Positions 1 to 64,000 of a DNA stretch of 64,000 nt are shown here, piece by piece. The notes below the pieces were generated by a model. That model was not told the DNA's origin. It did not search any database and worked only from the letters and a program-made list of their open reading frames with translations. The DNA is taken from the NCBI GenBank assembly GCA_016169945.1, contig JADLSH010000231.1, positions 620,001 to 684,000 of the forward strand, in the 5' to 3' direction. Source of the stretch: Trachythela sp. YZ-2020 (taxonomy: Eukaryota > Cnidaria > Anthozoa > Malacalcyonacea > Clavulariidae). The translations under genes were made by a program, and so were the position numbers. Within the stretch, counting starts at the first letter, position 1; each line of letters begins with the position of its first letter.

Positions 1-291
1 ATCGAGTCAACACAACAGACGCTATAGCCGTTTCGAGTAGCGATTTTTCGGGCCTTCGAAAAAAAAAATGCAAGATAACTTGAGCAGTACTGTATGGTGG
101 CCGAGAACTGCCAATACTTTTTTTCGTAATTTTTATTAGGAAATTGTTTATTAAACAAATATTTTTTTAAAAACATTTTAAAAACACGATCAAATTTAAA
201 TTGAAATTAAAACAAAAGTAAAATAAAAAGGAAACAAAATTTAAAATCAAATCAAAATCATTTTTTTTATCGGCCGAGCGCTGCCACTACC

Positions 292-2109
292 ATGATCCTT
301 TGCGTGCATCAATTTAATAAATGGGCAAACTTTGCAGCCAAAATGTCAGCAAAGCGACAGCGTACAACAACTGCGAAGAAGAAAGGTGGACAAAGTGTGA
401 AAGAAGAGATTATCGTTCAAAGAATGAGCTCATCTGTAAGCGGCAAAGCACAGAAATACAGCAGAATCGGGTCTAGAGAGTTCGTCCCATTCGAAAAATA
501 TGACGGTGAGCTTACGCTGGAAAATATCATGGATGCTTGCCAGGCGCACTTTGCAAAGCGCATAGACAAAGACATGGTGTGTGATGTTTTGGCTGGGGAA
601 CAGGGCCCTTCCTGTCGTAAAGTCGAACATATTCCCGATGTAAAAGTCATCCATGTACGATTTGTAAAAAGCTGTGATCTTGTCATGGATGAAGCGCAAG
701 AAGAAAGCCCGTTTAATGATAACGAAGATGATTATTTACCACCAGCGTTATTAGGTCCATCGGATTCTGAAGTGAGTATAAAAATTGAGTGATATACATA
801 CTCATAGGCTCCTTGTATACCCCCCCCTGGCCTCTTGGAAACATCGGGGAACAGGAGAAATGAAAAATGTTCCACTCATCCGAGGGGGACTTGTTACACC
901 TTCTATTTGACTGGTGCATAATGTCTGGATCAAATCCATGCATGCCCACCTCCTCCACCCCCCGGGCATTTGTTGGGCATTTTCTAACTGCATGTGCTCC
1001 AGGGTTGGGCATTTGCTCACGAAAGTCATCCCTGGGGTGGAGAATTTGTCAATAGGAGAAATTTGGCAAATACTTTACTTTGTCACTTTTTGCTGTAATA
1101 TGGAGTTCATCTAACAAAGATATCCATTATTAAATACAAGCAAAGTGTCGAAAGCTTTGTCCAGGAGGACAATATTTTTCCAGGAGGTTGCAAAGAAATT
1201 TAGCATTCATAAATTAACACAATTTATGGTCGTTTCTATTTTGCTAGCATAGTTTCAAGAGGCCAAGTGATGCAGCTGGGTGTTCTGCGAGTCCTATAAA
1301 ATGTCATTCTCTCTCAGGAATCCCAGTTACAAAGAAGAAACCCATCAAATCCTACCAAAAAAGTCTTTCTGTAATCGACATGCTCAATCTAGGAAAGGTG
1401 ATTTCCAAAAGTTCAACAATCATGGTAACTCTTCACTCGTTTGATTTGTCTGAAATGGAATGGACTCAACTACCAACACCAGTTGCATTCCGCGTTGATG
1501 AGGAGCCATTTGGGAGTGGAGGTTTCAGAAATGCCTATAAGGCTAAGAGTACCACATCAGGTTTTAGCATGGGTGGTAAAAACGTTTCTCCCCGAAGCCA
1601 TCCTGGGAATTGAAGCAATGGGGCAAACAATTGAAGGCCAAACGAGGAAGGCAGTTCAAATGCATAGTCTTGCCCAAAATTTTGCATTACAGCTGAAGGA
1701 AAAGATTCGTAAAGAGAAGCTGAAAGAGTTTGGGGCCACATTTGAGTATAAGAATGTTTACATGGGTAAAGTTGATGGTGGTGAATGTGTTAGTATTGAA
1801 GAATATATAGATGGAGATTTTATTAAGTACCTTAACAATAATGGTGATTTGTGTGAAGAGAGCGATATGATGGTAGAAAAGGCTGAATGTTATGCGCACT
1901 TCACATATGAGAAATCTGAAGGTAGACTTATTGTTCTCGACCTTCAGGGCTCAAAGTACATCCTTTACGACCCATAAATTTCTCCCTCTGAGCTGCTTAG
2001 TGGTGATGGAAATATAGCAGCAAATGCAATGGCAAAATTTTTTTCAAATCATAACTGTAACTTCTATTGTAAATTGCTTAAATTACACTTACGTCCAAAT
2101 GGAGAGTAG
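292..2109 (+). pseudogene. Alpha-kinase domain gene carried in the transposon, broken
   Basis: Exon 1 (292-771, or from the Met at 343, since 292 lies inside the terminal repeat) is basic at its N-terminus and holds a conserved block with CDVLAGEQGPSC and KVIHVRF, often seen N-terminal to cnidarian alpha-kinases. A donor GTGAGT follows at 772. The next coding block opens after an AG at 1316-1317 and carries HSFDLSEMEWTQLP, a glycine-rich loop PFGSGGFRNAYKA, the ATP-lysine region WVVKTFL, YAHFTYEKS, LDLQG and YDP, all alpha-kinase (MHCK/eEF2K type) landmarks. After YDP the same frame continues through a C-terminal Cys/His part, FFSNHNCNFYC, to a TAG at 2107. Breaks: a 1-nt frameshift near 1570-1580, an in-frame TAA at 1975-1977 just after YDP, and exon phases that do not match as written. 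It is a pseudogene of a serine/threonine kinase of unknown substrate. A small palindromic insertion (2214-2294) lies just beyond its end. Confidence 0.82.
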
Positions 2110-2213
2110 ACAGAGTTTTCTATCCAGATTGCTATACCTTCGATATCCCATGCACATTTAAATTGTTTTGAACAGGCTTCAGTGAACACCTGACAATTTG
2201 ACTTTTGATTTTA

Positions 2214-2294
2214 GGGAGTTTAAGCGTGTAGGGTGGCAACGGGACGTTCATTGACTCATTGTATTAGTTGCCGTCCTACATGCTTAAACTCCCT
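2214..2294. repeat. Hairpin MITE nested in the IS3EU element
   Basis: Two arms of about 27 bp are inverted copies: GGGAGTTTAAGCGTGTAGG near the left end and the matching ATGCTTAAACTCCC at the right, with a 26-bp spacer. No coding content. It sits between the alpha-kinase and transposase remnants. Confidence 0.7.
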
Positions 2295-2443
2295 ATTATA
2301 GAGACTAGTTGGCATGGACATTTACAATTATGTTGATGACATTTAAAGTTGTGTTGATTTATATAACAGTGAACGAAAAACACTAAAGTTGAGTTTTATG
2401 TTAAAGTTTGCATAGTATATATTTACAGTAATTATTAGGCATA

Positions 2444-3290
2444 TTACAGCCTAAAATTATCTTTCAAATAAAGAAATACGTCTTTACATTCGTTTGGCTT
2501 AATGTTCTCCCTATCAGGAATAATACGTTCACATTCGTCTCTAAACTCTGGGGTAAGGAAGTCTTCAGAGACATCAAGTACTCCTGACAGTTCAGCAACT
2601 TCTCTGAGATTATCTTCGGTCATTGGTAGGCCTGTAATATATAAGTTGTGAACTATGTTCAGAACCCGTTTCTGTACCTTTGTCTAGCCGAATGATGGAA
2701 GCCATGACCCTGCTCTCGAATAAGTATTCCAAATACCACCGTCCAATTATCTGTGGATTAGAATTACTGGTCCAAACACGTAACCACAGCATCTTTCTAC
2801 TGGCTGTATCAAGGCAACCACAAATAGCTAATGGAAACGTCGAGTTTTGGTTGCCCATTAGTTTGTCGTGGCCGTCTAACGAGTGAAACCAGTTGGATCC
2901 CTTTGTCGTAAAATTGCCTTTCCTTCTAGCTTTCTTTGCACCAATACCGCCACGATTATGAAGTCCTTCAGGATCTAAAGCGTGCATGACGTCGTATACC
3001 TGGTCTCGCGTGACATTTAGATCATGTTCTTGTCTGATCTTTCTGTGCATTGCCCGGTAACCTAACAGCTTGCCAGGTCCTCGTAATTCTTTCCCCACAG
3101 CGTCCATGACGTCTGCGACACCAACATTGTCGTCGTCGTAGTATATTTCGAAGTATCTTAGACGCCTGTCTAGGGTACGAAGGCTCCAGGTGTACTGAGG
3201 AAAGTCGCGTATCATAAAATCCAATATTTCAGATCGCCACGATTTTAGAATTTCGACTTCGACCCATTTTGCACTTCTATTGTCCGCCAT
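2444..3290 (-). pseudogene. IS3EU-like DDE transposase, internally deleted
   Basis: The N-terminal part (3290 down to 2666) starts at ATG 3290 just inside the right terminal repeat. It shows a helix-turn-helix-like N-terminus, then GYRAMHRKIRQEHDLNVTRD and the first catalytic Asp in HSLDGHDKLMG; the second is in IIRLDKGTETG. After a 34-nt gap the frame resumes at 2631 with LPMTEDNLREVAELSGVLDV and ends in IKPNECKDVFLYLKDN before TAA at 2444-2446. This tail is the usual C-terminus of the same integrase-like family. The segment between, which should carry the catalytic Glu, is missing. The 34-nt gap has GT and AG ends but is too short for a normal intron, so I read it as a deletion scar that kept intron ends. 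The protein would be inactive. Confidence 0.8.
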
Positions 3291-3755
3291 GTTTTGCTTT
3301 TATCTCGTACCCAGGACCTAAAGACGTGACCGTGACGCAAAGGATCATGGTAGTGGCAGCGCTCGGCCGATAAAAAAAATGATTTTGATTTTATTTTTAA
3401 TTTTTTTTACTTTTAATTTATATTTCCTTTTTATTTTACTTTTGTTTTAATTTCATCGTGTTTTTAAAATGTTTTTAAAAAAATATTTGTTTATAAACAA
3501 TTTCCTAATAAAAAATACGAAAAAAAGTATTGGCAGTTCTCGGCCACCATAGTACTGTACTTAGAGTCGTCTTAGTTCAATTTAGAGTATACTTCATGTC
3601 AGAATTCGAAATTTTTATTTTTTTTCACTTTCTGGATTTTTACAGTCCGAGAAATGTGTATCATGCGACTAGTTTTATTTTCCGGGTGTATGCCACATGG
3701 TTCATTTTCCGGGTGCGTGCATGTGAAGTTTTTTCTTGACAAGTCTACTTTTTGG

Positions 3756-4501
3756 CTTTTGCCACATTTCTCCACAGACATATAGTCATACTCATAGACT
3801 CATAGATATAGTACCATACTGTCACTGTCACACGGGTATTGCCGCAAATAAAACATGTCAAAGTAAAACTTGCTCATGTTGAACTGCTTTGTTTGACTTC
3901 GCGGAAGAATGTGAGAGCCGGCACCGCCACAGGCACATGAAACTTGACAATAACTTGTACATAGTCATAGTCATAGAATATAACAGATGTATATCACAAC
4001 CGTATATAATAACCGACTATACTATAGAAGCCCTTCCAGTGCGACAACGCAAATAATTTAGGACATATTGCCTAACGGACATTCAAAAATAGGCAATATT
4101 TTAATTACGAAAATATAAGCCAGAAGGTATGCCTCGTCGTTAGATAAGTTATGTGTCGTCGTTAGATAAGTTATGACAATTATGAATCGTTTGTGATCAT
4201 CCTGACAAGATATCCGCTATGGGACACCATTTTATTCGAAAAGCTAACTTAACTCTCTCGCTTAGCATTTTTTGGCATTTTGAGAGTTACGACAAAGTTA
4301 ACTCTCTCTTCCTTTTTATTTTTTTAAGCAATAGAGTTAAATCAAAATTAACTCTCTGACGTTAGTTCAAATATACCATCGGGAGAGTTAAGAAAGTGGG
4401 CGTGGTCGTTCGCAAAAGTGGGCGTGGCTCGAACTTAACTCTCCGAAATCTTAACTCTCCGATTTAACTCTCCAATTTTAACTCTCCTTTTAGTCGTTCC
4501 C
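3756..4501 (+). repeat. Truncated copy of the 9.7-kb foldback MITE
   Basis: This stretch is nearly identical to 10115-10860, from the block starting CTTTTGCCACATTTCTCC through the right terminal repeat ending CTCCTTTTAGTCGTTCCC. The left terminal repeat is absent, so it is a 5'-truncated or rearranged copy of the element at 9719-10860. Confidence 0.85.
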
Positions 4502-6993
4502 AATAGACTGGATATAGCTTCTATAGGTGGCAAAAGTGAAGCTACATTATATATGCGAAAATCACTTCCGGGGACCACGGAGTGATACAAATTTGTATAG
4601 AAATGTATGGTGGACAACGTGAACGAACGTGAATTTTCGCAAATTTAAGACACTTCGCGATCTTGTACTAACCTCATCGTTCTACCATGGATAAAAGATG
4701 TTATGTTAATGCTTTTAAAACTAAAATTATCTAGATTGCTCTAAAATATCGGCATTTGTGTTCGTTCAAAGTTGTCCTAGCGGGAATAATATTTTATCGC
4801 CAGGATCATGAGAAGACAATTTCTAGTTTGCTTTCGAAATATGGAGGCAGAATAAGATCTACTCTACTCAAAAATACCTTGAAAGGAAAGTAAATAATTT
4901 TGTTTTATCATATATGTTTAATCTTGATCAACAAGAGGTTTTTAATTCCGCCAAATTACCAAGCCTTTACAAATATACTTTTCAGTCTGTATAGATATTT
5001 GTACATGTTTAGTTGTTTACAGTACTTGTTTTCATTCATTATACTTAAAACTGGATGGCAACCCAAATATAGCCTTTATACACCACGTATATTTACCATT
5101 TAATCCATGAATGATGGATTGCCAAGCCTGTAAGTCAATGGTCCACTCTTGCCCACTCATTAGGAATTGAAATAGGTCAAGTTTGGTATAGAGAATATTC
5201 AAAACGAATACTCATAAGTCATAACTATTCATTTCTTAAGAAGTACCTTGGCCAATTACTGGAGAAACAGTCCCTTGAAATTTGTATCCCCCATTTACAC
5301 GAACCCGGGTTGAAAGACCACATCTTCAACCTGGGTTGGAAGACCCCGTGGGGCTTCTTTTTATTGCATTCACATTATAACCCGGGTTGGCTGCAACACT
5401 GGAGTCTGGATATTTGTTTTCAACCCAGACCAGCTTGAACCAACCCTGGTGTCCATGATCAGTTGTGCTGTTTTGACATTGTCAAGAAGGGAGCTGATAT
5501 AACACGGTGTCAGTACATCTTCGCAATCAGTAAACTGATTTGCGTACATACAGCACCCAAACTGACAAAACACATGAAGAAAGATCCAGACTATTTTGCA
5601 TCAGTGACCATGACTTGGTCATGACAGCTGGACCAAATGGAAACAAGGCTCAAGTGTATAAATGGGGCATTAAACAGTAGTGTTTCTTTTGCAAACTGCA
5701 GGCAAATGCTGGGAGTTGGTGGAAATAACTGGAAAATTGGTTATTTTTACAATAACAAATGTTTAGATAACAATATCTTTTAAGCAAATTTTTATATTAA
5801 AACAATAATGAACAACACACTCTGCATTTAAGATCATTTTCATGGTTGCAAGTTCAAAATTCGGCTGCATTATAAACATAGATTCACTCCGCAAAAGGCT
5901 TCCAGTTTTCCCCTGTCAGGGCCAAAACGACTCCTGTTTATAAGAGCCCAAACGGCCCCTTGGGGCTAAAACGGCCCCAGAGTTGTCTTTTGGCTCCTGT
6001 CAGGGCCAAATCGGCCCCTCTTTTAAAGAGCCAAAACGGCTCCCTAGGGCCAAAATGGCCCCCAAAAAATTACTGTGTACGTTTACATTCCAACTTGTTA
6101 ATACTAAAGTTCCTCATTGCTTATATAGTTCGTATTTCCTGTTATTCACCAGTTTTGTAAATGTTCCAGATTACTTTACATATACTATTCCATCGAGTCG
6201 GTTTATATAAGCCGCGCGTTGCATTGTTGTTCTTTCAATTGGAACCACAATGCATTGCTTCTCTAGCAGATTGAGATTTTGCCTAGCTGTATCAAATTAG
6301 TCTGCTGCCTTTCTCGCTCGCTGAGGGGAGCAAATAGAAGTGCGTAGGTCATGAAATAGAAACTGACGGATGTGTCTGGAAAGGAGAACATGTGCGAGTA
6401 AAGACCTGTTCCTTATTCTGTAGAAATGCAAGCTAGTGCACCCTTCCGAACAGCCCCTTCGCGCTTCGCTCACGATTGCAATACTTCATGTAAACCCATC
6501 ATACGCGCGTCGCTCGTCCCGCTCTTTTCTACAGAATTGTTGAATTGCGCGACGATAACAAATTGTTAAAATTGTTAGAACAAATTGTAGCAAGTTTGTT
6601 AAAGCCTGGTTTCTATTTGGTCGTAACTGTCGTTAAATAGTCTGCATTTTCTTGTGTCCTGTACATTGTCCTGTACAGTATTGTACAGTATGCAAATCAG
6701 TAACTAACTCTAACAAATCAGCAGTTACTAACTGTAGAGATATATCGGCATTCTATCACATCGGTCACATTGATGTGTTCGCGACAGTTACGACTAAATG
6801 GCAAACAGGCTTAAGTCACGAAGTTTGTACTAATTGCCAACCAGCCGTTGACAAGTCTTCAACAAGCTGGGAATAAGCAGTGCGCACACAACAAGATATG
6901 GATTTGTTGTAACAACTTTGTATAATGTTTGCTGCAGAAATGTAACAACTTGCGCATTATATATGTGGTGTTTTCGTCTGGCAGGTTAGATTG
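4502..6993. other. 3' flank of the host gene; low-grade repeats only
   Basis: No convincing gene. From 5290 to 5450 there are several CCCGGGTTG/CAACCCGGG-type repeats in both orientations, probably transposon debris. From 5915 to 6065 a GC-rich patch repeats GGGCCAAAACGGCCCC-like words. From about 6590 to 6880 the sequence is rich in CAACAAGTTG-type words and shares a segment (around AACAAGCTGGGAA) with 55.7-55.8 kb. I saw no clear polyadenylation signal close to the GON4L stop codon. Confidence 0.5.
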
Positions 6994-7116
6994 CTAGCTT
7001 GCCACGGCTTCATCACAGCTTTCTTCATCACTCTCACTTCCTGACTGATCACTGCTACTGTTTTCATTATTATCACCAGGTAATAAACTGATCAATACAC
7101 GAAACCGACCTTCCAC
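6994..7116 (-). CDS. GON4L: GON4L-like exon 25, terminal exon with stop
   Basis: 123 nt; VEGRFRVLISLLPGD completes the SANT-like fold, then an acidic Ser-rich tail ending DEAVAS and TAG at 6996-6994. Acceptor TTTAG. Confidence 0.9.
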   Translation of the reverse strand: MEGRFRVLISLLPGDNNENSSSDQSGSESDEESCDEAVAS

Positions 7117-10100
7117 CTAAACAAGAATACATGTATCAGGAATGGATAATTTAAATATTATATCAGTATTTGTGGTATTTTAAACGCCGATATTATTTTC
7201 CCTGCAACATGCGAGGGGCAAATGACAGATTTAACTCTCGTACACCTTCAGAAAAATCACAAAACAAATCACAAAAATAAACACACAAAAATCACGAAAA
7301 AATCACTAAAGATAGACAAATCACAAAAATATGGAACTAGTGATCCAAGGATTGTGCAAAGTTTTAAAAGACAAATGCTATATTACATGGTTTATAGTAT
7401 AGTGCGTACGTAATTGTTGTGCATCCATGTTGTGTTGTGTTGATATTTGCATATTACGTATTTACACGAGCAATTTTTATTTGGCAATTATTTTTACCTT
7501 GACTATTTTTATTTGCCCTTGAAAATTGATGAAATGTGACAAGCTTTTGAAAAGCTAGCATGCCAGTTTTTCAACAAGTACACTTGTCAATGAAAAGCTT
7601 GTAATATTTCATCATTCGTTATTCTAAATTCGCGATGAGTGATTTATGTTTTTGCCAATATATTATAGTATAAAGCAGATAAAATTGTCTTTTGTTTACG
7701 GTTGCAATATTTGCAGTTTTATTCAACTAATTACAAATATGTCAACTCAACTTCGATTATTTCAAATTTTATTTATTTATTTATTATTTCATCGTGTATA
7801 TAAAATTTCGAGAGTACGGTTGTACACAGACTACTAAAATAAAGGCTAAGCAAACTAGAAAGTATATAGAATGCATCATACATCATAGTTATATATACAG
7901 ACGCACAAAGATACTGCAGGTGGGCCAGTTTTGACATCCGGTTTGACCCGTACGCTACATTTTAGATTTCGCCGTAACTTTGTCAATTTTTATTGTTTTT
8001 CTTTGCAAGTTGGTCAGTATGTACTGTTTTTAAAGCTCTATAAAAGGGTGTATTAGCGAAAATCACACGGTTTTTAAAACAGAAGTTATAATCGACCAAA
8101 AGTAATGAATATATAATTAGTTACGATATAATAAATATCAGATTACAAAGGTGTTAAAACTCATCCTCACCAAAATGCCATTCGCATTTGTACAACAGAG
8201 ATGTGTTCTATTAATATTGCATAACAAATATCAAAATTATGCAGTTCATACTACACTACTCTACTCTAGTGACTCTACAAATTACACTCTACGAGTCTAC
8301 GGACAGATTATAGCAACTTCTACTATCTATAAAATTCGCCAGAAACAATACAGTAGCCGTATTAATGTGTATAAATTATACACAAGTCGACTTACGTTAG
8401 ATCGCTGGTTAAATCCAATGCTGTATACTATAACTAACATATTCGATAAGGCCCAAGGGATCTCATCGGGTCTTGAATCTTGTATTTGAATTTTTTTATA
8501 TATAACCAGCACCAACTACCAAATCCAAAATATGTGACATGTTTGAGGCGAAACTTACGCTTCGGAATTTATAAAAATATTGCATAATGAATATTCGACC
8601 CATTCAGTATTGTCTATTGAATATATAAATAACAAAACGCACTACTAATCCAAAAGGCCAAAATGAAAACGTTTATTTATAAATTTGATCGTACTTCATC
8701 ACATTCCCACTCCCAGCTGCCACCATTGTGCGGTGAATATTTCGAAATTTCGTATTTTCGTTCCGTGATACTTGAACGCACGTGTTCATAGCTACCGGGG
8801 GAGTTAGCAACCCAATATTATATATAAAACGATTGTTATGATGCATTTAATACCACAACCCAAATGTTGTTCGTAAATCTAATTAAACACTGCATGAATA
8901 CAACCGAATTGAGCTATATGATAACTTGAAAGTGATTAAAAAAGTTTCAACCCCAAAGTTTAACAGATACGGTATTAATAGAGAATCTTCGCAAACACCC
9001 CCCGGAAAGTTTACACTATGATGTATGTATCTATCTATGAATGTATGTATCTATGTATGTATGATAGCTCGTGTGAATTTTCGCCCCTCATCACAATACT
9101 GCAAAGTTAAAAACTTTGCACTAAAAATGACAAAAAATATCACATGATTTTTTCAATCTCGAGTGATTTGCCCCTCGGTAACATGTAACGAATGTGAGAT
9201 AACAATATGTCGTCAAGTACTGTAAATAGCCGAATTATTTTTTATTATAGACAGGAACGTCGTCGTAGATTGTCAAATTCTCGACTAAACCCGACGGGTT
9301 TATATTTATATATTTAATCGGTTTATAGCGGACAACCGATAGGATAGAGCGAAGTCTAGGGAGGGAATGTGGCTACAGGGTTCGTGCTAGTTTAATCCAA
9401 GGAGTGATTAAGAAGTCTTAATAACAATTTTCAAGGAGTGTTTTTTTCTAAATTGACAAGACAACGAACTTCCAAAAATGGAATATGCCTCCTTTACATT
9501 TACAAAACAATAACCCTTACTGTTTAAGTATTGTGAAATTATGGCAACAAGAAAAATTTTATACTGTGGATTTTACTTTTGGTAGGAAAATAATCAACTT
9601 ATGTTTACTTGAAAAAAGTCAAGGACTATTTAAGGAGTTTTTGGAAAAAGTCAGAATTTAAGGAATTGAAGGAGTAGCACGAACCCTGGGCTAGGTTACA
9701 ATGGAAGTGTTATATTTTGGGGTGTGACTAAAAGGAGAGTTAAAATTGGAGAGTTAAATCGGAGAGTTAAGATTTCGGAGAGTTAAGTTCGAGCCACGCC
9801 CACTTTTGTGAACGACCACGCCCACTTTCTTAACTCTCCCGATGGTATATTTGAACTAACGTCAGAGAGTTAATTTTGATTTAACTCTATTGCTTAAAAA
9901 AATAAAAAGGAAGAGAGAGTTAACTTTGTCGTAACTCTCAAAATGCAAAAAAATGCTAAGCGAGAGAGTTAAGTTAGTTTTTCGAATAAAATGGTGATAT
10001 TGATGTGACAATAGTGATAAAATACTAATAGGCAACATCCGAGTCAAACAAAGAGAGCACAGTATATATAAACAATTTCGCTACCCATTAATCTTTGCAG

Positions 10101-13100
10101 ACCGCCCGTAAAGACTTTTGCCACATTTCTCCACTGACATATAGTCATACTCATAGACTCATAGATATAGTACCATACTGTCACTGTCACACGGGCATTG
10201 CCGCAAATAAAACATGTCAAAGTAAAACTTGCTCATGTTTAACTGCTTTGTTTGACTTTGCGGAAGAATGCGAGAGCCGGCACTGCCACAGGCACATGAA
10301 ACTTGACAATAACTTGTGCATAGTCATACTCATACTCATAGTCATAGAATATAACAGATGTATATCACAACCGTATATAATAACCGACTATACTATAGAA
10401 GCCCTTCCAGTGCGACAACGCAAATAATTTAGAACATATTGCCTAACGGACATTCAAAAATAGGCAATATTTTAATTACGAAAATATAAGGTATGCCTCG
10501 TCGTTAGATAAGTTATGTGTCGTCGTTAGATAAGTTACGACAATTATGAATCGTTTGTGATCATCCTGACAATATATCCGGTATAGGACACCATTTTATT
10601 CGAAATCTTAACTCTCTCGCTTAGCATTTTTTGGCATTTTGAGAGTTACGACAAAGTCAACTCTCTCTTCCTTTCTATTTTTTTAAGCAATAGAGTTAAA
10701 TCAAAATTAACTCTCTGACGTTAGTTCAAATATACCATCGGGAGAGTTAAGAAAGTGGGCGTGGTCGTTCACAAAAGTGGGCGTGGCTCGAACTTAACTC
10801 TCCGAAATCTTAACTCTCCGATTTAACTCTCCAATTTTAACTCTCCTTTTAGTCGTTCCCTATATTTTGACATTTATCTGTTTGTATATGATAAACGTGC
10901 GTCTAAGACAAGATATAGTCTGCCCATAAATAATTTAGCATCCGTGTTTGAAGTGTTCTTACTGCCACAGGAATCAAGATAGGATGATGCTCGCAATAAA
11001 AAGTACGTTTTCATATAATCACAAAAGACAGTACATTTCGTTTATGGTGAACGCCATTCGCAAAACAAAATTGGGACAGAATGCAAAATATAATCAAAGT
11101 AATGAATACTATACCTGAGCTGCAGTTTTACTCCCAAGTTCTTGCGCAATGTCTTGGTAAATATTGTCGGATAAACCTCGAGTTTGACACAGTTGTAGAA
11201 TCTTCTTGTCATCTTCCCTACAACATGCAGGAATAACTTTAATAAGTTCTTTATTGTTTATAATAACCTTGAAGTGCTCTAAAGTTACAGTACATTATAC
11301 AGGGTGTATAAAAAAAACCTGGACAAATTTGAAATTGCTCTCAACTTCGTGAAGCGGCTCCAGGTACGAAGTTTTTTATTAATATAGATTGTTTGGGTAT
11401 TTATAATGTAGATTATTATTAGTATGACAAAATTACTGGATGCTGATTGGTTGAGAGGAGTACAATTATTTCATTAATTGTACTGCAGTACAATTAATGA
11501 TTTTCCCAAAACAAACAAAATGGCGGAAATTTTGTCATGCTAATAATAAACAAGTAATCATGCGATGTTGCTCGTACAATTAGGGATTAATAGTACTCGT
11601 GATGTTTGAAAATTTTGCCAAATTGGACTCGCCCCGGCGGCTCGTCCAATTTTGGCAAAATTTCCAAACATCACTCGTACTATTAATCCCTAATTGTACT
11701 CGCCATCGCATAACCTATACATAAACGAAAAAATTCTGAAAGTTAAATTTTCAATATCCAGGGGGGGTGCCTTGTCCAACAGACCAAAAATGGCTTGCGC
11801 ACGGAATTTGAATGCTTAAAAGTTATTTTGAGTTAGTGGGTGGAAAATTTGTTGGGTGTTGCATTGCTGTTCAAAATTTCAGGGCCTTCGTCTGGTGACA
11901 AAGTTGTTAATAACTTCCATGCAAAGGCCCTTCGTCTGGTGACTAAGTTTGTTAATAACTTCCATGCAAAGGGCCTTCGTCTGGTGACAAAGTTTGTTAA
12001 TAACTTCCATGCAAAGGCCCTTCGTCTGGTGACTAAGTTTGTTAATAACTTCCATGCGAAGGCCCTTCGTCTGGTGACAAAGTTGTTAATAACTTCCATG
12101 CGAAGGGCCTTCGTCTGGTGACTAAGTTTGTTAATAACTTCCATACAAAGGGCCTTCGTCTGGTGACAAAGTTGTTAATAACTTCCATGCGAAGGGCCTT
12201 CGTCTGGTGACTAAGTTTGTTAATAACTTCCATGCGAAGGGCCTTCGTCTGGTGACTAAGTTTGTTAATAACTTCCATACAAAGGGCCTTCGTCTGGTGA
12301 CTAAGTTTGTTAATAACTTCCATGCAAAGGGCCTTCGTCTGGTGACTAAGTTTGTTAATAACTTCCATGCGAAGGGCCTTCGTCTGGTGACTAAGTTTGT
12401 TAATAACTTCCATGCAAAGGCCCTTCGTCTGGTGACTAAGTTTGTTAATAACTTCCATGCAAAGGGCCTTCACTCGCAATGTCGAAGTTCTTGTTATATT
12501 TTTCAGGTCGTTTGAGCTTGTAATCCCTCAAGCATATCGTTTATCGTTACCTTCACTGGGACCAAACATTAAAGAGAAATTTTTACGCGAATGTTGAATA
12601 AATTTTGGATGTTTTATTAACGTGGTATCAAAACAACGATACGAAACTGATTTCCTTTATCAATTTGAGAATATCTATAACGCTTTAAGGTTCGTCCATT
12701 TTAACCCACATCGCCGCGTTAGCTCGACCAACTTGATCGAATCACCTGCTGCAGAGGATGTCACAAGAATGATGCAGGCCTTGGGTAATTTTAGAAAATT
12801 TCGTATAATTAACCCCGAATTATGCGATGGAATTATACGAAATTTTCTAAAATTACCCAAATTGTTTGCTTTCAAATCTCCCTAAACCTAAGCACTCTTC
12901 TTAAGCCCCGGTCAAACGAGAATGAGAGTTGGCAAGCGAAAGTTTGCATGAGAGTTTCATCAACTGTCATGCCCAGGTCAAACCTGGTCAAACAAAGAGT
13001 TGCATGAGAGTTGACTGCATATTACCGCGCGTACCGGTCAACGAGGGGAAAACTCTCATCAACTCTTATCAAAATTTGAACCAGCTAAATAAGAACACCA

Positions 13101-16100
13101 ATATTTCACAAAGATCATATGAGTTTACATGTTGCTACATAATATAAACCATAGTATATGTGGAAGTATACTTCATCTACCTCGTCCAGATTACGGACTT
13201 CCCATCTTCGTCCACTTCAAGATTGTTAGCAGAAATTCGTTTATCCAGGTCATTTGAACACTCCTCAACTATTACATTTTGCTCTTCACAAATTTCCCCT
13301 GCGCCCTGTATCGAACAATGAGCTTTTCCTTCAGAACTACACTTTGTAACTTCTGATTTTGATATAACTTGCTTTTCTATACAAACATTCGTTGATTTTG
13401 TTTGTGGATTTTTATCCGTTCGCGCAATGTTCTCGCATTGTTCCAAAGAGCTGGGAGAACGATTTGAAGTCGCAGGCATATCAATAGCCTCGTTACTTAA
13501 ATCTGACGCAGCTTCTGATGCAGACGTCACTTGACTCTCCTGAGTTGTCTCTGGAGACTCAATGTACTCTTCATCAAAGGGATCATCCACTGACTTACAT
13601 TCGCTAGCTGGAGTACTAGGATTGCTTATATCACTGGTGTATTTTGTCAATAGTGCCATATTCTCTGTGTCATTGAAAACTTCTCGAGTTTCACTGTCAC
13701 TATTTATTTTATCCATAGCCTCATCATAATCCTCATCAGAATCTAATGCTTTATCACAATTATCCTCAATATCTTCGGATATATCGTTCACTTCCTCAGG
13801 TCTATCGATTGTGTCATCAATGATATCCCCATCCTTTTCACCGCTATTTTTATCGTTAGCATCATCTTTTTTTACCTTACGACATTTCCGTGAAATATTC
13901 CTATTTGGAGGTTTTACTGGCGTTTTACCAAATTCTCGCGTCTTAGTCAAATTTTTCTTCACATCCGGAATTATTACTTCTTCAAAGTCATCTACCTGTG
14001 AAATCAAATTATTCAGTAATACTATGTTTTGATTGGCTACCAACCTACATATAGATCATTTGTGGTGTCTGTAGGCATGATGTTAATAATAGGGTTCGTA
14101 CGCCTTCTTCCTTTTAAAATTCTATGATATTTCCATGACTTCCATGACCATTTTTACAAAAAGTCAATGACCAGAAAAATTGGTAAGTAAAGGCCAAATA
14201 GCCAATGGAAAAATCGGTCAAACCTTGCTTATAGAAACTACCATTCACAATTTTCTCGGAAAAATACTTATTGCAATTCATGACTGATAAAAGGGAAATA
14301 GATAAAAATTCTGTTTATCTAAATGGAATCTATATATTTTCCATGACTTTGAATGACAAACTGACTTTCCAGGATTTCCAGGCCTGGATTTTGAGATATT
14401 AAAATTCCATGACTTTCCAGGTTTTCCATGACCCGAACGAACCCTGGTAATTGCCACAGAAAACACAACTTATTGTCTGTAGATCCGACGTAATCGTTAC
14501 AGAACTCAAACAGTAATAAACATGGCGATTCAACGAAGGGAGAAAAGAAATAGATTGTTCGAAAGGACTGAAATAATATTGTTAAGTGCGCATTCCTCAC
14601 GTATTTAATTTGCTTTTAGATAACTTTTTGAATCGAGACGTTGTACACTAGGATACGTAATAAAATCCAGACTCTGGGTCCTTCCGGGAAATCAGAATTA
14701 GAGAACTCAACTGGTTTACGACGATCCATGTGCGTACGGCAGGTTTTTTGCCCTAAACAAGCCATCCTGGAAATGGCGTGCGATCACACGCACGCCATTG
14801 CACATGATCACGTGCGATCACCTTCGCACATGCCTCAGCTTATCAAGAAATGCGATTTATCGCATGCCTCGATTCTGGTGTAATGCAAAATATTTTATTA
14901 CAATCCCACACTTAACATAATATAATTCAAAAAAAATACGAACTACTGTATAAGTGACGATAGTCTAACTGATTAATCAGATGTTACATTCGTCACACAA
15001 TAAAAAAACATTCACTGAAAACAAAATGGAAACTAATAATGACTTTCTGACAGTCACTTAATATTTTTGTATCCTGGTCTTAAAGGCGTTGCAACTTGCA
15101 AGAAGTAAAAATTAATTGCCTAGTGCATTGGGAATGACAACATTTTTGCACGCCACTGCACGTCTAGGTTATTCATTACACCTCTACCCTATATTCCTGG
15201 GATGACCTGCCTAAATATTGACCTTTGTACTGACCTCTATCTCACTTCCACTTCCAAGTTCAACTTCTTCAAAATCATCGCTGTGGCTGAAATAACAATT
15301 AGTTTATCAAAACGATTAGTTAGAAAATGCATCAAACAACATGTTAGGCACAATATTAGGTCCTTTACATGTGAATTTGTTTTCAATATAATGTAATCAA
15401 AGGAAAATGATTGCGGATTTCAGGGCTCGATATGGAAAACATATTGTGGCCTGACAAACTATTTTCTTTTTGGTAAGTCAAATAAATTATCGCATGCAAT
15501 TTCCATTTTTGACCTGCCAAAATGGTCCACTCAGCTATTGAAAGAGTTGACAGTTAATTTTCTTCATGCATTTCAATCATTTACAATATATATATGTTAT
15601 TTACCGGATTGGAGGTCCGTATAGAGAAATATTTCTCTATACGGACCGACCATACCGGTAAAAAATATTTATTTATTTTTTAATTCCCCCCTCTGAATTT
15701 CCCCAACCTCCCCTCCCGCACGCGAATGAAGCTGCCAAATAAGGAAGTCACCTGACATGTTTATTTAAAAAATTCAAAAACGAAACATTCTGAATACAAG
15801 CATTTTTCAAGCGAACAAAAGTCGTTTAAATATATAAATATCCAATGGAAGTTTATTATAAAGGAATCAAATCTAACAGAAAACCCTCAAAAAGGTTATG
15901 TTTAGTCCGAGTCACTGTCATCGCTCAAGATAACACGCCTTTTTTTGGCAAAAGTTGCTTCTGCCAGTTCTGGAGCTCTGATCGGACTTTCTCCGATGAC
16001 AGCCTTCGATCTTTTGAATTGTTGCTCCTGAAAACATGCCTTCGACTGCAGACTGGTTGGAGTAGGAAAGGTTTTGTTGTTGGAGACTGTATTGTGATTC

Positions 16101-19100
16101 ATTTGGTTGAATTGGCGCTTGGTTTGTGGCAGAAGACGAGGCTCCTGAACGACTTAAAACGAACGACATTTTTCGCTGATGTGCTGTCGAAGCGGATTTG
16201 TAAGAATCGAGGCTTTTCAAATTCTTGTGACCGCTCAGTTGGGCAACGTAATTCTCGGGAATATTGGCATCCATTAAACGGGAAATACAGTTTTTTCTCA
16301 ACGAGTGGTTTGTGATGTTACCAGGCAATTTAGCAGCTTTCGCAGCCTTCGAAAGAAACTTGCCAATTTCGTTTTTTCCGAGTGGAGCTTTGTTATACCA
16401 GATCTGAGAACCTGGCTGGCGACGGTGGTTAATAGCCAGGAAGAATGAAGAGTCCGGCTGTTTCATTTCATCTGGTCGATGCTGGGAAAATGCACGATAT
16501 AACTGAACAGGACAACGTTCGTTGTGAGTTGCTTGCGCTGTGGGATAAAAGGCTATCTGATGTTGCCCGTCGCCGTGCCTGGTCTTTGAACCTCGTTCAG
16601 CTTTCCACAACAACAATTCGCTGCCTGTTTCGGGGTCTTTACTAATGGATACGTCTCCCCACTTTAGTCTTGTCGACTCGTCACGCGCTCGAAAGCCGAA
16701 ATGAAGGGAAAGGACCCACCAAACGGTCCTCTGGAGAACTTCTGGGTCGTGTTTTCCGAACAAACCCAACTCGAAGAACTTGTCTTCCTCTGCCGTCGTC
16801 AACTCTCGACAAGCTTGTGGTCGGTTTCCTTTGGCGTGTTGTTGGACAAGCTCTCGTTTCTTCGCTATGAGAACTTCACGGGATTTGGCAAAAACCTGGT
16901 CTTTTAAGATATTCATTGTAGAACTCTTGTCGTTCAAATATCTCTGCAAACTTCTCTGGAAGTCCTTGAGAGAAGTAGGTTCATAAACGCTGCCATTTCT
17001 CTTGCGTACATTCATGAAAAACGTCGCGAGCTGGACATTTAATTATTTGGCAGGTATGTTTTCAATTTCTCTTGTCTCGTATATTGATTCAAAGTACCTT
17101 TTAATAACATTTATGTCGTACGTCGTCTTCTTTTTCGTGTTATCTGGGCGCTGCCTTTCGATAAAACTTTGAATTTCACCCAACTCTTCGGGTGAAGTTA
17201 GACAAATTTGGCCCTCCACTGCTCTTCTAGGCGCTAAAACGTCGTTTCTATCAATGCTAGGAAGAGTAATATCTTCTGTGGGATAGTAAAATTCACTTTC
17301 ACTGTGTTCTTCATCGTCTGCAGACATTTTAATGTTAAAAAGTAGCCTTAAATAAGCTCGTCTTTAAATTTAAAAAAATAAAAACATTGGCTCTACGGCT
17401 TTAAATCTCGCGCGGTCCGTACGGGCTCATACGGACCGCTCGCGTAGCCAATCAGATTGCAGAAAAGCGTAAAATACGATTTCGGACCGCAAGAAAAAAA
17501 ATAAATGTCATTATCATCATGCGGACGTGTCCGAGATAGAGTTCGCAATGCGCCGCCAGGAATCTTTATCCATCCTTTGACTTGGTATGTCTTGAATATG
17601 TTGATTAGTGTCCCCAGCAATACAGTCAATATAGTTGAGTGGTCCTCTTCCTTCCCCTGGACGGACACGGCAGTCTCATACAGATAACGTCTGAGATGAC
17701 TTGGCCTGCAAATCGTGCTCTTCGCTGAGCAACAGTAGTTGAAATTGGTCGAATTCCATCGTATATTTCAGCTTTGGTTTTGTGCTCACGCCATGAAATA
17801 TTCTGCACTCTCATTAACAGCCGTGTGTATGTGCCATCCAGTCGGTCTTGTAGGTCTTTTTTCATAGTCCAAGTTTCACTGCCATATAGGAGAATGCTTT
17901 CGACACATGCCCTGAAGAATGCTAACTTAGTTTCCTTGGATATATTGCACTGCCAGATGGTATGGTAATCCAGTCCTACAGTATGTATTTACCCTACTAA
18001 AAACACTTTATCTCCATTACGCTGTCATTACGCAGAATATCAAGGATATACTAGTACGTGGTAAGAATATGAAATATAACAAAGTGTAGAATAAGCCGTA
18101 TTTCGATCTCTGCATGGGTTTGACATATATATGTTAACATTTTGGAAAGCCAGCGAACTATTCAGACGCAGAATATACAGTGCTATACCATATCCGTTGA
18201 CCATTGAAAGTAAGTAAATCATGCACTTGTACTTACAAATTTTACTTTTTGATATTTACCTTGGTTGTGGTTTTAAATGATTAAAGAATGAATTAAATTT
18301 CTCAATCAGATATTGCTGTCCCTTTAGGAGAGGAATTACCGTGTCATAAAGCTAGAGAACATAAAAAGCATCAATTAAAATGTGTGTTATTCATTATAAG
18401 TCAAAATGGAAAGATCGAGTAATGTCATAAAACTAACTAGTTAAGACAAAATTATAGAGGAATAGTTTACACATGGATGGGAAATGTCAAAATTGCTACT
18501 TTTCCTGTCTCCATTGTTTAAATGGTTGATGCTATGCTATTTGTCGATTATGCACTCAGAGATTACATACCTCCGCAAGCACATTAAGTCAAGTTTTGAC
18601 CCCTTGCCTTCTTTACGTTTCTCTAGCAGGCAAAAGCTTTTCAAAGCTCTCAAGGGAGCTTAGCTATATTGTGATATGCATCGTTGAATCACAATTGTAT
18701 AATCGGAATTTGCCTGGCAGCAAAAAGTAGTGACTACCAATGATTGCTGAAAGTTGTTAATAAACAGCCCTTTGTCCCATGATATACTGTAGTTCTCCTT
18801 AGTTCTCCTATAATTGTTTAGGGGCTGTTCATAAGAACCATGCTTGCTATGCCCATACCAAGATTGCTTCATATATTGTTCTATATAAATCTGTAACCTT
18901 GGGGTCCAGTGTCGGCTGCAGCCAAAAATATACAACACTGCTAGTCCCACAACATCGACTGCCCGCTTGCTAGTGACGAAGGCCAGATTTTGGTGTACAT
19001 GCTGGGCGAGATGAAATAATTTTTAGGGGAGGTGCAGTGTCTGTGCCCCTGGAAGAGTGGGTTCTTGAATTTTAGGGTTTAACACATACCCCCTAAAGTA

Positions 19101-22100
19101 AATAATGTTACTTTATATATGTAATGTAATGTATGTATTCATGCATTATGATTGTGTGACTCATCCAATTGAAATTGTGTTTGACCAAAACTTGGCAAGT
19201 TGGTTGTAATGGTTCTGTTATTATTCAACATTAAATTTTGATCCATCATTTAACTGTTAACAAGAGGAGGTGTATAAATTACCAGGGTTGGTGCAAAAAT
19301 TCTCAGGGGAGGTGCAAAATGATCCCAGGAGATGTGCTCACCTCCTCACACCTTCCCTCAAAATCCAGCCATGCTACTGACTAAGTGGCTGTTGGAGTAA
19401 GGCAAGATCTCCACATTACTGGGTTCACATGAAACTTTCAAGTGGGTCAAACTGGTAGGGCTAGACCTTGAAAGGTCTGGATTCCCCTCCAAGACTTCTA
19501 TTGTCATCCTTGCAAATGTACAGGGGAAGAAGCTTAATTACAAATGTTCCAAGAGTGCTCATCAACATTCAAAAGTGTTTCAATCCACCCAAACATTCTA
19601 GATTGTGAATCATTATTGGGAGGGAGGGGGTGGGCAGTGAACAAACCAAACTGTTGTGGACCATCAAGTCAGTTTCTGCTTCTCTTGCTGCTTCATGAAG
19701 GGTCTGCAACTGTATGTCACTCAAGTAAATCATAACTATGAGTAAATCAAATGGGACAAAGGACTGTTTATTAACAACTTTCAGCAATCACTGGTAGTCA
19801 CTACTTACTGTCTGGAGTAGTGGGCAGACAAAGGACTTTGCATATAATATATATTTCAGTTATTTTAATGGTAGGGCTTCTTAAAAATACAACCTTTTGC
19901 ACACACACAGCAACCAAAACAGTAAAAAACACTAATTTTTGCAACTATTCTATAAACACATGTGGCCACAACCAAAAATATAGCCAAGCTAAAGTCAGCA
20001 GCAAAGCAGAAGTATTTTACAGTCAATGCTGTTCGGAAATAACGAGAAAGTTGCTAGTAAACCGGGTTTGTTTTCGCGACAAACCATATCAAAGTGAAGC
20101 CATGTACCTGCCTGTACGTAGAAATCAAGCAGTCAGAAATACATAAAAACAATAAATCTAGATTCTTTGGTTACAGAGCTCCATTTGAAGGGGTAAATTG
20201 TCTACAGTGCTCTTACCGATCTTATCGAAGCCAGCTTTTTGCCAAATTTGCTTCACTCCTGTGTCAACTCGAAAGCAATTTTCTCGCGAATTATCGAATA
20301 TATTTCGCCGAAACTTACGTTTAAGAGTCCTTATCACCTCTGCTAAAAATACAACTTTTAAACCAGTGTTTGGAGCGAAAGATAAAGCATAAAAATTTTA
20401 AAATACAGCTTCGTGTAAAATACACATTTTCCGTCTGCCAATTGGCGCGAAATGGAAGAATAACCACTTTTCATCCAAACTGAATCAAAATTTGATCAAT
20501 TTGTCCTTGCCCCATTTCTATCAGCTCTACAAATTTTCGTATTAAAATGCCAAACACACAATAAACACACACACACACATACAAACCCAGGTGACAACAT
20601 AACCTAGCTCCTGGCGAGTTAATATAAAGGAAGAAACGAAACATATATACGTATTTCAACTACCTCTACGTTTTCAACCATCTACTTGGTAAATCTACTT
20701 TACCTGGCTCGATTTGGACTCCTGTAAATTAAACGTTGAGAATGCCTTGATGATCTTTTGAAAATGTGATGAGTTTTTGGAAAAATGGTTCTGTAAAGAC
20801 AGCAAAAAATAATTTGTTAATATATTAACGTGGTTATTACATGCATTGGGCTATTATTTAGGTATATAAGCTAAGTGCGCGTATAAGCAGCATTTATTAT
20901 GATTTATTATGATTTAATATTTTATAATGAATATAAATAATATAAATATATGAGTGTGTTTTGGTTCACGAAATGCCAAAGAGTGCTCGATATCATATAG
21001 ATAGAGCAAATATAGTTTTCGCTTACCTCAAGGTATCCACTACAGCCTGTTTCATGCAATAAGCGATCGTTGCGTGAAACAGGCTGTTTGGCTACACGAA
21101 AAACAAGTATCATGTATACACCTTTATCCGGATAAGTTTTTCAAGGAGCAGCATTTATTATGATTTATTATGATTTAATATTTTATGATTTAAATTGCCT
21201 TTACCTCCACTCGTTCAAGGAATGTCCTTGCTTTTAGAATATCTTTGTTTCTCATAAACTATAAGATCGGATACAAAATCGTTAAAACACTCCACAATTT
21301 TACTCGTCGTTGACGCTTAAACAAATTATACTTCAAGACCAATATCTCTTACCACTCCAGCATCCAAAGCCTGATGGGGTTCAAGAAAACCAACAAAATC
21401 ACAAACCAAATCAGGAAAATCTTTCAAGACCACTGCAATTTCTTTATAAAGCTATATCAGAAAAATAATACAAATATCAGGATTACAAGTTGGGGCTTCG
21501 ATTGTGCATCGTCGGAGCGACCGCCTTCTAAGATGATGGAAATCGTCTGCTATTGTAGTGCCAAAAGCTGAGGATTTTTCAGGGCACCAACGTTGACAGG
21601 GTTGGTAACGACATATAGAGTCGGAAAGTAAGTTGCAAAGGAAGTGTATAAAAGCCTATAGTTAATTAGTGTAGGTATAATAGCATGGCTTCGACTGAAA
21701 TTTGGATATAACATGCACGAGTGAGTTTCAAATTTGTCTTGAGCAATTTGCCCAGAACCTAGCTCAAATTTGATTGGTTCATAGTGATTACAGATTTTTG
21801 CACTGTGATTACAAAAAATTGCACTGTGATTACAAATGTTTGCACTGCTGTTTGGGATTAACTGCACTGCATGGAAACAACGAATCAAATTCGACAAAAG
21901 ATCTCTATGTATATTATTAAGTACGTAATATAGCATTGTACTTGATGTAATCGGGCACTGATCAACGATCTTAGGGAGTTAGCTGAATAATATAATGTAG
22001 TATAGTGAGTAATGTAATACTATGTAATGTGATGTAATTAAGAAATAGAAAACGAGTCGTGTGCATTTATGGTATTATAATGCATGAGGGGAATGTTGGA

Positions 22101-25100
22101 CGAGTGTTTTACGCGCTTCTCGAGTGTTCTTCCAACATTCCCGAGTGCATTATAACACCATCAATGTACGAGACGAGTTTTTGTTCAAAGATCAATATTG
22201 ATATTCTCCTAACATGTAATCAGTGACGTCACTCGCAGGCTTTTCAATGTTTTCATTGCTTGGCAACAACTACAAGCTTGAATTCTGTTGGGCGAAGGAG
22301 CGAAAAACGTGCAACTCAACAAAAATTAGGGACGAAAATGCACAAAAACTGTTCAAAAATAGTACACAATGATGAACAGATTGGTTTGTCGTTGTTCTGC
22401 TTCAATTTTGTTCTGGATTCGGTATAAAAGCAAAGGTTTTCGTCAAGCTGCTCTGTTGTCATTGGCCGTCACTCTGGCTTATTATATTTTTCATCTGGAA
22501 CCAAATATATCAGGCAGTTTTTGTTTGAAGGTAGTATTTGAATCAATTTTTTGTGGGTTTTTTGTTGTTGTTTGTGGTTGGTCGTAAAATATTTTCTCAG
22601 ACAAACTGTCAAGAAATGCATTAAAATGTCGTATTCGTGTAGGTTTTCGGTGTTGCATCTTGACAGCTTAAAAACTATATAGTGTTGTCAAAATTAATGC
22701 CAACTGGTTAATTTTTATTTTTTGCACCTAGAACTGTGGATAAATTTGGTTTGTTCTGAGTTTAAATAAAGTTTATGTACCTTTGAATGTCAAAATAGCA
22801 CAGTGCTTTTGCGTTTTTTGTCGCCTGCATGTGAATGCGAACTTTCAAGCAAAAAGTTAATTCAGACTCAGAAACAGCTACGAATCTTTCTTCGCCGTTT
22901 TTGTCCCGTTGTCATTTGTTGGTTGTATTTTCCATCTCGTTTAGGTCTACTTTTTCTTGCTTTCTGACAAACTTTGGACTTTAAAACTATATAATTTTGT
23001 TAGCGGAGACGAAGCGAGAAAAATTGAAAATCCAAAACACTTAAACAGTAGCAGTGCTTTATTGCGTCATAATACACACGCATTAGCCAATCAAATGTAC
23101 TGTATTTAAATGTAATATAATGTGGTGAAATGTTGGTACAATGTAATGTAACATAATAAATAATATTGTAATCGAAATAGAAAACCACCAGATAATATAG
23201 ACAGATATAATTGACCTCTCAATCAATTACATTGTTATAACAACAGCAGCAATTTATCCTGATAATATAACGCATAAATGTTATTTTCAATATATACTGC
23301 AGTAACAACGATGTATGTTATATTTAGACATTTTTTGTTAAGAAATAAGCCTTTTAATGTTTTACCCTTGTTGGACTCCAGGTATTGGCCTTTGAATCCA
23401 CCAAAACTCTCAGAAACGCTTCATAAGTAGGGTTATCTTCCTTCACTTCTTTCTACATACAGTGGGAAAATTTTTTTGATGCGATACTGAATATTGGAAG
23501 CCATTTTGAAATCATATGTCGGTCCAAAGGCCAAAGGGGCGTATATACACGGTGGAGGACGGTAAACAACCTTTAAATATCGCAAAACAACAACCTGTGG
23601 CATTCAATAATCAAGTGGAAAAATCCGTTTTTTGAGTTGTGGTTGAAAAGCTTTTGATCAATGATATACAATCGCAATAGCCATGTTATTCTTGCCAATG
23701 TACAAGCCGATGAGCTTATAATCGAGCTAGGGGAGGGGTCACGTGAACGACAAATTGCCAATAAATTGATGGGCTTATAACGAGAGCGCAATATACAAAT
23801 GTTCATACATGTCCAATACTGTCAAATCTACTCCATCTGTATGGATTGACAGATTCGTAACTTGAACTTTATTCGGACCGATATACTGGCATAGGGCGAA
23901 ACGATTTGCCCAATGTCCGTCACCAATCCTTTGATTCGCACCCAAGCCTAAATTTATCAAGCAACATATTGCATTTAGTGATCGGGCGAATCGATCCATT
24001 GGACAAATCTTTTAAGCCAACCTTAGTTCTACCACTTGACTAAGGCTGATTCACGAAATGTTCCATTCGTGTCCAATGGACGGATCGGACGAATCTTTCA
24101 AGCCTAGCCATATCCTTACCAATACCCCATGCTGATTGCCTGATTCACGAAATTCACAAATCGTACGGATGAACAACCATTCAAATGTTTGCGGCCGCAG
24201 CTGGGGGCAAGCGAAGCGGTGGCGTTATATTTCTACCCTTTACTTAGCGCATTGTATTGGAGACAAGGGCAACAACCAAATTTTTCTGACAAAAGATAGT
24301 GAAAAGATAACAATGCGACATCTCTAAGTTCAAAAAAGTTATCAATATTTAAAATTAATTTCATGCATGACAATAATGTGGGTCATTTCCGCAAGTTGTA
24401 ATTTTCACCACCCATACAGCTTCAACAACTTTGCATGGCTTGCTTTTACAGAGCAGAATTTGTCAAAGAATTTTAAAAATTGTCTAACTCATGTATTTCT
24501 GTTGTTGAAAAAAAGATGGGTATGAAAAAGCGGATTGTCATACTTCCTTCATTCCCGCATGCAGTGACTGACTAAAGGTGAACTACATAAAATATTTACC
24601 TTGACATTGTTGAGATATGACTGAGCAAATGAAACTGCACGGACCTGAAAAGATCCAGAACATGGTAAAATGGTTGACATATAATAGAAAAAATATTTTT
24701 GCTCGCTTGTGAATTTTAGACTGGCATTTTAAATAGAACCTAGCCTGAATATTTTAAGTGGTGCTTAGTCAAGAATTCTGGCAATTCAATAAAGCCACTA
24801 AGAAAACACAACAACATGCAGTGCTTTATTTCACCGAAAGGTGGCCCGATTCAATTTGGTCATTCAGTCAGTAGATAGTTTATTTATTATTTTCTATAGA
24901 TCAGATCGAAAAAGTGGAATGGTGTTAGGGGGCCCTGTCCTGTTGGGCGCTATCTCGTTATATGCGCAACTAACCTTAACGCCTAACCCAACCCAACCCT
25001 AACCCTAACGCCTATTTCGGTTGCTCATATATCGAGAAAGAGCCTCCTGCTGGAACACCTTTTGGGTGAAATAGATTTTTATGAGTTTATAATACGTGAT

Positions 25101-28100
25101 GTGAATTCGGGTGTTGACTTGAGTGGTTTAATGTTGTATAGTTTTGGTATGAAAATTGAGTTAATAAAATGGGAATAACATGAATGTGTGTGTTGTTTAT
25201 ATGGTTGGTGAGATTTGTGTACGCAAACCCCGGGTGCGTTTGTGTGAAATAAATGCCAAGGTCAAGGTGAATGCCAGTATATCGCCACCCAGGTCAAGTC
25301 CCATATCGTTTTCCGTTAAAAACTAAGGTTATGTTGTCATCAGGTTCCAATCAGCGGGAAGCATGGGTGGCAGATGCGGTTAGCGTCCCTTATGTTAAGC
25401 CTGTTATCGTAGGTCGAGGGTAGGGTATTTATTTATGTAGGTTGGGTTCATTCACTTCAAAACTCATGTTAGTAGAGTTTGGTTGGTTCTCTACTGTGTT
25501 CCAAGGGTTTTCTCCGGGTCCTCTGGTTCTCTTCTCATCAAAAAGCACCCTTAGGCCATAGTTGTCGGCCACGCTGAGCCTCTGACTCTGGTGAATTGGG
25601 CAACCGCACCCTGTGTAACCGACATTAATGAAATAAATACCGTAATCTCTCTAATGAGCCCCCTTTCTCAAATAAGCCCCCTTTTTAGATGAAAACATTT
25701 ATTAAGCCCCCTCTACTTAAGACGTGATTTGATTGATAAGACCTTTTGGTTTTCTTTACCCATTGTGCTGTGCTTGAAGAAATCTATGCGCCTGAAAAAA
25801 TAAACCTCCCGGGGGGGCTTATTAGAGAGATTACGGTAAGTAGATATTATTAGTAAGTATTACTATTATCACCTTGATATCTTCACTTGTGTCTGTTCTC
25901 AGGTTTTCAGGATTGCCATCATCTTCACTACGAGTTTCCTCACTGACCGGCTGTATATTCTCTTTCTCTGAACCTTGCAATATTGTACACGGAACATGAT
26001 CTGTAGTCACCTCAGCTGGGATGTCATTTGGCGAACTGCGTTCATGATTTAATGTTTGATTTTGTAGAGATTGCGACGTTGATGTGGGGATGTTTTGAGT
26101 TTCCTTTGATGTTGAGGGCTTCAGGTTTGGTAATATTGTTCTCATTTTGTCTTTAGATGAAGAAGTATCGGTTCTAAAAATATATTGACACGATAATGAT
26201 GATGTAAAAAGATAATGATGTCTTTGTAATGAGGTCGAAATTATTTTACATTCTCAATAACTCGTCGTCATATTTGATTCATGAATTGAATTTGGTCTTA
26301 TATTGAATTAAGTGTCGTTTTTCTTCGGAATTTGTTTCTTTCATTAGAGTGTCATCGACGTAGTTTGAGGCGCTCTAAATTACTATAATAAGCGACTTTC
26401 CTGATTAGCATGATCAGCGCAACCACAAATATACTACTTACGCATAGCACAAAAGAAAGGGAAATACAACAGGACTGTTGACTAAATTTGTGGAGGTTTA
26501 TTACCGTGTTATCACGGCAGGATAGGGTGCTGATTTCTTTGTGATGTGTCTATAAATTACTAATGAGTTTGGGACGTATATTACCTTGCAGAATTTTTAC
26601 TGCAACCAGCATTCGTATCTTTAAGCTGAGCATTCTTGCTTGCTTCTACAAATGGCGGTTGACTGTTTATCACAACATCTTTTGTTGTTTCGATATCACG
26701 CGGACCTATTAGTATAATCGCTGGGATTTTCTACGAAGGAAAACATTGTAACAGTGTTGAAATACAAAGCATAGTTATCGTGGTTATATTACATATACTG
26801 TAAACGGTGGTGTTTCGGCGTCGATTGCGCTATATAAATGTCAATCGAGTACTACGGAACGAAGTCTCATAATAACTTCAACGCAAACGGTATTTAATAT
26901 TAATTTTCAAACTGCAGAGAACAACGAAAAATTCGTTGTCTCTAGCGTGATGATACTCGTATAGTCGGGTACGTAGAGTACAGCCTTAAACAGATTCAGC
27001 TATATTTATGCCAGACAACTATAATTCATGAATTGGACTATTCCAGCGCAGGGATTTTTTGAAGAACGAGGCATTCTTGTACAGAGTTAGCGTACTTACG
27101 ACGGAGCGAGATAAGCGGGTCCTGAAACGTTTCTTCAGACTTGAAGTCTCACTATGTTACCGACTTGGTAATGGTATGCATCAAAAGCAGGTGCTGCTTG
27201 GTATCAGATTATCAGAACTTGCTGGGAAAGTATGGACTTTAATCGAGATGCTGTTGAGTGTGGATACCCAACAGGCGAAGAGAGTAATGATGGACAAGAT
27301 AGCCTACAAGCGACTGATAAATGTCAGATTTCCGCCCCATCCAATCAAAAACGCCCCGCGGCCGATACTCTGGCGGAACACCTGATGATGGTGACGATGA
27401 CCAACAACCAATTAGTTATCATTAAAGTTGCAGTATAATACCATCATCCCCTAATCCAATGCTACAACACACCTTTATGTTCCATTAATATAAGGTTAGG
27501 TATTTCACCATTGTTTCTTAGATATTTTGACATCAAACAGAAATATTCTTTATACCAACTAGCTCTTTTCTAAAAAAAGGACCTTGGTGGTGTAAAAATT
27601 ATTTCTATTTATTATTCAGTAAAAAGTAGTGACCAATGAGGTTCAAGGTACACCTAAATTCTGAGAGAATGGCATTGACTTGACCGGGTGCAATCCAACA
27701 CACTATTACGTTGTATAAGAACAATTATTGCACCACCATGTACCATATACACATGCTTTTAGACTATACTATATCACTAACTAAGTTAAGTAAAATATAT
27801 TGCTATCCACCCCGGATGTCCTGTTCCTAATGATACCATTGAAACACCACATACACTGATGACCGAATGTTGAAGGGTTTTGCAGCTGGAATTTCGAGCC
27901 AAAACTATAAATACATACTTTTAGACTTAACCAGGAGCAGCGAAAAATACAACTATAGACCTTCCAGAAGGAATCGATACCTCCGCACGTTCAATTCCTG
28001 CCGAAGGGCCTATTCGGCGCGTGCAGTCACGCGAGAATATTACGTCATACTAAATATTCCCTATTTTGGGTGGCATTATCGTGTGTTTCATCGAAGTGTC

Positions 28101-31100
28101 GTTTTCGCTTATATCTTGCGAAAAACTGAGAGTTGTAAGACAAGCTGTTGTTTTAACTTTTAACATGTCTAGCACTCGAGTTATTAAGGAAAGTTGGCGT
28201 ACGATTAATGTCAGCCATGTTAGATTTCATTTTAATTAGCTTGAATTTGTCCAATGAAAATGGTGGAATTTGTCACCAAAAGTGGCGGAAGCCAAACGTA
28301 TTATGAGTTGTGACGTCACTTGCACAAGCCGAATAGTTGCATTTTTCGCAACTGCTCCCGGATGGGCCAAAAATATGTATATAGTTTTCGCTCGAAATTT
28401 CCATCTACAAAACCCTTCAATATTCGGTTGTATCGAGCGAGACATTGACTATACCCAACATCAAAGTCATTCATATCAAATTTGAATACCAACAATTACT
28501 ATAAAACTTTACTACTAATTATGTTTCACAGGTGATCCTACACATCCAAGCAGTAAGTGACGAGTTTAAATAGAAACATTCTTTGTACCACCAAGGACCT
28601 TTCTCAAAAGGAAAGGCAGTTGGTGGTATAAGGATTATCTCTATTCATTACTCAGTAATAGGTAGCGACCATTAAAGTTAGATCAACAATAATTATTGCA
28701 CCGCCATGATGATCGCATGAAAAACTAGTTTTATATTAATAATTACAGTGCAGAAAACAACGAAAATCTTCACGCATAAGTTACAAAACATGAGACGACA
28801 TTGGTAAGAATTTCTACCCGTATTACTCCACGTTAACGCCGTATGATTCTGTAATAGTAGCAAGTTTATACATGCCCATAGGTATTATAAAGTTAAGTTA
28901 ATGAAACAAGCGTTCGGATAAAAAAGTAAAGTTGTGCAAAGTCCGTTTATCTTCAATTACATCAGGTCGGGTACAAAGGTCAGCCTTTGAAACGCCTGAC
29001 CATACACGCCTAAAGCGCCAGGCAAGTAACAATGAACCATTGTCAAACACTTCCTCTCTTGTGCGTGGGAAAATAGACCAATCAGGTCTCACCGTTTTGT
29101 CTGTATATGCTTCCTGCTTGGGTCACAAGACTCATTGTGTCACTTGCAAGCCAAAGCGAAGGACCTTTTGTGGCGAAAAGGTTTGATTTAAATTATAATA
29201 AACCGCAATCTTTGGACATCGAAATTATAATATATCGTAACTCCTGGACATACTTCGGCGAGGCTATGCCTCCTGTTCGACGCCAACGCGTCACTACCCG
29301 ACAACGCGCGGAGAATGCAATTCAGCCGTCGGCCAACGAGCTTCGACAACAATGCTTTAGACAAAGGACTGTCTGACCACGGCCGTTGAAACACATTGAT
29401 CGCGAGACTGCAACAACATGCCTCAACGTCTTCGTCGAACAATACCGCCAAGGAAGCCGAGACGATTGTCGATATCGCGAGCAAATAGCACACGAGCAAA
29501 TAGCACTCGAGACAACATCTGTGCCACGCGAAAGCCCTCTGCTAAACGACGCTCAGTTGACCCAAATCCAATCGATCGTCGCGAGGACGGTTGATTGGGG
29601 TTGAACAATCGTTGAACGATATCGCCACAAACGCCGCTCGTGCTGCTGTACAAGCCATGGCAAGTGCGCCTTTGCCAGTCCCTGCGAACGAGCCACAACA
29701 ATGAAGCACTGAGCCTTCATCGATATACAACACCACACCAATCTCGAAGCCAATGTTCCAAACGTTTGAGCCCGAAGCGCTGCATTCCTCTCTACCGAGT
29801 CTTCCTGCTACCAACCGTCTTCCATAATATGGACAGTCTTCCACGACGTACCGGCATCATATGTGAAGAATATCCAGTCGGGTGAGTTTTCCGAACTGTC
29901 TAAACTTTTGCCAAAGAAATTTATTTAGTAGAGTAGACGAACAGCCTGCTATGTTAACGCTCGAAAACTCTATCATTAAAGTTAAGCCGTCCACTCAGTG
30001 CACCACAAATATTACGGACATCGATAAGTATATCTGTAATCGCTGCGAGGGAGAGCATGCCGGACTTTACTGTCCAGATGATGAAAGACCCCGAGCACAT
30101 AGAACAAAAGAAAAAGTTCATTCATCCGGCAGCCAGCGCCATCCCAACCAAGATAAACGATAGTAATGTAGTTAGACCACTAACACCTATTTTTGTAGCT
30201 AAAGTAGAAGATTTTCTAGCAGGACATCCCGAACCAACGCTTGTTTCACAATTATGTTCTGATTTAAGGGGGTCCACTACAAAATGTTTTTTTTCTCTAT
30301 CTTTTATTACTATTGAACCTCTACTGCTAATATGTTGTTAGGCTCAACACTCTGACAAAAAAATATGTTGCTGCAAAACATTGTTGCCATGGTTACCGAG
30401 ATAAAGCACCCCCTGTGGTGAAATTCATGCAATTTTGTAAACACAATAACTAAATAAGCATTAATGATAAAATTCTGGAATAACTTTTATTTACTAACAA
30501 ATAACATTGTCTAGGAGTTGAACTAAAACAATCAACATTGAAACATTATCACCAGTTTTACAGGTCAAAAACTGGAAAGGCATTTGACGACTCGCATGGA
30601 AACTGTCGCCACTTCAAAACTATTCAATATAACTCAATTCTTTTAGTTCAAGACCTAGAGCTTGATATGATGAGTCTATGCTGAAAATCTCATCAAGATA
30701 GCTTCAATGGCTCTTCACATATCCTGCGCGCAATAATGGAAATCGCTAGTTTTGCTAATTCGAGAAAAATGCATTTAAAGTTCAATGTTCGGTTTATTTT
30801 TTCTAATTTAATACCTTTTCCTCATTTTTACTCTAATATCATAGAATATGGGTGGCTGACACAAAATAACTCACTGTTACAATTTGTGGATTAGTGTTAC
30901 AATTTTTAGTGATAGATTTTAGTTCATTATAGTTTATATATTCGGTATATAAATGTGCCCATATATATATTTGGAAATGATGTAAAAGTTATATATAATT
31001 GTATATGCCAGTTTAAATAAACAACATATTTGCAAGTGTATGCGCCTTATATTGGAAAACCTTTTATTTACTTATATTATAGGCACAAATGAAAAATTCG

Positions 31101-34100
31101 ACATGGAGCTCCCCTATATTTTAATATGCTCACAAAAAATTCGACATGGAGCTCCCCTATATTTTAATATGGGGGAGCTCCAATGTTGATTTAAATTCCA
31201 CCCATCCCACCCTTCAATGATTTTGCACCCCTTTATCATAGTTTATATATATATAAAAAATAAAAATCTGTATATAGCGTTTTGTTATACTATATGATGG
31301 GCCATTATCAAGAATCTCATGGACTGCAATGGGTGCAGTGTTAACTGAATTATGGAGAGTTCCTAGTTAATTATGTTACTTATATCCATGTTCTGTAATG
31401 CATACTATAAAGACTAAACGCTCTTCTTCTGGATTTGTGACAAACATCATCACAGCAAAGCTTGGGGAAAGTTAGCCTGCGTAGCAGACGGTCATCCCGC
31501 GGAACTCCTAAAAGGCGGGCAAGGCAGAAGCTGGAAAGACCGTCTGCAAGGTTTGGCAGTGTATTTGACATGTCCGTCCACCAGTGGACGGGAATTGATG
31601 ATTGGCTGTACTATTTCTACCGCTGTCAATCAATAGGAAATGTGTGTTAATTAATGTAATATATCTAACACGCAATAACAATAGCACGGAGACAAAAGTT
31701 TGTAAATTAAAATATTTTAAGGAACGAGACGCCAACTGTTAATTCTGAAACGTTAATGAGAGCTCCAACGGCACTTGTTTCTACAGTATAGGTTTAGGTT
31801 TTATCTTGAAAAGAATCCACTGTGTTGTATCGCTATACCGTTCAGCAGGAACGTTAAGTTTTTTATTTAAAATTGCGCTGTTTGTTTACATAAGTAATGA
31901 CATCTATTTTTAGCTGTGATTTTAGTCTATTGTTAGTTACTTCTTGAAAGGGGGCGGCAATCAAATACACTGCCAAACCTTGCAGACGGTCTTTCCCCTC
32001 CTCAATCTTGCCCGTTTTGGGGTGTTTCGCCGCAGGACCGTCTGCCTCGCAGGCTAGGGGAAAGTAAACTAAATGGTTTGGACACCAACAGAGAGCGGAT
32101 GATGGAACAACAGCTTACGACATCATGTCCAGATTGGTAATTGGTAAACGTGGACGACCAAGAAAAAGACGGAAGGCCATCATCAAGACAGACGTACAGG
32201 AACGAAGTTTGACAGACGATATTGCAAAGGAAAGACATCAATGGAGGAGGATTCGATCGACAGGCCCTAGGTAACAGGTGTAAAGGTCCAAGGCAAAGAA
32301 GAATATTCTATGATTCAGGAAGATGTTTTCTTCTGAGTTATTGTTTTCCTTTTCGATCTCGTTGTTATATTATTATCCATCTGCCTCTCAACCAGTCTAA
32401 TTATTTCATTCAATAGTTTTAGTTTGGGATAAATTGACGATGGAAATGCAATCACCGATGTACGAAGTCAAACGTGGACACTATTAATTAGAGAAGTATA
32501 TTTTGAGATTTCCATCCTTTATAAGAGCAGGACGTGAGCTTATTCACATGTATCTATTTCGTGTTAGCAATCATTCTACCAGACTTTAACCACGATTCAA
32601 TGTTTTGGGATCATCCTTCATTGCAGATTCAGCAGCGTGTACTATGATCCTCAGAATCATAGCCACTAGCCAGAGGCATCAATTGAAATATTGTGCAATA
32701 CCCATCAAACCAAATTGTGAAAGACAAGTTTTTGTCTGACTTCTGGGCCCGGTTGTACAAAGGCCAAGTAGCGCTACCACCAGTGATCTTTCCAACTTTT
32801 TAGAATTGCCGTTCATTGGTGTAACCCAGATAAAAGTCTAATATTGACAAAGCAAAGCTTGTTGTGCGCTCCATATCCGTAGTTTCACAGTTTTTGAGGC
32901 ATTTTTCAAAGATTGAAAAAAGTCACTCCGGTGGATAGCGCTATCCAACCTTCGAACAAGCGTCACCTGGTATACATTGTACTCTACCTAGACCAAGCCA
33001 CCACTCATCAGTCGAGTGTGATCGACGAGTTCTGGCTTGATTAAGATAAAAGACAATAATATATGAGTAACCTCGACTCCCCTCCTGTCTTCGTTAAAAC
33101 AATCTTCATTTTCTACCATCCACGGTCCGATAACATCATCAGTTTTGCAACACGAGTTGTGATGTTACGTACGATAAAGGAAATATTTCAACTTCTTTAG
33201 CTAAACGATACTTTGTACGGTAGTATTCACAGTACCATTAATCTTCATCCTCCATCTGGCTTGAAAAATTATATGCAGCAAGAGGTCCGTTAAAAGGGAA
33301 GACATCACGTGTGGGGACGCTAGCACGATTTGAATGCGACAGAGGAGCCTAACTTCAGACATCCACGCTACTTTCAACTATCGACCATCATCATAACATA
33401 TGACTGGAAATTGAAATGGGTTAGACTACAAATGGTGACGCCCAGTGATGGTTGCGTTTACATGACAAATCAATTTGCTGGTAAAAGGGCCAAGACGATA
33501 TTTATGGTAAAAGGGCCAAGACGATATGCAATGCATTTAGTGTAGATTTAATTCATCATATATTTTTAGATGTTCGCTATTTGGATTTGCAGTTATTACT
33601 GTATTTCCAGATAAATATTAATACACAAATAAAAGCTCTACAAGCAAATCATGGCTAAAAGTATCCAAAGATATAGATTCTTCGTCACTAATATGTCAAA
33701 CTTAGAAAACACATGTCCATGGCTATAAACTACACTAATTTACAGCGCAATCTATATGTCTGCAATAGGTGAACAAAGTTAGGCTGTTCAAACGTCAAAT
33801 ATTGAAGCGGGATAAAAAGAGATGACGTGATCCATGATCCACACAAAACAAAGCACGTCATTGGTTTGTGATGCTTCTAAGAGAGCTGTGATTGGTTTAA
33901 AAATATTACGTCACTGAAATGGTGTCATCCGTGCGTCTTCCGCTAATCGACCATAGCTCTCGGCCAATGAAAAGGTAGAATGAACTCAGATTATATTATA
34001 TAAATAACGATTCACCAAATATAATGATTTACCCAAAATCTTTAAATCATTCCCAGAATCCAGCTTACAATTCATCCATCACCATCCGATGTCATATAAC

Positions 34101-37100
34101 ACTTGACTTGAAAGTCAGATGTGATATGACGACAGATTACAAAAGATGAAGGAATAACTTGTTCCGTGAAAGCGATGCGCTGTACGACACATCACCATAC
34201 GTCCTGTCATTTCATATACCAATCATCATTTTCGTTTTGCAACATTTTTGGTCTGATAACAACTGATTTGGAATATCAGGGAGACAAACGATATTACTTT
34301 CTCAAAGTGACGCCAGTTTATTATGTTTACCACTCTGATGTGGACGGAAAGCCTTAACAGGTTTTAAAACCCAATTGAAGGTTCCGAGGGTTAGTTATTT
34401 AGTCAAGGGTAACCCCTAAGGGTTAGTTTTTATTGAAGGAGAAAAACTCTCGGAGCACAGGAGAGAACCAACCAATCTCTACTTACACGAGTTTACCAAC
34501 CAAGTAAATCCCTGCTCTCGACCTGCAGTATAGCAGGCTTAACTCAGAGGTATGGAGCAGCGCGCTAACCGCATCTGCCACCCGTAATCAGTAGCTTCCC
34601 ATAATCAGTAGGGCTAGGGCTAGTCATTAGGACAAGGGTTAGAAATACGGCGAGTATTAGGGCTAAGATAAGGATAAGCTTCGGGTCTTTAAGATCAAAA
34701 TACCTGAAAAACTCAACAAGAGCTTCGACGCTTCGAGCGAATGCCCTTCGTCCAAACGTCAAAGTTCGTTCTTGTTGAGGTTTTCAGGTAGTTTGATCTT
34801 AAAGACCCGAAGCTTGTTGTATAGACGCTACCCACACTGGCACCACACGTTAAGGATCAGGACAGGTCTGGAATAGGACTGAGATTAAGAATATCTTTAA
34901 ACTGAAGTTGATAAAATGGCATTGACTAAAAGATCAAAGACATGAAACGACGAAATATGGACAAAAGACCATCGAAAACAATACGTTGCGTCTCAAACAC
35001 CAACATGGTGTCTATACAATCCTATTTAACACTGCGAGTGTGGTAATATCAAACTTGTTCGGCTGTATGGTTTACCACACAGTTACAAGAATTTTGACCG
35101 ATTTGTGTGTTGTGGTAATAATCCCAGATTTACAATGTCAAGCTATTGATGCTGATGGTCAGAGACAAGACCAAGAAAACATTTTTATATCTCCAGTTCA
35201 AATTATCAGTTCCAAAACCATCCCAAGCTATTATAGATTTTACCATTCACCTTCGGACGCCAACGACCCTAACATAATCCCTGTAGTAGTAGTAATCATT
35301 TTTAATCCTTGACCATCGTTGGTCTGATAACGTTGACATGGAACATTACATGCGATATGACATCAGTCAGCGAAGAATGAACGATGATAAAAATATCTGT
35401 ATTTAAACGATACGCTGTACGTTGCGGCCTGTCGCAATAATTTTTGAAGCATCGTCGGTCAGATAACAACGGTTGTATCACATGTGGCATGATATATGGT
35501 ACGACTTTTATTTGTTCTCATCCTATAAACATTATCTTTCATTTGAGGTTTCCTTGGTCTGCCTCTTAATATTTTACAATGTTTTGGCTTCCAATCAAAT
35601 AGCTATTTTGCTAGTCATCCCTTTTTGGTATAGTCTTCTCTTACATTACCAGGCCGATTCAAGTCCACCTTCAATCACCGATTTTCAAAATTGATCATCT
35701 GTTTTGTTGAAACAATGATAAAACTTTGTGTAACCATCACTCTTTGTAACATTCTCATACCAATGCAGAAAGTACAATCATGAAATTAGATCAGCGAAAC
35801 ACAAAAATATAGTTATTTAATTGAAATATCACACGTCTTTTCTCTCAATATTCCCGATAATACAACGACATATAGCGATGGAGGACATTGACGACGATAT
35901 AATCACCCACTATCATCCACCATCGCGATAGATCGTTATGCAACAACATATTATACCTCAGCTTCAAACTTTCCAATGAATACAGCATTACTAACATGTG
36001 ACCAGAAGATATTCATATATTTCATGGTATTCCATTCCATTCCATTAAAGACCAGTTCTCGATTTTCGAATGCGAAATGAGACATTAAAAATCTCACGCT
36101 GAAACGCGGCCTGAAACATGCGAGACTGCTTGCAGCAAAGAAGGTAATGAAAAATGGTGGAAAAGAAATTGTAGTCTGCAAAGTGTTTTTAAATATACTG
36201 TACAATGTGCACGGCAATGTGTTGGTCTATAGTATACACTGATCTAAAAAGTAGACTGAATAGCAACCTATTGTTCACTGGTGCAGAAATTAAAGCCAGT
36301 TAAACATTGCCAGACAATACATATCCGCCATACAAAAGGACCAAATGCACGTACAGGAAAATTGTCTCTATTTCTTTTTAAAACGTCTTAAACTCTAAAA
36401 ATACCAGATTACTACATAATTTAACATATGAAGCATTCATTATGAACACAATAGATACTAAATCAGTGTTATTTCTTGATGAGTGGGTCTATATCATAAC
36501 GTCGGTAGCATTTGCCGAAAGTCTCTCTCTCTGGGTCAATAAATAATAATTACATGGACAACCGTACTTCACCCGTACAATCCATATTTCACTGCGTCTG
36601 CATTCATAGGATCAAATATATTCGTCTGGGCATATTTCTCGTATATCGTGGATGCGAGTGACTTATTCACACTACTTCCACACTATTTTCATACTATATC
36701 TATAGTATATCAACAAATAAGAAAGGGTGGTCTAAATTTAACGGGGTGTTTTTCCACAGACCATAACAATTTCCGACAAATACACTAATTGAAGGAACAA
36801 GGATTTACTTACGTCCTTACTATTCTTTTTTCTCTTGCCAATTTTCTTGCAATCTTTGGGTGTCTGTTGTTCATTCAACTTCTTAAACCATGCAGGACTG
36901 ACTCCTTCTTCATTGGGGGCTGGAAGAATAGGACGTTGACGTTCTTCCATCGCTAGAAATACAAAAAAGCACAAATGTGAACATATTTGTATACACATGC
37001 CATCCTGGGATCCGTTTCCAGTTACGGTCGTTTTTCCCGCGCGGGCGAAGCGAGCTATTCGAGTGACGTGAATAAACACGAATGTAGTTCAACTTTCATG

Positions 37101-40100
37101 TGTGTCCGCGAGCAGTTAGGCGGACAGAAAACACTCACACTAGACACCCACAACGCAGGTTGAAACATGTTCTCTCGTCCCGCGCGGGCAAAGCGACTGT
37201 AATGGAAAACTGCCTTTATCAAGATGTGCGATTCATACACTAGCTATATATAATATATTTCAATTAAAACTATATCAATACTGACTATCTAAGTCCAACA
37301 CAATGGTCCATAATAACGACATTTATCATTGGAAACAAAATGGAAGCTAACTAAGCTAATGACTTTCTGTAAGTCCCTTAATATTTTTGCATTCAACAAT
37401 AAGATTTCAACGTTTTTAGATAACTAAATGTTACTTGCATCCCAGTACTAAAGGCCTTGCAAGAGGTACGAATTAAATGCCTTGTGCATTGGGAATGAAA
37501 ATTTTTTTGCACCCCACTCAACGCCTAAGGAGTGCGATTCAGTGTACCCATATCCTATACTGTTAAGCTTGATTATAATTATATATACATTATATTTTAT
37601 AGGAAACATTTCTCAAAGCATCGATATTTTATTTCTTGGAACAAAATAATCAGACAACTTTATATATTGCAGGAATCGAACCGTAGTCCAGGGGTCAATA
37701 GGGAGCTTTAAGATAGCCAACCAGGGGTCAATAGGGAGCTTTAGGATAGCCAACCAGGGGTCAATAGGGAGCTTTAGGATAGCCAACCAGGGGTCAATAG
37801 GGAGCTTTAAGATAGCCAACCAGGGGTCAATAGGGAGCTTTAAGATAGCCGACCACGGACTACACACTACGGACGGAGCAGGCTGGAGAACTGGGTCGAG
37901 TCACACGACTGCTTTCAACTGACCGTAGCGAAGCTGCGACGGTGAGTTGGAAAGTTGATTTTCGTAGTACTGACTACGGTCAAGATTTTCATCCATTTTT
38001 TAGCTAGTAAGTTAATTTTAAGAATGAAACGTTTAATAACAAAGACGACATGGAAGATATTTTGAAATTGCTTGACTCTTCAGGGTTTGTACATTGGGAA
38101 CCGCACTCGACCCAGTCCATGGACAAATTCTTAATCGTATACTGTGGTCCGTAGTCGGCTATCTTAAAGTCCCTAATAAAGTCGGGAGCACTGGGACCGA
38201 CAGTCGCAGGCACATTGCAGAAACAAAACAACTTGCAGGCACATTTTGTAAGACTGGTTATAAGTCATTGATGGAAAGTTAAAATAAACGTGAAAACCGC
38301 CAGTTATGGACAAATTACTTTAGTCTTTATTATTAATAGTATAGTTAATGATGGTAGAGAAAGTACTTAAAACAATAAAGGGCTGAGCCGAGTTAGCCGA
38401 CTATAGCAATTCATGGCTCATTACATAACGATTTCACACTTTTTTTTGGAGATATTTTGCAGGCACATTTTCATATAGTTTTTGGAGTCCCAGGCACACA
38501 AAAAAGTTATCGACCCCTGCCCTAGTCACTGATGTGAAAGTCACATACAGCAACCTCTGTCACAAACGCAACACTGAGGAACATACAGCAACCTCTGTGT
38601 CACAAAACAACATTGAGGAACAAAAAGAGAATCGCACAAAGTAAAAATACCTGCCGTTTGACACTCGCTAAAACGCACCAAAAATAAGCACTAAAACAAG
38701 CCCTACAAGGTCATGTGGTTTGCATATTTAAATTTCCCGAAAAAAGATTTAAAAACTTCGTGAGCGTTCGTTCGAGACATCGAAGTGCTTTAACGTTTTT
38801 CATAACCTTTGGAACCACACGTTTAAATATAAGAAATATAACCGTAGCTGACTCCGTATCAGCCCCAGTGATTTCAGTACTCATCTATTGCATATTGTGT
38901 ATGAAGCTAAGGTTTATACCTGAATCAAAATTAATGTTATCAAAACTTCTATCCTCCTTTTTTGAGGAAAGTAATTACAGACTATGAAACCAGAATTTCC
39001 ACGATTATCCCGAGCAAGTCTAGGCGTAAGCCTATGCCGAGATTATCATCAAAATGTATGAGCCTAGGACTTTGTAGTAAATACGTAGTAATCCATAGTA
39101 GAATAGTGAAATAAACATATTTAAACATGCATAATTACATCAAAACGGACCTACAAACGTTTTGCAAGCCAATCCACTTCCTTTTGCAAAATTATTATCA
39201 AACCGGGGAAGATCAGAAGGAAGCTAATTTCGAAACGAAACTCGTGAAGACAAGGAAACATGATACAAAGGTATGAAAAACTTAAAAAGCATCAAAGCTT
39301 TAGCTTAATGACCCAAGCTGTTGATATAAAACCGTATTTATAAAAACACAATTCAAACAAAACATGTGAAGACTCATATTATGACAAACATCATCCCGCT
39401 GAACTGATTGACTGAACTGAATGCTCTGACCATAGAAACACTTGGACAGTCCTTAACCTGACCTATATGGACAGTCCTTAATTATATGGTATATGTGTGA
39501 CGTATATTGAGTCTATGGGCCTGAAGTTGACATTTTGGGAGACTTAATTTATTAACCAAAATAACAAAATAGTCTGCGACCGAAAACGTTAGTTTTTAAC
39601 TATATACATACTAAAGTAAAGGCATTATCTAGCAGCAACATTGTTTGTGTCTCTTTCCAAAATGTCCTTTCTCGAGTCCTTGATCCAGTATATGGTGTTG
39701 AAGACAGTTGATGATAGTAAAGGCATTATCATATATTAGCTATTATTTGAATAATAAATTAACTACCAATATTATATCGATGAATTTGCAATTTTGAACA
39801 TGTTCAAGGTAACTCTAACTTAGAGCAAACGTCAGGCTGAATAGCCAGTACAAATCATATGATCTTGTTAGCATCCTGCAATTTATGCGCTAATTAACTT
39901 GTATTATATTGCGCGTTATGATAGAAATATCATGGGCTGCCCACGTGAAAGCATGCCCAATGATGAAAATGATCTTTGAACTATCTGTCAATAAGTAAAA
40001 CTAAACAATGCGTTCCTTGAAGCCTGGACGGAAGGAATCACCGCTGTTGAGACAGAAACTTATCTGATATCTCTCATTAACTTAAATTTATATTGTCTAT

Positions 40101-43100
40101 AAATTTGCTTTAATGATTGATATAAAACCGTATTTATAAAAACACAATTCAAACAAAACATATTTTGTGAAGACTCATATTATGACAAACATCATCCCTA
40201 GAACTGATTGACTGAACTGAATGCTCTGACCATAAAGCAGAGAAATGAAGAATTGTTATGTATTTAGCCTTATTGTTAGAGCATTACCATCACTCATATT
40301 ACAGCTGGAATGTCAGATTATATCAAGACATACGTCTTATTTATTTGTTTATTTGAGCATTCTTTAAATCGTTTTGTTTTCTTGTTGTGATTGTTTAGAA
40401 ATTAAATACAAATCAAATCAATGCCAATTTTGATGAATCACAATAATTATAGAAATATATATACTGCCAAACTATATCTATCTATAACTTGTATACATCT
40501 TACAAATAGATTGAAATTTGAACTAAGTAACTATAAACTTTATCATCATTATAAATTTGCTAATACACGTAATAATATATACCAATAAAACAATTATATA
40601 CCATACCAGGAAGAGCAGGTATTGTAGGTAATCTTGGCATTTTGCCAGTGCTCTTGTATTGTTTCATGACATTATCTTGAGCACGATTTGAACACAAGTT
40701 CTTACGACGTATCTTGATTTGATTGAGAGTTTTAACTGGTAGGTAATGTTTCTTAATTTGAGTCCAATCATGACCATATTGATCAATTCCCAACACAAGG
40801 AGGTTGTCTTCGCTCTGAATGAAAGCAGCACGAGCCGAACTCGTCTTCTGCCGAGTATTAAATGCAATGTGAGGTAATAATCCCTTGTATATAAATATAG
40901 GTGATGACATCACAATCTTGACCACTTCCTCAGGAATGGGAGGACTTGATGTGGTCTCACACGACTCGTCACCAGGTTTCGACGATGTGGCAACTGATGA
41001 ATCAGATGAACGGGGAAGGTTCATTACTCTAAAAAATGGAAATAATAATCTTGAATTTAAGTTAAATGTAAATGCTGATTCCGATAAATACAGTAGATTT
41101 GTTTTCGTAGTTTACATAACGTTTATATATTTTTGACACAAATCAAAGCGATAAAAATTTTATTGAATTGAACGACGTTTCGATGTCATCTTACATCATT
41201 TTCAAGTTCATTAAAGTTCGTTACTATATATACGAGTCTTTATATAACCAGTCCTCGTTAGCAAATAATAAATCAACAATCATCACGTAAGGCATGCGCC
41301 CAAACGCGGCAAAATACTAGAGACAATTGATGATAGTTTTAACTTTCTAGAGTTAGGGTTAGGATTGGGGTTGGTTTATTTTTTATAAAAAACGTTAATA
41401 TGCCGGACTTAGGGCCTGTTCGCAGGCTATGCAGGACTAGATTCCTGTCTTTAGCCACAAGTAAGAGAAAAGGAAATAATGGATGGAAATTTGTCTCGTG
41501 TTCCTACGGAAACAATTTTAATCCACGAAATATATTTTTGTCAATAAAGCTTACATAAAATGCTTAGACTTTAGAAACGTGCGTTTCATACAACTGAAGG
41601 TGTATTCCCCCTTATGACTTCATATACATAATGATGCTGCTTTTTCTCCAAATTACCTGAGAGCCTCAGACAGTAAAACAGAAGAGAACACAGTAGGTGA
41701 TGCATGTTTATTATCCACTAATCGAGTGACGTAATTGCTGCTCGCGACATCATTGAGCCGGATCATATCTTGAAGTAAACCTTCACATGTCTCCGCTACA
41801 AAACTCAAGTCTGTATGTTCTTTACACAACAACGTCACTTGGACTAACAGTTGGGTATGCTTTAAAAGTAAAAAGTAGAAATTTAATATTAGCCCAATTT
41901 GTACTACAGACAGCTTGTCTATCCAGAACATCCATCAGTTCGTACACGTCAGGAAGAACAAAATTCAAGGACTTTTTAAGAACTTTCTAGACCATGTATC
42001 AGGACTAATTCAAAGACTATTTAGGGCCAATTTAGGCCAATTTAGGCCAACAGTACAGCTATCTATAGTGGCCAGTAAGGGACCTGTATCTTGGGAGAAA
42101 ACTGTATTTTGTGTAATGTAGAAATTGAAGTGCAGTGACCAAGTCCTGTGATTGGATGAAGCCGATTTGAAGCTAAGAGCGGGAACCGCGCGGGGTTAAT
42201 GCGGACTAGGGAGAGTTTCGAGGAGTGGAAAATTCAGTCAAAAGTTTGTTTTTGAGGGAAAATAAGCAAGAAATATCCTTTTTCATCCGAAGGCTTCAAT
42301 TTAAAATAACCGATCCTGATTTACTGGATAGATCTCACTGTTCTACACTTAGTTGCAGCAAAAATTCGAGGGGTAACAGTTTTGTATCCGAAAAAGTGGT
42401 AAATGTTTGAACGTGCCGAAGCAAACCTAGCTCTTCAACTTCAAAAAAAGCTACTTTAAAACATTTCGACGGTCCCAAAACTTGTTTTGTACTAAAGTCC
42501 AGGTATTGAAGTCTATCTTGGGCTTTTAGTCAATGCTGGAACTGCTGCTGTTAACGCGAGTAAATCCATGTTTTCCAAGTGGTGTTTTTTTCGGCTCCGT
42601 ACGTACATGGCGGCCATCATCAGTGGCCTCAAAGATGGCGGCCAAGTTATCGTTCCAGTCCTCTTAGAGTTCACTGAGTCGTTCCTGTATTGTGTGAAAT
42701 CACATACGTCAGGAGGAGAATCGGATACGACAAATCGGATCGTGTGAACAGGCTTTAGAAATATTATGTAATCTAGTGTAACACTACAAGAACAAACTTG
42801 CGAGCTCATTTACCTTTTGCAATTGTGCAATTAAGCATTGCCGTTGTTGTAACGTCATTCCAATCTCTTCACCATAATGTACCGCAGGAATATCTAACGC
42901 TGGCTGTGTTTCCAAACTACAATGACAACAGAAAATCATTATTACAAAACCTTTTTATATCCAAACATATTTAGATTTGGACCTCTTTCAAACCGTATAA
43001 TCGTAATCGATATTGATATCTGACTAACGCCGGGCGAATTTACGTGGCAATTGTAACGTTAAAGGACATTGACAACGAAAATTTGTATTCCTTATAGATA

Positions 43101-46100
43101 TAAGGCATGCCTACGGAATACTTAATTTCATATTTTTGTCTGTCCATCGCGTTTAGTTGCTGAGAAAATTTGTGACAAAGTTCAACAATCATCCGCCATT
43201 TTGGATATGCTAATTCATGCATGAATATATTAAATGACGTCATTAGCAGGGTTAGCACCATTTCTCTAATATAAACTCTATTGTGTATTACCACGCGCGG
43301 TAAACTTTGCAGCAAAATAAACGGCAGAAACGTTTTAATAAGCGTATAACATGTTTGTGCCACTACCTTTGATATTATTTCTTTCAATTTCGTGTGAAAT
43401 AAACGCATAAACTCGAATACCACAAGAGAAATCCTTATGCAATATTGCATCAAATATTGTCAATATCTCCTGAATGTTTCGTTAGATAAATTCATAAAAA
43501 TTGCTCAAATTCCAAAACAATCAAATCGGCTTCTATGTGCTTAAATTTCTCTATCAGTGCATTCACTTAACAGTTCCTTATATTATTGTCTATTGAACAT
43601 ACAACAGTACGTAACGAAAATAGTCACAATATAGTCTACACGATCGAACATCATATCTAGCTGGCGCATACCCTGGTAGCTGGCGCAATATAGTTTCAAA
43701 ACATAAAAGCATAAAATCACTTAAGGTTAAATCTGAACATGCTGTTGCCAACTTGAAATAATGTGAATATCATGCCTCGAATTTAGCGGCGGCACCAGGG
43801 ACCATTAGCCGTCAATGTCTTGCTAGTTGGCCGCTATGTCTCGAAATATACTGAAATTCACGACCAGTAGTGGCCTGCCTTCAAGGCCTCATTTTGAGAT
43901 TTTGAGCAACTCTGTTGTCCCAGAAACTAATAAGTTGAAATAAGTTGTTGAATAATTTTTCTGCTTTTTCAAATCTTTATACAATACAAGACAATACAAT
44001 TTATTTAAAGTGGTCAAATGCGCTTAGCTAAACAGCTAGTTTACAGGCATACCACTATTTAGATAAAAAATATAGATACTATATAATATAAAAGTCTACT
44101 GTAAATCTAAATTTCGTACTAAGCTAATAAATAATTTGAAATCGTTCATTTCTCTCGCAAATCTTATGCTAGATCAATGTGTGGTATAATGTGCTTCAAA
44201 TAACAACTGAATGAAAGTTGGCCTTTATGCCCTAGAAAACATAGTAACAATCAAGGCCAACTGGCCTATAGCAATGCATTTATTTTTCTAAATTCGAGGC
44301 CTGTACTAAGCAGGGTCCCCACCCTTCAATGAAGACGAAATTCAAGGACATATGACTGGACAAATATTCCTAAAAATTGTCTGATTTTTACTCTGAGTAT
44401 ACTATATTTATCTAGCAAATCTCTTACTAAACAGAAGTAACAGATTTCAAGTATCATCAACACAGATGGAAGGAAATTCCAGGACTTTCAAGGACCTCTG
44501 TTGATTCTCAAGGACTTTCCAGGCCTGGAATATTATTTTTCAAATTCAAGGACTTTCCAGGATTATAACTGTTTCTGTGTTGAACTTACCCGAGCCTGTC
44601 GGTATCTGCCATAGCAATTTCATCTCCGAACTACATTTTGAATTAAGATAAATAAAAAGTTACAACATGAATTGCATAAATGAGGAAGGTTTACTGACAT
44701 TGAGAAGGTTGAAAGTGAAACAGTGAATAAAACATTGCAAAGCAGTAAGTACTAATTTAAAACTAGACTTGTCAGGCTAGTATTCGTAGCAACAGTCAGC
44801 ACTCAGTCAGACTAGCAGTACTGCGATGGCCAACTGGAAAACGCCTGCATGTCGGAAAATTTCCTGCTATTTTGAGGAAGGTTGGGATATGAATATGGGG
44901 CTTCGGTCCATGGCGGAGTTGTCCTGAGAGTAATAGGATTTCGCTACTGATATCTGGTTGCTTTGATATTCATTCAGCATCCAAGACATTCGTGTGAAAA
45001 TAATCAACCAACGCACTACCGAATAATGTGGAATTTTCTCCGGGCACTCCGGATGAAACAAGTAGAGTTGAAAGAGTGGGTTTGAATACATGAAAGTAGA
45101 CTCACGACAGATTAACTCCACTGTACAGTATATCGCTATAATCGACAGTCAAATATCGCTATTGGTTGATTTGACAATACACACGTGACGATGAAACGAC
45201 ATTATTTCTACACGAACGTCAACAAACATAGATAATAAATTATATCGTAATTCCATCGAGTTTCCTAACCTGTGGTGGTTGTAGTATGTTGAATGCACTG
45301 ACCTATACTAAATGAACCGAGCGCTCATTTTATTTTGGCTGGAGCTCGGTATCCGCGAAAATGCTGACATTATATAGGTCCTTGCTCTCACGCGGAAATT
45401 TGCTGACCTGAAAATACGTTGATAAAAGGCTCTTGTTTTATATTTTAATATTATTCAGTTAGAGAAAAATTAGCGATAATAATAATATATTTAAAGAATG
45501 ACGTTTCGATATAATCTTGATAACATTTTCAAGTTCGAATGGTTAGTTATTTACAACGTGGGTTTATATTTACAGATAACGGTGATGACGTAATATTAAA
45601 GGCAGGCAGCTTAGCTAAAGGGGTGTGATAATTATCACCCAAAATCGGAATAAAATACATTAAAAAAATTACCAAATAAAAAAATAAAAAAAGAGAATTA
45701 TATATATAATTTTGCGCGAATCGAGTCCGACTGTTTGTTAAGTTTTGGCATTTTCCTTCTTAGGTGGTTTATCAACCATGCATTTCGGGCATCTTGTCGA
45801 TAAACTGGCGGATGGCCGACTCAATGAGGCGGGTAGGGTAGCATAATTGTGAGAATATGTCTCCGAGGCTATCACATCCTTCCAAAAAACTCTTCCATGT
45901 TGAGCAAAGTTTAAACGCGCGGTCCGACAGGGTTCGCAGTAAAGATCGTTTATATCTCATGTCAGCGTGGCTTTGATAGTGTAGTAGCAAACCTGTATCT
46001 GTTGGCTTTTGGTACACTTTGCATGGTTTCTATTCGGGTGCCTTTCTCGACGACTTCCATCCCAAGAAAACGAAGTGTGGCATTTTCTGCAATTTCCATC

Positions 46101-49100
46101 GTGAACTGGATAGATGGATGGACATCATTCAGTGTCGCCTGAAACTCCGCGGCTGCTGTGATGTTTCGCATTTTGCTCAGGTATCATCGACATAGCGCTT
46201 GCAAAAATCGGTCATCTTACCACTCTCGTGTAGCTTATCTTCGATGCTTTCCATGCAGATATTAGCCAGGAGAGGTCCCAAGGGTGATCCCATGGCAACG
46301 CCGTCTACTTGCTCGTACAGCTATCCTTCCACGTTGTAAATAACTAACCATTCGAACTTGAAAATGGTATCAAGATGATACCGAAATGTCGTTCTTTAAA
46401 TATATTATTATTATCGCTAGTTTTTGTCTCTAAATGTTTTACGAAAAAGTTACTGATAAATATTATTCAGACCCAAAAAATGTTAATTTTGTGTTTACGA
46501 GGCGAGAAATTCCTGTGAAATCATTATAGAAAGTGAGTCAGTTTATACTAAATGTGATTTTTAAGAAATTAGCGGTCTGTAAAGTATTGTTTTCAATTGT
46601 CAATTTAAGCCGTACATGTTTAGAAAACAATCGCAAATATCCGTAGAAAACTTCACAAAAACAGTCTTTTACTCAGTAAAATATCAGGAAAGATTGTCTG
46701 CATTCATGTCAACAGCAGAACAATACTTTCATAACACGACAAATTTTATGAAAAAATATAGCATCAATCCCAGCAATCATCGATGACCCGAAGCTCTTGT
46801 TGTGGTCGCGTATAAAAACATACAAAACCATCATTTTACTTAAAATTAGAAGTTTATACTCCTTAAAATATATACTCCTATATTTGAAAACGTTGTTCTC
46901 AACGCGTAATTAAGGTAATAATTATTTACCAAAAACAACAAAGTTTGCAAAAAAAGCAGCACAGAATTGACAAAAAGTTTGTGTTTTAAAATGTCTTTTA
47001 GTTCAGTTCGCCCGCGAACACAAACATTAGGAAAATTTTGGTATACTGTAATTCTCGTCGACACGAGGACCTATATGACGTCAGCATCGGTGCGGACACT
47101 TTTTGACCTCGAGCACTCAGTCCAGATTTAGTATAGGTCAGTGATTGAATGTCTTTACTGTATATATGTGTTACTCATGCATTCAATCAACAAATCTCTT
47201 ACCTCGGCTAAGAATTGCTCAAACAGTTCGGTCAACTCTTTCTCTAAACATTAAGAAATAAATCACTATTAATTTATTTTAATATTGATAAGTAACCTCC
47301 AAGCCCCACGGAGTGAATAATCGATCCGGCAAAAAAACCCAGGGACGAACAGTTAAACCAAAACATTACCATGAGTTAGTTGGCAGAAAATACAATGCGC
47401 ATGTGACAAGAAAAGATCAAATTTTTGTATAAACCATACAAAAACATTGAAAATAAATAGACAATTGCCGATTTACGCTCAGGTTGCCAAAAACAATAAC
47501 ACCGGGTCGAGGATCCATTCTAAATTTAATATAAATGCATTACAAATTCGCATCGAGTCTCGTTTGCATAGCCAAAGAAGTGTCATTTGAAAATGGCCAA
47601 TAAAGTGTAATTTGAAAATGGCCAATGAAGTGTAATTTGAACATGGCCAATGAAGTGTAATTCGAAAATGGTCAATGAAGTGTAATTTGAAAATGGTCAA
47701 TGAAGTGTAATTTGAACATGGCCAATGAAGTGTAATTTGAAAATGGCCAATAAAGTGTAATTTGAACATGGCCAATAAAGTGTAATTTGAACATGGCCAA
47801 TAAAGTGTAATTTGAACGGCCAATGAAGTGTAATTTGAAAATGGCCAATAAAGTGTAATTTGAAAATGGTCAATGAAGTGTAATTTGAAAATGGCCAATA
47901 AAGTGTAATTTGAAAATGGCCAATGAAGTGTAATTTGAAAATGGCCAATGAAGTGTAATTTGAACATGGCCAATGAAGTGTAATTTGAAAATGGCCAATA
48001 AAGTGTAATTTGAAAATGGCCAATGAAGTGTAATTTGAAAATGGCCAATAAAGTGTAATTTGAAAATGGCCAATGAAGTGTAATTTGAAAATGGCCAATG
48101 AAGTGTAATTTGAACATGGCCAATGAAGTGTAATTTGAAAATGGTCAATGAAGTGTAATTTGAAAATGGCCAATGAAGTGTAATTTGAAAATGGCCAATA
48201 AAGTGTAATTTGAACATGGCCAATGAAGTGTAATTTGAAAATGGCCAATAAAGTGTAATTTGAAAATGGCCAATGAAGTGTAATTTGAAAATGGCCAATG
48301 AAGTGTAATTTGAAAATGGCCAATGAAGTGTAATTCGAAAATGGTCAATGAAGTGTAATTTGAAAATGGCCAATGAAGTGTAATTTGAAAATGGCCAATG
48401 AAGTGCAATTTGAAAATGGCCTATTGAATTCAGTACTTCTATCAAGTTTCCAAACTCTGTCTTTTATTGACTATATGCTTCAATCGCGTCTTCAAAACAT
48501 TTATTATATCGACTTGTTCACAAATAGTGAAATAGTCAGCTTACGTGAAATTTTCACTGCTCGATCAGTTCGATACTCTTCCTGTTCTTCTTTCTGATCT
48601 TCTGCCATAAAATTGTATTCTGAGTCTTCAGGATCATCCGTGTCTGTCCCTCCTGTATCAAATAAAACAATTCCAAACATATATATATATATATATTCCA
48701 GAAGGAGGGTTATATTTGTGTGTCGAGAGTGCTCGATACCATTTAGTAGAGCAGATATAAAATAAGATGACACGATGAGACTTTTGACTTGTAATAAACC
48801 AAATAATGTAATATATATTACAATACTGCTTGAAAACCAAAATCTATGAGCTAAACTAGGAGTTACAATCACAAGGAAAGTGCTGCTTCGAACTGGACGC
48901 AACGGGAAAATGACTGGGCATACATACACAATCAACATTTGTTGCTACTATTCAACCGGAATAATAGATTTGAAATTTACTATTCTGTCTGAAGATTCAC
49001 TATTCCTTTATGTATCGTCCCTAGGGACATATCGTTTTTATGTCACCCTGTTATCGCCATGATAAAGGCACAAGTATATGTGTTAAACCACATTATCATT

Positions 49101-52100
49101 CTACTATATATACAAACGGAATACCAAGATCACGAAGTTTACAGTTCCGTCAGGCATTTTACTATATACACGGAATAGCGATATAGCATAAATTGCGACT
49201 CCTGGACATTGGGCTGTCTCGTGTTGTTTGATGCGCCGATAACGCCACGAAAGACCACTGCTTTCTCCTGGCCTTGATGAAACTTTGATTAAATGAACAA
49301 ATTTATTCTATTTGTATTGCTTTTGCAAGAACACTGTTTAGTGCAAAGAAATCAGATAGTCAGCTAACGCGAGCGAATGGAAGCATAACACTCGCCGTGC
49401 TAATTGGAGTGGACATCCGTTCGTACGTTCGCTAGGCTATTAGCACAAAACATCCGGACAGACAGACAAACAAACACACGCAGGCCAACATTCGCTAAAA
49501 TATATAAATCGCGCAATGGACCAGGCACAAGTGAACTCTGGAGAAACGCAAGCCGTTATAATAGTGCACAATAAACAACTGGGATTGTAACTAAGTCAAT
49601 AAGATCTTCAACGACCTTAGATTCACACAATATATTTTACAGTTCATAAGTCTTATGTATACTTAACTTTATATAATCAAGTAACTTTACCTTTCTCAGC
49701 ATTAAGACCGAACAACCATTTCTGCCAATCTATGTCATCTTGCTCTAAATCTTCCAAATTGATGATATCGTAAAGATCAGGAGTGAGGTCCGGAGGAATA
49801 AACTGAGCTGTTAATACAAAAATAACGTACATTCATACATACAATTTTATTAGAAAGCGTGCTCGCGCCCGCCCGCCCGCCCGCCCGCAGGAGGGGCGTA
49901 TAACTGAAATTAATCACAATAAAATATAAAAAATACAAAAATACAAAAAGATACATATATATATAATATATATATATAAAAAACCACAGCAGCATGGTGA
50001 AGTCGCAATAATAAGTCAAAACTGGTAATAAAGGAAGTCGCCCATTAGACACATCGTGCAGGAAAAGAAATACAATACAATCCATAGACTCAGAGACAGA
50101 GATTTTTTAGATATAGTTTGAGCACCTATATGATGTCAAAACTATATATACTATAGTACTATTTATAAAATTATGCAAATAGTTTTTCGCTCGAAAATTT
50201 CCAACTATAGAGACCTTCAAAATTGTAATAGATCGCGAGATCCCACAAATTTATAATAATTTATCCTTATATAGCTTTTCCCTACTTTGACGTCAGTCCG
50301 GACCACGAATTTAGCGGCGGTACCGGCGACAATGCCCTGCTTGTTGGCCGAAATGCCTTCGTAATATACTGAAATTCACGGCCAGTAGTGTACTTAGTGT
50401 GCCCTCAACTCAATACTTAGTAAAATTGACAATTAAATTAAGAGCAAGAGATTTTGAGCAACTATATCTTTGAAACTAAAAGTGAAATTTTTAAATACAA
50501 AACGGTGAATTGAGTTGTTGAATAAACTAATGGCTATCTTTAAAACGAGGAACGGGGAATGAGAACGGGGAATGGGGACGGGGAATGGGAACGTGGATTG
50601 GGAATGGAAGTGGGAATCGATATAAGTAATACAGTGTTTATTAAACGAGTACAAAGTGATTGCGTGTTGGCTTAATAAGTTTAACAATCTTTAAAACGGG
50701 GAACGGGAAGTTTTATTGCCTATTCATAGAACGTTAGTTCAAAAGTTTAATAAGTTCGTTGCATGTAAATAGGCCCGTTACCAGTGTGTTTGTGACATAA
50801 GTAGCGCGCAAAATGTGCGTACTCGGCATGGAAAGGAATAGGATAGGAAGAGACTCGGGGCTTACTTTCGCTCACAAAAATGACCCTATTATGCTAGCCA
50901 AATTCCGAATTTATACTTATTCAGCCATATAAATACTGATGTAGTTTTTCAGAATTCAGCCATATAAATACTGATGTAGTTTTGAGCACTGGTATAGTGC
51001 TCAACGTCTCTTAATATTCCTCATACCGTACGGCAATAATAATATAGAAAGACTTCAGTTCACGTGTTTTGCAGTTTTAAAAGTGTGTTTTTCTCAAACT
51101 TTTCTACCACATTTTACGGTAAACATGCATGGAAAAAACCTTTCGAGTCAATTCACGACTATAGCGGCTTTAAACTTGGCTTTTACACGTGATTTAGTTA
51201 AAATAAAGTCAGTTCTCGGTCAAAAGCAAGTGGCTGAGTGTTTTTATTCAATAAATTATATATTTTATTGATTCAAACAATGAAAAGGTTTGCGAAAATT
51301 CTCGAGAAAATGTTTTCCAAAAACTCAAAAAAGATGCAAAAAAATTCCCGCGCTTTTTTCCGTGCTCAATCGAGTTATTGAGCACGCGCTTCAGGCAATC
51401 AATATTATATATATTATAATATCTTTTCCACCTCTGCTCAGTATATACATTGATAATAATTTTAACTTTCAAGTACAGGTATACTCTACCTTCTATACTT
51501 TCAAGACTCGTATCCGTTAGTGGAAGTCTGGATCTTGTTCTTGTCGCAATCAAGTCAGTCTTGACGTTTTCTTTCTAAAAAATTCAATATTATATCTAGT
51601 TTCGAGATAGAGATAAGAATTGTGGAAAAACTACAATGGCTAATAAAAAACTACTTGGTAAGATGAATCAGACCACATAGAGAAGTAGACGTGAGTTTTA
51701 AATCCGTCATTGGATCAGCCACGTTAATTTCATTTCATTTAATAATTATTAAAATTATCTTTTTGTAACTTGACACTGATTCGGGTATCTCGAATGGCTG
51801 TTAATTAGAGATAAAGGGGTTCTACTGTATATGAAATCGCCCACCTCGTGCTTGCCACTAGCCCACTAAACTCATTTTCGTTTTAAGTAATTAGGCCAAT
51901 TATTATAGAAAACAAATCGTTGTTAAAATTGTTTTCTTCCAAAAGTTTTGTCAGTGTTAATTTATAGGCATAGTTTTTGGCCTTTTTGCAATCGCGCGCT
52001 GACGTTAATATGGCGCGTGATATCCCACGCGCGTTTATAAATGCATATAGCGAGGCCTGTCTTAACTTAATCTTACCTTCTCGGTTGACTTTGACAGTGG

Positions 52101-55100
52101 TAAAGGGACTTTAAATGGCGACGTAAGTTCTTCTTGACCTGAGAAATATTAACATCACTGGTTAGCTCAGTTTATTATATAAGTATAGAGATTTCCGTGC
52201 AGTAGAAAAGTGAAATAAAGATCGTGTTCCCACATGTGGTGAATTATCGTATCAGCGTTTTGATTGGCTAGTGTTTTCGCACTCAAAATTGTAAACATGG
52301 CGGCCAGTTTTAGCGAAATCACCGAAGTGAGAGTTGTATTGACCTTTATCGCGTTTTTCGCTAATAAAGCGACTACATTACCATCACGGAAAATATTGAA
52401 GGCTAAAAATACTTATAAAAGATCTTAAAGATAAACCTCTTTGATTGGAATTTCAGTAAGAAAATGAAGAAATAAGCGGTAAGAAATGTGTTTTTGAGGT
52501 TAGATATACTTCGCTTGCGTGTTGTTCGCTGAGAGTCTGTCAGTGTCACATATTTATCTCTATACTTATATATAATAAACAAATTATTTCATGGTTGCTT
52601 TGTTTGTACGATTTTTATTATTTGCTCGTTGTGAAGGATCCCTAAACGCACTCGTTCGCTGCGCTCACTCGTTTGTTTAGCGAACCTTCACAACTCGTAA
52701 ATAAAAATCGTACGCACTCACCAACCATGAAGTAATCTATATATCTTGAACATCGGATTGTGAAACGGAAGTCGTACGGTCACGCAGGCATATAAATTTA
52801 GGGTATAAAATTGAGGGCATACAAAACATGACGGTAGCGGTCGGAGCTACGAGGTTTAACGCCGGTTATTTTCTTCAAAACATTGCTATTCATGTACACC
52901 TAAATCTGCATTTATCATATTAAACCAATGTCAAGAGAGCTAGAACAAAGTTATGAACTGGGTAAATTTGAAGAATTCGAAGAGGGGCGTACAACTTTTC
53001 GTTTTTTAACGACTTGTTTTCATAGAGACAAGACATGGCATAATACATATGCCTTGAAGATGAAGGTTAAAACATTGACAACAATTCTTTCAGGTGTATG
53101 TACCTGTATTTATAGATGTATCTTCGTCCTTATGACTATCCTCAGGCTGAGGACTGCTGACCGGATCTGTTGATAACCGTCGTTTAGCACGTGATGTACG
53201 ACGTAATGGCTCAGGAGATGCAAGATCACTAGATCAAACACAAAAGATAAAATAAGATGCACGCGAAGTCTAGATTTAACACTTATTTACAGGAACCGAG
53301 GGAGACAGTAAGTTTTGTGATACATGCAGCCATCGGCGGTCGAGAGATCACAAAACATACTACTTTTCCGAGGTCGCAGTACATATAAGCCCTTAATTAT
53401 CATATGTTTTGAGGTTCCGAGAGAAGGCCCTTCACCTGGAAATCAATAGCCTGCACTATGACTTCCAGACATAGGCGGATCTACTGGGGGGTGCAGGGGG
53501 CTGCGCACCCCACACAAAAAGTCAGAATCAACGAGTTCATGCTGAAATTTTCACGATCTATGGCATCTTTGACATAAATTGCGCTGGTGGCGGAAGGGTG
53601 CAACCCCCCCCCGGAAAAATCTGCACCCCTCTGTCAGATGAGCCTGGGCTGGATCCGCCCCTGCTTCCAGACGAAGGTCCTTCGCTCAAAATGTCGAAGT
53701 TCTTGTTATATTGTTGAGGTAGTTTGATCCTACAAATCCTCAAGCACATCGTTTATCGCTACCTACACTGAAACTTACACGCATTCAAGCGTTTATTACC
53801 ATACCAAGTGTTAAAGAGAAAAATAGTTAGACGTTATTCTTCAGTTTATACAGTTTATGCAACACATACATGTAGACTATTAGGTATAGAATGTTCAGTT
53901 CAGTTCAAAGGTTGAATGTCACCTGTCTTTGTCGATGATATGCTGGAAAGAGTGAACTTTGTCACTTGATATATAATAACTGAATTATATTGATCTATAA
54001 TAGCGAGAAACTCGTCTCAAACGAGAAACTCGTCATGATATCATGTGCATCATTTGATTGCATTCGTTCACAATATTTCAAATCTGAATTTTAGTTTTAG
54101 ACGTGGTTTCTAAATCTATAGGACATGGGATTTGGGAATTACGCCTGAAATAAGGATTTCAATAAAAACCAACAATTTTATAGCCGTTTGAATGGTCCCA
54201 CTTTACCTCTAAAAATGGCATTCAAATCGCGCGGCTAAAATGCCACGTGATGTGGCTAGTGACGTCACTTTGGTTGCAATGTCAAGCAATAAATATGGCT
54301 GAAAGCAGAAACTTGCAACCAAAATGACGTCACGACACATACAAATTAGTCCCCAGACCCCGGACAAAAATGTAACTAAGTATATTTGGCCTGTTTTACA
54401 TTTATAGATGTATAAAAACATATTTATCTACCAAAAAAGCAAAACGCTCGTTCCTGTCATATGCACTTTAACATAAATTTGTTTATACTAGCCTGTGAAC
54501 AGACTGTACTCTCGATCGCACGAGAGATCGTGTGTGAGACAGGCTAGAATACCTTGTGCAGGTTAATCACGGGACTTGTTAAAAACCGGCCTGAACACAT
54601 TGTCTAGAATATGATTTGTAATAAATTAGACTACACACGTAAAAATCTCACATCTAGTCAACAAGATGTGTTCGCAACAGACTTGTAGCAAGCTTGCCAA
54701 CAAGTTGTAACAATGTTGTCGTTTTATCAAGTTGCTACAAAGGTTGTCACTCACAACTTGTTAACTCTTTCTGAACGGCAGCGTCGAATATCAACCGCCA
54801 AAGGTTGATGACTTTGAGCGCTTGTATCTTTGGCGAAACAAAGAACACACCTGTTCTTGGCTAATGTCAAACAAATCGCTAAACACATTGTTTTACAGAT
54901 CTCCGTGAGTTTTAACACCTTTGTAATCTGATATTTATTAATATCGTAAACTAATTATATATTCCGTACCTTTGGTCGTTTATAACTTCTGTTTTAAAAC
55001 CCGTGTGATACACCGCTTTCGCTAATACACCGTTTTATAGAGCTTTAAAAACAGTACATACTGACCAACTTTCAAAGAAAAACAATAAAAATTGACAAAG

Positions 55101-58100
55101 TTACGGCGAAATTTGAAATTCAGACAAAAACAACCGGAAAAACTGTTGCTATGGTTTTTTAAGTGGCCGGAATGACTTCCCCAGGGTACAATACCCTATA
55201 TAAGATCTTTTTGTCGGGACTGAAGCGGTTGGGCAAACCATATATAGTCAAACTACGGCAAGCGCGTGCATGCTGGAAAATAGCCGATAAATAAAAAAAA
55301 ATTCTAAATAAATATTTCTATTCGCCGTATCGCAGCCAAGTTTTACCAAATAAAGACACAGATAAAAAGCTAAATTTCGACCATTAGAAGTCTGTGGAGA
55401 TATTAAACATATGAAAAGATATTAAAGATTGTTTGAGTTTAACTGAAGTATGACTGGAGGTATGTTTGGGATTAAACTTTTAGTATTTTTGATTCTGTAA
55501 GGTTGGTCGGCAAAATAGCCCACTGTTAAAAAGCTTATTTTGTAAGGATTCCAATGGTGTTAATTTCATTGCCAGGGGGTAAATATTTTGCAAAGGAGAT
55601 CGTACTCAAAGTGCTCTTGCGACAACTTGCGACAACATAATTAAAATGCGACCGACCAGAAAGAGTTAACAAGTTGTTGAATTGCAGGACGATAACAACT
55701 TGTAACAAGTCTGTTGAGTCAACAACCTTGTAGCAAGTTGTCAACAAGCCGTTGACAACTTGTCAACAAGCTGGGAACAAGCAGTGCGAACACATCCTGA
55801 TAACATGTTTTTGAAACAGCATTGGTACAAGTCTTCTGCAGGTTTGTTACAACTTGTGCGTTTTACATGTGTAGTTAAGGATTGTCCAAGGCTATTTGGA
55901 GCGGGTCCCCTTAACGGCCTTAACACGTGGTGCGGTCACAATAAAAGTGGCGCGGGTCCGACAAAACAGGCGCGGGTAAAACTTCCGAGGGCGCGGTTAA
56001 TTAATGTCGGTTGGCTTGGGTACGTTTATCTCAAGTAAATTGCTGAGACCATAGAAGAATCTTCTTGACGCCTTCCTGGAATATTTAAGGTATAACACTC
56101 GAAAATAATTGTAAGAATTGACAGAATATTGTCTGAGTTTCTCTTCACAAATCATAATCATATAGTTTTAAAACATTTTAACATTTTATTCAATTTTGAC
56201 GACTTGTTTGGGAAAATTACCGCTACATAGAATGACAAAAGGCTCGATTATCAAGGTCTACCTAAACGTACGGATAAACGGAATTAATTACTCGCGCCCT
56301 CGGAAGTTTTACCCCTGCCTGCTTTGTCGGACCCACGTCACTTCTGTTGTACCTGCGCCTGTCTAAGGGGACCCGCGACCCACACGAAATTGACAATCCC
56401 TCTGTTCACAGGCTGTTTATACTCACTGTCACCCAATTCACTCAAATATTGAATGCTTGGTTAGCTTTGTTATTATTCTATACTTACAGTACGTTGTCAT
56501 AACAGTGTTGAGGCAAGTCAGTAAAAGGGCGTTAGCTGGTTGGGTCTATTCGGTTAATTTTCAAACTGCATTTAGAATACCTGGTATTAGAGAAACAACT
56601 TTCAGAATCGTCTTCACTCCCATCCTGCAGAAATAATATACTAATAACAAGGATAAATTATGTTCTCTACTTTAAGGTAATTGCCAGAAATGGAAAGAAG
56701 TAATTGTAAAGCCTAGTATGAAATCGCCTAAGAGTGGGGACGACACATTATCCCATTTAATTTTAATTTTAATTTTATTAGCTTTGCCATTATATATCAA
56801 CACTATACATACAATACAAAAACACATGCATATAGACATCTATAAAACGTCATACACATCTGGCAGGATATCTGCAACAGCTTAACGCCAATTACTGCAG
56901 ATCCTAAGTTACAATATAGGAACACAAATCTACACACGACACACAACAATGAACTAAAAACAGCACGATATAGGTTTAGTAAGATCTCGAGCTACATTAC
57001 ATTTAACACACACAGATTTCCATGTTCTCGGCTCGTCCACGTTGAAAACGTATTCAAGCGCCATTTTATAATGGGCGTATAGACACCTCCTAAATTCGTT
57101 CATTTCAATGTCCTTACATCTTAAATGGTGTGGCAACGCGTTCCAAACTCTGGTTGTCCGTAGAAGAAACGACTTCTGGTAGGTGGAGGTTTTACATTTT
57201 GGAACAATGAAGTTCAGGGAGTTTGGAGTTGCTGATCTGGTTGGTCGATTTGAACGTTGAGGTATTGGTAGAATGTCACTATTTAGGTTCACTATGTCAT
57301 GGTTTGATTTGAAGAATAACATTAGGTCTAGAAATTCGTGCCAGTAACACAATGGTAGAAGGTTAAGTGAGAGGAGCCGATGTTTATAGGTGATATCGCA
57401 TAAGAATGGGAGATCCATTATATATTTGGACGCGCGTCTTTGGACACGTTCTGTGCGTTTGATAAGTTCGACTGACTGTGGGGCCCAGACTTGCGAGGAG
57501 TACGCGAAGTGGGAACGGACTAGAGACAGGTATAGGGTGCGGCGGATAGAGGGATTCTTGATCTTTATTGTACATCGTCGTATAAATCCGAGCGATTTAC
57601 TAGCTTTGGCGCACTGGGAGAGGACTTGTTTGGACCAGGTAAGGTTGGAAGAGGTCCAAACGCCGAGATCACGTTCGCTGTCCGTGCTTTCCAGGATGTT
57701 ATTTTGAAGTTTGTATGGATGCTCGACTCGGTTATATTTTCTGGTGTATCGTAGTACCTTGCATTTGTCTGGGTTGAGGAGAAGGTTAGCGTTGGTGGAA
57801 TAAATTTGGAAGTTTTGAAGGTCATTGTCCATAGCAGAGGCATCTGAATTCGAATCAATCACTTTATATAGCTTCGTGTCGTCAGCAAAAGTCGCGATAT
57901 TTGATTCATTAACAGCGTCGGAAAGATTGTTTTGGTACAGCAAATACAACAGTGGACCAAGGATTGAGCCTTGTGGTACTCCAGAAGTTACTGATAGTGG
58001 AGATGATGTTTCACCAAGTACTGTTGTCTGCTGGCGACGGTCTTCAAGGTAAGATCTGAACCAGCTTAAAAGATTACCTCCAAATCCAAAATCGCGAAGT

Positions 58101-58866
58101 CGATTGATTAGTTGCCGATGACTGACCCTATCGAATGCCTTAGACATATCGAGATAGATTACGTCCACTTGTTTGCCGTGATCGAGTTGTCGACCAATAT
58201 ATTCAAAAACTTCAATAAGCTGTGTGGTACATGACTTTCGAGGAATAAAACCATTTAGTGGGATTACATGCCTATTGAGGATTCCCTTTTGTAATAATTT
58301 TCCCACTATTTTCTCATTCATTCGTTCACGATAGGCCTGTGGAGATCTCCGTAGAGTTTGTCGTAACCTGAGTATCAGGCCGATTTCCCTTCCTTAAATG
58401 CGGGTGGAGGGAAGGGAAAGAAGGCCTGATACAAATCCTTACATGGCTACATGTAATGTAATGTAAGAAAGCGAAATCCGGCTCTTGAGTTTTGACCTGA
58501 TAGGTCTATCAGACAAAAATATGTAACGCGTCTTTTTGATTGCTTAATGCAATCCGTAGATTGTGGTCAACCGGGAGAATTATATGTAGTAATCCTGTGC
58601 TTTGCTTCTCTTTTTCATGTTTATCTAATAATTATATTTACTGCCAACTTTGGCATTTTAACTTTCTGGTACCAATGCATGATTCCCCGGTCCGCTAGTT
58701 TTTGCGATCTTTAAAAATACGTTTTTGCATGTTGTTATTGACGAAAAGTCCACTGTCTGGTCAAAACAATGCCATTACTCACCGAATGTTCTTTTAAAGG
58801 ATCATATTCTTCATCAGATGATCCACCTTCTGAGAAATTGAGATCAGCTAAAGGTACCTCAATCTG
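6994..58866 (-). CDS. GON4L: GON4L-like chromatin regulator, 25 exons seen, 5' end not found
   Basis: A multi-exon gene read from high to low coordinates; the exon entries give positions. All 25 exons have AG acceptors and GT donors, and every junction keeps frame, giving 1192 codons and a stop at 6994-6996. Landmarks in order: acidic N-terminal exons; RTRSRLPL; QFIPPDLTPDLYD; DDPEDSEYNF with YRTDRAVKIS; a Gln-rich helix leading into HTQLLVQ; a Myb/SANT-like block EDNLLVLGIDQYGHDW; basic KKIGKRKK; PAH-like helices (FAQSYLNNVK, EDNPTYEAFLRVL, DFPDLVCDFVGFL, FNSFFNHLKP); a 271-codon acidic exon; and SVIWTREDDKKILQLCQ with VEGRFRVL, a second SANT-like domain. This order matches my memory of GON4L/YARP proteins, nuclear transcription and cell-cycle regulators. 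No start codon was found upstream of 58866, so N-terminal exons are missing. Extra in-phase exons, especially in the 10-kb intron 13, cannot be excluded. Confidence 0.88.
7117..9370. other. Intron 24, proximal part
   Basis: No gene. The stretch 7950-8165 is an inverted copy of 54908-55130. An (ATGT/ATCT)n microsatellite lies at 9023-9063. The rest is AT-rich without recognisable structure. Confidence 0.55.
7950..8165 (+). repeat. Dispersed repeat, inverted partner at 54.9 kb
   Basis: Shared words with 54908-55130 in opposite orientation include CGCCGTAACTTTGTCAATTT and TTAAAGCTCTATAAA. Divergence is moderate, so both are old copies of an unnamed transposon. Confidence 0.75.
9376..9688. repeat. 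MITE with CAGGGTTCGTGCTA termini
   Basis: Inverted ends CAGGGTTCGTGCTA and TAGCACGAACCCTG bound 313 bp of noncoding sequence. A GGCTA word directly abuts both ends (9371-9375, 9689-9693), possibly a 5-bp target duplication. The inner sequence repeats AAGGAGT-type words. Confidence 0.75.
9719..10860. mobile_element. Long-TIR non-autonomous element with 8-bp target duplication
   Basis: Element of 1142 bp with terminal inverted repeats of about 260 bp (9719-9988 and 10597-10860), beginning GGGGTGTGACTAAAAGGAGA and ending TCTCCTTTTAGTCGTTCCC. It is flanked by TATATTTT on both sides (9711-9718, 10861-10868). An 8-bp duplication with GGG-type ends fits hAT, Merlin or P relatives; I cannot decide. 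The repeats contain multiple copies of GAGAGTTAA and a CCACGCCCAC word. No credible transposase is inside. The right 746 bp recurs at 3756-4501. Confidence 0.85.
11115..11217 (-). CDS. GON4L: GON4L-like exon 24, C-terminal SANT-like domain
   Basis: 103 nt; EDDKKILQLCQTRGLS and YQDIAQELGSKTAAQ. Joined to exon 23 it reads WTREDDKKILQLCQ, the SANT-like motif at the GON4L C-terminus. Acceptor TTGTAG, donor GTATAG. Confidence 0.92.
11412..11548. repeat. Small foldback element with a perfect central palindrome
   Basis: Outer inverted words ATTATTAGTATGACAAAATT and AATTTTGTCATGCTAATAAT surround a perfect 30-bp palindrome at 11471-11500, centred on CTGCAG. Noncoding. Confidence 0.7.
11561..11710. 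repeat. Foldback palindrome, about 70-bp arms
   Basis: The left arm from TGCGATGTTGCTCGTACAAT and the right arm ending TGTACTCGCCATCGCA are near-perfect inverted copies around a short GC-rich loop (CCCCGGCGG). A strong cruciform or hairpin candidate, next to the element at 11412-11548. Confidence 0.8.
11883..12475. repeat. 44-45-bp minisatellite, about 13 copies
   Basis: Tandem units carrying CCTTCGTCTGGTGACTAAG and TTAATAACTTCCATGC repeat at 44-45-bp spacing. Units vary by GCAAAG/GCGAAG and by one T (AAGTTG or AAGTTTG). Open frames across the array on both strands follow from the repeat. The flank at 12468-12550 is homologous to 53675-53775, so the array expanded within a dispersed transposon. 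Confidence 0.92.
12781..12860. repeat. Perfect 30-bp inverted repeat with 20-bp spacer
   Basis: 12781-12810 (begins TTGGGTAATTTTAGAAAATT) is exactly complementary to 12831-12860. A hairpin MITE or its ends. The bases between are AACCCCGAATTATGCGATGG. Apart from this and a short repeat with ATGAGAGTT words (12905-13060), intron 23 beyond the minisatellite holds nothing I recognise. Confidence 0.85.
13181..13995 (-). CDS. GON4L: GON4L-like exon 23, long acidic exon
   Basis: 815 nt, the largest exon. Starts VDDFEEVIIPDV, has a basic patch SRKCRKVKK, then a long Asp/Glu/Ser-rich disordered stretch, and ends DGKSVIWTR, the first residues of the C-terminal SANT-like domain. Acceptor TCACAG, donor GTAGAT. 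Confidence 0.88.
14090..14446. repeat. MITE-like element with GGGTTCGTACG ends
   Basis: Ends AGGGTTCGTACG and CGAACGAACCCTG are inverted. The inside is rich in CCATGACTTTCCAGG-type words, a pattern also at 44.46-44.57 kb. No clean target duplication seen. Confidence 0.65.
14460..15234. other. Intron 22, remainder
   Basis: No gene seen. It contains a short palindromic cluster of GCGTGCGATCACACGCACGC type around 14775-14830. Around 15010-15170 there is sequence similar to 37330-37520 (shared words include AATGACTTTCTG and CCTTGTGCATTGGGAATGA-like text), marking another dispersed repeat. Confidence 0.45.
15235..15286 (-). CDS. GON4L: GON4L-like exon 22
   Basis: 52 nt; HSDDFEEVELGSGSEIE, acidic. 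The split Ser codon with exon 21 and phase 0 into exon 23 both fit. Acceptor TTTCAG, donor GTCAGT. Confidence 0.8.
15590..17480 (-). mobile_element. Crypton-type (tyrosine recombinase) transposon, decayed
   Basis: The coding core is the recombinase pseudogene at 15905-17327. Both flanks carry palindromes sharing the same word: a perfect 34-bp palindrome at 15614-15647 with arms GGTCCGTATAG..., and GGTCCGTA/TACGGACC arms at 17414-17421 and 17430-17437. Cryptons lack long terminal inverted repeats, and these may be recombinase sites. Exact ends are not determined. It lies in GON4L intron 21, in the same orientation as the gene. Confidence 0.7.
15905..17327 (-). pseudogene. QRICH1/KIAA1958-like Crypton tyrosine recombinase, broken
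   Basis: Starts at ATG 17327 with an acidic N-terminus, then a SAM-like DNA-binding part (YDINVIKRYFESIYETREIE). An in-frame TAA stands after ENIPAK (17042-17040 region); the frame continues unchanged as LNVQLATFFMNVRKRNG into the catalytic part. Catalytic signatures visible: Arg in FGFRARDESTRLKWGD, HSLRKNCISRL (H-x-x-R), GHKNLKSLDSYKS with the second His/Gly-His and the Tyr nucleophile. The C-terminus changes frame near 16040: the other frame reads FKRSKAVIGESPI and ends KKRRVILSDDSDSD, the expected acidic tail. One nonsense and one frameshift make it a pseudogene. Family members are DUF3504-type recombinases common in cnidarian genomes. Confidence 0.85.
17517..17975 (-). pseudogene. LINE reverse transcriptase C-terminal fragment
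   Basis: Reads KETKLAFFRACVESILLYGS, ETWTMKKDLQDRLDGTYTRL, RVQNISWREH and RRARFAGQ, then after a frameshift near 17680, GPLNYIDCIAGDTNQ and DKDSWRRIANSISDTSA before a stop. This is the thumb/C-terminal region of endonuclease-reverse transcriptase LINEs. 5'-truncated and dead. Confidence 0.85.
18260..18351 (-). CDS. GON4L: GON4L-like exon 21
   Basis: 92 nt; LYDTVIPLLKGQQYLIEKFN then SFFNHLKPQP, a third helical PAH-type element. Acceptor CTCTAG, donor GTAAAT. Confidence 0.85.
18720..19815. repeat. Inverted repeat pair, about 65-bp arms
   Basis: 18720-18785 (AAAGTAGTGACTACCAATGA ... CCCTTTGTCCCAT) and 19748-19812 are inverted copies about 960 bp apart. They may be the ends of an old transposon. 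Between them I see no coding sequence, only words such as AGGGGAGGTGCA repeated around 19025-19330. Confidence 0.6.
19816..20703. other. Intron 20, proximal part
   Basis: No gene. Contains a short (AC)n run near 20560-20582. Nothing else recognised. Confidence 0.5.
20704..20790 (-). CDS. GON4L: GON4L-like exon 20
   Basis: 87 nt; NHFSKNSSHFQKIIKAFSTF, the matching helix of the second PAH-like repeat. Acceptor TTACAG, donor GTAAAG. Confidence 0.78.
21044..21088. repeat. Short hairpin CAGCCTGTTTCA
   Basis: Arms CAGCCTGTTTCATGCAA and TTGCGTGAAACAGGCTG are inverted around a 10-bp loop, in intron 19. Likely a minimal MITE. Confidence 0.65.
21205..21258 (-). CDS. GON4L: GON4L-like exon 19
   Basis: 54 nt; FMRNKDILKARTFLERVE, opening a second PAH-like repeat. 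The acceptor TTATAG at 21260-21259 was chosen because it keeps phase with both neighbours. Donor GTAAAG. Confidence 0.82.
21353..21451 (-). CDS. GON4L: GON4L-like exon 18, PAH-like
   Basis: 99 nt; LYKEIAVVLKDFPDLVCDFV then GFLEPHQALDAGV, typical of the second half of a PAH repeat. Acceptor ATATAG, donor GTAAGA. Confidence 0.88.
22049..22191. repeat. Foldback MITE in intron 17
   Basis: Arms of about 55 bp: AAAACGAGTCGTG and GAGGGGAATGTTGGA on the left are matched by TCCAACATTCCCGAGTGCAT and GAGACGAGTTTT on the right. The rest of intron 17 (21452-23365) shows no gene; around 21780-21850 GATTACA/GCACTG words repeat three times. Confidence 0.72.
23366..23452 (-). CDS. GON4L: GON4L-like exon 17, PAH-like helix 2
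   Basis: 87 nt; KEVKEDNPTYEAFLRVLVDS, the P-x-Y-x-x-FL signature of PAH domains. Acceptor TGTAG, donor GTAAAA. Confidence 0.87.
23453..24599. other. Intron 16
   Basis: No gene. Words such as TCCAATGGAC/GTCCATTGGA and TTCACGAAAT recur at 23980-24165, probably an old repeat. Confidence 0.45.
24600..24644 (-). CDS. GON4L: GON4L-like exon 16, start of PAH-like repeat
   Basis: 45 nt; VRAVSFAQSYLNNVK, the first helix of a PAH domain, completed by exon 17. Acceptor TTTCAG, donor GTAAAT. Confidence 0.83.
24975..25012. repeat. Interstitial CCCTAA-like tract
   Basis: A short run of CCTAACCC/CCCTAACCCTAACG words, degenerate relative to the metazoan telomere repeat. Too short to call a telomere fusion. 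Confidence 0.4.
25366..25550 (+). repeat. tRNA-like SINE copy
   Basis: Begins GGTGGCAGATGCGGTTAGCG, has a B-box-like GGTCGAGG about 45 bp on, then GGTTGGTTCTCTACTG and TTTTCTCCGGGTCCTCTGGT. An independent copy lies at 34425-34583 on the other strand. Structure fits a tRNA-derived SINE; the assignment to a named family is not possible here. Confidence 0.65.
25640..25836. repeat. Tc1/mariner-type MITE
   Basis: Ends CCGTAATCTCTCTAATGAGC and CTTATTAGAGAGATTACGG are inverted and flanked by TA on each side (25638-25639, 25837-25838). Internal C-runs and G-runs (CCCCC near both ends). Lies 36 bp from the exon 15 donor. Confidence 0.82.
25873..26173 (-). CDS. GON4L: GON4L-like exon 15
   Basis: 301 nt; polar, Ser/Thr/Asn-rich, ending in acidic NPENLRTDTSEDIK. 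Probably a disordered linker. Acceptor TTTTAG, donor GTGATA. A Mariner-type MITE ends 36 nt beyond the donor. Confidence 0.75.
26585..26730 (-). CDS. GON4L: GON4L-like exon 14
   Basis: 146 nt; KIPAIILIGPRDIETT and low-complexity polar sequence. It follows a 10-kb intron. Acceptor TCGTAG, donor GTAATA. Confidence 0.72.
26731..29265. other. Intron 13, first part
   Basis: No host exon seen. Degenerate direct repeats lie at 27539-27650 and 28570-28680 (shared word ACCTTGGTGG/CCAAGGACC and a TATTCAGTAA-AGTAG segment). A foldback pair is listed at 27860-28440. Confidence 0.5.
27860..28440. repeat. Foldback element with TTGAAGGGTTTTG ends
   Basis: 27863-27955 (TTGAAGGGTTTTGCAGCTGG ...) and 28325-28435 are inverted copies sharing AATTTCGAGC, AAAACTATA and GGAGCAG words. 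A related fragment is at 50165-50240. Confidence 0.7.
29266..30290 (+). pseudogene. Retrotransposon gag-like remnant with SAP-type motif
   Basis: From ATG 29266 the translation reads MPPVRRQRVTTRQRAENAIQ, then a SAP-like motif split by frameshifts: ANELRQQCFRQR and, in another frame, NTLIARLQQHA. Further fragments: LTQIQSIVAR, NAARAAVQAMASAPLPVP, TLENSIIKVKPSTQCTTNI, and PIFVAKVEDFLAGHPEPTLV. SAP-containing gag-like proteins of DIRS- or Ty3-type elements in cnidarians share this order, as I recall. At least five frame changes or stops occur, and no reverse transcriptase follows, so this is a 3'-truncated ruin inside GON4L intron 13. It is more GC-rich than its surroundings. Confidence 0.65.
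30341..31463. other. Intron 13, middle part
   Basis: No gene. A 43-bp tandem duplication at about 31094-31170 repeats AAAAATTCGACATGGAGCTC followed by CCCTATATTTTAATATG, and then begins an inverted GGGGGAGCTCC word. Confidence 0.55.
31473..32056. mobile_element. MULE-type MITE with 9-bp target duplication
   Basis: Inverted ends of about 97 bp begin TAGCCTGCGTAGCAGACGGT and end CCGTCTGCCTCGCAGGCTA. The identical 9-bp GGGGAAAGT flanks both sides (31464-31472, 32057-32065). A 9-bp duplication with long imperfect inverted repeats fits Mutator-like elements. No transposase inside. Confidence 0.85.
32066..34424. other. Intron 13, distal part
   Basis: No gene seen. A 25-bp tandem doublet at 33479-33528 repeats GGTAAAAGGGCCAAGACGAT. 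Otherwise unstructured AT-rich sequence. Confidence 0.5.
34425..34583 (-). repeat. tRNA-like SINE copy
   Basis: The reverse strand reads GGTGGCAGATGCGGTTAGCG, CAGGTCGAGAGCAGGG, then TTGGTTGGTTCTCTCCTGTG and TTTTTCTCC. Same family as 25366-25550, with a better A-box-like and B-box-like spacing. Confidence 0.65.
34676..34815. repeat. Foldback repeat, CTTCGGGTCTTTAAGATC arms
   Basis: Left arm AGCTTCGGGTCTTTAAGATC with ACCTGAAAAACTCAACAAG and right arm CTTGTTGAGGTTTTCAGGTA with GATCTTAAAGACCCGAAGCT. The middle has GCCCTTCGTCCAAACGTCAA, related to the family at 12.47 and 53.68 kb. Confidence 0.75.
34820..36812. other. Intron 13, final part
   Basis: No exon or transposon recognised. AT-rich, with several short TGATAACA- and CATCATCATC-like words but no repeat structure I can support. 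Confidence 0.45.
36813..36952 (-). CDS. GON4L: GON4L-like exon 13
   Basis: 140 nt; MEERQRPILPAPNEEGVSPA then a basic tail KKIGKRKKNSKD that could be a nuclear localisation signal. The Met is internal, since the frame enters through a split Ala codon. Acceptor TTCTAG, donor GTAAGT. Confidence 0.87.
37689..37853. repeat. 33-bp minisatellite, 5 copies
   Basis: Unit AGGGGTCAATAGGGAGCTTT plus AAGATAGCCAACC repeats at 33-bp spacing with AAGATAG/AGGATAG variation. The period is a multiple of 3, so a minus-strand frame stays open by chance. It is followed by an inverted segment pair (37853-37910 and 38103-38165, shared GATAGCCGAC and GACTGGGTCGAGTG/CTGGGTCGAGTC). Confidence 0.9.
38170..39304. other. 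Intron 12, middle part
   Basis: No gene. A short direct duplication with ACATACAGCAACCTCTGT lies at 38545-38600. Nothing else recognised. Confidence 0.45.
39305..40562 (-). mobile_element. Repeat element with direct terminal repeats, copy A
   Basis: Inverted relative of the sequence at 60340-63244. It contains two direct copies of a block with ATATAAAACCGTATTTATAA, CACAATTCAAACAAAACAT and AGACTCATATTATGACAAAC (39325-39420 and 40122-40220), flanking an inner part shared with 62111-62828. LTR-like layout without coding capacity. Its end lies about 45 bp from the exon 12 donor. Confidence 0.72.
40607..41028 (-). CDS. GON4L: GON4L-like exon 12, Myb/SANT-like block
   Basis: 422 nt. A Ser-rich start is followed by PEEVVKIVMSSPIF and then SEDNLLVLGIDQYGHDW, LPVKTLNQIKIRRKNL and AQDNVMKQYKSTGKMPRLP, closely patterned on the GON4L central Myb-like segment. 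Acceptor TTTTAG, donor GTATGG. A transposon-like repeat begins about 45 nt past the donor. Confidence 0.93.
41150..41240 (-). repeat. Solo Penelope-like end with hammerhead-like stem
   Basis: The minus strand reads GAACTTGAAAATGATGTAAG, then ATGACATCGAAACGTCGTTC. It matches the terminal repeats of the element at 45462-46436. GATGT pairs with ACATC and is followed by GAAA. Confidence 0.55.
41657..41859 (-). CDS. GON4L: GON4L-like exon 11
   Basis: 203 nt; begins HTQLLVQVTLLCKEHTDLSF, matching the HVQLLTQ region of GON4L proteins, then a helical LLQDMIRLND stretch. Acceptor TTAAAG, donor GTAATT. Confidence 0.88.
41860..42813. other. Intron 10
   Basis: No gene. TTTAGGCCAA is repeated near 42027-42050. 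Nothing else supportable. Confidence 0.45.
42814..42916 (-). CDS. GON4L: GON4L-like exon 10
   Basis: 103 nt; ends GMTLQQRQCLIAQLQK, the Gln-rich helix before the HTQLL segment of exon 11. Acceptor TGTAG, donor GTAAAT. Confidence 0.85.
42917..44589. other. Intron 9
   Basis: No gene. 43780-43945 is a dispersed repeat shared in direct orientation with 50302-50525 (CGAATTTAGCGGCGG, ATACTGAAATTCACG, GATTTTGAGCAACT). 43975-44130 looks like a LINE or repeat tail (TACAATTTATTTAAAGTGGTC). 44460-44570 repeats CAAGGACTTTCCAGG words. Confidence 0.5.
44590..44630 (-). CDS. GON4L: GON4L-like exon 9
   Basis: 41-nt small exon; FGDEIAMADTDRL plus two bases. Acceptor TGTAG, donor GTAAGT. Confidence 0.75.
45462..46436. 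mobile_element. Penelope-like element fragment with inverted termini
   Basis: Terminal inverted repeats of about 95 bp (45462-45560 and 46329-46436) share GCGATAATAATAATATAT, TTTAAAGAA and TTCAAGTTCGAATGGTTAGT. Inside, on the minus strand, is a reverse transcriptase remnant. The inverted arrangement around a truncated RT is common in Penelope-like elements. Lies in GON4L intron 8. Confidence 0.75.
45774..46330 (-). pseudogene. Penelope-like reverse transcriptase fragment
   Basis: Reads GVAMGSPLGPLLANI (RT motif) and KRYVDDT (catalytic YVDD), then a stop and frameshift; continues FQATLNDVHPSIQFTMEIAE, LRFLGMEVVEKGTRIET, and in a third frame VYQKPTDTGLLLHYQSHADM with RYKRSLLRTL. The order matches Penelope-like RTs. 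5'-truncated, at least two frameshifts, no GIY-YIG endonuclease seen. Confidence 0.85.
46437..47202. other. Intron 8, remainder
   Basis: No gene or repeat recognised; AT-rich. Confidence 0.45.
47203..47243 (-). CDS. GON4L: GON4L-like exon 8
   Basis: 41-nt small exon; KELTELFEQFLAE, matching the helix that follows the RAVKI block. Acceptor TTTAG, donor GTAAGA. Confidence 0.85.
47589..48420. repeat. 25-bp satellite array, about 33 copies
   Basis: The unit is AATGGCCAATGAAGTGTAAT plus TTGAA, with recurrent variants AATAAAG for AATGAAG, GAACATGG for GAAAATGG, and GGTC for GGCC. One unit near 47810-47830 is 3 bp short. Variants recur in interspersed order, suggesting unequal exchange or gene conversion. 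Because 25 is not a multiple of 3 and the unit has no minus-strand stop, all three minus frames are open over long stretches; these are not genes. It fills most of GON4L intron 7, starting 125 nt from the exon 7 donor. Confidence 0.97.
48545..48652 (-). CDS. GON4L: GON4L-like exon 7
   Basis: 108 nt; GTDTDDPEDSEYNFMAE and EEYRTDRAVKIS, the most recognisable GON4L block. Acceptor ATACAG, donor GTAAGC. Its downstream intron begins only 125 nt before a 25-bp satellite. Confidence 0.9.
48653..49690. other. Intron 6
   Basis: No gene. A (TA)n run at about 48680-48696. Otherwise nothing recognised. Confidence 0.5.
49691..49807 (-). CDS. GON4L: GON4L-like exon 6
   Basis: 117 nt; QFIPPDLTPDLYD then DDIDWQKWLFGLN. 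Continues in frame from exon 5 through a split Ala codon. Acceptor TAACAG, donor GTAAAG. Confidence 0.85.
49808..51489. other. Intron 5 with simple repeats
   Basis: A (CCCG)n tract at 49866-49890, a (TA)n tract at 49952-49978, and a G-rich run of GGGGAATGGGGACGGGGAAT type at 50548-50610. A tandem doublet at 50922-50982 repeats ATTCAGCCATATAAATACTG. 50165-50240 and 50302-50525 belong to the families at 27.9/28.4 kb and 43.8 kb. No gene. Confidence 0.6.
51490..51574 (-). CDS. GON4L: GON4L-like exon 5
   Basis: 85 nt; includes IATRTRSRLPLTDTSLESIE, resembling a conserved RTRSK-PL block in GON4L. Acceptor TTTTAG, donor GTAGAG. Confidence 0.8.
52077..52138 (-). CDS. GON4L: GON4L-like exon 4
   Basis: 62 nt; QEELTSPFKVPLPLSKSTEK. 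Acceptor CTCAG, donor GTAAGA. Confidence 0.75.
52174..52577. repeat. MITE-like element in intron 3
   Basis: Ends TTATATAAGTATAGAGAT and ATCTCTATACTTATATATAA are inverted. It sits 36 bp upstream of the exon 4 acceptor on the minus strand. Noncoding. Confidence 0.6.
52606..52713. repeat. Hairpin MITE, GTACGATTTTTATT arms
   Basis: GTACGATTTTTATTATTTGC with TTGTGAAGG on the left is mirrored by CCTTCACAACTCGTAAATAA and AAATCGTAC on the right, around ACTCGTTCGCTGCGCTCACT. Confidence 0.75.
53104..53228 (-). CDS. GON4L: GON4L-like exon 3
   Basis: 125 nt; basic patch EPLRRTSRAKRRLS then acidic EDSHKDEDTS. Starts with one base of a split Ser, ends with one base of a split Gly. Donor GTACAT. Confidence 0.72.
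53470..53663. repeat. hAT-type MITE with 8-bp target duplication
   Basis: Ends CATAGGCGGATCTA and GGATCCGCCCCTG are inverted; the identical CTTCCAGA flanks both (53462-53469, 53664-53671). It contains GTGCAGGGGGCTGCGCACCC. It is inserted into a sequence homologous to 12468-12550, so it is the younger insertion. Confidence 0.85.
53672..53775. repeat. Dispersed repeat related to the 12.5-kb minisatellite flank
   Basis: Shared words with 12468-12550: AATGTCGAAGTTCTTGTTAT, CCTCAAGCA and ATCGTTTATCG. Also related to the middle of the 34.7-kb foldback. Confidence 0.7.
54489..54546. repeat. Short hairpin, TAGCCTGT ends
   Basis: Arms TAGCCTGTGAACAGACTG and GAGACAGGCTA enclose CTCTCGATCGCACGAGAG. 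The ends resemble those of the MULE-type MITE at 31473. Confidence 0.55.
54650..55870. repeat. CAACAAGTTG-rich region with dispersed repeats
   Basis: 54660-54770 and 55660-55800 are rich in ACAACTTGT/ACAAGTTGT words, also found at 6.6-6.9 kb. 54908-55130 is the inverted partner of 7950-8165. No gene. Confidence 0.55.
55877..56402. mobile_element. Non-autonomous DNA element with about 130-bp inverted ends
   Basis: Left end (AAGGATTGTCCAAGGC, GCGGGTCCCCTTA, GGTAAAACTTCCGAGGGCGC) and right end (GCGCCCTCGGAAGTTTTACC, TAAGGGGACCCGC, ATTGACAATCCCT) are inverted, diverged copies. GC-rich ends, AT-rich middle, no coding region. Target duplication not clear. Confidence 0.72.
56581..56624 (-). CDS. 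GON4L: GON4L-like exon 2
   Basis: 44 nt; DGSEDDSESCFSNT followed by two bases of a split Ser codon. Acceptor CTGCAG, donor GTATTC (weak). Confidence 0.65.
56757..58325 (-). mobile_element. 5'-truncated CR1/L2-like LINE
   Basis: Contains a long reverse transcriptase frame followed by a short 3' UTR and a tail of ATTAAA-like units (plus strand TTTTAATTTTAATTTTA at 56760-56780). The 5' side breaks abruptly near 58325, next to a hairpin at 58372-58432. Inserted in GON4L intron 1, same strand as the gene. Confidence 0.85.
56954..58321 (-). CDS. LINE reverse transcriptase, N-terminally truncated
   Basis: 455 codons open without interruption from the first Met at 58321. RT motifs: YLDMSKAFDRV (residues 56-66), GVPQGSILGPLLYLL (114-128), and catalytic FADD (145-148) followed by TKLYK. 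Downstream are the thumb region ERDLGVWTSSNLTWSKQV and the usual C-terminal RVQRRASKYI and WNALPHHLR blocks. The endonuclease domain and the first RT motifs are missing, as expected for 5' truncation. The intact frame points to a recent insertion. Clade (CR1, L2 or Rex1-like) is uncertain. Confidence 0.88.
   Translation of the reverse strand: MNEKIVGKLLQKGILNRHVIPLNGFIPRKSCTTQLIEVFEYIGRQLDHGKQVDVIYLDMSKAFDRVSHRQLINRLRDFGFGGNLLSWFRSYLEDRRQQTTVLGETSSPLSVTSGVPQGSILGPLLYLLYQNNLSDAVNESNIATFADDTKLYKVIDSNSDASAMDNDLQNFQIYSTNANLLLNPDKCKVLRYTRKYNRVEHPYKLQNNILESTDSERDLGVWTSSNLTWSKQVLSQCAKASKSLGFIRRCTIKIKNPSIRRTLYLSLVRSHFAYSSQVWAPQSVELIKRTERVQRRASKYIMDLPFLCDITYKHRLLSLNLLPLCYWHEFLDLMLFFKSNHDIVNLNSDILPIPQRSNRPTRSATPNSLNFIVPKCKTSTYQKSFLLRTTRVWNALPHHLRCKDIEMNEFRRCLYAHYKMALEYVFNVDEPRTWKSVCVKCNVARDLTKPISCCF
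58372..58432. repeat. Hairpin, GTATCAGGCC arms
   Basis: GTATCAGGCCGATTTCCCTT pairs with AAGGGAAAGAAGGCCTGATAC across a short TTAAATGCGGGT loop. It lies at the broken 5' end of the LINE. Confidence 0.7.
58783..58866 (-). CDS. GON4L: GON4L-like exon 1 (first visible)
   Basis: 28 codons, phase 0 at both ends, acceptor AACAG (or a second AG three bases on), donor GTGAGT. Acidic: includes EGGSSDEEYDPLKEHS. No initiator Met, so it is an internal exon. Confidence 0.75.
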
Positions 58867-58971
58867 CTGTTAACAAAATAAACACATATTAATAAGGCAC
58901 ATTTATAAAGTCCTATTGAGCATTCCAATTTGTTGTGAAAACGAAACTAATCCTAGCTTATTTACTGTGAA

Positions 58972-59329
58972 GCAAATTTATAGACAATATAAATTTAAGT
59001 TAATGAGACAACGCGTTGAAGCTAGTATGTTAAGCAAGATATCAGATAAGTTTCTGTCTCAAAGGCGGTGATTCCTTCCGTCCTGGCCTCAAGGAATGCA
59101 TTGTTTAGTTTTACTTATTGACAGATAGTTCAAAGATCATTTTCATCATTGGGCATGCTTTCACGTGAGCAGCCCTGGATATTGCATGCTAACGCTTCCT
59201 ACTAACAAATTGACCAATCATAACGCGCAATATAATACAAGTTAATTAGCGCATAACTTGCAGGATGCTAACAAGATCATATCATTTATACTGAGCGCTT
59301 CGCTTACTAAAGTTATTGAAATAATTTTC
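58972..59329 (+). repeat. Fragment of the 60-63-kb element, copy B
   Basis: Nearly identical to 62119-62476 (AGCAAATTTATAGACAATAT, GACAACGCGTTGAAGC, TCAAAGGCGGTGATTCCTTC), same orientation, and inverted to 39800-40115. High identity suggests recent copying or conversion. Confidence 0.85.
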
Positions 59330-59339
59330 AACATGAAAG

Positions 59340-59935
59340 TTTACCGTTTATGCACGCGAACTGCTTTGGACGGCGATGGTATGATGCGGCGGTGCGCGAT
59401 CTAACGATGGACATATTATCGTGTATATACAACAACAGGCAGTGTGGACAGCGACGACGCAGTTAGTCAAACAGAACTCAACGGCAACGCGAAGCAAGTA
59501 CCGGCATCCATTCCTCTCATGAACAAAGAAATATATCAGTTTAAATACGTATAAGTTAGTCCTACGCAACGGAACAGCTGCGTCGGCATTAGAATAGAAA
59601 GAAACGCTACTTACTCAAGTTACGAAACGAATTTTCAAGAATGAAAGTCTACTGATTATGCACGCGAACTGCTTTGGACAGCGATTTCAGATGGTACATA
59701 TTACCGTATATATGCAACAACGGGTGTATCGCGAGCGACGACGCAGTTAGTCAAACAGAACTCAACGACAACGCGGAGCAATTAAGTACCGCCGCCGCCG
59801 GGGCATCTATTCCTCTAATGAACAAAGAAATATATCAGTTTAAATACGGATATAGCTGGTCCTACGCAACTGAGTGGCTGCGGCGGCATTATAACAGAAA
59901 GGACCGCTACGACTTGATGTGTATATCATAGAACA
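59340..59935. repeat. Tandem duplication of about 300 bp
   Basis: 59344-59560 and 59640-59860 share GCACGCGAACTGCTTTGGAC, GACGACGCAGTTAGTCAAAC and AACAAAGAAATATATCAGTT. The second copy holds an 85-codon plus-strand frame (59674-59931) containing IPLMNKEIYQFKYGYSWSYA. Whether that frame was ever coding is unclear; it resembles nothing I recognise. Confidence 0.7.
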
Positions 59936-60339
59936 CTGGGATTAACAAGGAATTGGATTATACCACTGATTGATACAAAATGTGTAGTTAAGGGGTTATT
60001 TGCCATCGCTTAGCTTGGGTATTGTAAGTATACAGGCGAATTCAATTGATTGCGTTATATTTCGTTTTAAACCAACATAAAAAATTCATGTGCGCTATAA
60101 CGAGAGTTGACTGTATCTGTCTATCGATACATTTAGTATGTCTCGTTTTGTTAATGCGCATGCAGCTGGTAATATATTTGATTGACGTATTTGAGTCCAA
60201 AGTTCGATCATTGTTTTGAGGCTGGAAAAGCTCGGCAGCTTTGTCACACACTATATTCACCCCTACAATCATAAATATAGAAAAGAATATCATTCATCCA
60301 ACCATGATCGCTAAATTGGCTGCACCTATCTTGTTGCAT

Positions 60340-63244
60340 GAATTATAATGATGATAAAGTTTATAGTTACTTAGTTCAAATTTCAATCTATTTGTAAGAT
60401 GTATACCATAGGCATAGTCCACACATCAGTATATATCGAAAACTAAAACATACCCCGACAAAAGTATACTTTGATTTGCTATGCTCTATCAGCATTCGCG
60501 ACACTTACTGTACATGCACTTACGTTAATTTGAGAAATAGTCGGGAGGGGTTTGCCTAACTGTTTACATATATCTACTCGTGAATGATAGCTATATAATT
60601 CTGTTACTATATTATTCGTTTTTACTGAAACGGAGCTAATCTTAAGCTCCAAGTTATAGATAGATATAGTTTGGCAGTATATATATTTCTATAATTATTG
60701 TGATTCATCGACTATATATCACTCCAAAACTTGCATTCCTCACGAAATGAGTTTGGCGCAAGTCTCGATCTGTTTCACTGATTGCCTCCAAGTTTTTAAC
60801 TATACATATTCTAATAAATTAATCTATTTATTTTTTATTTTTTCCTGCAGTGGAAAATTGGCATTGATTTGATTTGTATTTAATTTCTACCTTATTTGGT
60901 TAGGGACATAGCACATATTTTAAATTAAATGAAGTATACAGGCAATATATTGTGCTACGCCAATTCAATTTTAGTCAGTCATTATAAAGATTAAAGTAAT
61001 TGATAACAATAGTTCATCCTTTGAAAGCATGCCAATACAATAAGTTGTTTGTGGTTATAACATAAGATTGAATCACATTCTGTAAGATCTGATGTTGCTT
61101 GAATGTGGATACATTTCTATAATATATTGTTTCAGATATAGAAAGAGTTCTAGTTTGAATACACATATGATCTATATGCCTACAAAATTTGTTTGCACTT
61201 TTTATGCATGATCCGCATTATATTTGCTTTGTTTGCATGAAACCAAATATCTAAAGCCGAGGCTCAAGCTACTTTCCAATGTCAATGCCTGCATGTATAC
61301 AACATCATACTATAATTTTGGTTTTTATCGAGGGAACAATCACAACAAGAAAACAAAACGATTTAAAGAATGCTCAAATAAACAAATAAATAAAAAGACG
61401 TATGTCTTGATATAATCAGCTCTGTTTGTCGTGTTATCAACACTCCAATCGAGAACTTGTAAGATAGAAGCTTTGTGGGAAGCTGCTGGTCAATTGTCTT
61501 GGCCCCATCCAGGTTTCCTGTATCGTAGGTTTTTCCTGGCCTCCCTGACATTCCAGCTGTAATATGAGTGATGGTAATGCTCAAATCAGCCACTCTAATA
61601 ATAAGGCTAAATACATAACAATTCTTCATTTTAAAAAAATGGGAGAAGGTCTTTTCGTCTATGGGGAATACACATTCTGTGTATTTGTGGGGTTGAAGTC
61701 TCCAAAATGTCAACTTCCGGCCCATAGACTCAATATACGTCACACATATACCATATAATTAAGGACTGTCCATATAGGGGTTTATCGCCCCTTGGTCAGG
61801 TTAAGAACTGCCCGTATGGGTCTAGCACTCTGGGTCAGGTTAAGGACTGTCCGTAGGGGTTTCATTCCTTGGTCAGGTTAAGGACTGTCCAAGTGTTTCT
61901 TGGTTCAGGGTCGTCAGGAATAGCTACCCTGGCAAGGCTCTGCTTTATGGTCAGAGCATTCAGTTCAGTCAATCAGTTCAGCTTAAGGTGTGACGTGAGT
62001 AGGGATGATGTTTGTCATAATATGAGTCTTCACACCCCAGAACCCCTTCTCCCACAAAATATGTTTTGTTTGAATTGTGTTTTTATAAATACGGTTTTAT
62101 ATCAACAGCTTGGGTCATTAAAGCAAATTTATAGACAATATAAATTTAAGTTAATGAGACAACGCGTTGAAGCTAGTATGTTAAGCAAGATATCAGATAA
62201 GTTTCTGTCTCAAAGGCGGTGATTCCTTCCGTCCTGGCCTCAAGGAATGCATTGTTTAGTTTTACTTATTGACAGATAGTTCAAAGATCATTTTCATCAT
62301 TGGGCATGCTTTCACGTGAGCAGCCCTGGATATTGCATGCTAACGCTTCCTACTAACAAATTGACCAATCATAACGCGCAATATAATACAAGTTAATTAG
62401 CGCATAACTTGCAGGATGCTAACAAGATCATATCATTTATACTGAGCGCTTCGCTTACTAAAGTTATTGAAATAATTTCCCACCCACCCACCTCCTTGGC
62501 TATTCAGCCTGACGTTTGCTCTAAGTTAGAGTTACCTTGAATATGTTCAAAATTGCAAATTCATCGATATAATATTGGTAGTTAATATATCAGTGGAAAT
62601 AATAGCTATTATATAAAAATGGAAGCAGCTATCATCAACTGTCTTCAACACCATATACTGGATCAAGGACTCGAGAAAGGACATTTTGGAAAGAGACACA
62701 AACAATGTTGCTGCTAGATAATGCCTTTACTTTAGTATGTATATAGTTAAAAACTAACGTTTTCGGTCGCAGACTATTTTGTTATTTTGGTTAATAAATT
62801 TGTGGTTCGGGTTGAAGTCTCCCAAAATGTCAACTTCAGGCCCATAGACTCAATATACGTCACACATATACCATATAATTAAGGACTGTCCATATAGGGG
62901 TTTATCGCCCCTTGGTCAGGTTAAGGACTGCCCGTATGGGTCTAGCACTCTGGGTCAGGTTAAGGACTGTCCATAGGGGTTTCATTCCCCTTGGTCAGGT
63001 TAAGGACTGTCCAAGTGTTTCTTGGTTCAGGGTCGTCAGGGAATAGCTACCCCTGGCAAGGCTCTGCTTTATGGTCAGAGCATTCAGTTCAGTCAATCAG
63101 TTCAGCTTAAGGTGTGACGTGAGTAGGGATGATGTTTGTCATAATATGAGTCTTCACACCCCAGAACCCCTTCTCCCACAAAATATGTTTTGTTTGAATT
63201 GTGTTTTTATAAATACGGTTTTATATCAACAGCTTGGGTCATTA
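60340..63244 (+). mobile_element. Repeat element with direct terminal repeats, copy C
   Basis: Direct repeats of about 390-430 bp at about 61691-62112 and 62809-63240 (each with GGTTGAAGTCTCC at the start and CAACAGCTTGGGTCATTAA at the end) flank an inner 700 bp. Each direct repeat contains a subrepeat GGTCAGGTTAAGGACTGTCC, three to four times. The left part (60340-61690) matches 40230-40560 inverted, with about 600 bp extra. No gag, RT or integrase. It may be a TRIM-like or other non-autonomous retroelement; LTR-type TG/CA ends were not confirmed. Confidence 0.68.
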
Positions 63245-64000
63245 ATCTATACTGTACTCCCTAAATCTCTTGCAAAGGTTATCCGTTCATGCTCCTGTTT
63301 TTCTGTGTTGTTGTCTTTGCAAACAATTTTTTTGCGGTTGCTTCTTACTTCTCACAATTTTTTTTTCCAGCTAGTGACTGCCCTTTTCATTATTTTAAAA
63401 GTTACAGCAGTTTGTTTTCACCTGAGCACGTTGGCAAATTGGTGTAAGAAAACACTGAAATGACGGCCATATTGGTTCAGTATGGCGGTTGTCACATGTG
63501 CAATCCGTCCCTTATGGCACAGAAGGAAACCGAAGCACCCGGAAAAAACTTGCAGTGTTTATAGTCAGTCAAACTGGAAACACGCTTCTTACATGCAAGA
63601 GAGGCGAAATTCTAATAATCAAGAAACATCCATTGGAGAAATCCAACCCTAGTCGAAAGGTGAAAGGTGAAAGGTAACACGCATCAGTACTGTGCCACCA
63701 CGACAAACTTTCAGTTTTCTCCATTAAAAGGCAACAACACTGTGCACTGTGTATTTTATTACAGCACTAAATTTGTTTGCATTAAATTTGATCCACACAT
63801 GTTTTGAGGAATGAGATTTGCAATCTCGGTCGGCGGCAACCTGAAGTCGCAAGTCACAACCCTCATACCAGATCTATTATACGACAGTCCGAAGACGCAT
63901 TGTAAAAATGCGAAACAGAAATCTTTGCGAAACAGAAAAATGATATTTTTTGTCCCAGCGGTTTACGCAACAGCGTTGTCGTTCTTACAGTACGACCACG
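63245..64000. other. Right edge of the window
   Basis: No gene or repeat recognised. A short doublet GGTGAAAGGTGAAAGGT at about 63658-63675. No GON4L 5' exon could be identified here. Confidence 0.4.

Follow-up and report, generated by a model that had tools for sequence, protein, structure and literature searches.

Among the described transposable elements, the closest to the one reported here belong to the IS3EU superfamily, which is recognized by 6-bp target-site duplications, TA..TA ends and an integrase-like DDE transposase (PMC10045372, Kojima 2023; PMC12730594, in the accessible portions of both). In the fungal TET+ families of IS3EU, which have 6-bp duplications and TAYGG..CCRTA ends, a TET/JBP dioxygenase gene linked to escape from methylation-based silencing is located, in all families, between an oppositely oriented transposase and alpha-kinase; the accessible text of that report uses the word alpha-kinase twice, without analysing the kinase (PMC12730594, Kojima 2025). 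The Styx element of Zymoseptoria also combines an IS3EU-like transposase with extra genes and 6-bp duplications, as here, and its authors derive it, in their model, from a two-protein IS3EU ancestor; as far as the accessible main text goes, the extra genes of Styx carry GATA and CCHC motifs and a DUF3577 domain rather than an alpha-kinase, and the only kinase mentioned is a host gene duplicated nearby (PMC10853768). The association of kinase with transposase is not wholly new, being already in print for fungi. In our search of the literature, which covered part of the open literature and left Repbase outside, there was no report of a kinase-IS3EU association in animals or of an analysis of the kinase, and none joining a HECT ligase with IS3EU, the papers on IS3EU and ubiquitin being, to judge by their entries, on other subjects; by the same standard, wider searches brought up no kinase carried by a transposon. 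Three further papers were considered in their accessible portions and set aside: the "alpha kinase" of PMC6505742 is EIF2AK3, and those portions of PMC2838846 and PMC3019232 have no mention of transposons. What is added here is the animal side, the statistics, the N-terminal domain, the HECT-like gene of a sister lineage and, as a probable reading, the movement in trans of defective copies.

The DNA analysed is a stretch of 64,000 nucleotides from the genome of the anthozoan Trachythela sp. YZ-2020 (contig JADLSH010000231.1), hereafter the window. Positions 93-3551 of the window are a single IS3EU transposon copy with TATGG..CCATA ends and 213-bp inverted repeats, in which 195 of 207 aligned bases match between 93-305 and the inverted 3339-3551, with 12 further positions gapped (blastn, 90%). 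The element starts with TATGGTGGCCGAGAACTGCC and ends with the reverse complement of TATGGTGGCCGAGAACTGCC, and GTACTG immediately flanks both ends, at 87-92 and 3552-3557. Within these ends a broken alpha-kinase gene on the forward strand converges with a broken DDE transposase gene on the reverse strand, and the original prediction that a kinase remnant and a transposase lie inside the same termini is borne out by the 213-bp ends and the GTACTG duplication. The arrangement resembles, by description, the accessible account of the fungal TET+ elements (PMC12730594), in which the kinase also lies opposite the transposase within the same ends; unlike those elements, this one comes from an animal, and we noticed no TET/JBP gene separating kinase from transposase. 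The features of the window copy are as follows.

87..92, no strand: left target-site duplication GTACTG, read beside the terminus
93..305, forward: left terminal inverted repeat, beginning TATGGTGGCCGAGAACTGCC; blastn against the inverted right end, 90% identity
271..285, forward: inner motif CGGCCGAGCGCTGCC, similar to the terminal GGCCGAGAACTGCC at 99-112; read in the sequence
343..771, forward: kinase exon 1 including the N-terminal block, with a putative exon end; 343-681 modelled
1254..2106, forward: kinase exon 2, alpha-kinase domain, broken; Pfam and comparison with other copies
2212..2295, no strand: inverted repeat with 29-bp arms between the 3' ends of kinase and transposase; from the sequence
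2444..2683, reverse: transposase C-terminal fragment; identity 92.7-100% with pieces of copies L024-L027, and 100% with one of C334b (L044)
2663..2664, no strand: junction of a 1504-bp internal transposase deletion, common to copy C334b; copy alignment
2664..3290, reverse: N-terminal portion of the DDE transposase as far as KGTETG, with a 30-bp deletion at 3237; Pfam and relatives
3339..3551, reverse: right terminal inverted repeat; inverted-repeat alignment
3552..3557, no strand: right target-site duplication GTACTG, read beside the terminus

Matches to the outer motif, together with looser matches to the inner one (3-4 substitutions), also occur 146-200 bp apart in copies C30, C111 and C155, and the inner motif at 271-285 is perhaps a second transposase-binding site.

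The kinase gene of the window gives a Pfam Alpha_kinase match at 1429-1974 on the forward strand (E 3.9e-22), and its relative P0005 matches the same family (PF02816) at E 4.3e-35. An N-terminal block with CDVLAGEQGPSC, which had been predicted to be joined to the kinase, was indeed found at 343-681; as modelled over that interval it has strands and a helix in beta-grasp-like order, with a weak match to ubiquitin-like proteins, and the pieces are spaced as though an intron separates a putative exon 1 from exon 2. In fuller copies the kinase has ~400-440 residues, in which a variable linker joins the beta-grasp-like N-terminal domain to a kinase domain of the TRPM7/MHCK type. The fold and motifs are those of TRPM7, myosin heavy chain kinase A, eEF2K and ALPK1, at ~19-27% identity in structural alignments; the element kinase differs from these four in being encoded within a transposon and in its N-terminal block, for which sequence matches revealed no counterpart in them. 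The ATP lysine, the D-x-Q-G motif and the zinc His/Cys positions, to which we assign the roles of their TRPM7 equivalents, are kept in 97-100% of 87 diverged relatives in alignment. In the window copy itself the kinase frame is interrupted by a frameshift near 1567 and by a premature stop at 1975-1977, and 21 bp are missing at 2005. Kinase exon 2 is open across all 294 codons in two of seven copies (C155 and C334a) and carries a stop, a frameshift or deletions in the other five.

The transposase ORF of the window (2611-3299, reverse strand) on its own gives matches to HTH_21 (E 0.00041) and rva_4 (E 0.027) that are both below the curated Pfam cut-off. Over 192 residues it shares 95% identity with P0121; its identity with P0128 is 75% and with P0136 66%, and the last two relatives match rva_4 at E 2.2e-21 and 1.6e-20. 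Missing from the window copy are 1504 bp after position 2663, corresponding to the exons beyond residue 219 in fuller copies, one of which presumably holds the third acidic residue, going by the general logic of DDE enzymes. The element is assigned to the IS3EU superfamily by its 6-bp duplications, its ends and an integrase-type core, the last of these being seen in relative P0128, since the window copy itself lacks the region past residue 219. With a frameshift, stop and 21-bp deletion in one gene and a 1504-bp deletion in the other, the window copy is dead, non-autonomous and internally deleted.

A search of the window's own genome (578 Mb) with the left end returned 20 matches. Thirteen of these form six pairs of complete ends that bound elements of 3.5-5.7 kb, and all six have TATGG..CCATA termini, perfect and mutually different 6-bp duplications (GTACTG, ATTCTG, TATAAC, CTTAAC, GACTAT, TAGGTC) and a convergent kinase and transposase, copy C82 being without a match to the N-terminal block. 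Two more matches belong to a seventh copy, C155, in which all parts are present and which is split by a long insert; no duplication was seen there because its last bases are lost. The remaining five are weaker or partial single ends, of which C30 and C20 adjoin both genes and C123 and C111 adjoin a transposase, with no kinase within the 10 kb read. The window copy and C334b are 99.6% identical across 3,140 aligned positions and have in common six deletions of at least 5 bp, including the one in the transposase, that are absent from the four other aligned copies; they are located on different contigs, in different target duplications. The simplest reading is that the element was already defective when it moved and was supplied in trans by complete copies, and if defective copies are moved in this manner the kinase, like the transposase, would be dispensable in cis.

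The wider layout in this genome was drawn from protein searches with a close kinase, P0001 (at least 133 matches; 304 candidates, 133 scored), and with the transposase P0128 (at least 132 matches; 1475 candidates, 115 scored), the listed matches merging into at least 130 kinase and at least 114 transposase loci. Among the matches listed, kinase-transposase pairs no more than 8 kb apart number 69 convergent, 1 tandem and 0 divergent, against ~0.1 convergent pairs expected under uniform random placement. A convergent kinase accompanies 69 of the 92 listed transposase loci with at least 44% identity, and 61 of the 130 listed kinase loci have no listed transposase partner. Independently of these lists we read, with 1.5 kb of flank, the 23 kinase loci that score best once the window's family is set aside: 17 have a transposase downstream on the opposite strand and none has any other arrangement, and an IS3EU-like end occurs within 1.5 kb upstream in 18 of the 23 but, in the downstream control, in 0 of the 23. 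Among the six loci with no transposase in this flank, L048 has a listed one 2.6 kb away, and L032 and L052 have none in the further 4 kb read. A second young family, of which three copies were read, has ends of ~395 bp and a 6-bp duplication around each of these copies (GTGCTC, GTGCTA, CATCTC). Its kinase ORF, 424 codons long when counted from the first ATG, is open in two of them. Dispersed copies with both genes are ~99% identical. Reading from the ends, we also noticed peptides common to the regions upstream of both gene types, which are suggestive but weak, and one prediction, P0007, in which a transposase N-terminus is fused to a kinase, likewise weak and given no weight as proof.

The two genes have diverged together. 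Fifteen loci were available for comparing kinase and transposase distances; one (L042) was dropped for its short transposase match, leaving 14, and removal of three near-duplicates left 11. Over a transposase segment of 57-60 residues the distances correlate at r 0.85 (n=14) and r 0.76 (n=11), and none of 5000 permutations was as high for either. An earlier mirror-tree comparison, of contig-sharing proteins (five coincident pairs and two in-genome elements), gave no significant correlation (r -0.10, n=7, 3645/5040 permutations as good; r 0.22, n=6, 165/720, and r 0.47, n=5, 13/120) and was replaced by the same-locus neighbour pairs; weak correlation may be expected if contig-sharing pairs do not belong to one element. 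When the window's family is compared with the C30 family, synonymous change proves to be saturated or nearly so (pS 0.72-0.99), and pN/pS is 0.36 for the N-terminal block, 0.44 and 0.32 for the kinase and 0.35 for the transposase. With nonsynonymous change below saturated synonymous change, both genes were thus under purifying selection while the two families diverged. The selection on both genes that had been put forward as a check is seen at this depth; within the window's family, which is too young to be informative (dS ~0.02-0.03), it is indistinguishable from neutrality, the pooled dN/dS being 0.32 for the N-terminal block, 0.67 for transposase exon 1 and 0.78 for kinase exon 2. From the fixed layout, the correlated distances and the constraint on both genes it follows that the kinase is a co-inherited second gene and not a stray passenger, as had been entertained; "cargo" understates the role of a gene that co-diversifies with its transposase under purifying selection on both.

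A more distant group of transposases in the same genome, 31-38% identical to P0128 and represented by 22 loci among the matches listed, has no listed alpha-kinase within 12 kb at any of those 22. One of these loci, when read, proved to be a complete 3,219-bp element with ends TACGGTGGC.. and the duplication TTTAAC, in which an open transposase frame of 482 residues faces a frame of 394 residues that Pfam matches to HECT (E 9.5e-08, 32.5 bits, cut-off 23.9); against the PDB its matches to HECT ligases are weak, the best being HUWE1 at E 0.0088. At a second locus the transposase has a partner homologous to this frame, 135 of 222 aligned residues being identical; the fragment alone gives no HECT match, and the locus continues across the rest of the query. 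Among the matches listed, a convergent HECT-like partner is found at 8 of the 22 distant transposase loci, counting 56 of 116 listed HECT-like matches; those left out score lower or match only the first 97 residues of the query, which read into the terminal repeat, and as this repeat is present at both ends, some of them fall on the strand of the transposase itself. The same position is thus held, in two IS3EU lineages, by signalling-type enzymes of different kinds.

Relatives at E 0.001 in the protein collection number 219 for the kinase and 804 for the transposase, the best 120 of each being listed, and a distant kinase, P0120, has 134, again with the best 120 listed. Most entries are nameless; the named kinases among the matches listed come from the cnidarians Actinostola, Dendronephthya, Paramuricea, Actinia, Exaiptasia, Stylophora, Desmophyllum, Acropora and Clytia and from the hemichordate Saccoglossus, and several of the cnidarian ones bear host-gene names (TRPM6-like, eEF2 kinase, myosin heavy chain kinase B-like). 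Neither the kinase nor the transposase profile found relatives in viral and prokaryote contig collections. The suggestion that a transposon explains the scatter of alpha-kinase genes in cnidarians fits the at least 130 merged kinase loci of this genome and the relatives, candidate transposon genes, that carry host-gene names in public cnidarian records.

We consider it probable (roughly 0.68) that the window holds a deleted copy of an IS3EU element whose fuller members carry a co-inherited convergent kinase that acts in trans for the element. In such members the two genes converge, each being read towards the interior from one of the two ends, which bear the same terminal repeat. That only the window copy had taken up a host alpha-kinase, as a passenger, would accord with the decay of this copy and with a within-family dN/dS not clearly different from neutrality; the kinase is found in six of six complete-ended copies and in 69 listed convergent pairs, and both its co-diversification with the transposase and the constraint between two families speak against a capture at this one locus, so that the idea can be regarded as already refuted and has almost no probability left. 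It is very improbable, if somewhat less so, that the kinases make up a large gene family of the host, beside which transposases merely insert, a situation to which the annotation of relatives as host genes in public records and the two kinases that were followed further without a nearby transposase would lend themselves; the kinase is enclosed by the transposon ends, the two genes together are bounded by target duplications that differ from element to element, the orientations among the matches listed are 69 convergent to 0 divergent and 1 tandem, and nearly identical copies with both genes are dispersed.

Two other alternatives accept the second gene as part of the element. Its value might lie in being a convergent transcription unit or spacer and not in an enzyme, as the convergent layout could suggest, along with the inverted repeat that in the window separates the two genes; this is already disfavoured, and we give it very little credence, because the catalytic and zinc positions are kept across the 87 diverged proteins and the amino-acid constraint between families points to selection on the protein. 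The kinase might also be kept for acting on the element's own transposase (activation, timing, self-limitation) and not for dealing with host defence. Two-gene co-inheritance is compatible with such a role, as is the terminal repeat that precedes each gene in the same orientation, by which the two may be expressed together; the presence of a HECT-like enzyme instead beside a related transposase in the sister lineage suggests a replaceable partner, and we regard this alternative as unlikely without dismissing it.

In the reading that we prefer, that of a co-inherited kinase acting in trans, autonomous copies would make an enzymatically active kinase working in trans, whose object might be either the transposase or some host protein, with the consequence that transposition or expression could succeed despite host control. 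Possible host targets are the silencing, DNA-damage or cell-cycle machinery. The second gene would then represent a slot for an accessory enzyme aimed at the host, into which the HECT-like enzyme of the sister lineage would also fit. Our judgement tilts toward host control, rather than the transposase, as the likely object of the kinase, on account of the HECT-like partner in the sister lineage and the TET/JBP gene in the fungal relatives. A broader conjecture, which we offer tentatively and hold to be possible more than probable, is that IS3EU elements have a conserved second-gene slot for a host-signalling enzyme (a kinase with a ubiquitin-like domain, or a HECT ligase) that disarms silencing or redirects repair, and that cnidarian alpha-kinases are mostly such genes or their descendants.

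Signalling enzymes are, to our knowledge, seldom part of the standard equipment of DNA transposons. A kinase inherited along with the transposase in many families of one genome, taken together with the report of its orientation in fungi, provides a testable case for manipulation of the host by phosphorylation. Our observations also suggest that many cnidarian genes named "TRPM6-like", "eEF2 kinase" or "myosin heavy chain kinase-like" may be transposon genes; if this is true, transposon kinases annotated as host genes would distort counts of the kinome in these animals.

In a sister lineage of IS3EU transposons in the same genome, the convergent partner of the transposase is a HECT-like gene, which stands in place of the alpha-kinase at 8 of the 22 distant transposase loci among those listed. 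At two loci of this more distant group the convergent pairs have the following local coordinates:

L058, 868-2049 (+), HECT-like gene; 2616-4061 (-), transposase
L059, 1945-3240 (+), HECT-like gene; 4764-5501 (-), transposase

A further frame adjoining the transposase at L059 (3-1283, +) contains stretches that by eye resemble RNase H and integrase, and it has the look of a retroelement polyprotein.

The linker of kinase exon 1 is interrupted by a stop in two young copies (C271 and C334a), and carries a sense codon at this position in the window copy. The stop points to either an earlier end of exon 1 or a truncated N-terminal product from that lineage. The public gene prediction P0007 joins a kinase to a transposase N-terminus on one strand, a fusion hinting that adjacent or rearranged elements might lie behind the prediction.

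The window contains several other repeats and ORFs:

3727-4056 and 10092-10427, segment immediately right of the element and its second occurrence ~6 kb on, with near-identical ORF peptides
11833-12527 and 47479-48463, extended tandem repeats that yield repetitive ORFs on translation
15918-17042 (-), ORF matching DUF3504 and phage integrase (tyrosine recombinase)
40560-41111 (-), ORF with a Myb-like DNA-binding domain
56954-58393 (-), ORF encoding a reverse transcriptase (479 aa)
61857-62222 and 63047-63463, duplicated segment, with a peptide of ~60 residues common to two ORFs

The first of these pairs is classed as a duplicated or dispersed repeat. The ORF with tyrosine-recombinase matches is one that we take to be Crypton-like, and the reverse transcriptase would by its look be of the non-LTR type. 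The Myb-like-domain ORF resembles GON4-like and is probably an exon of a host gene.
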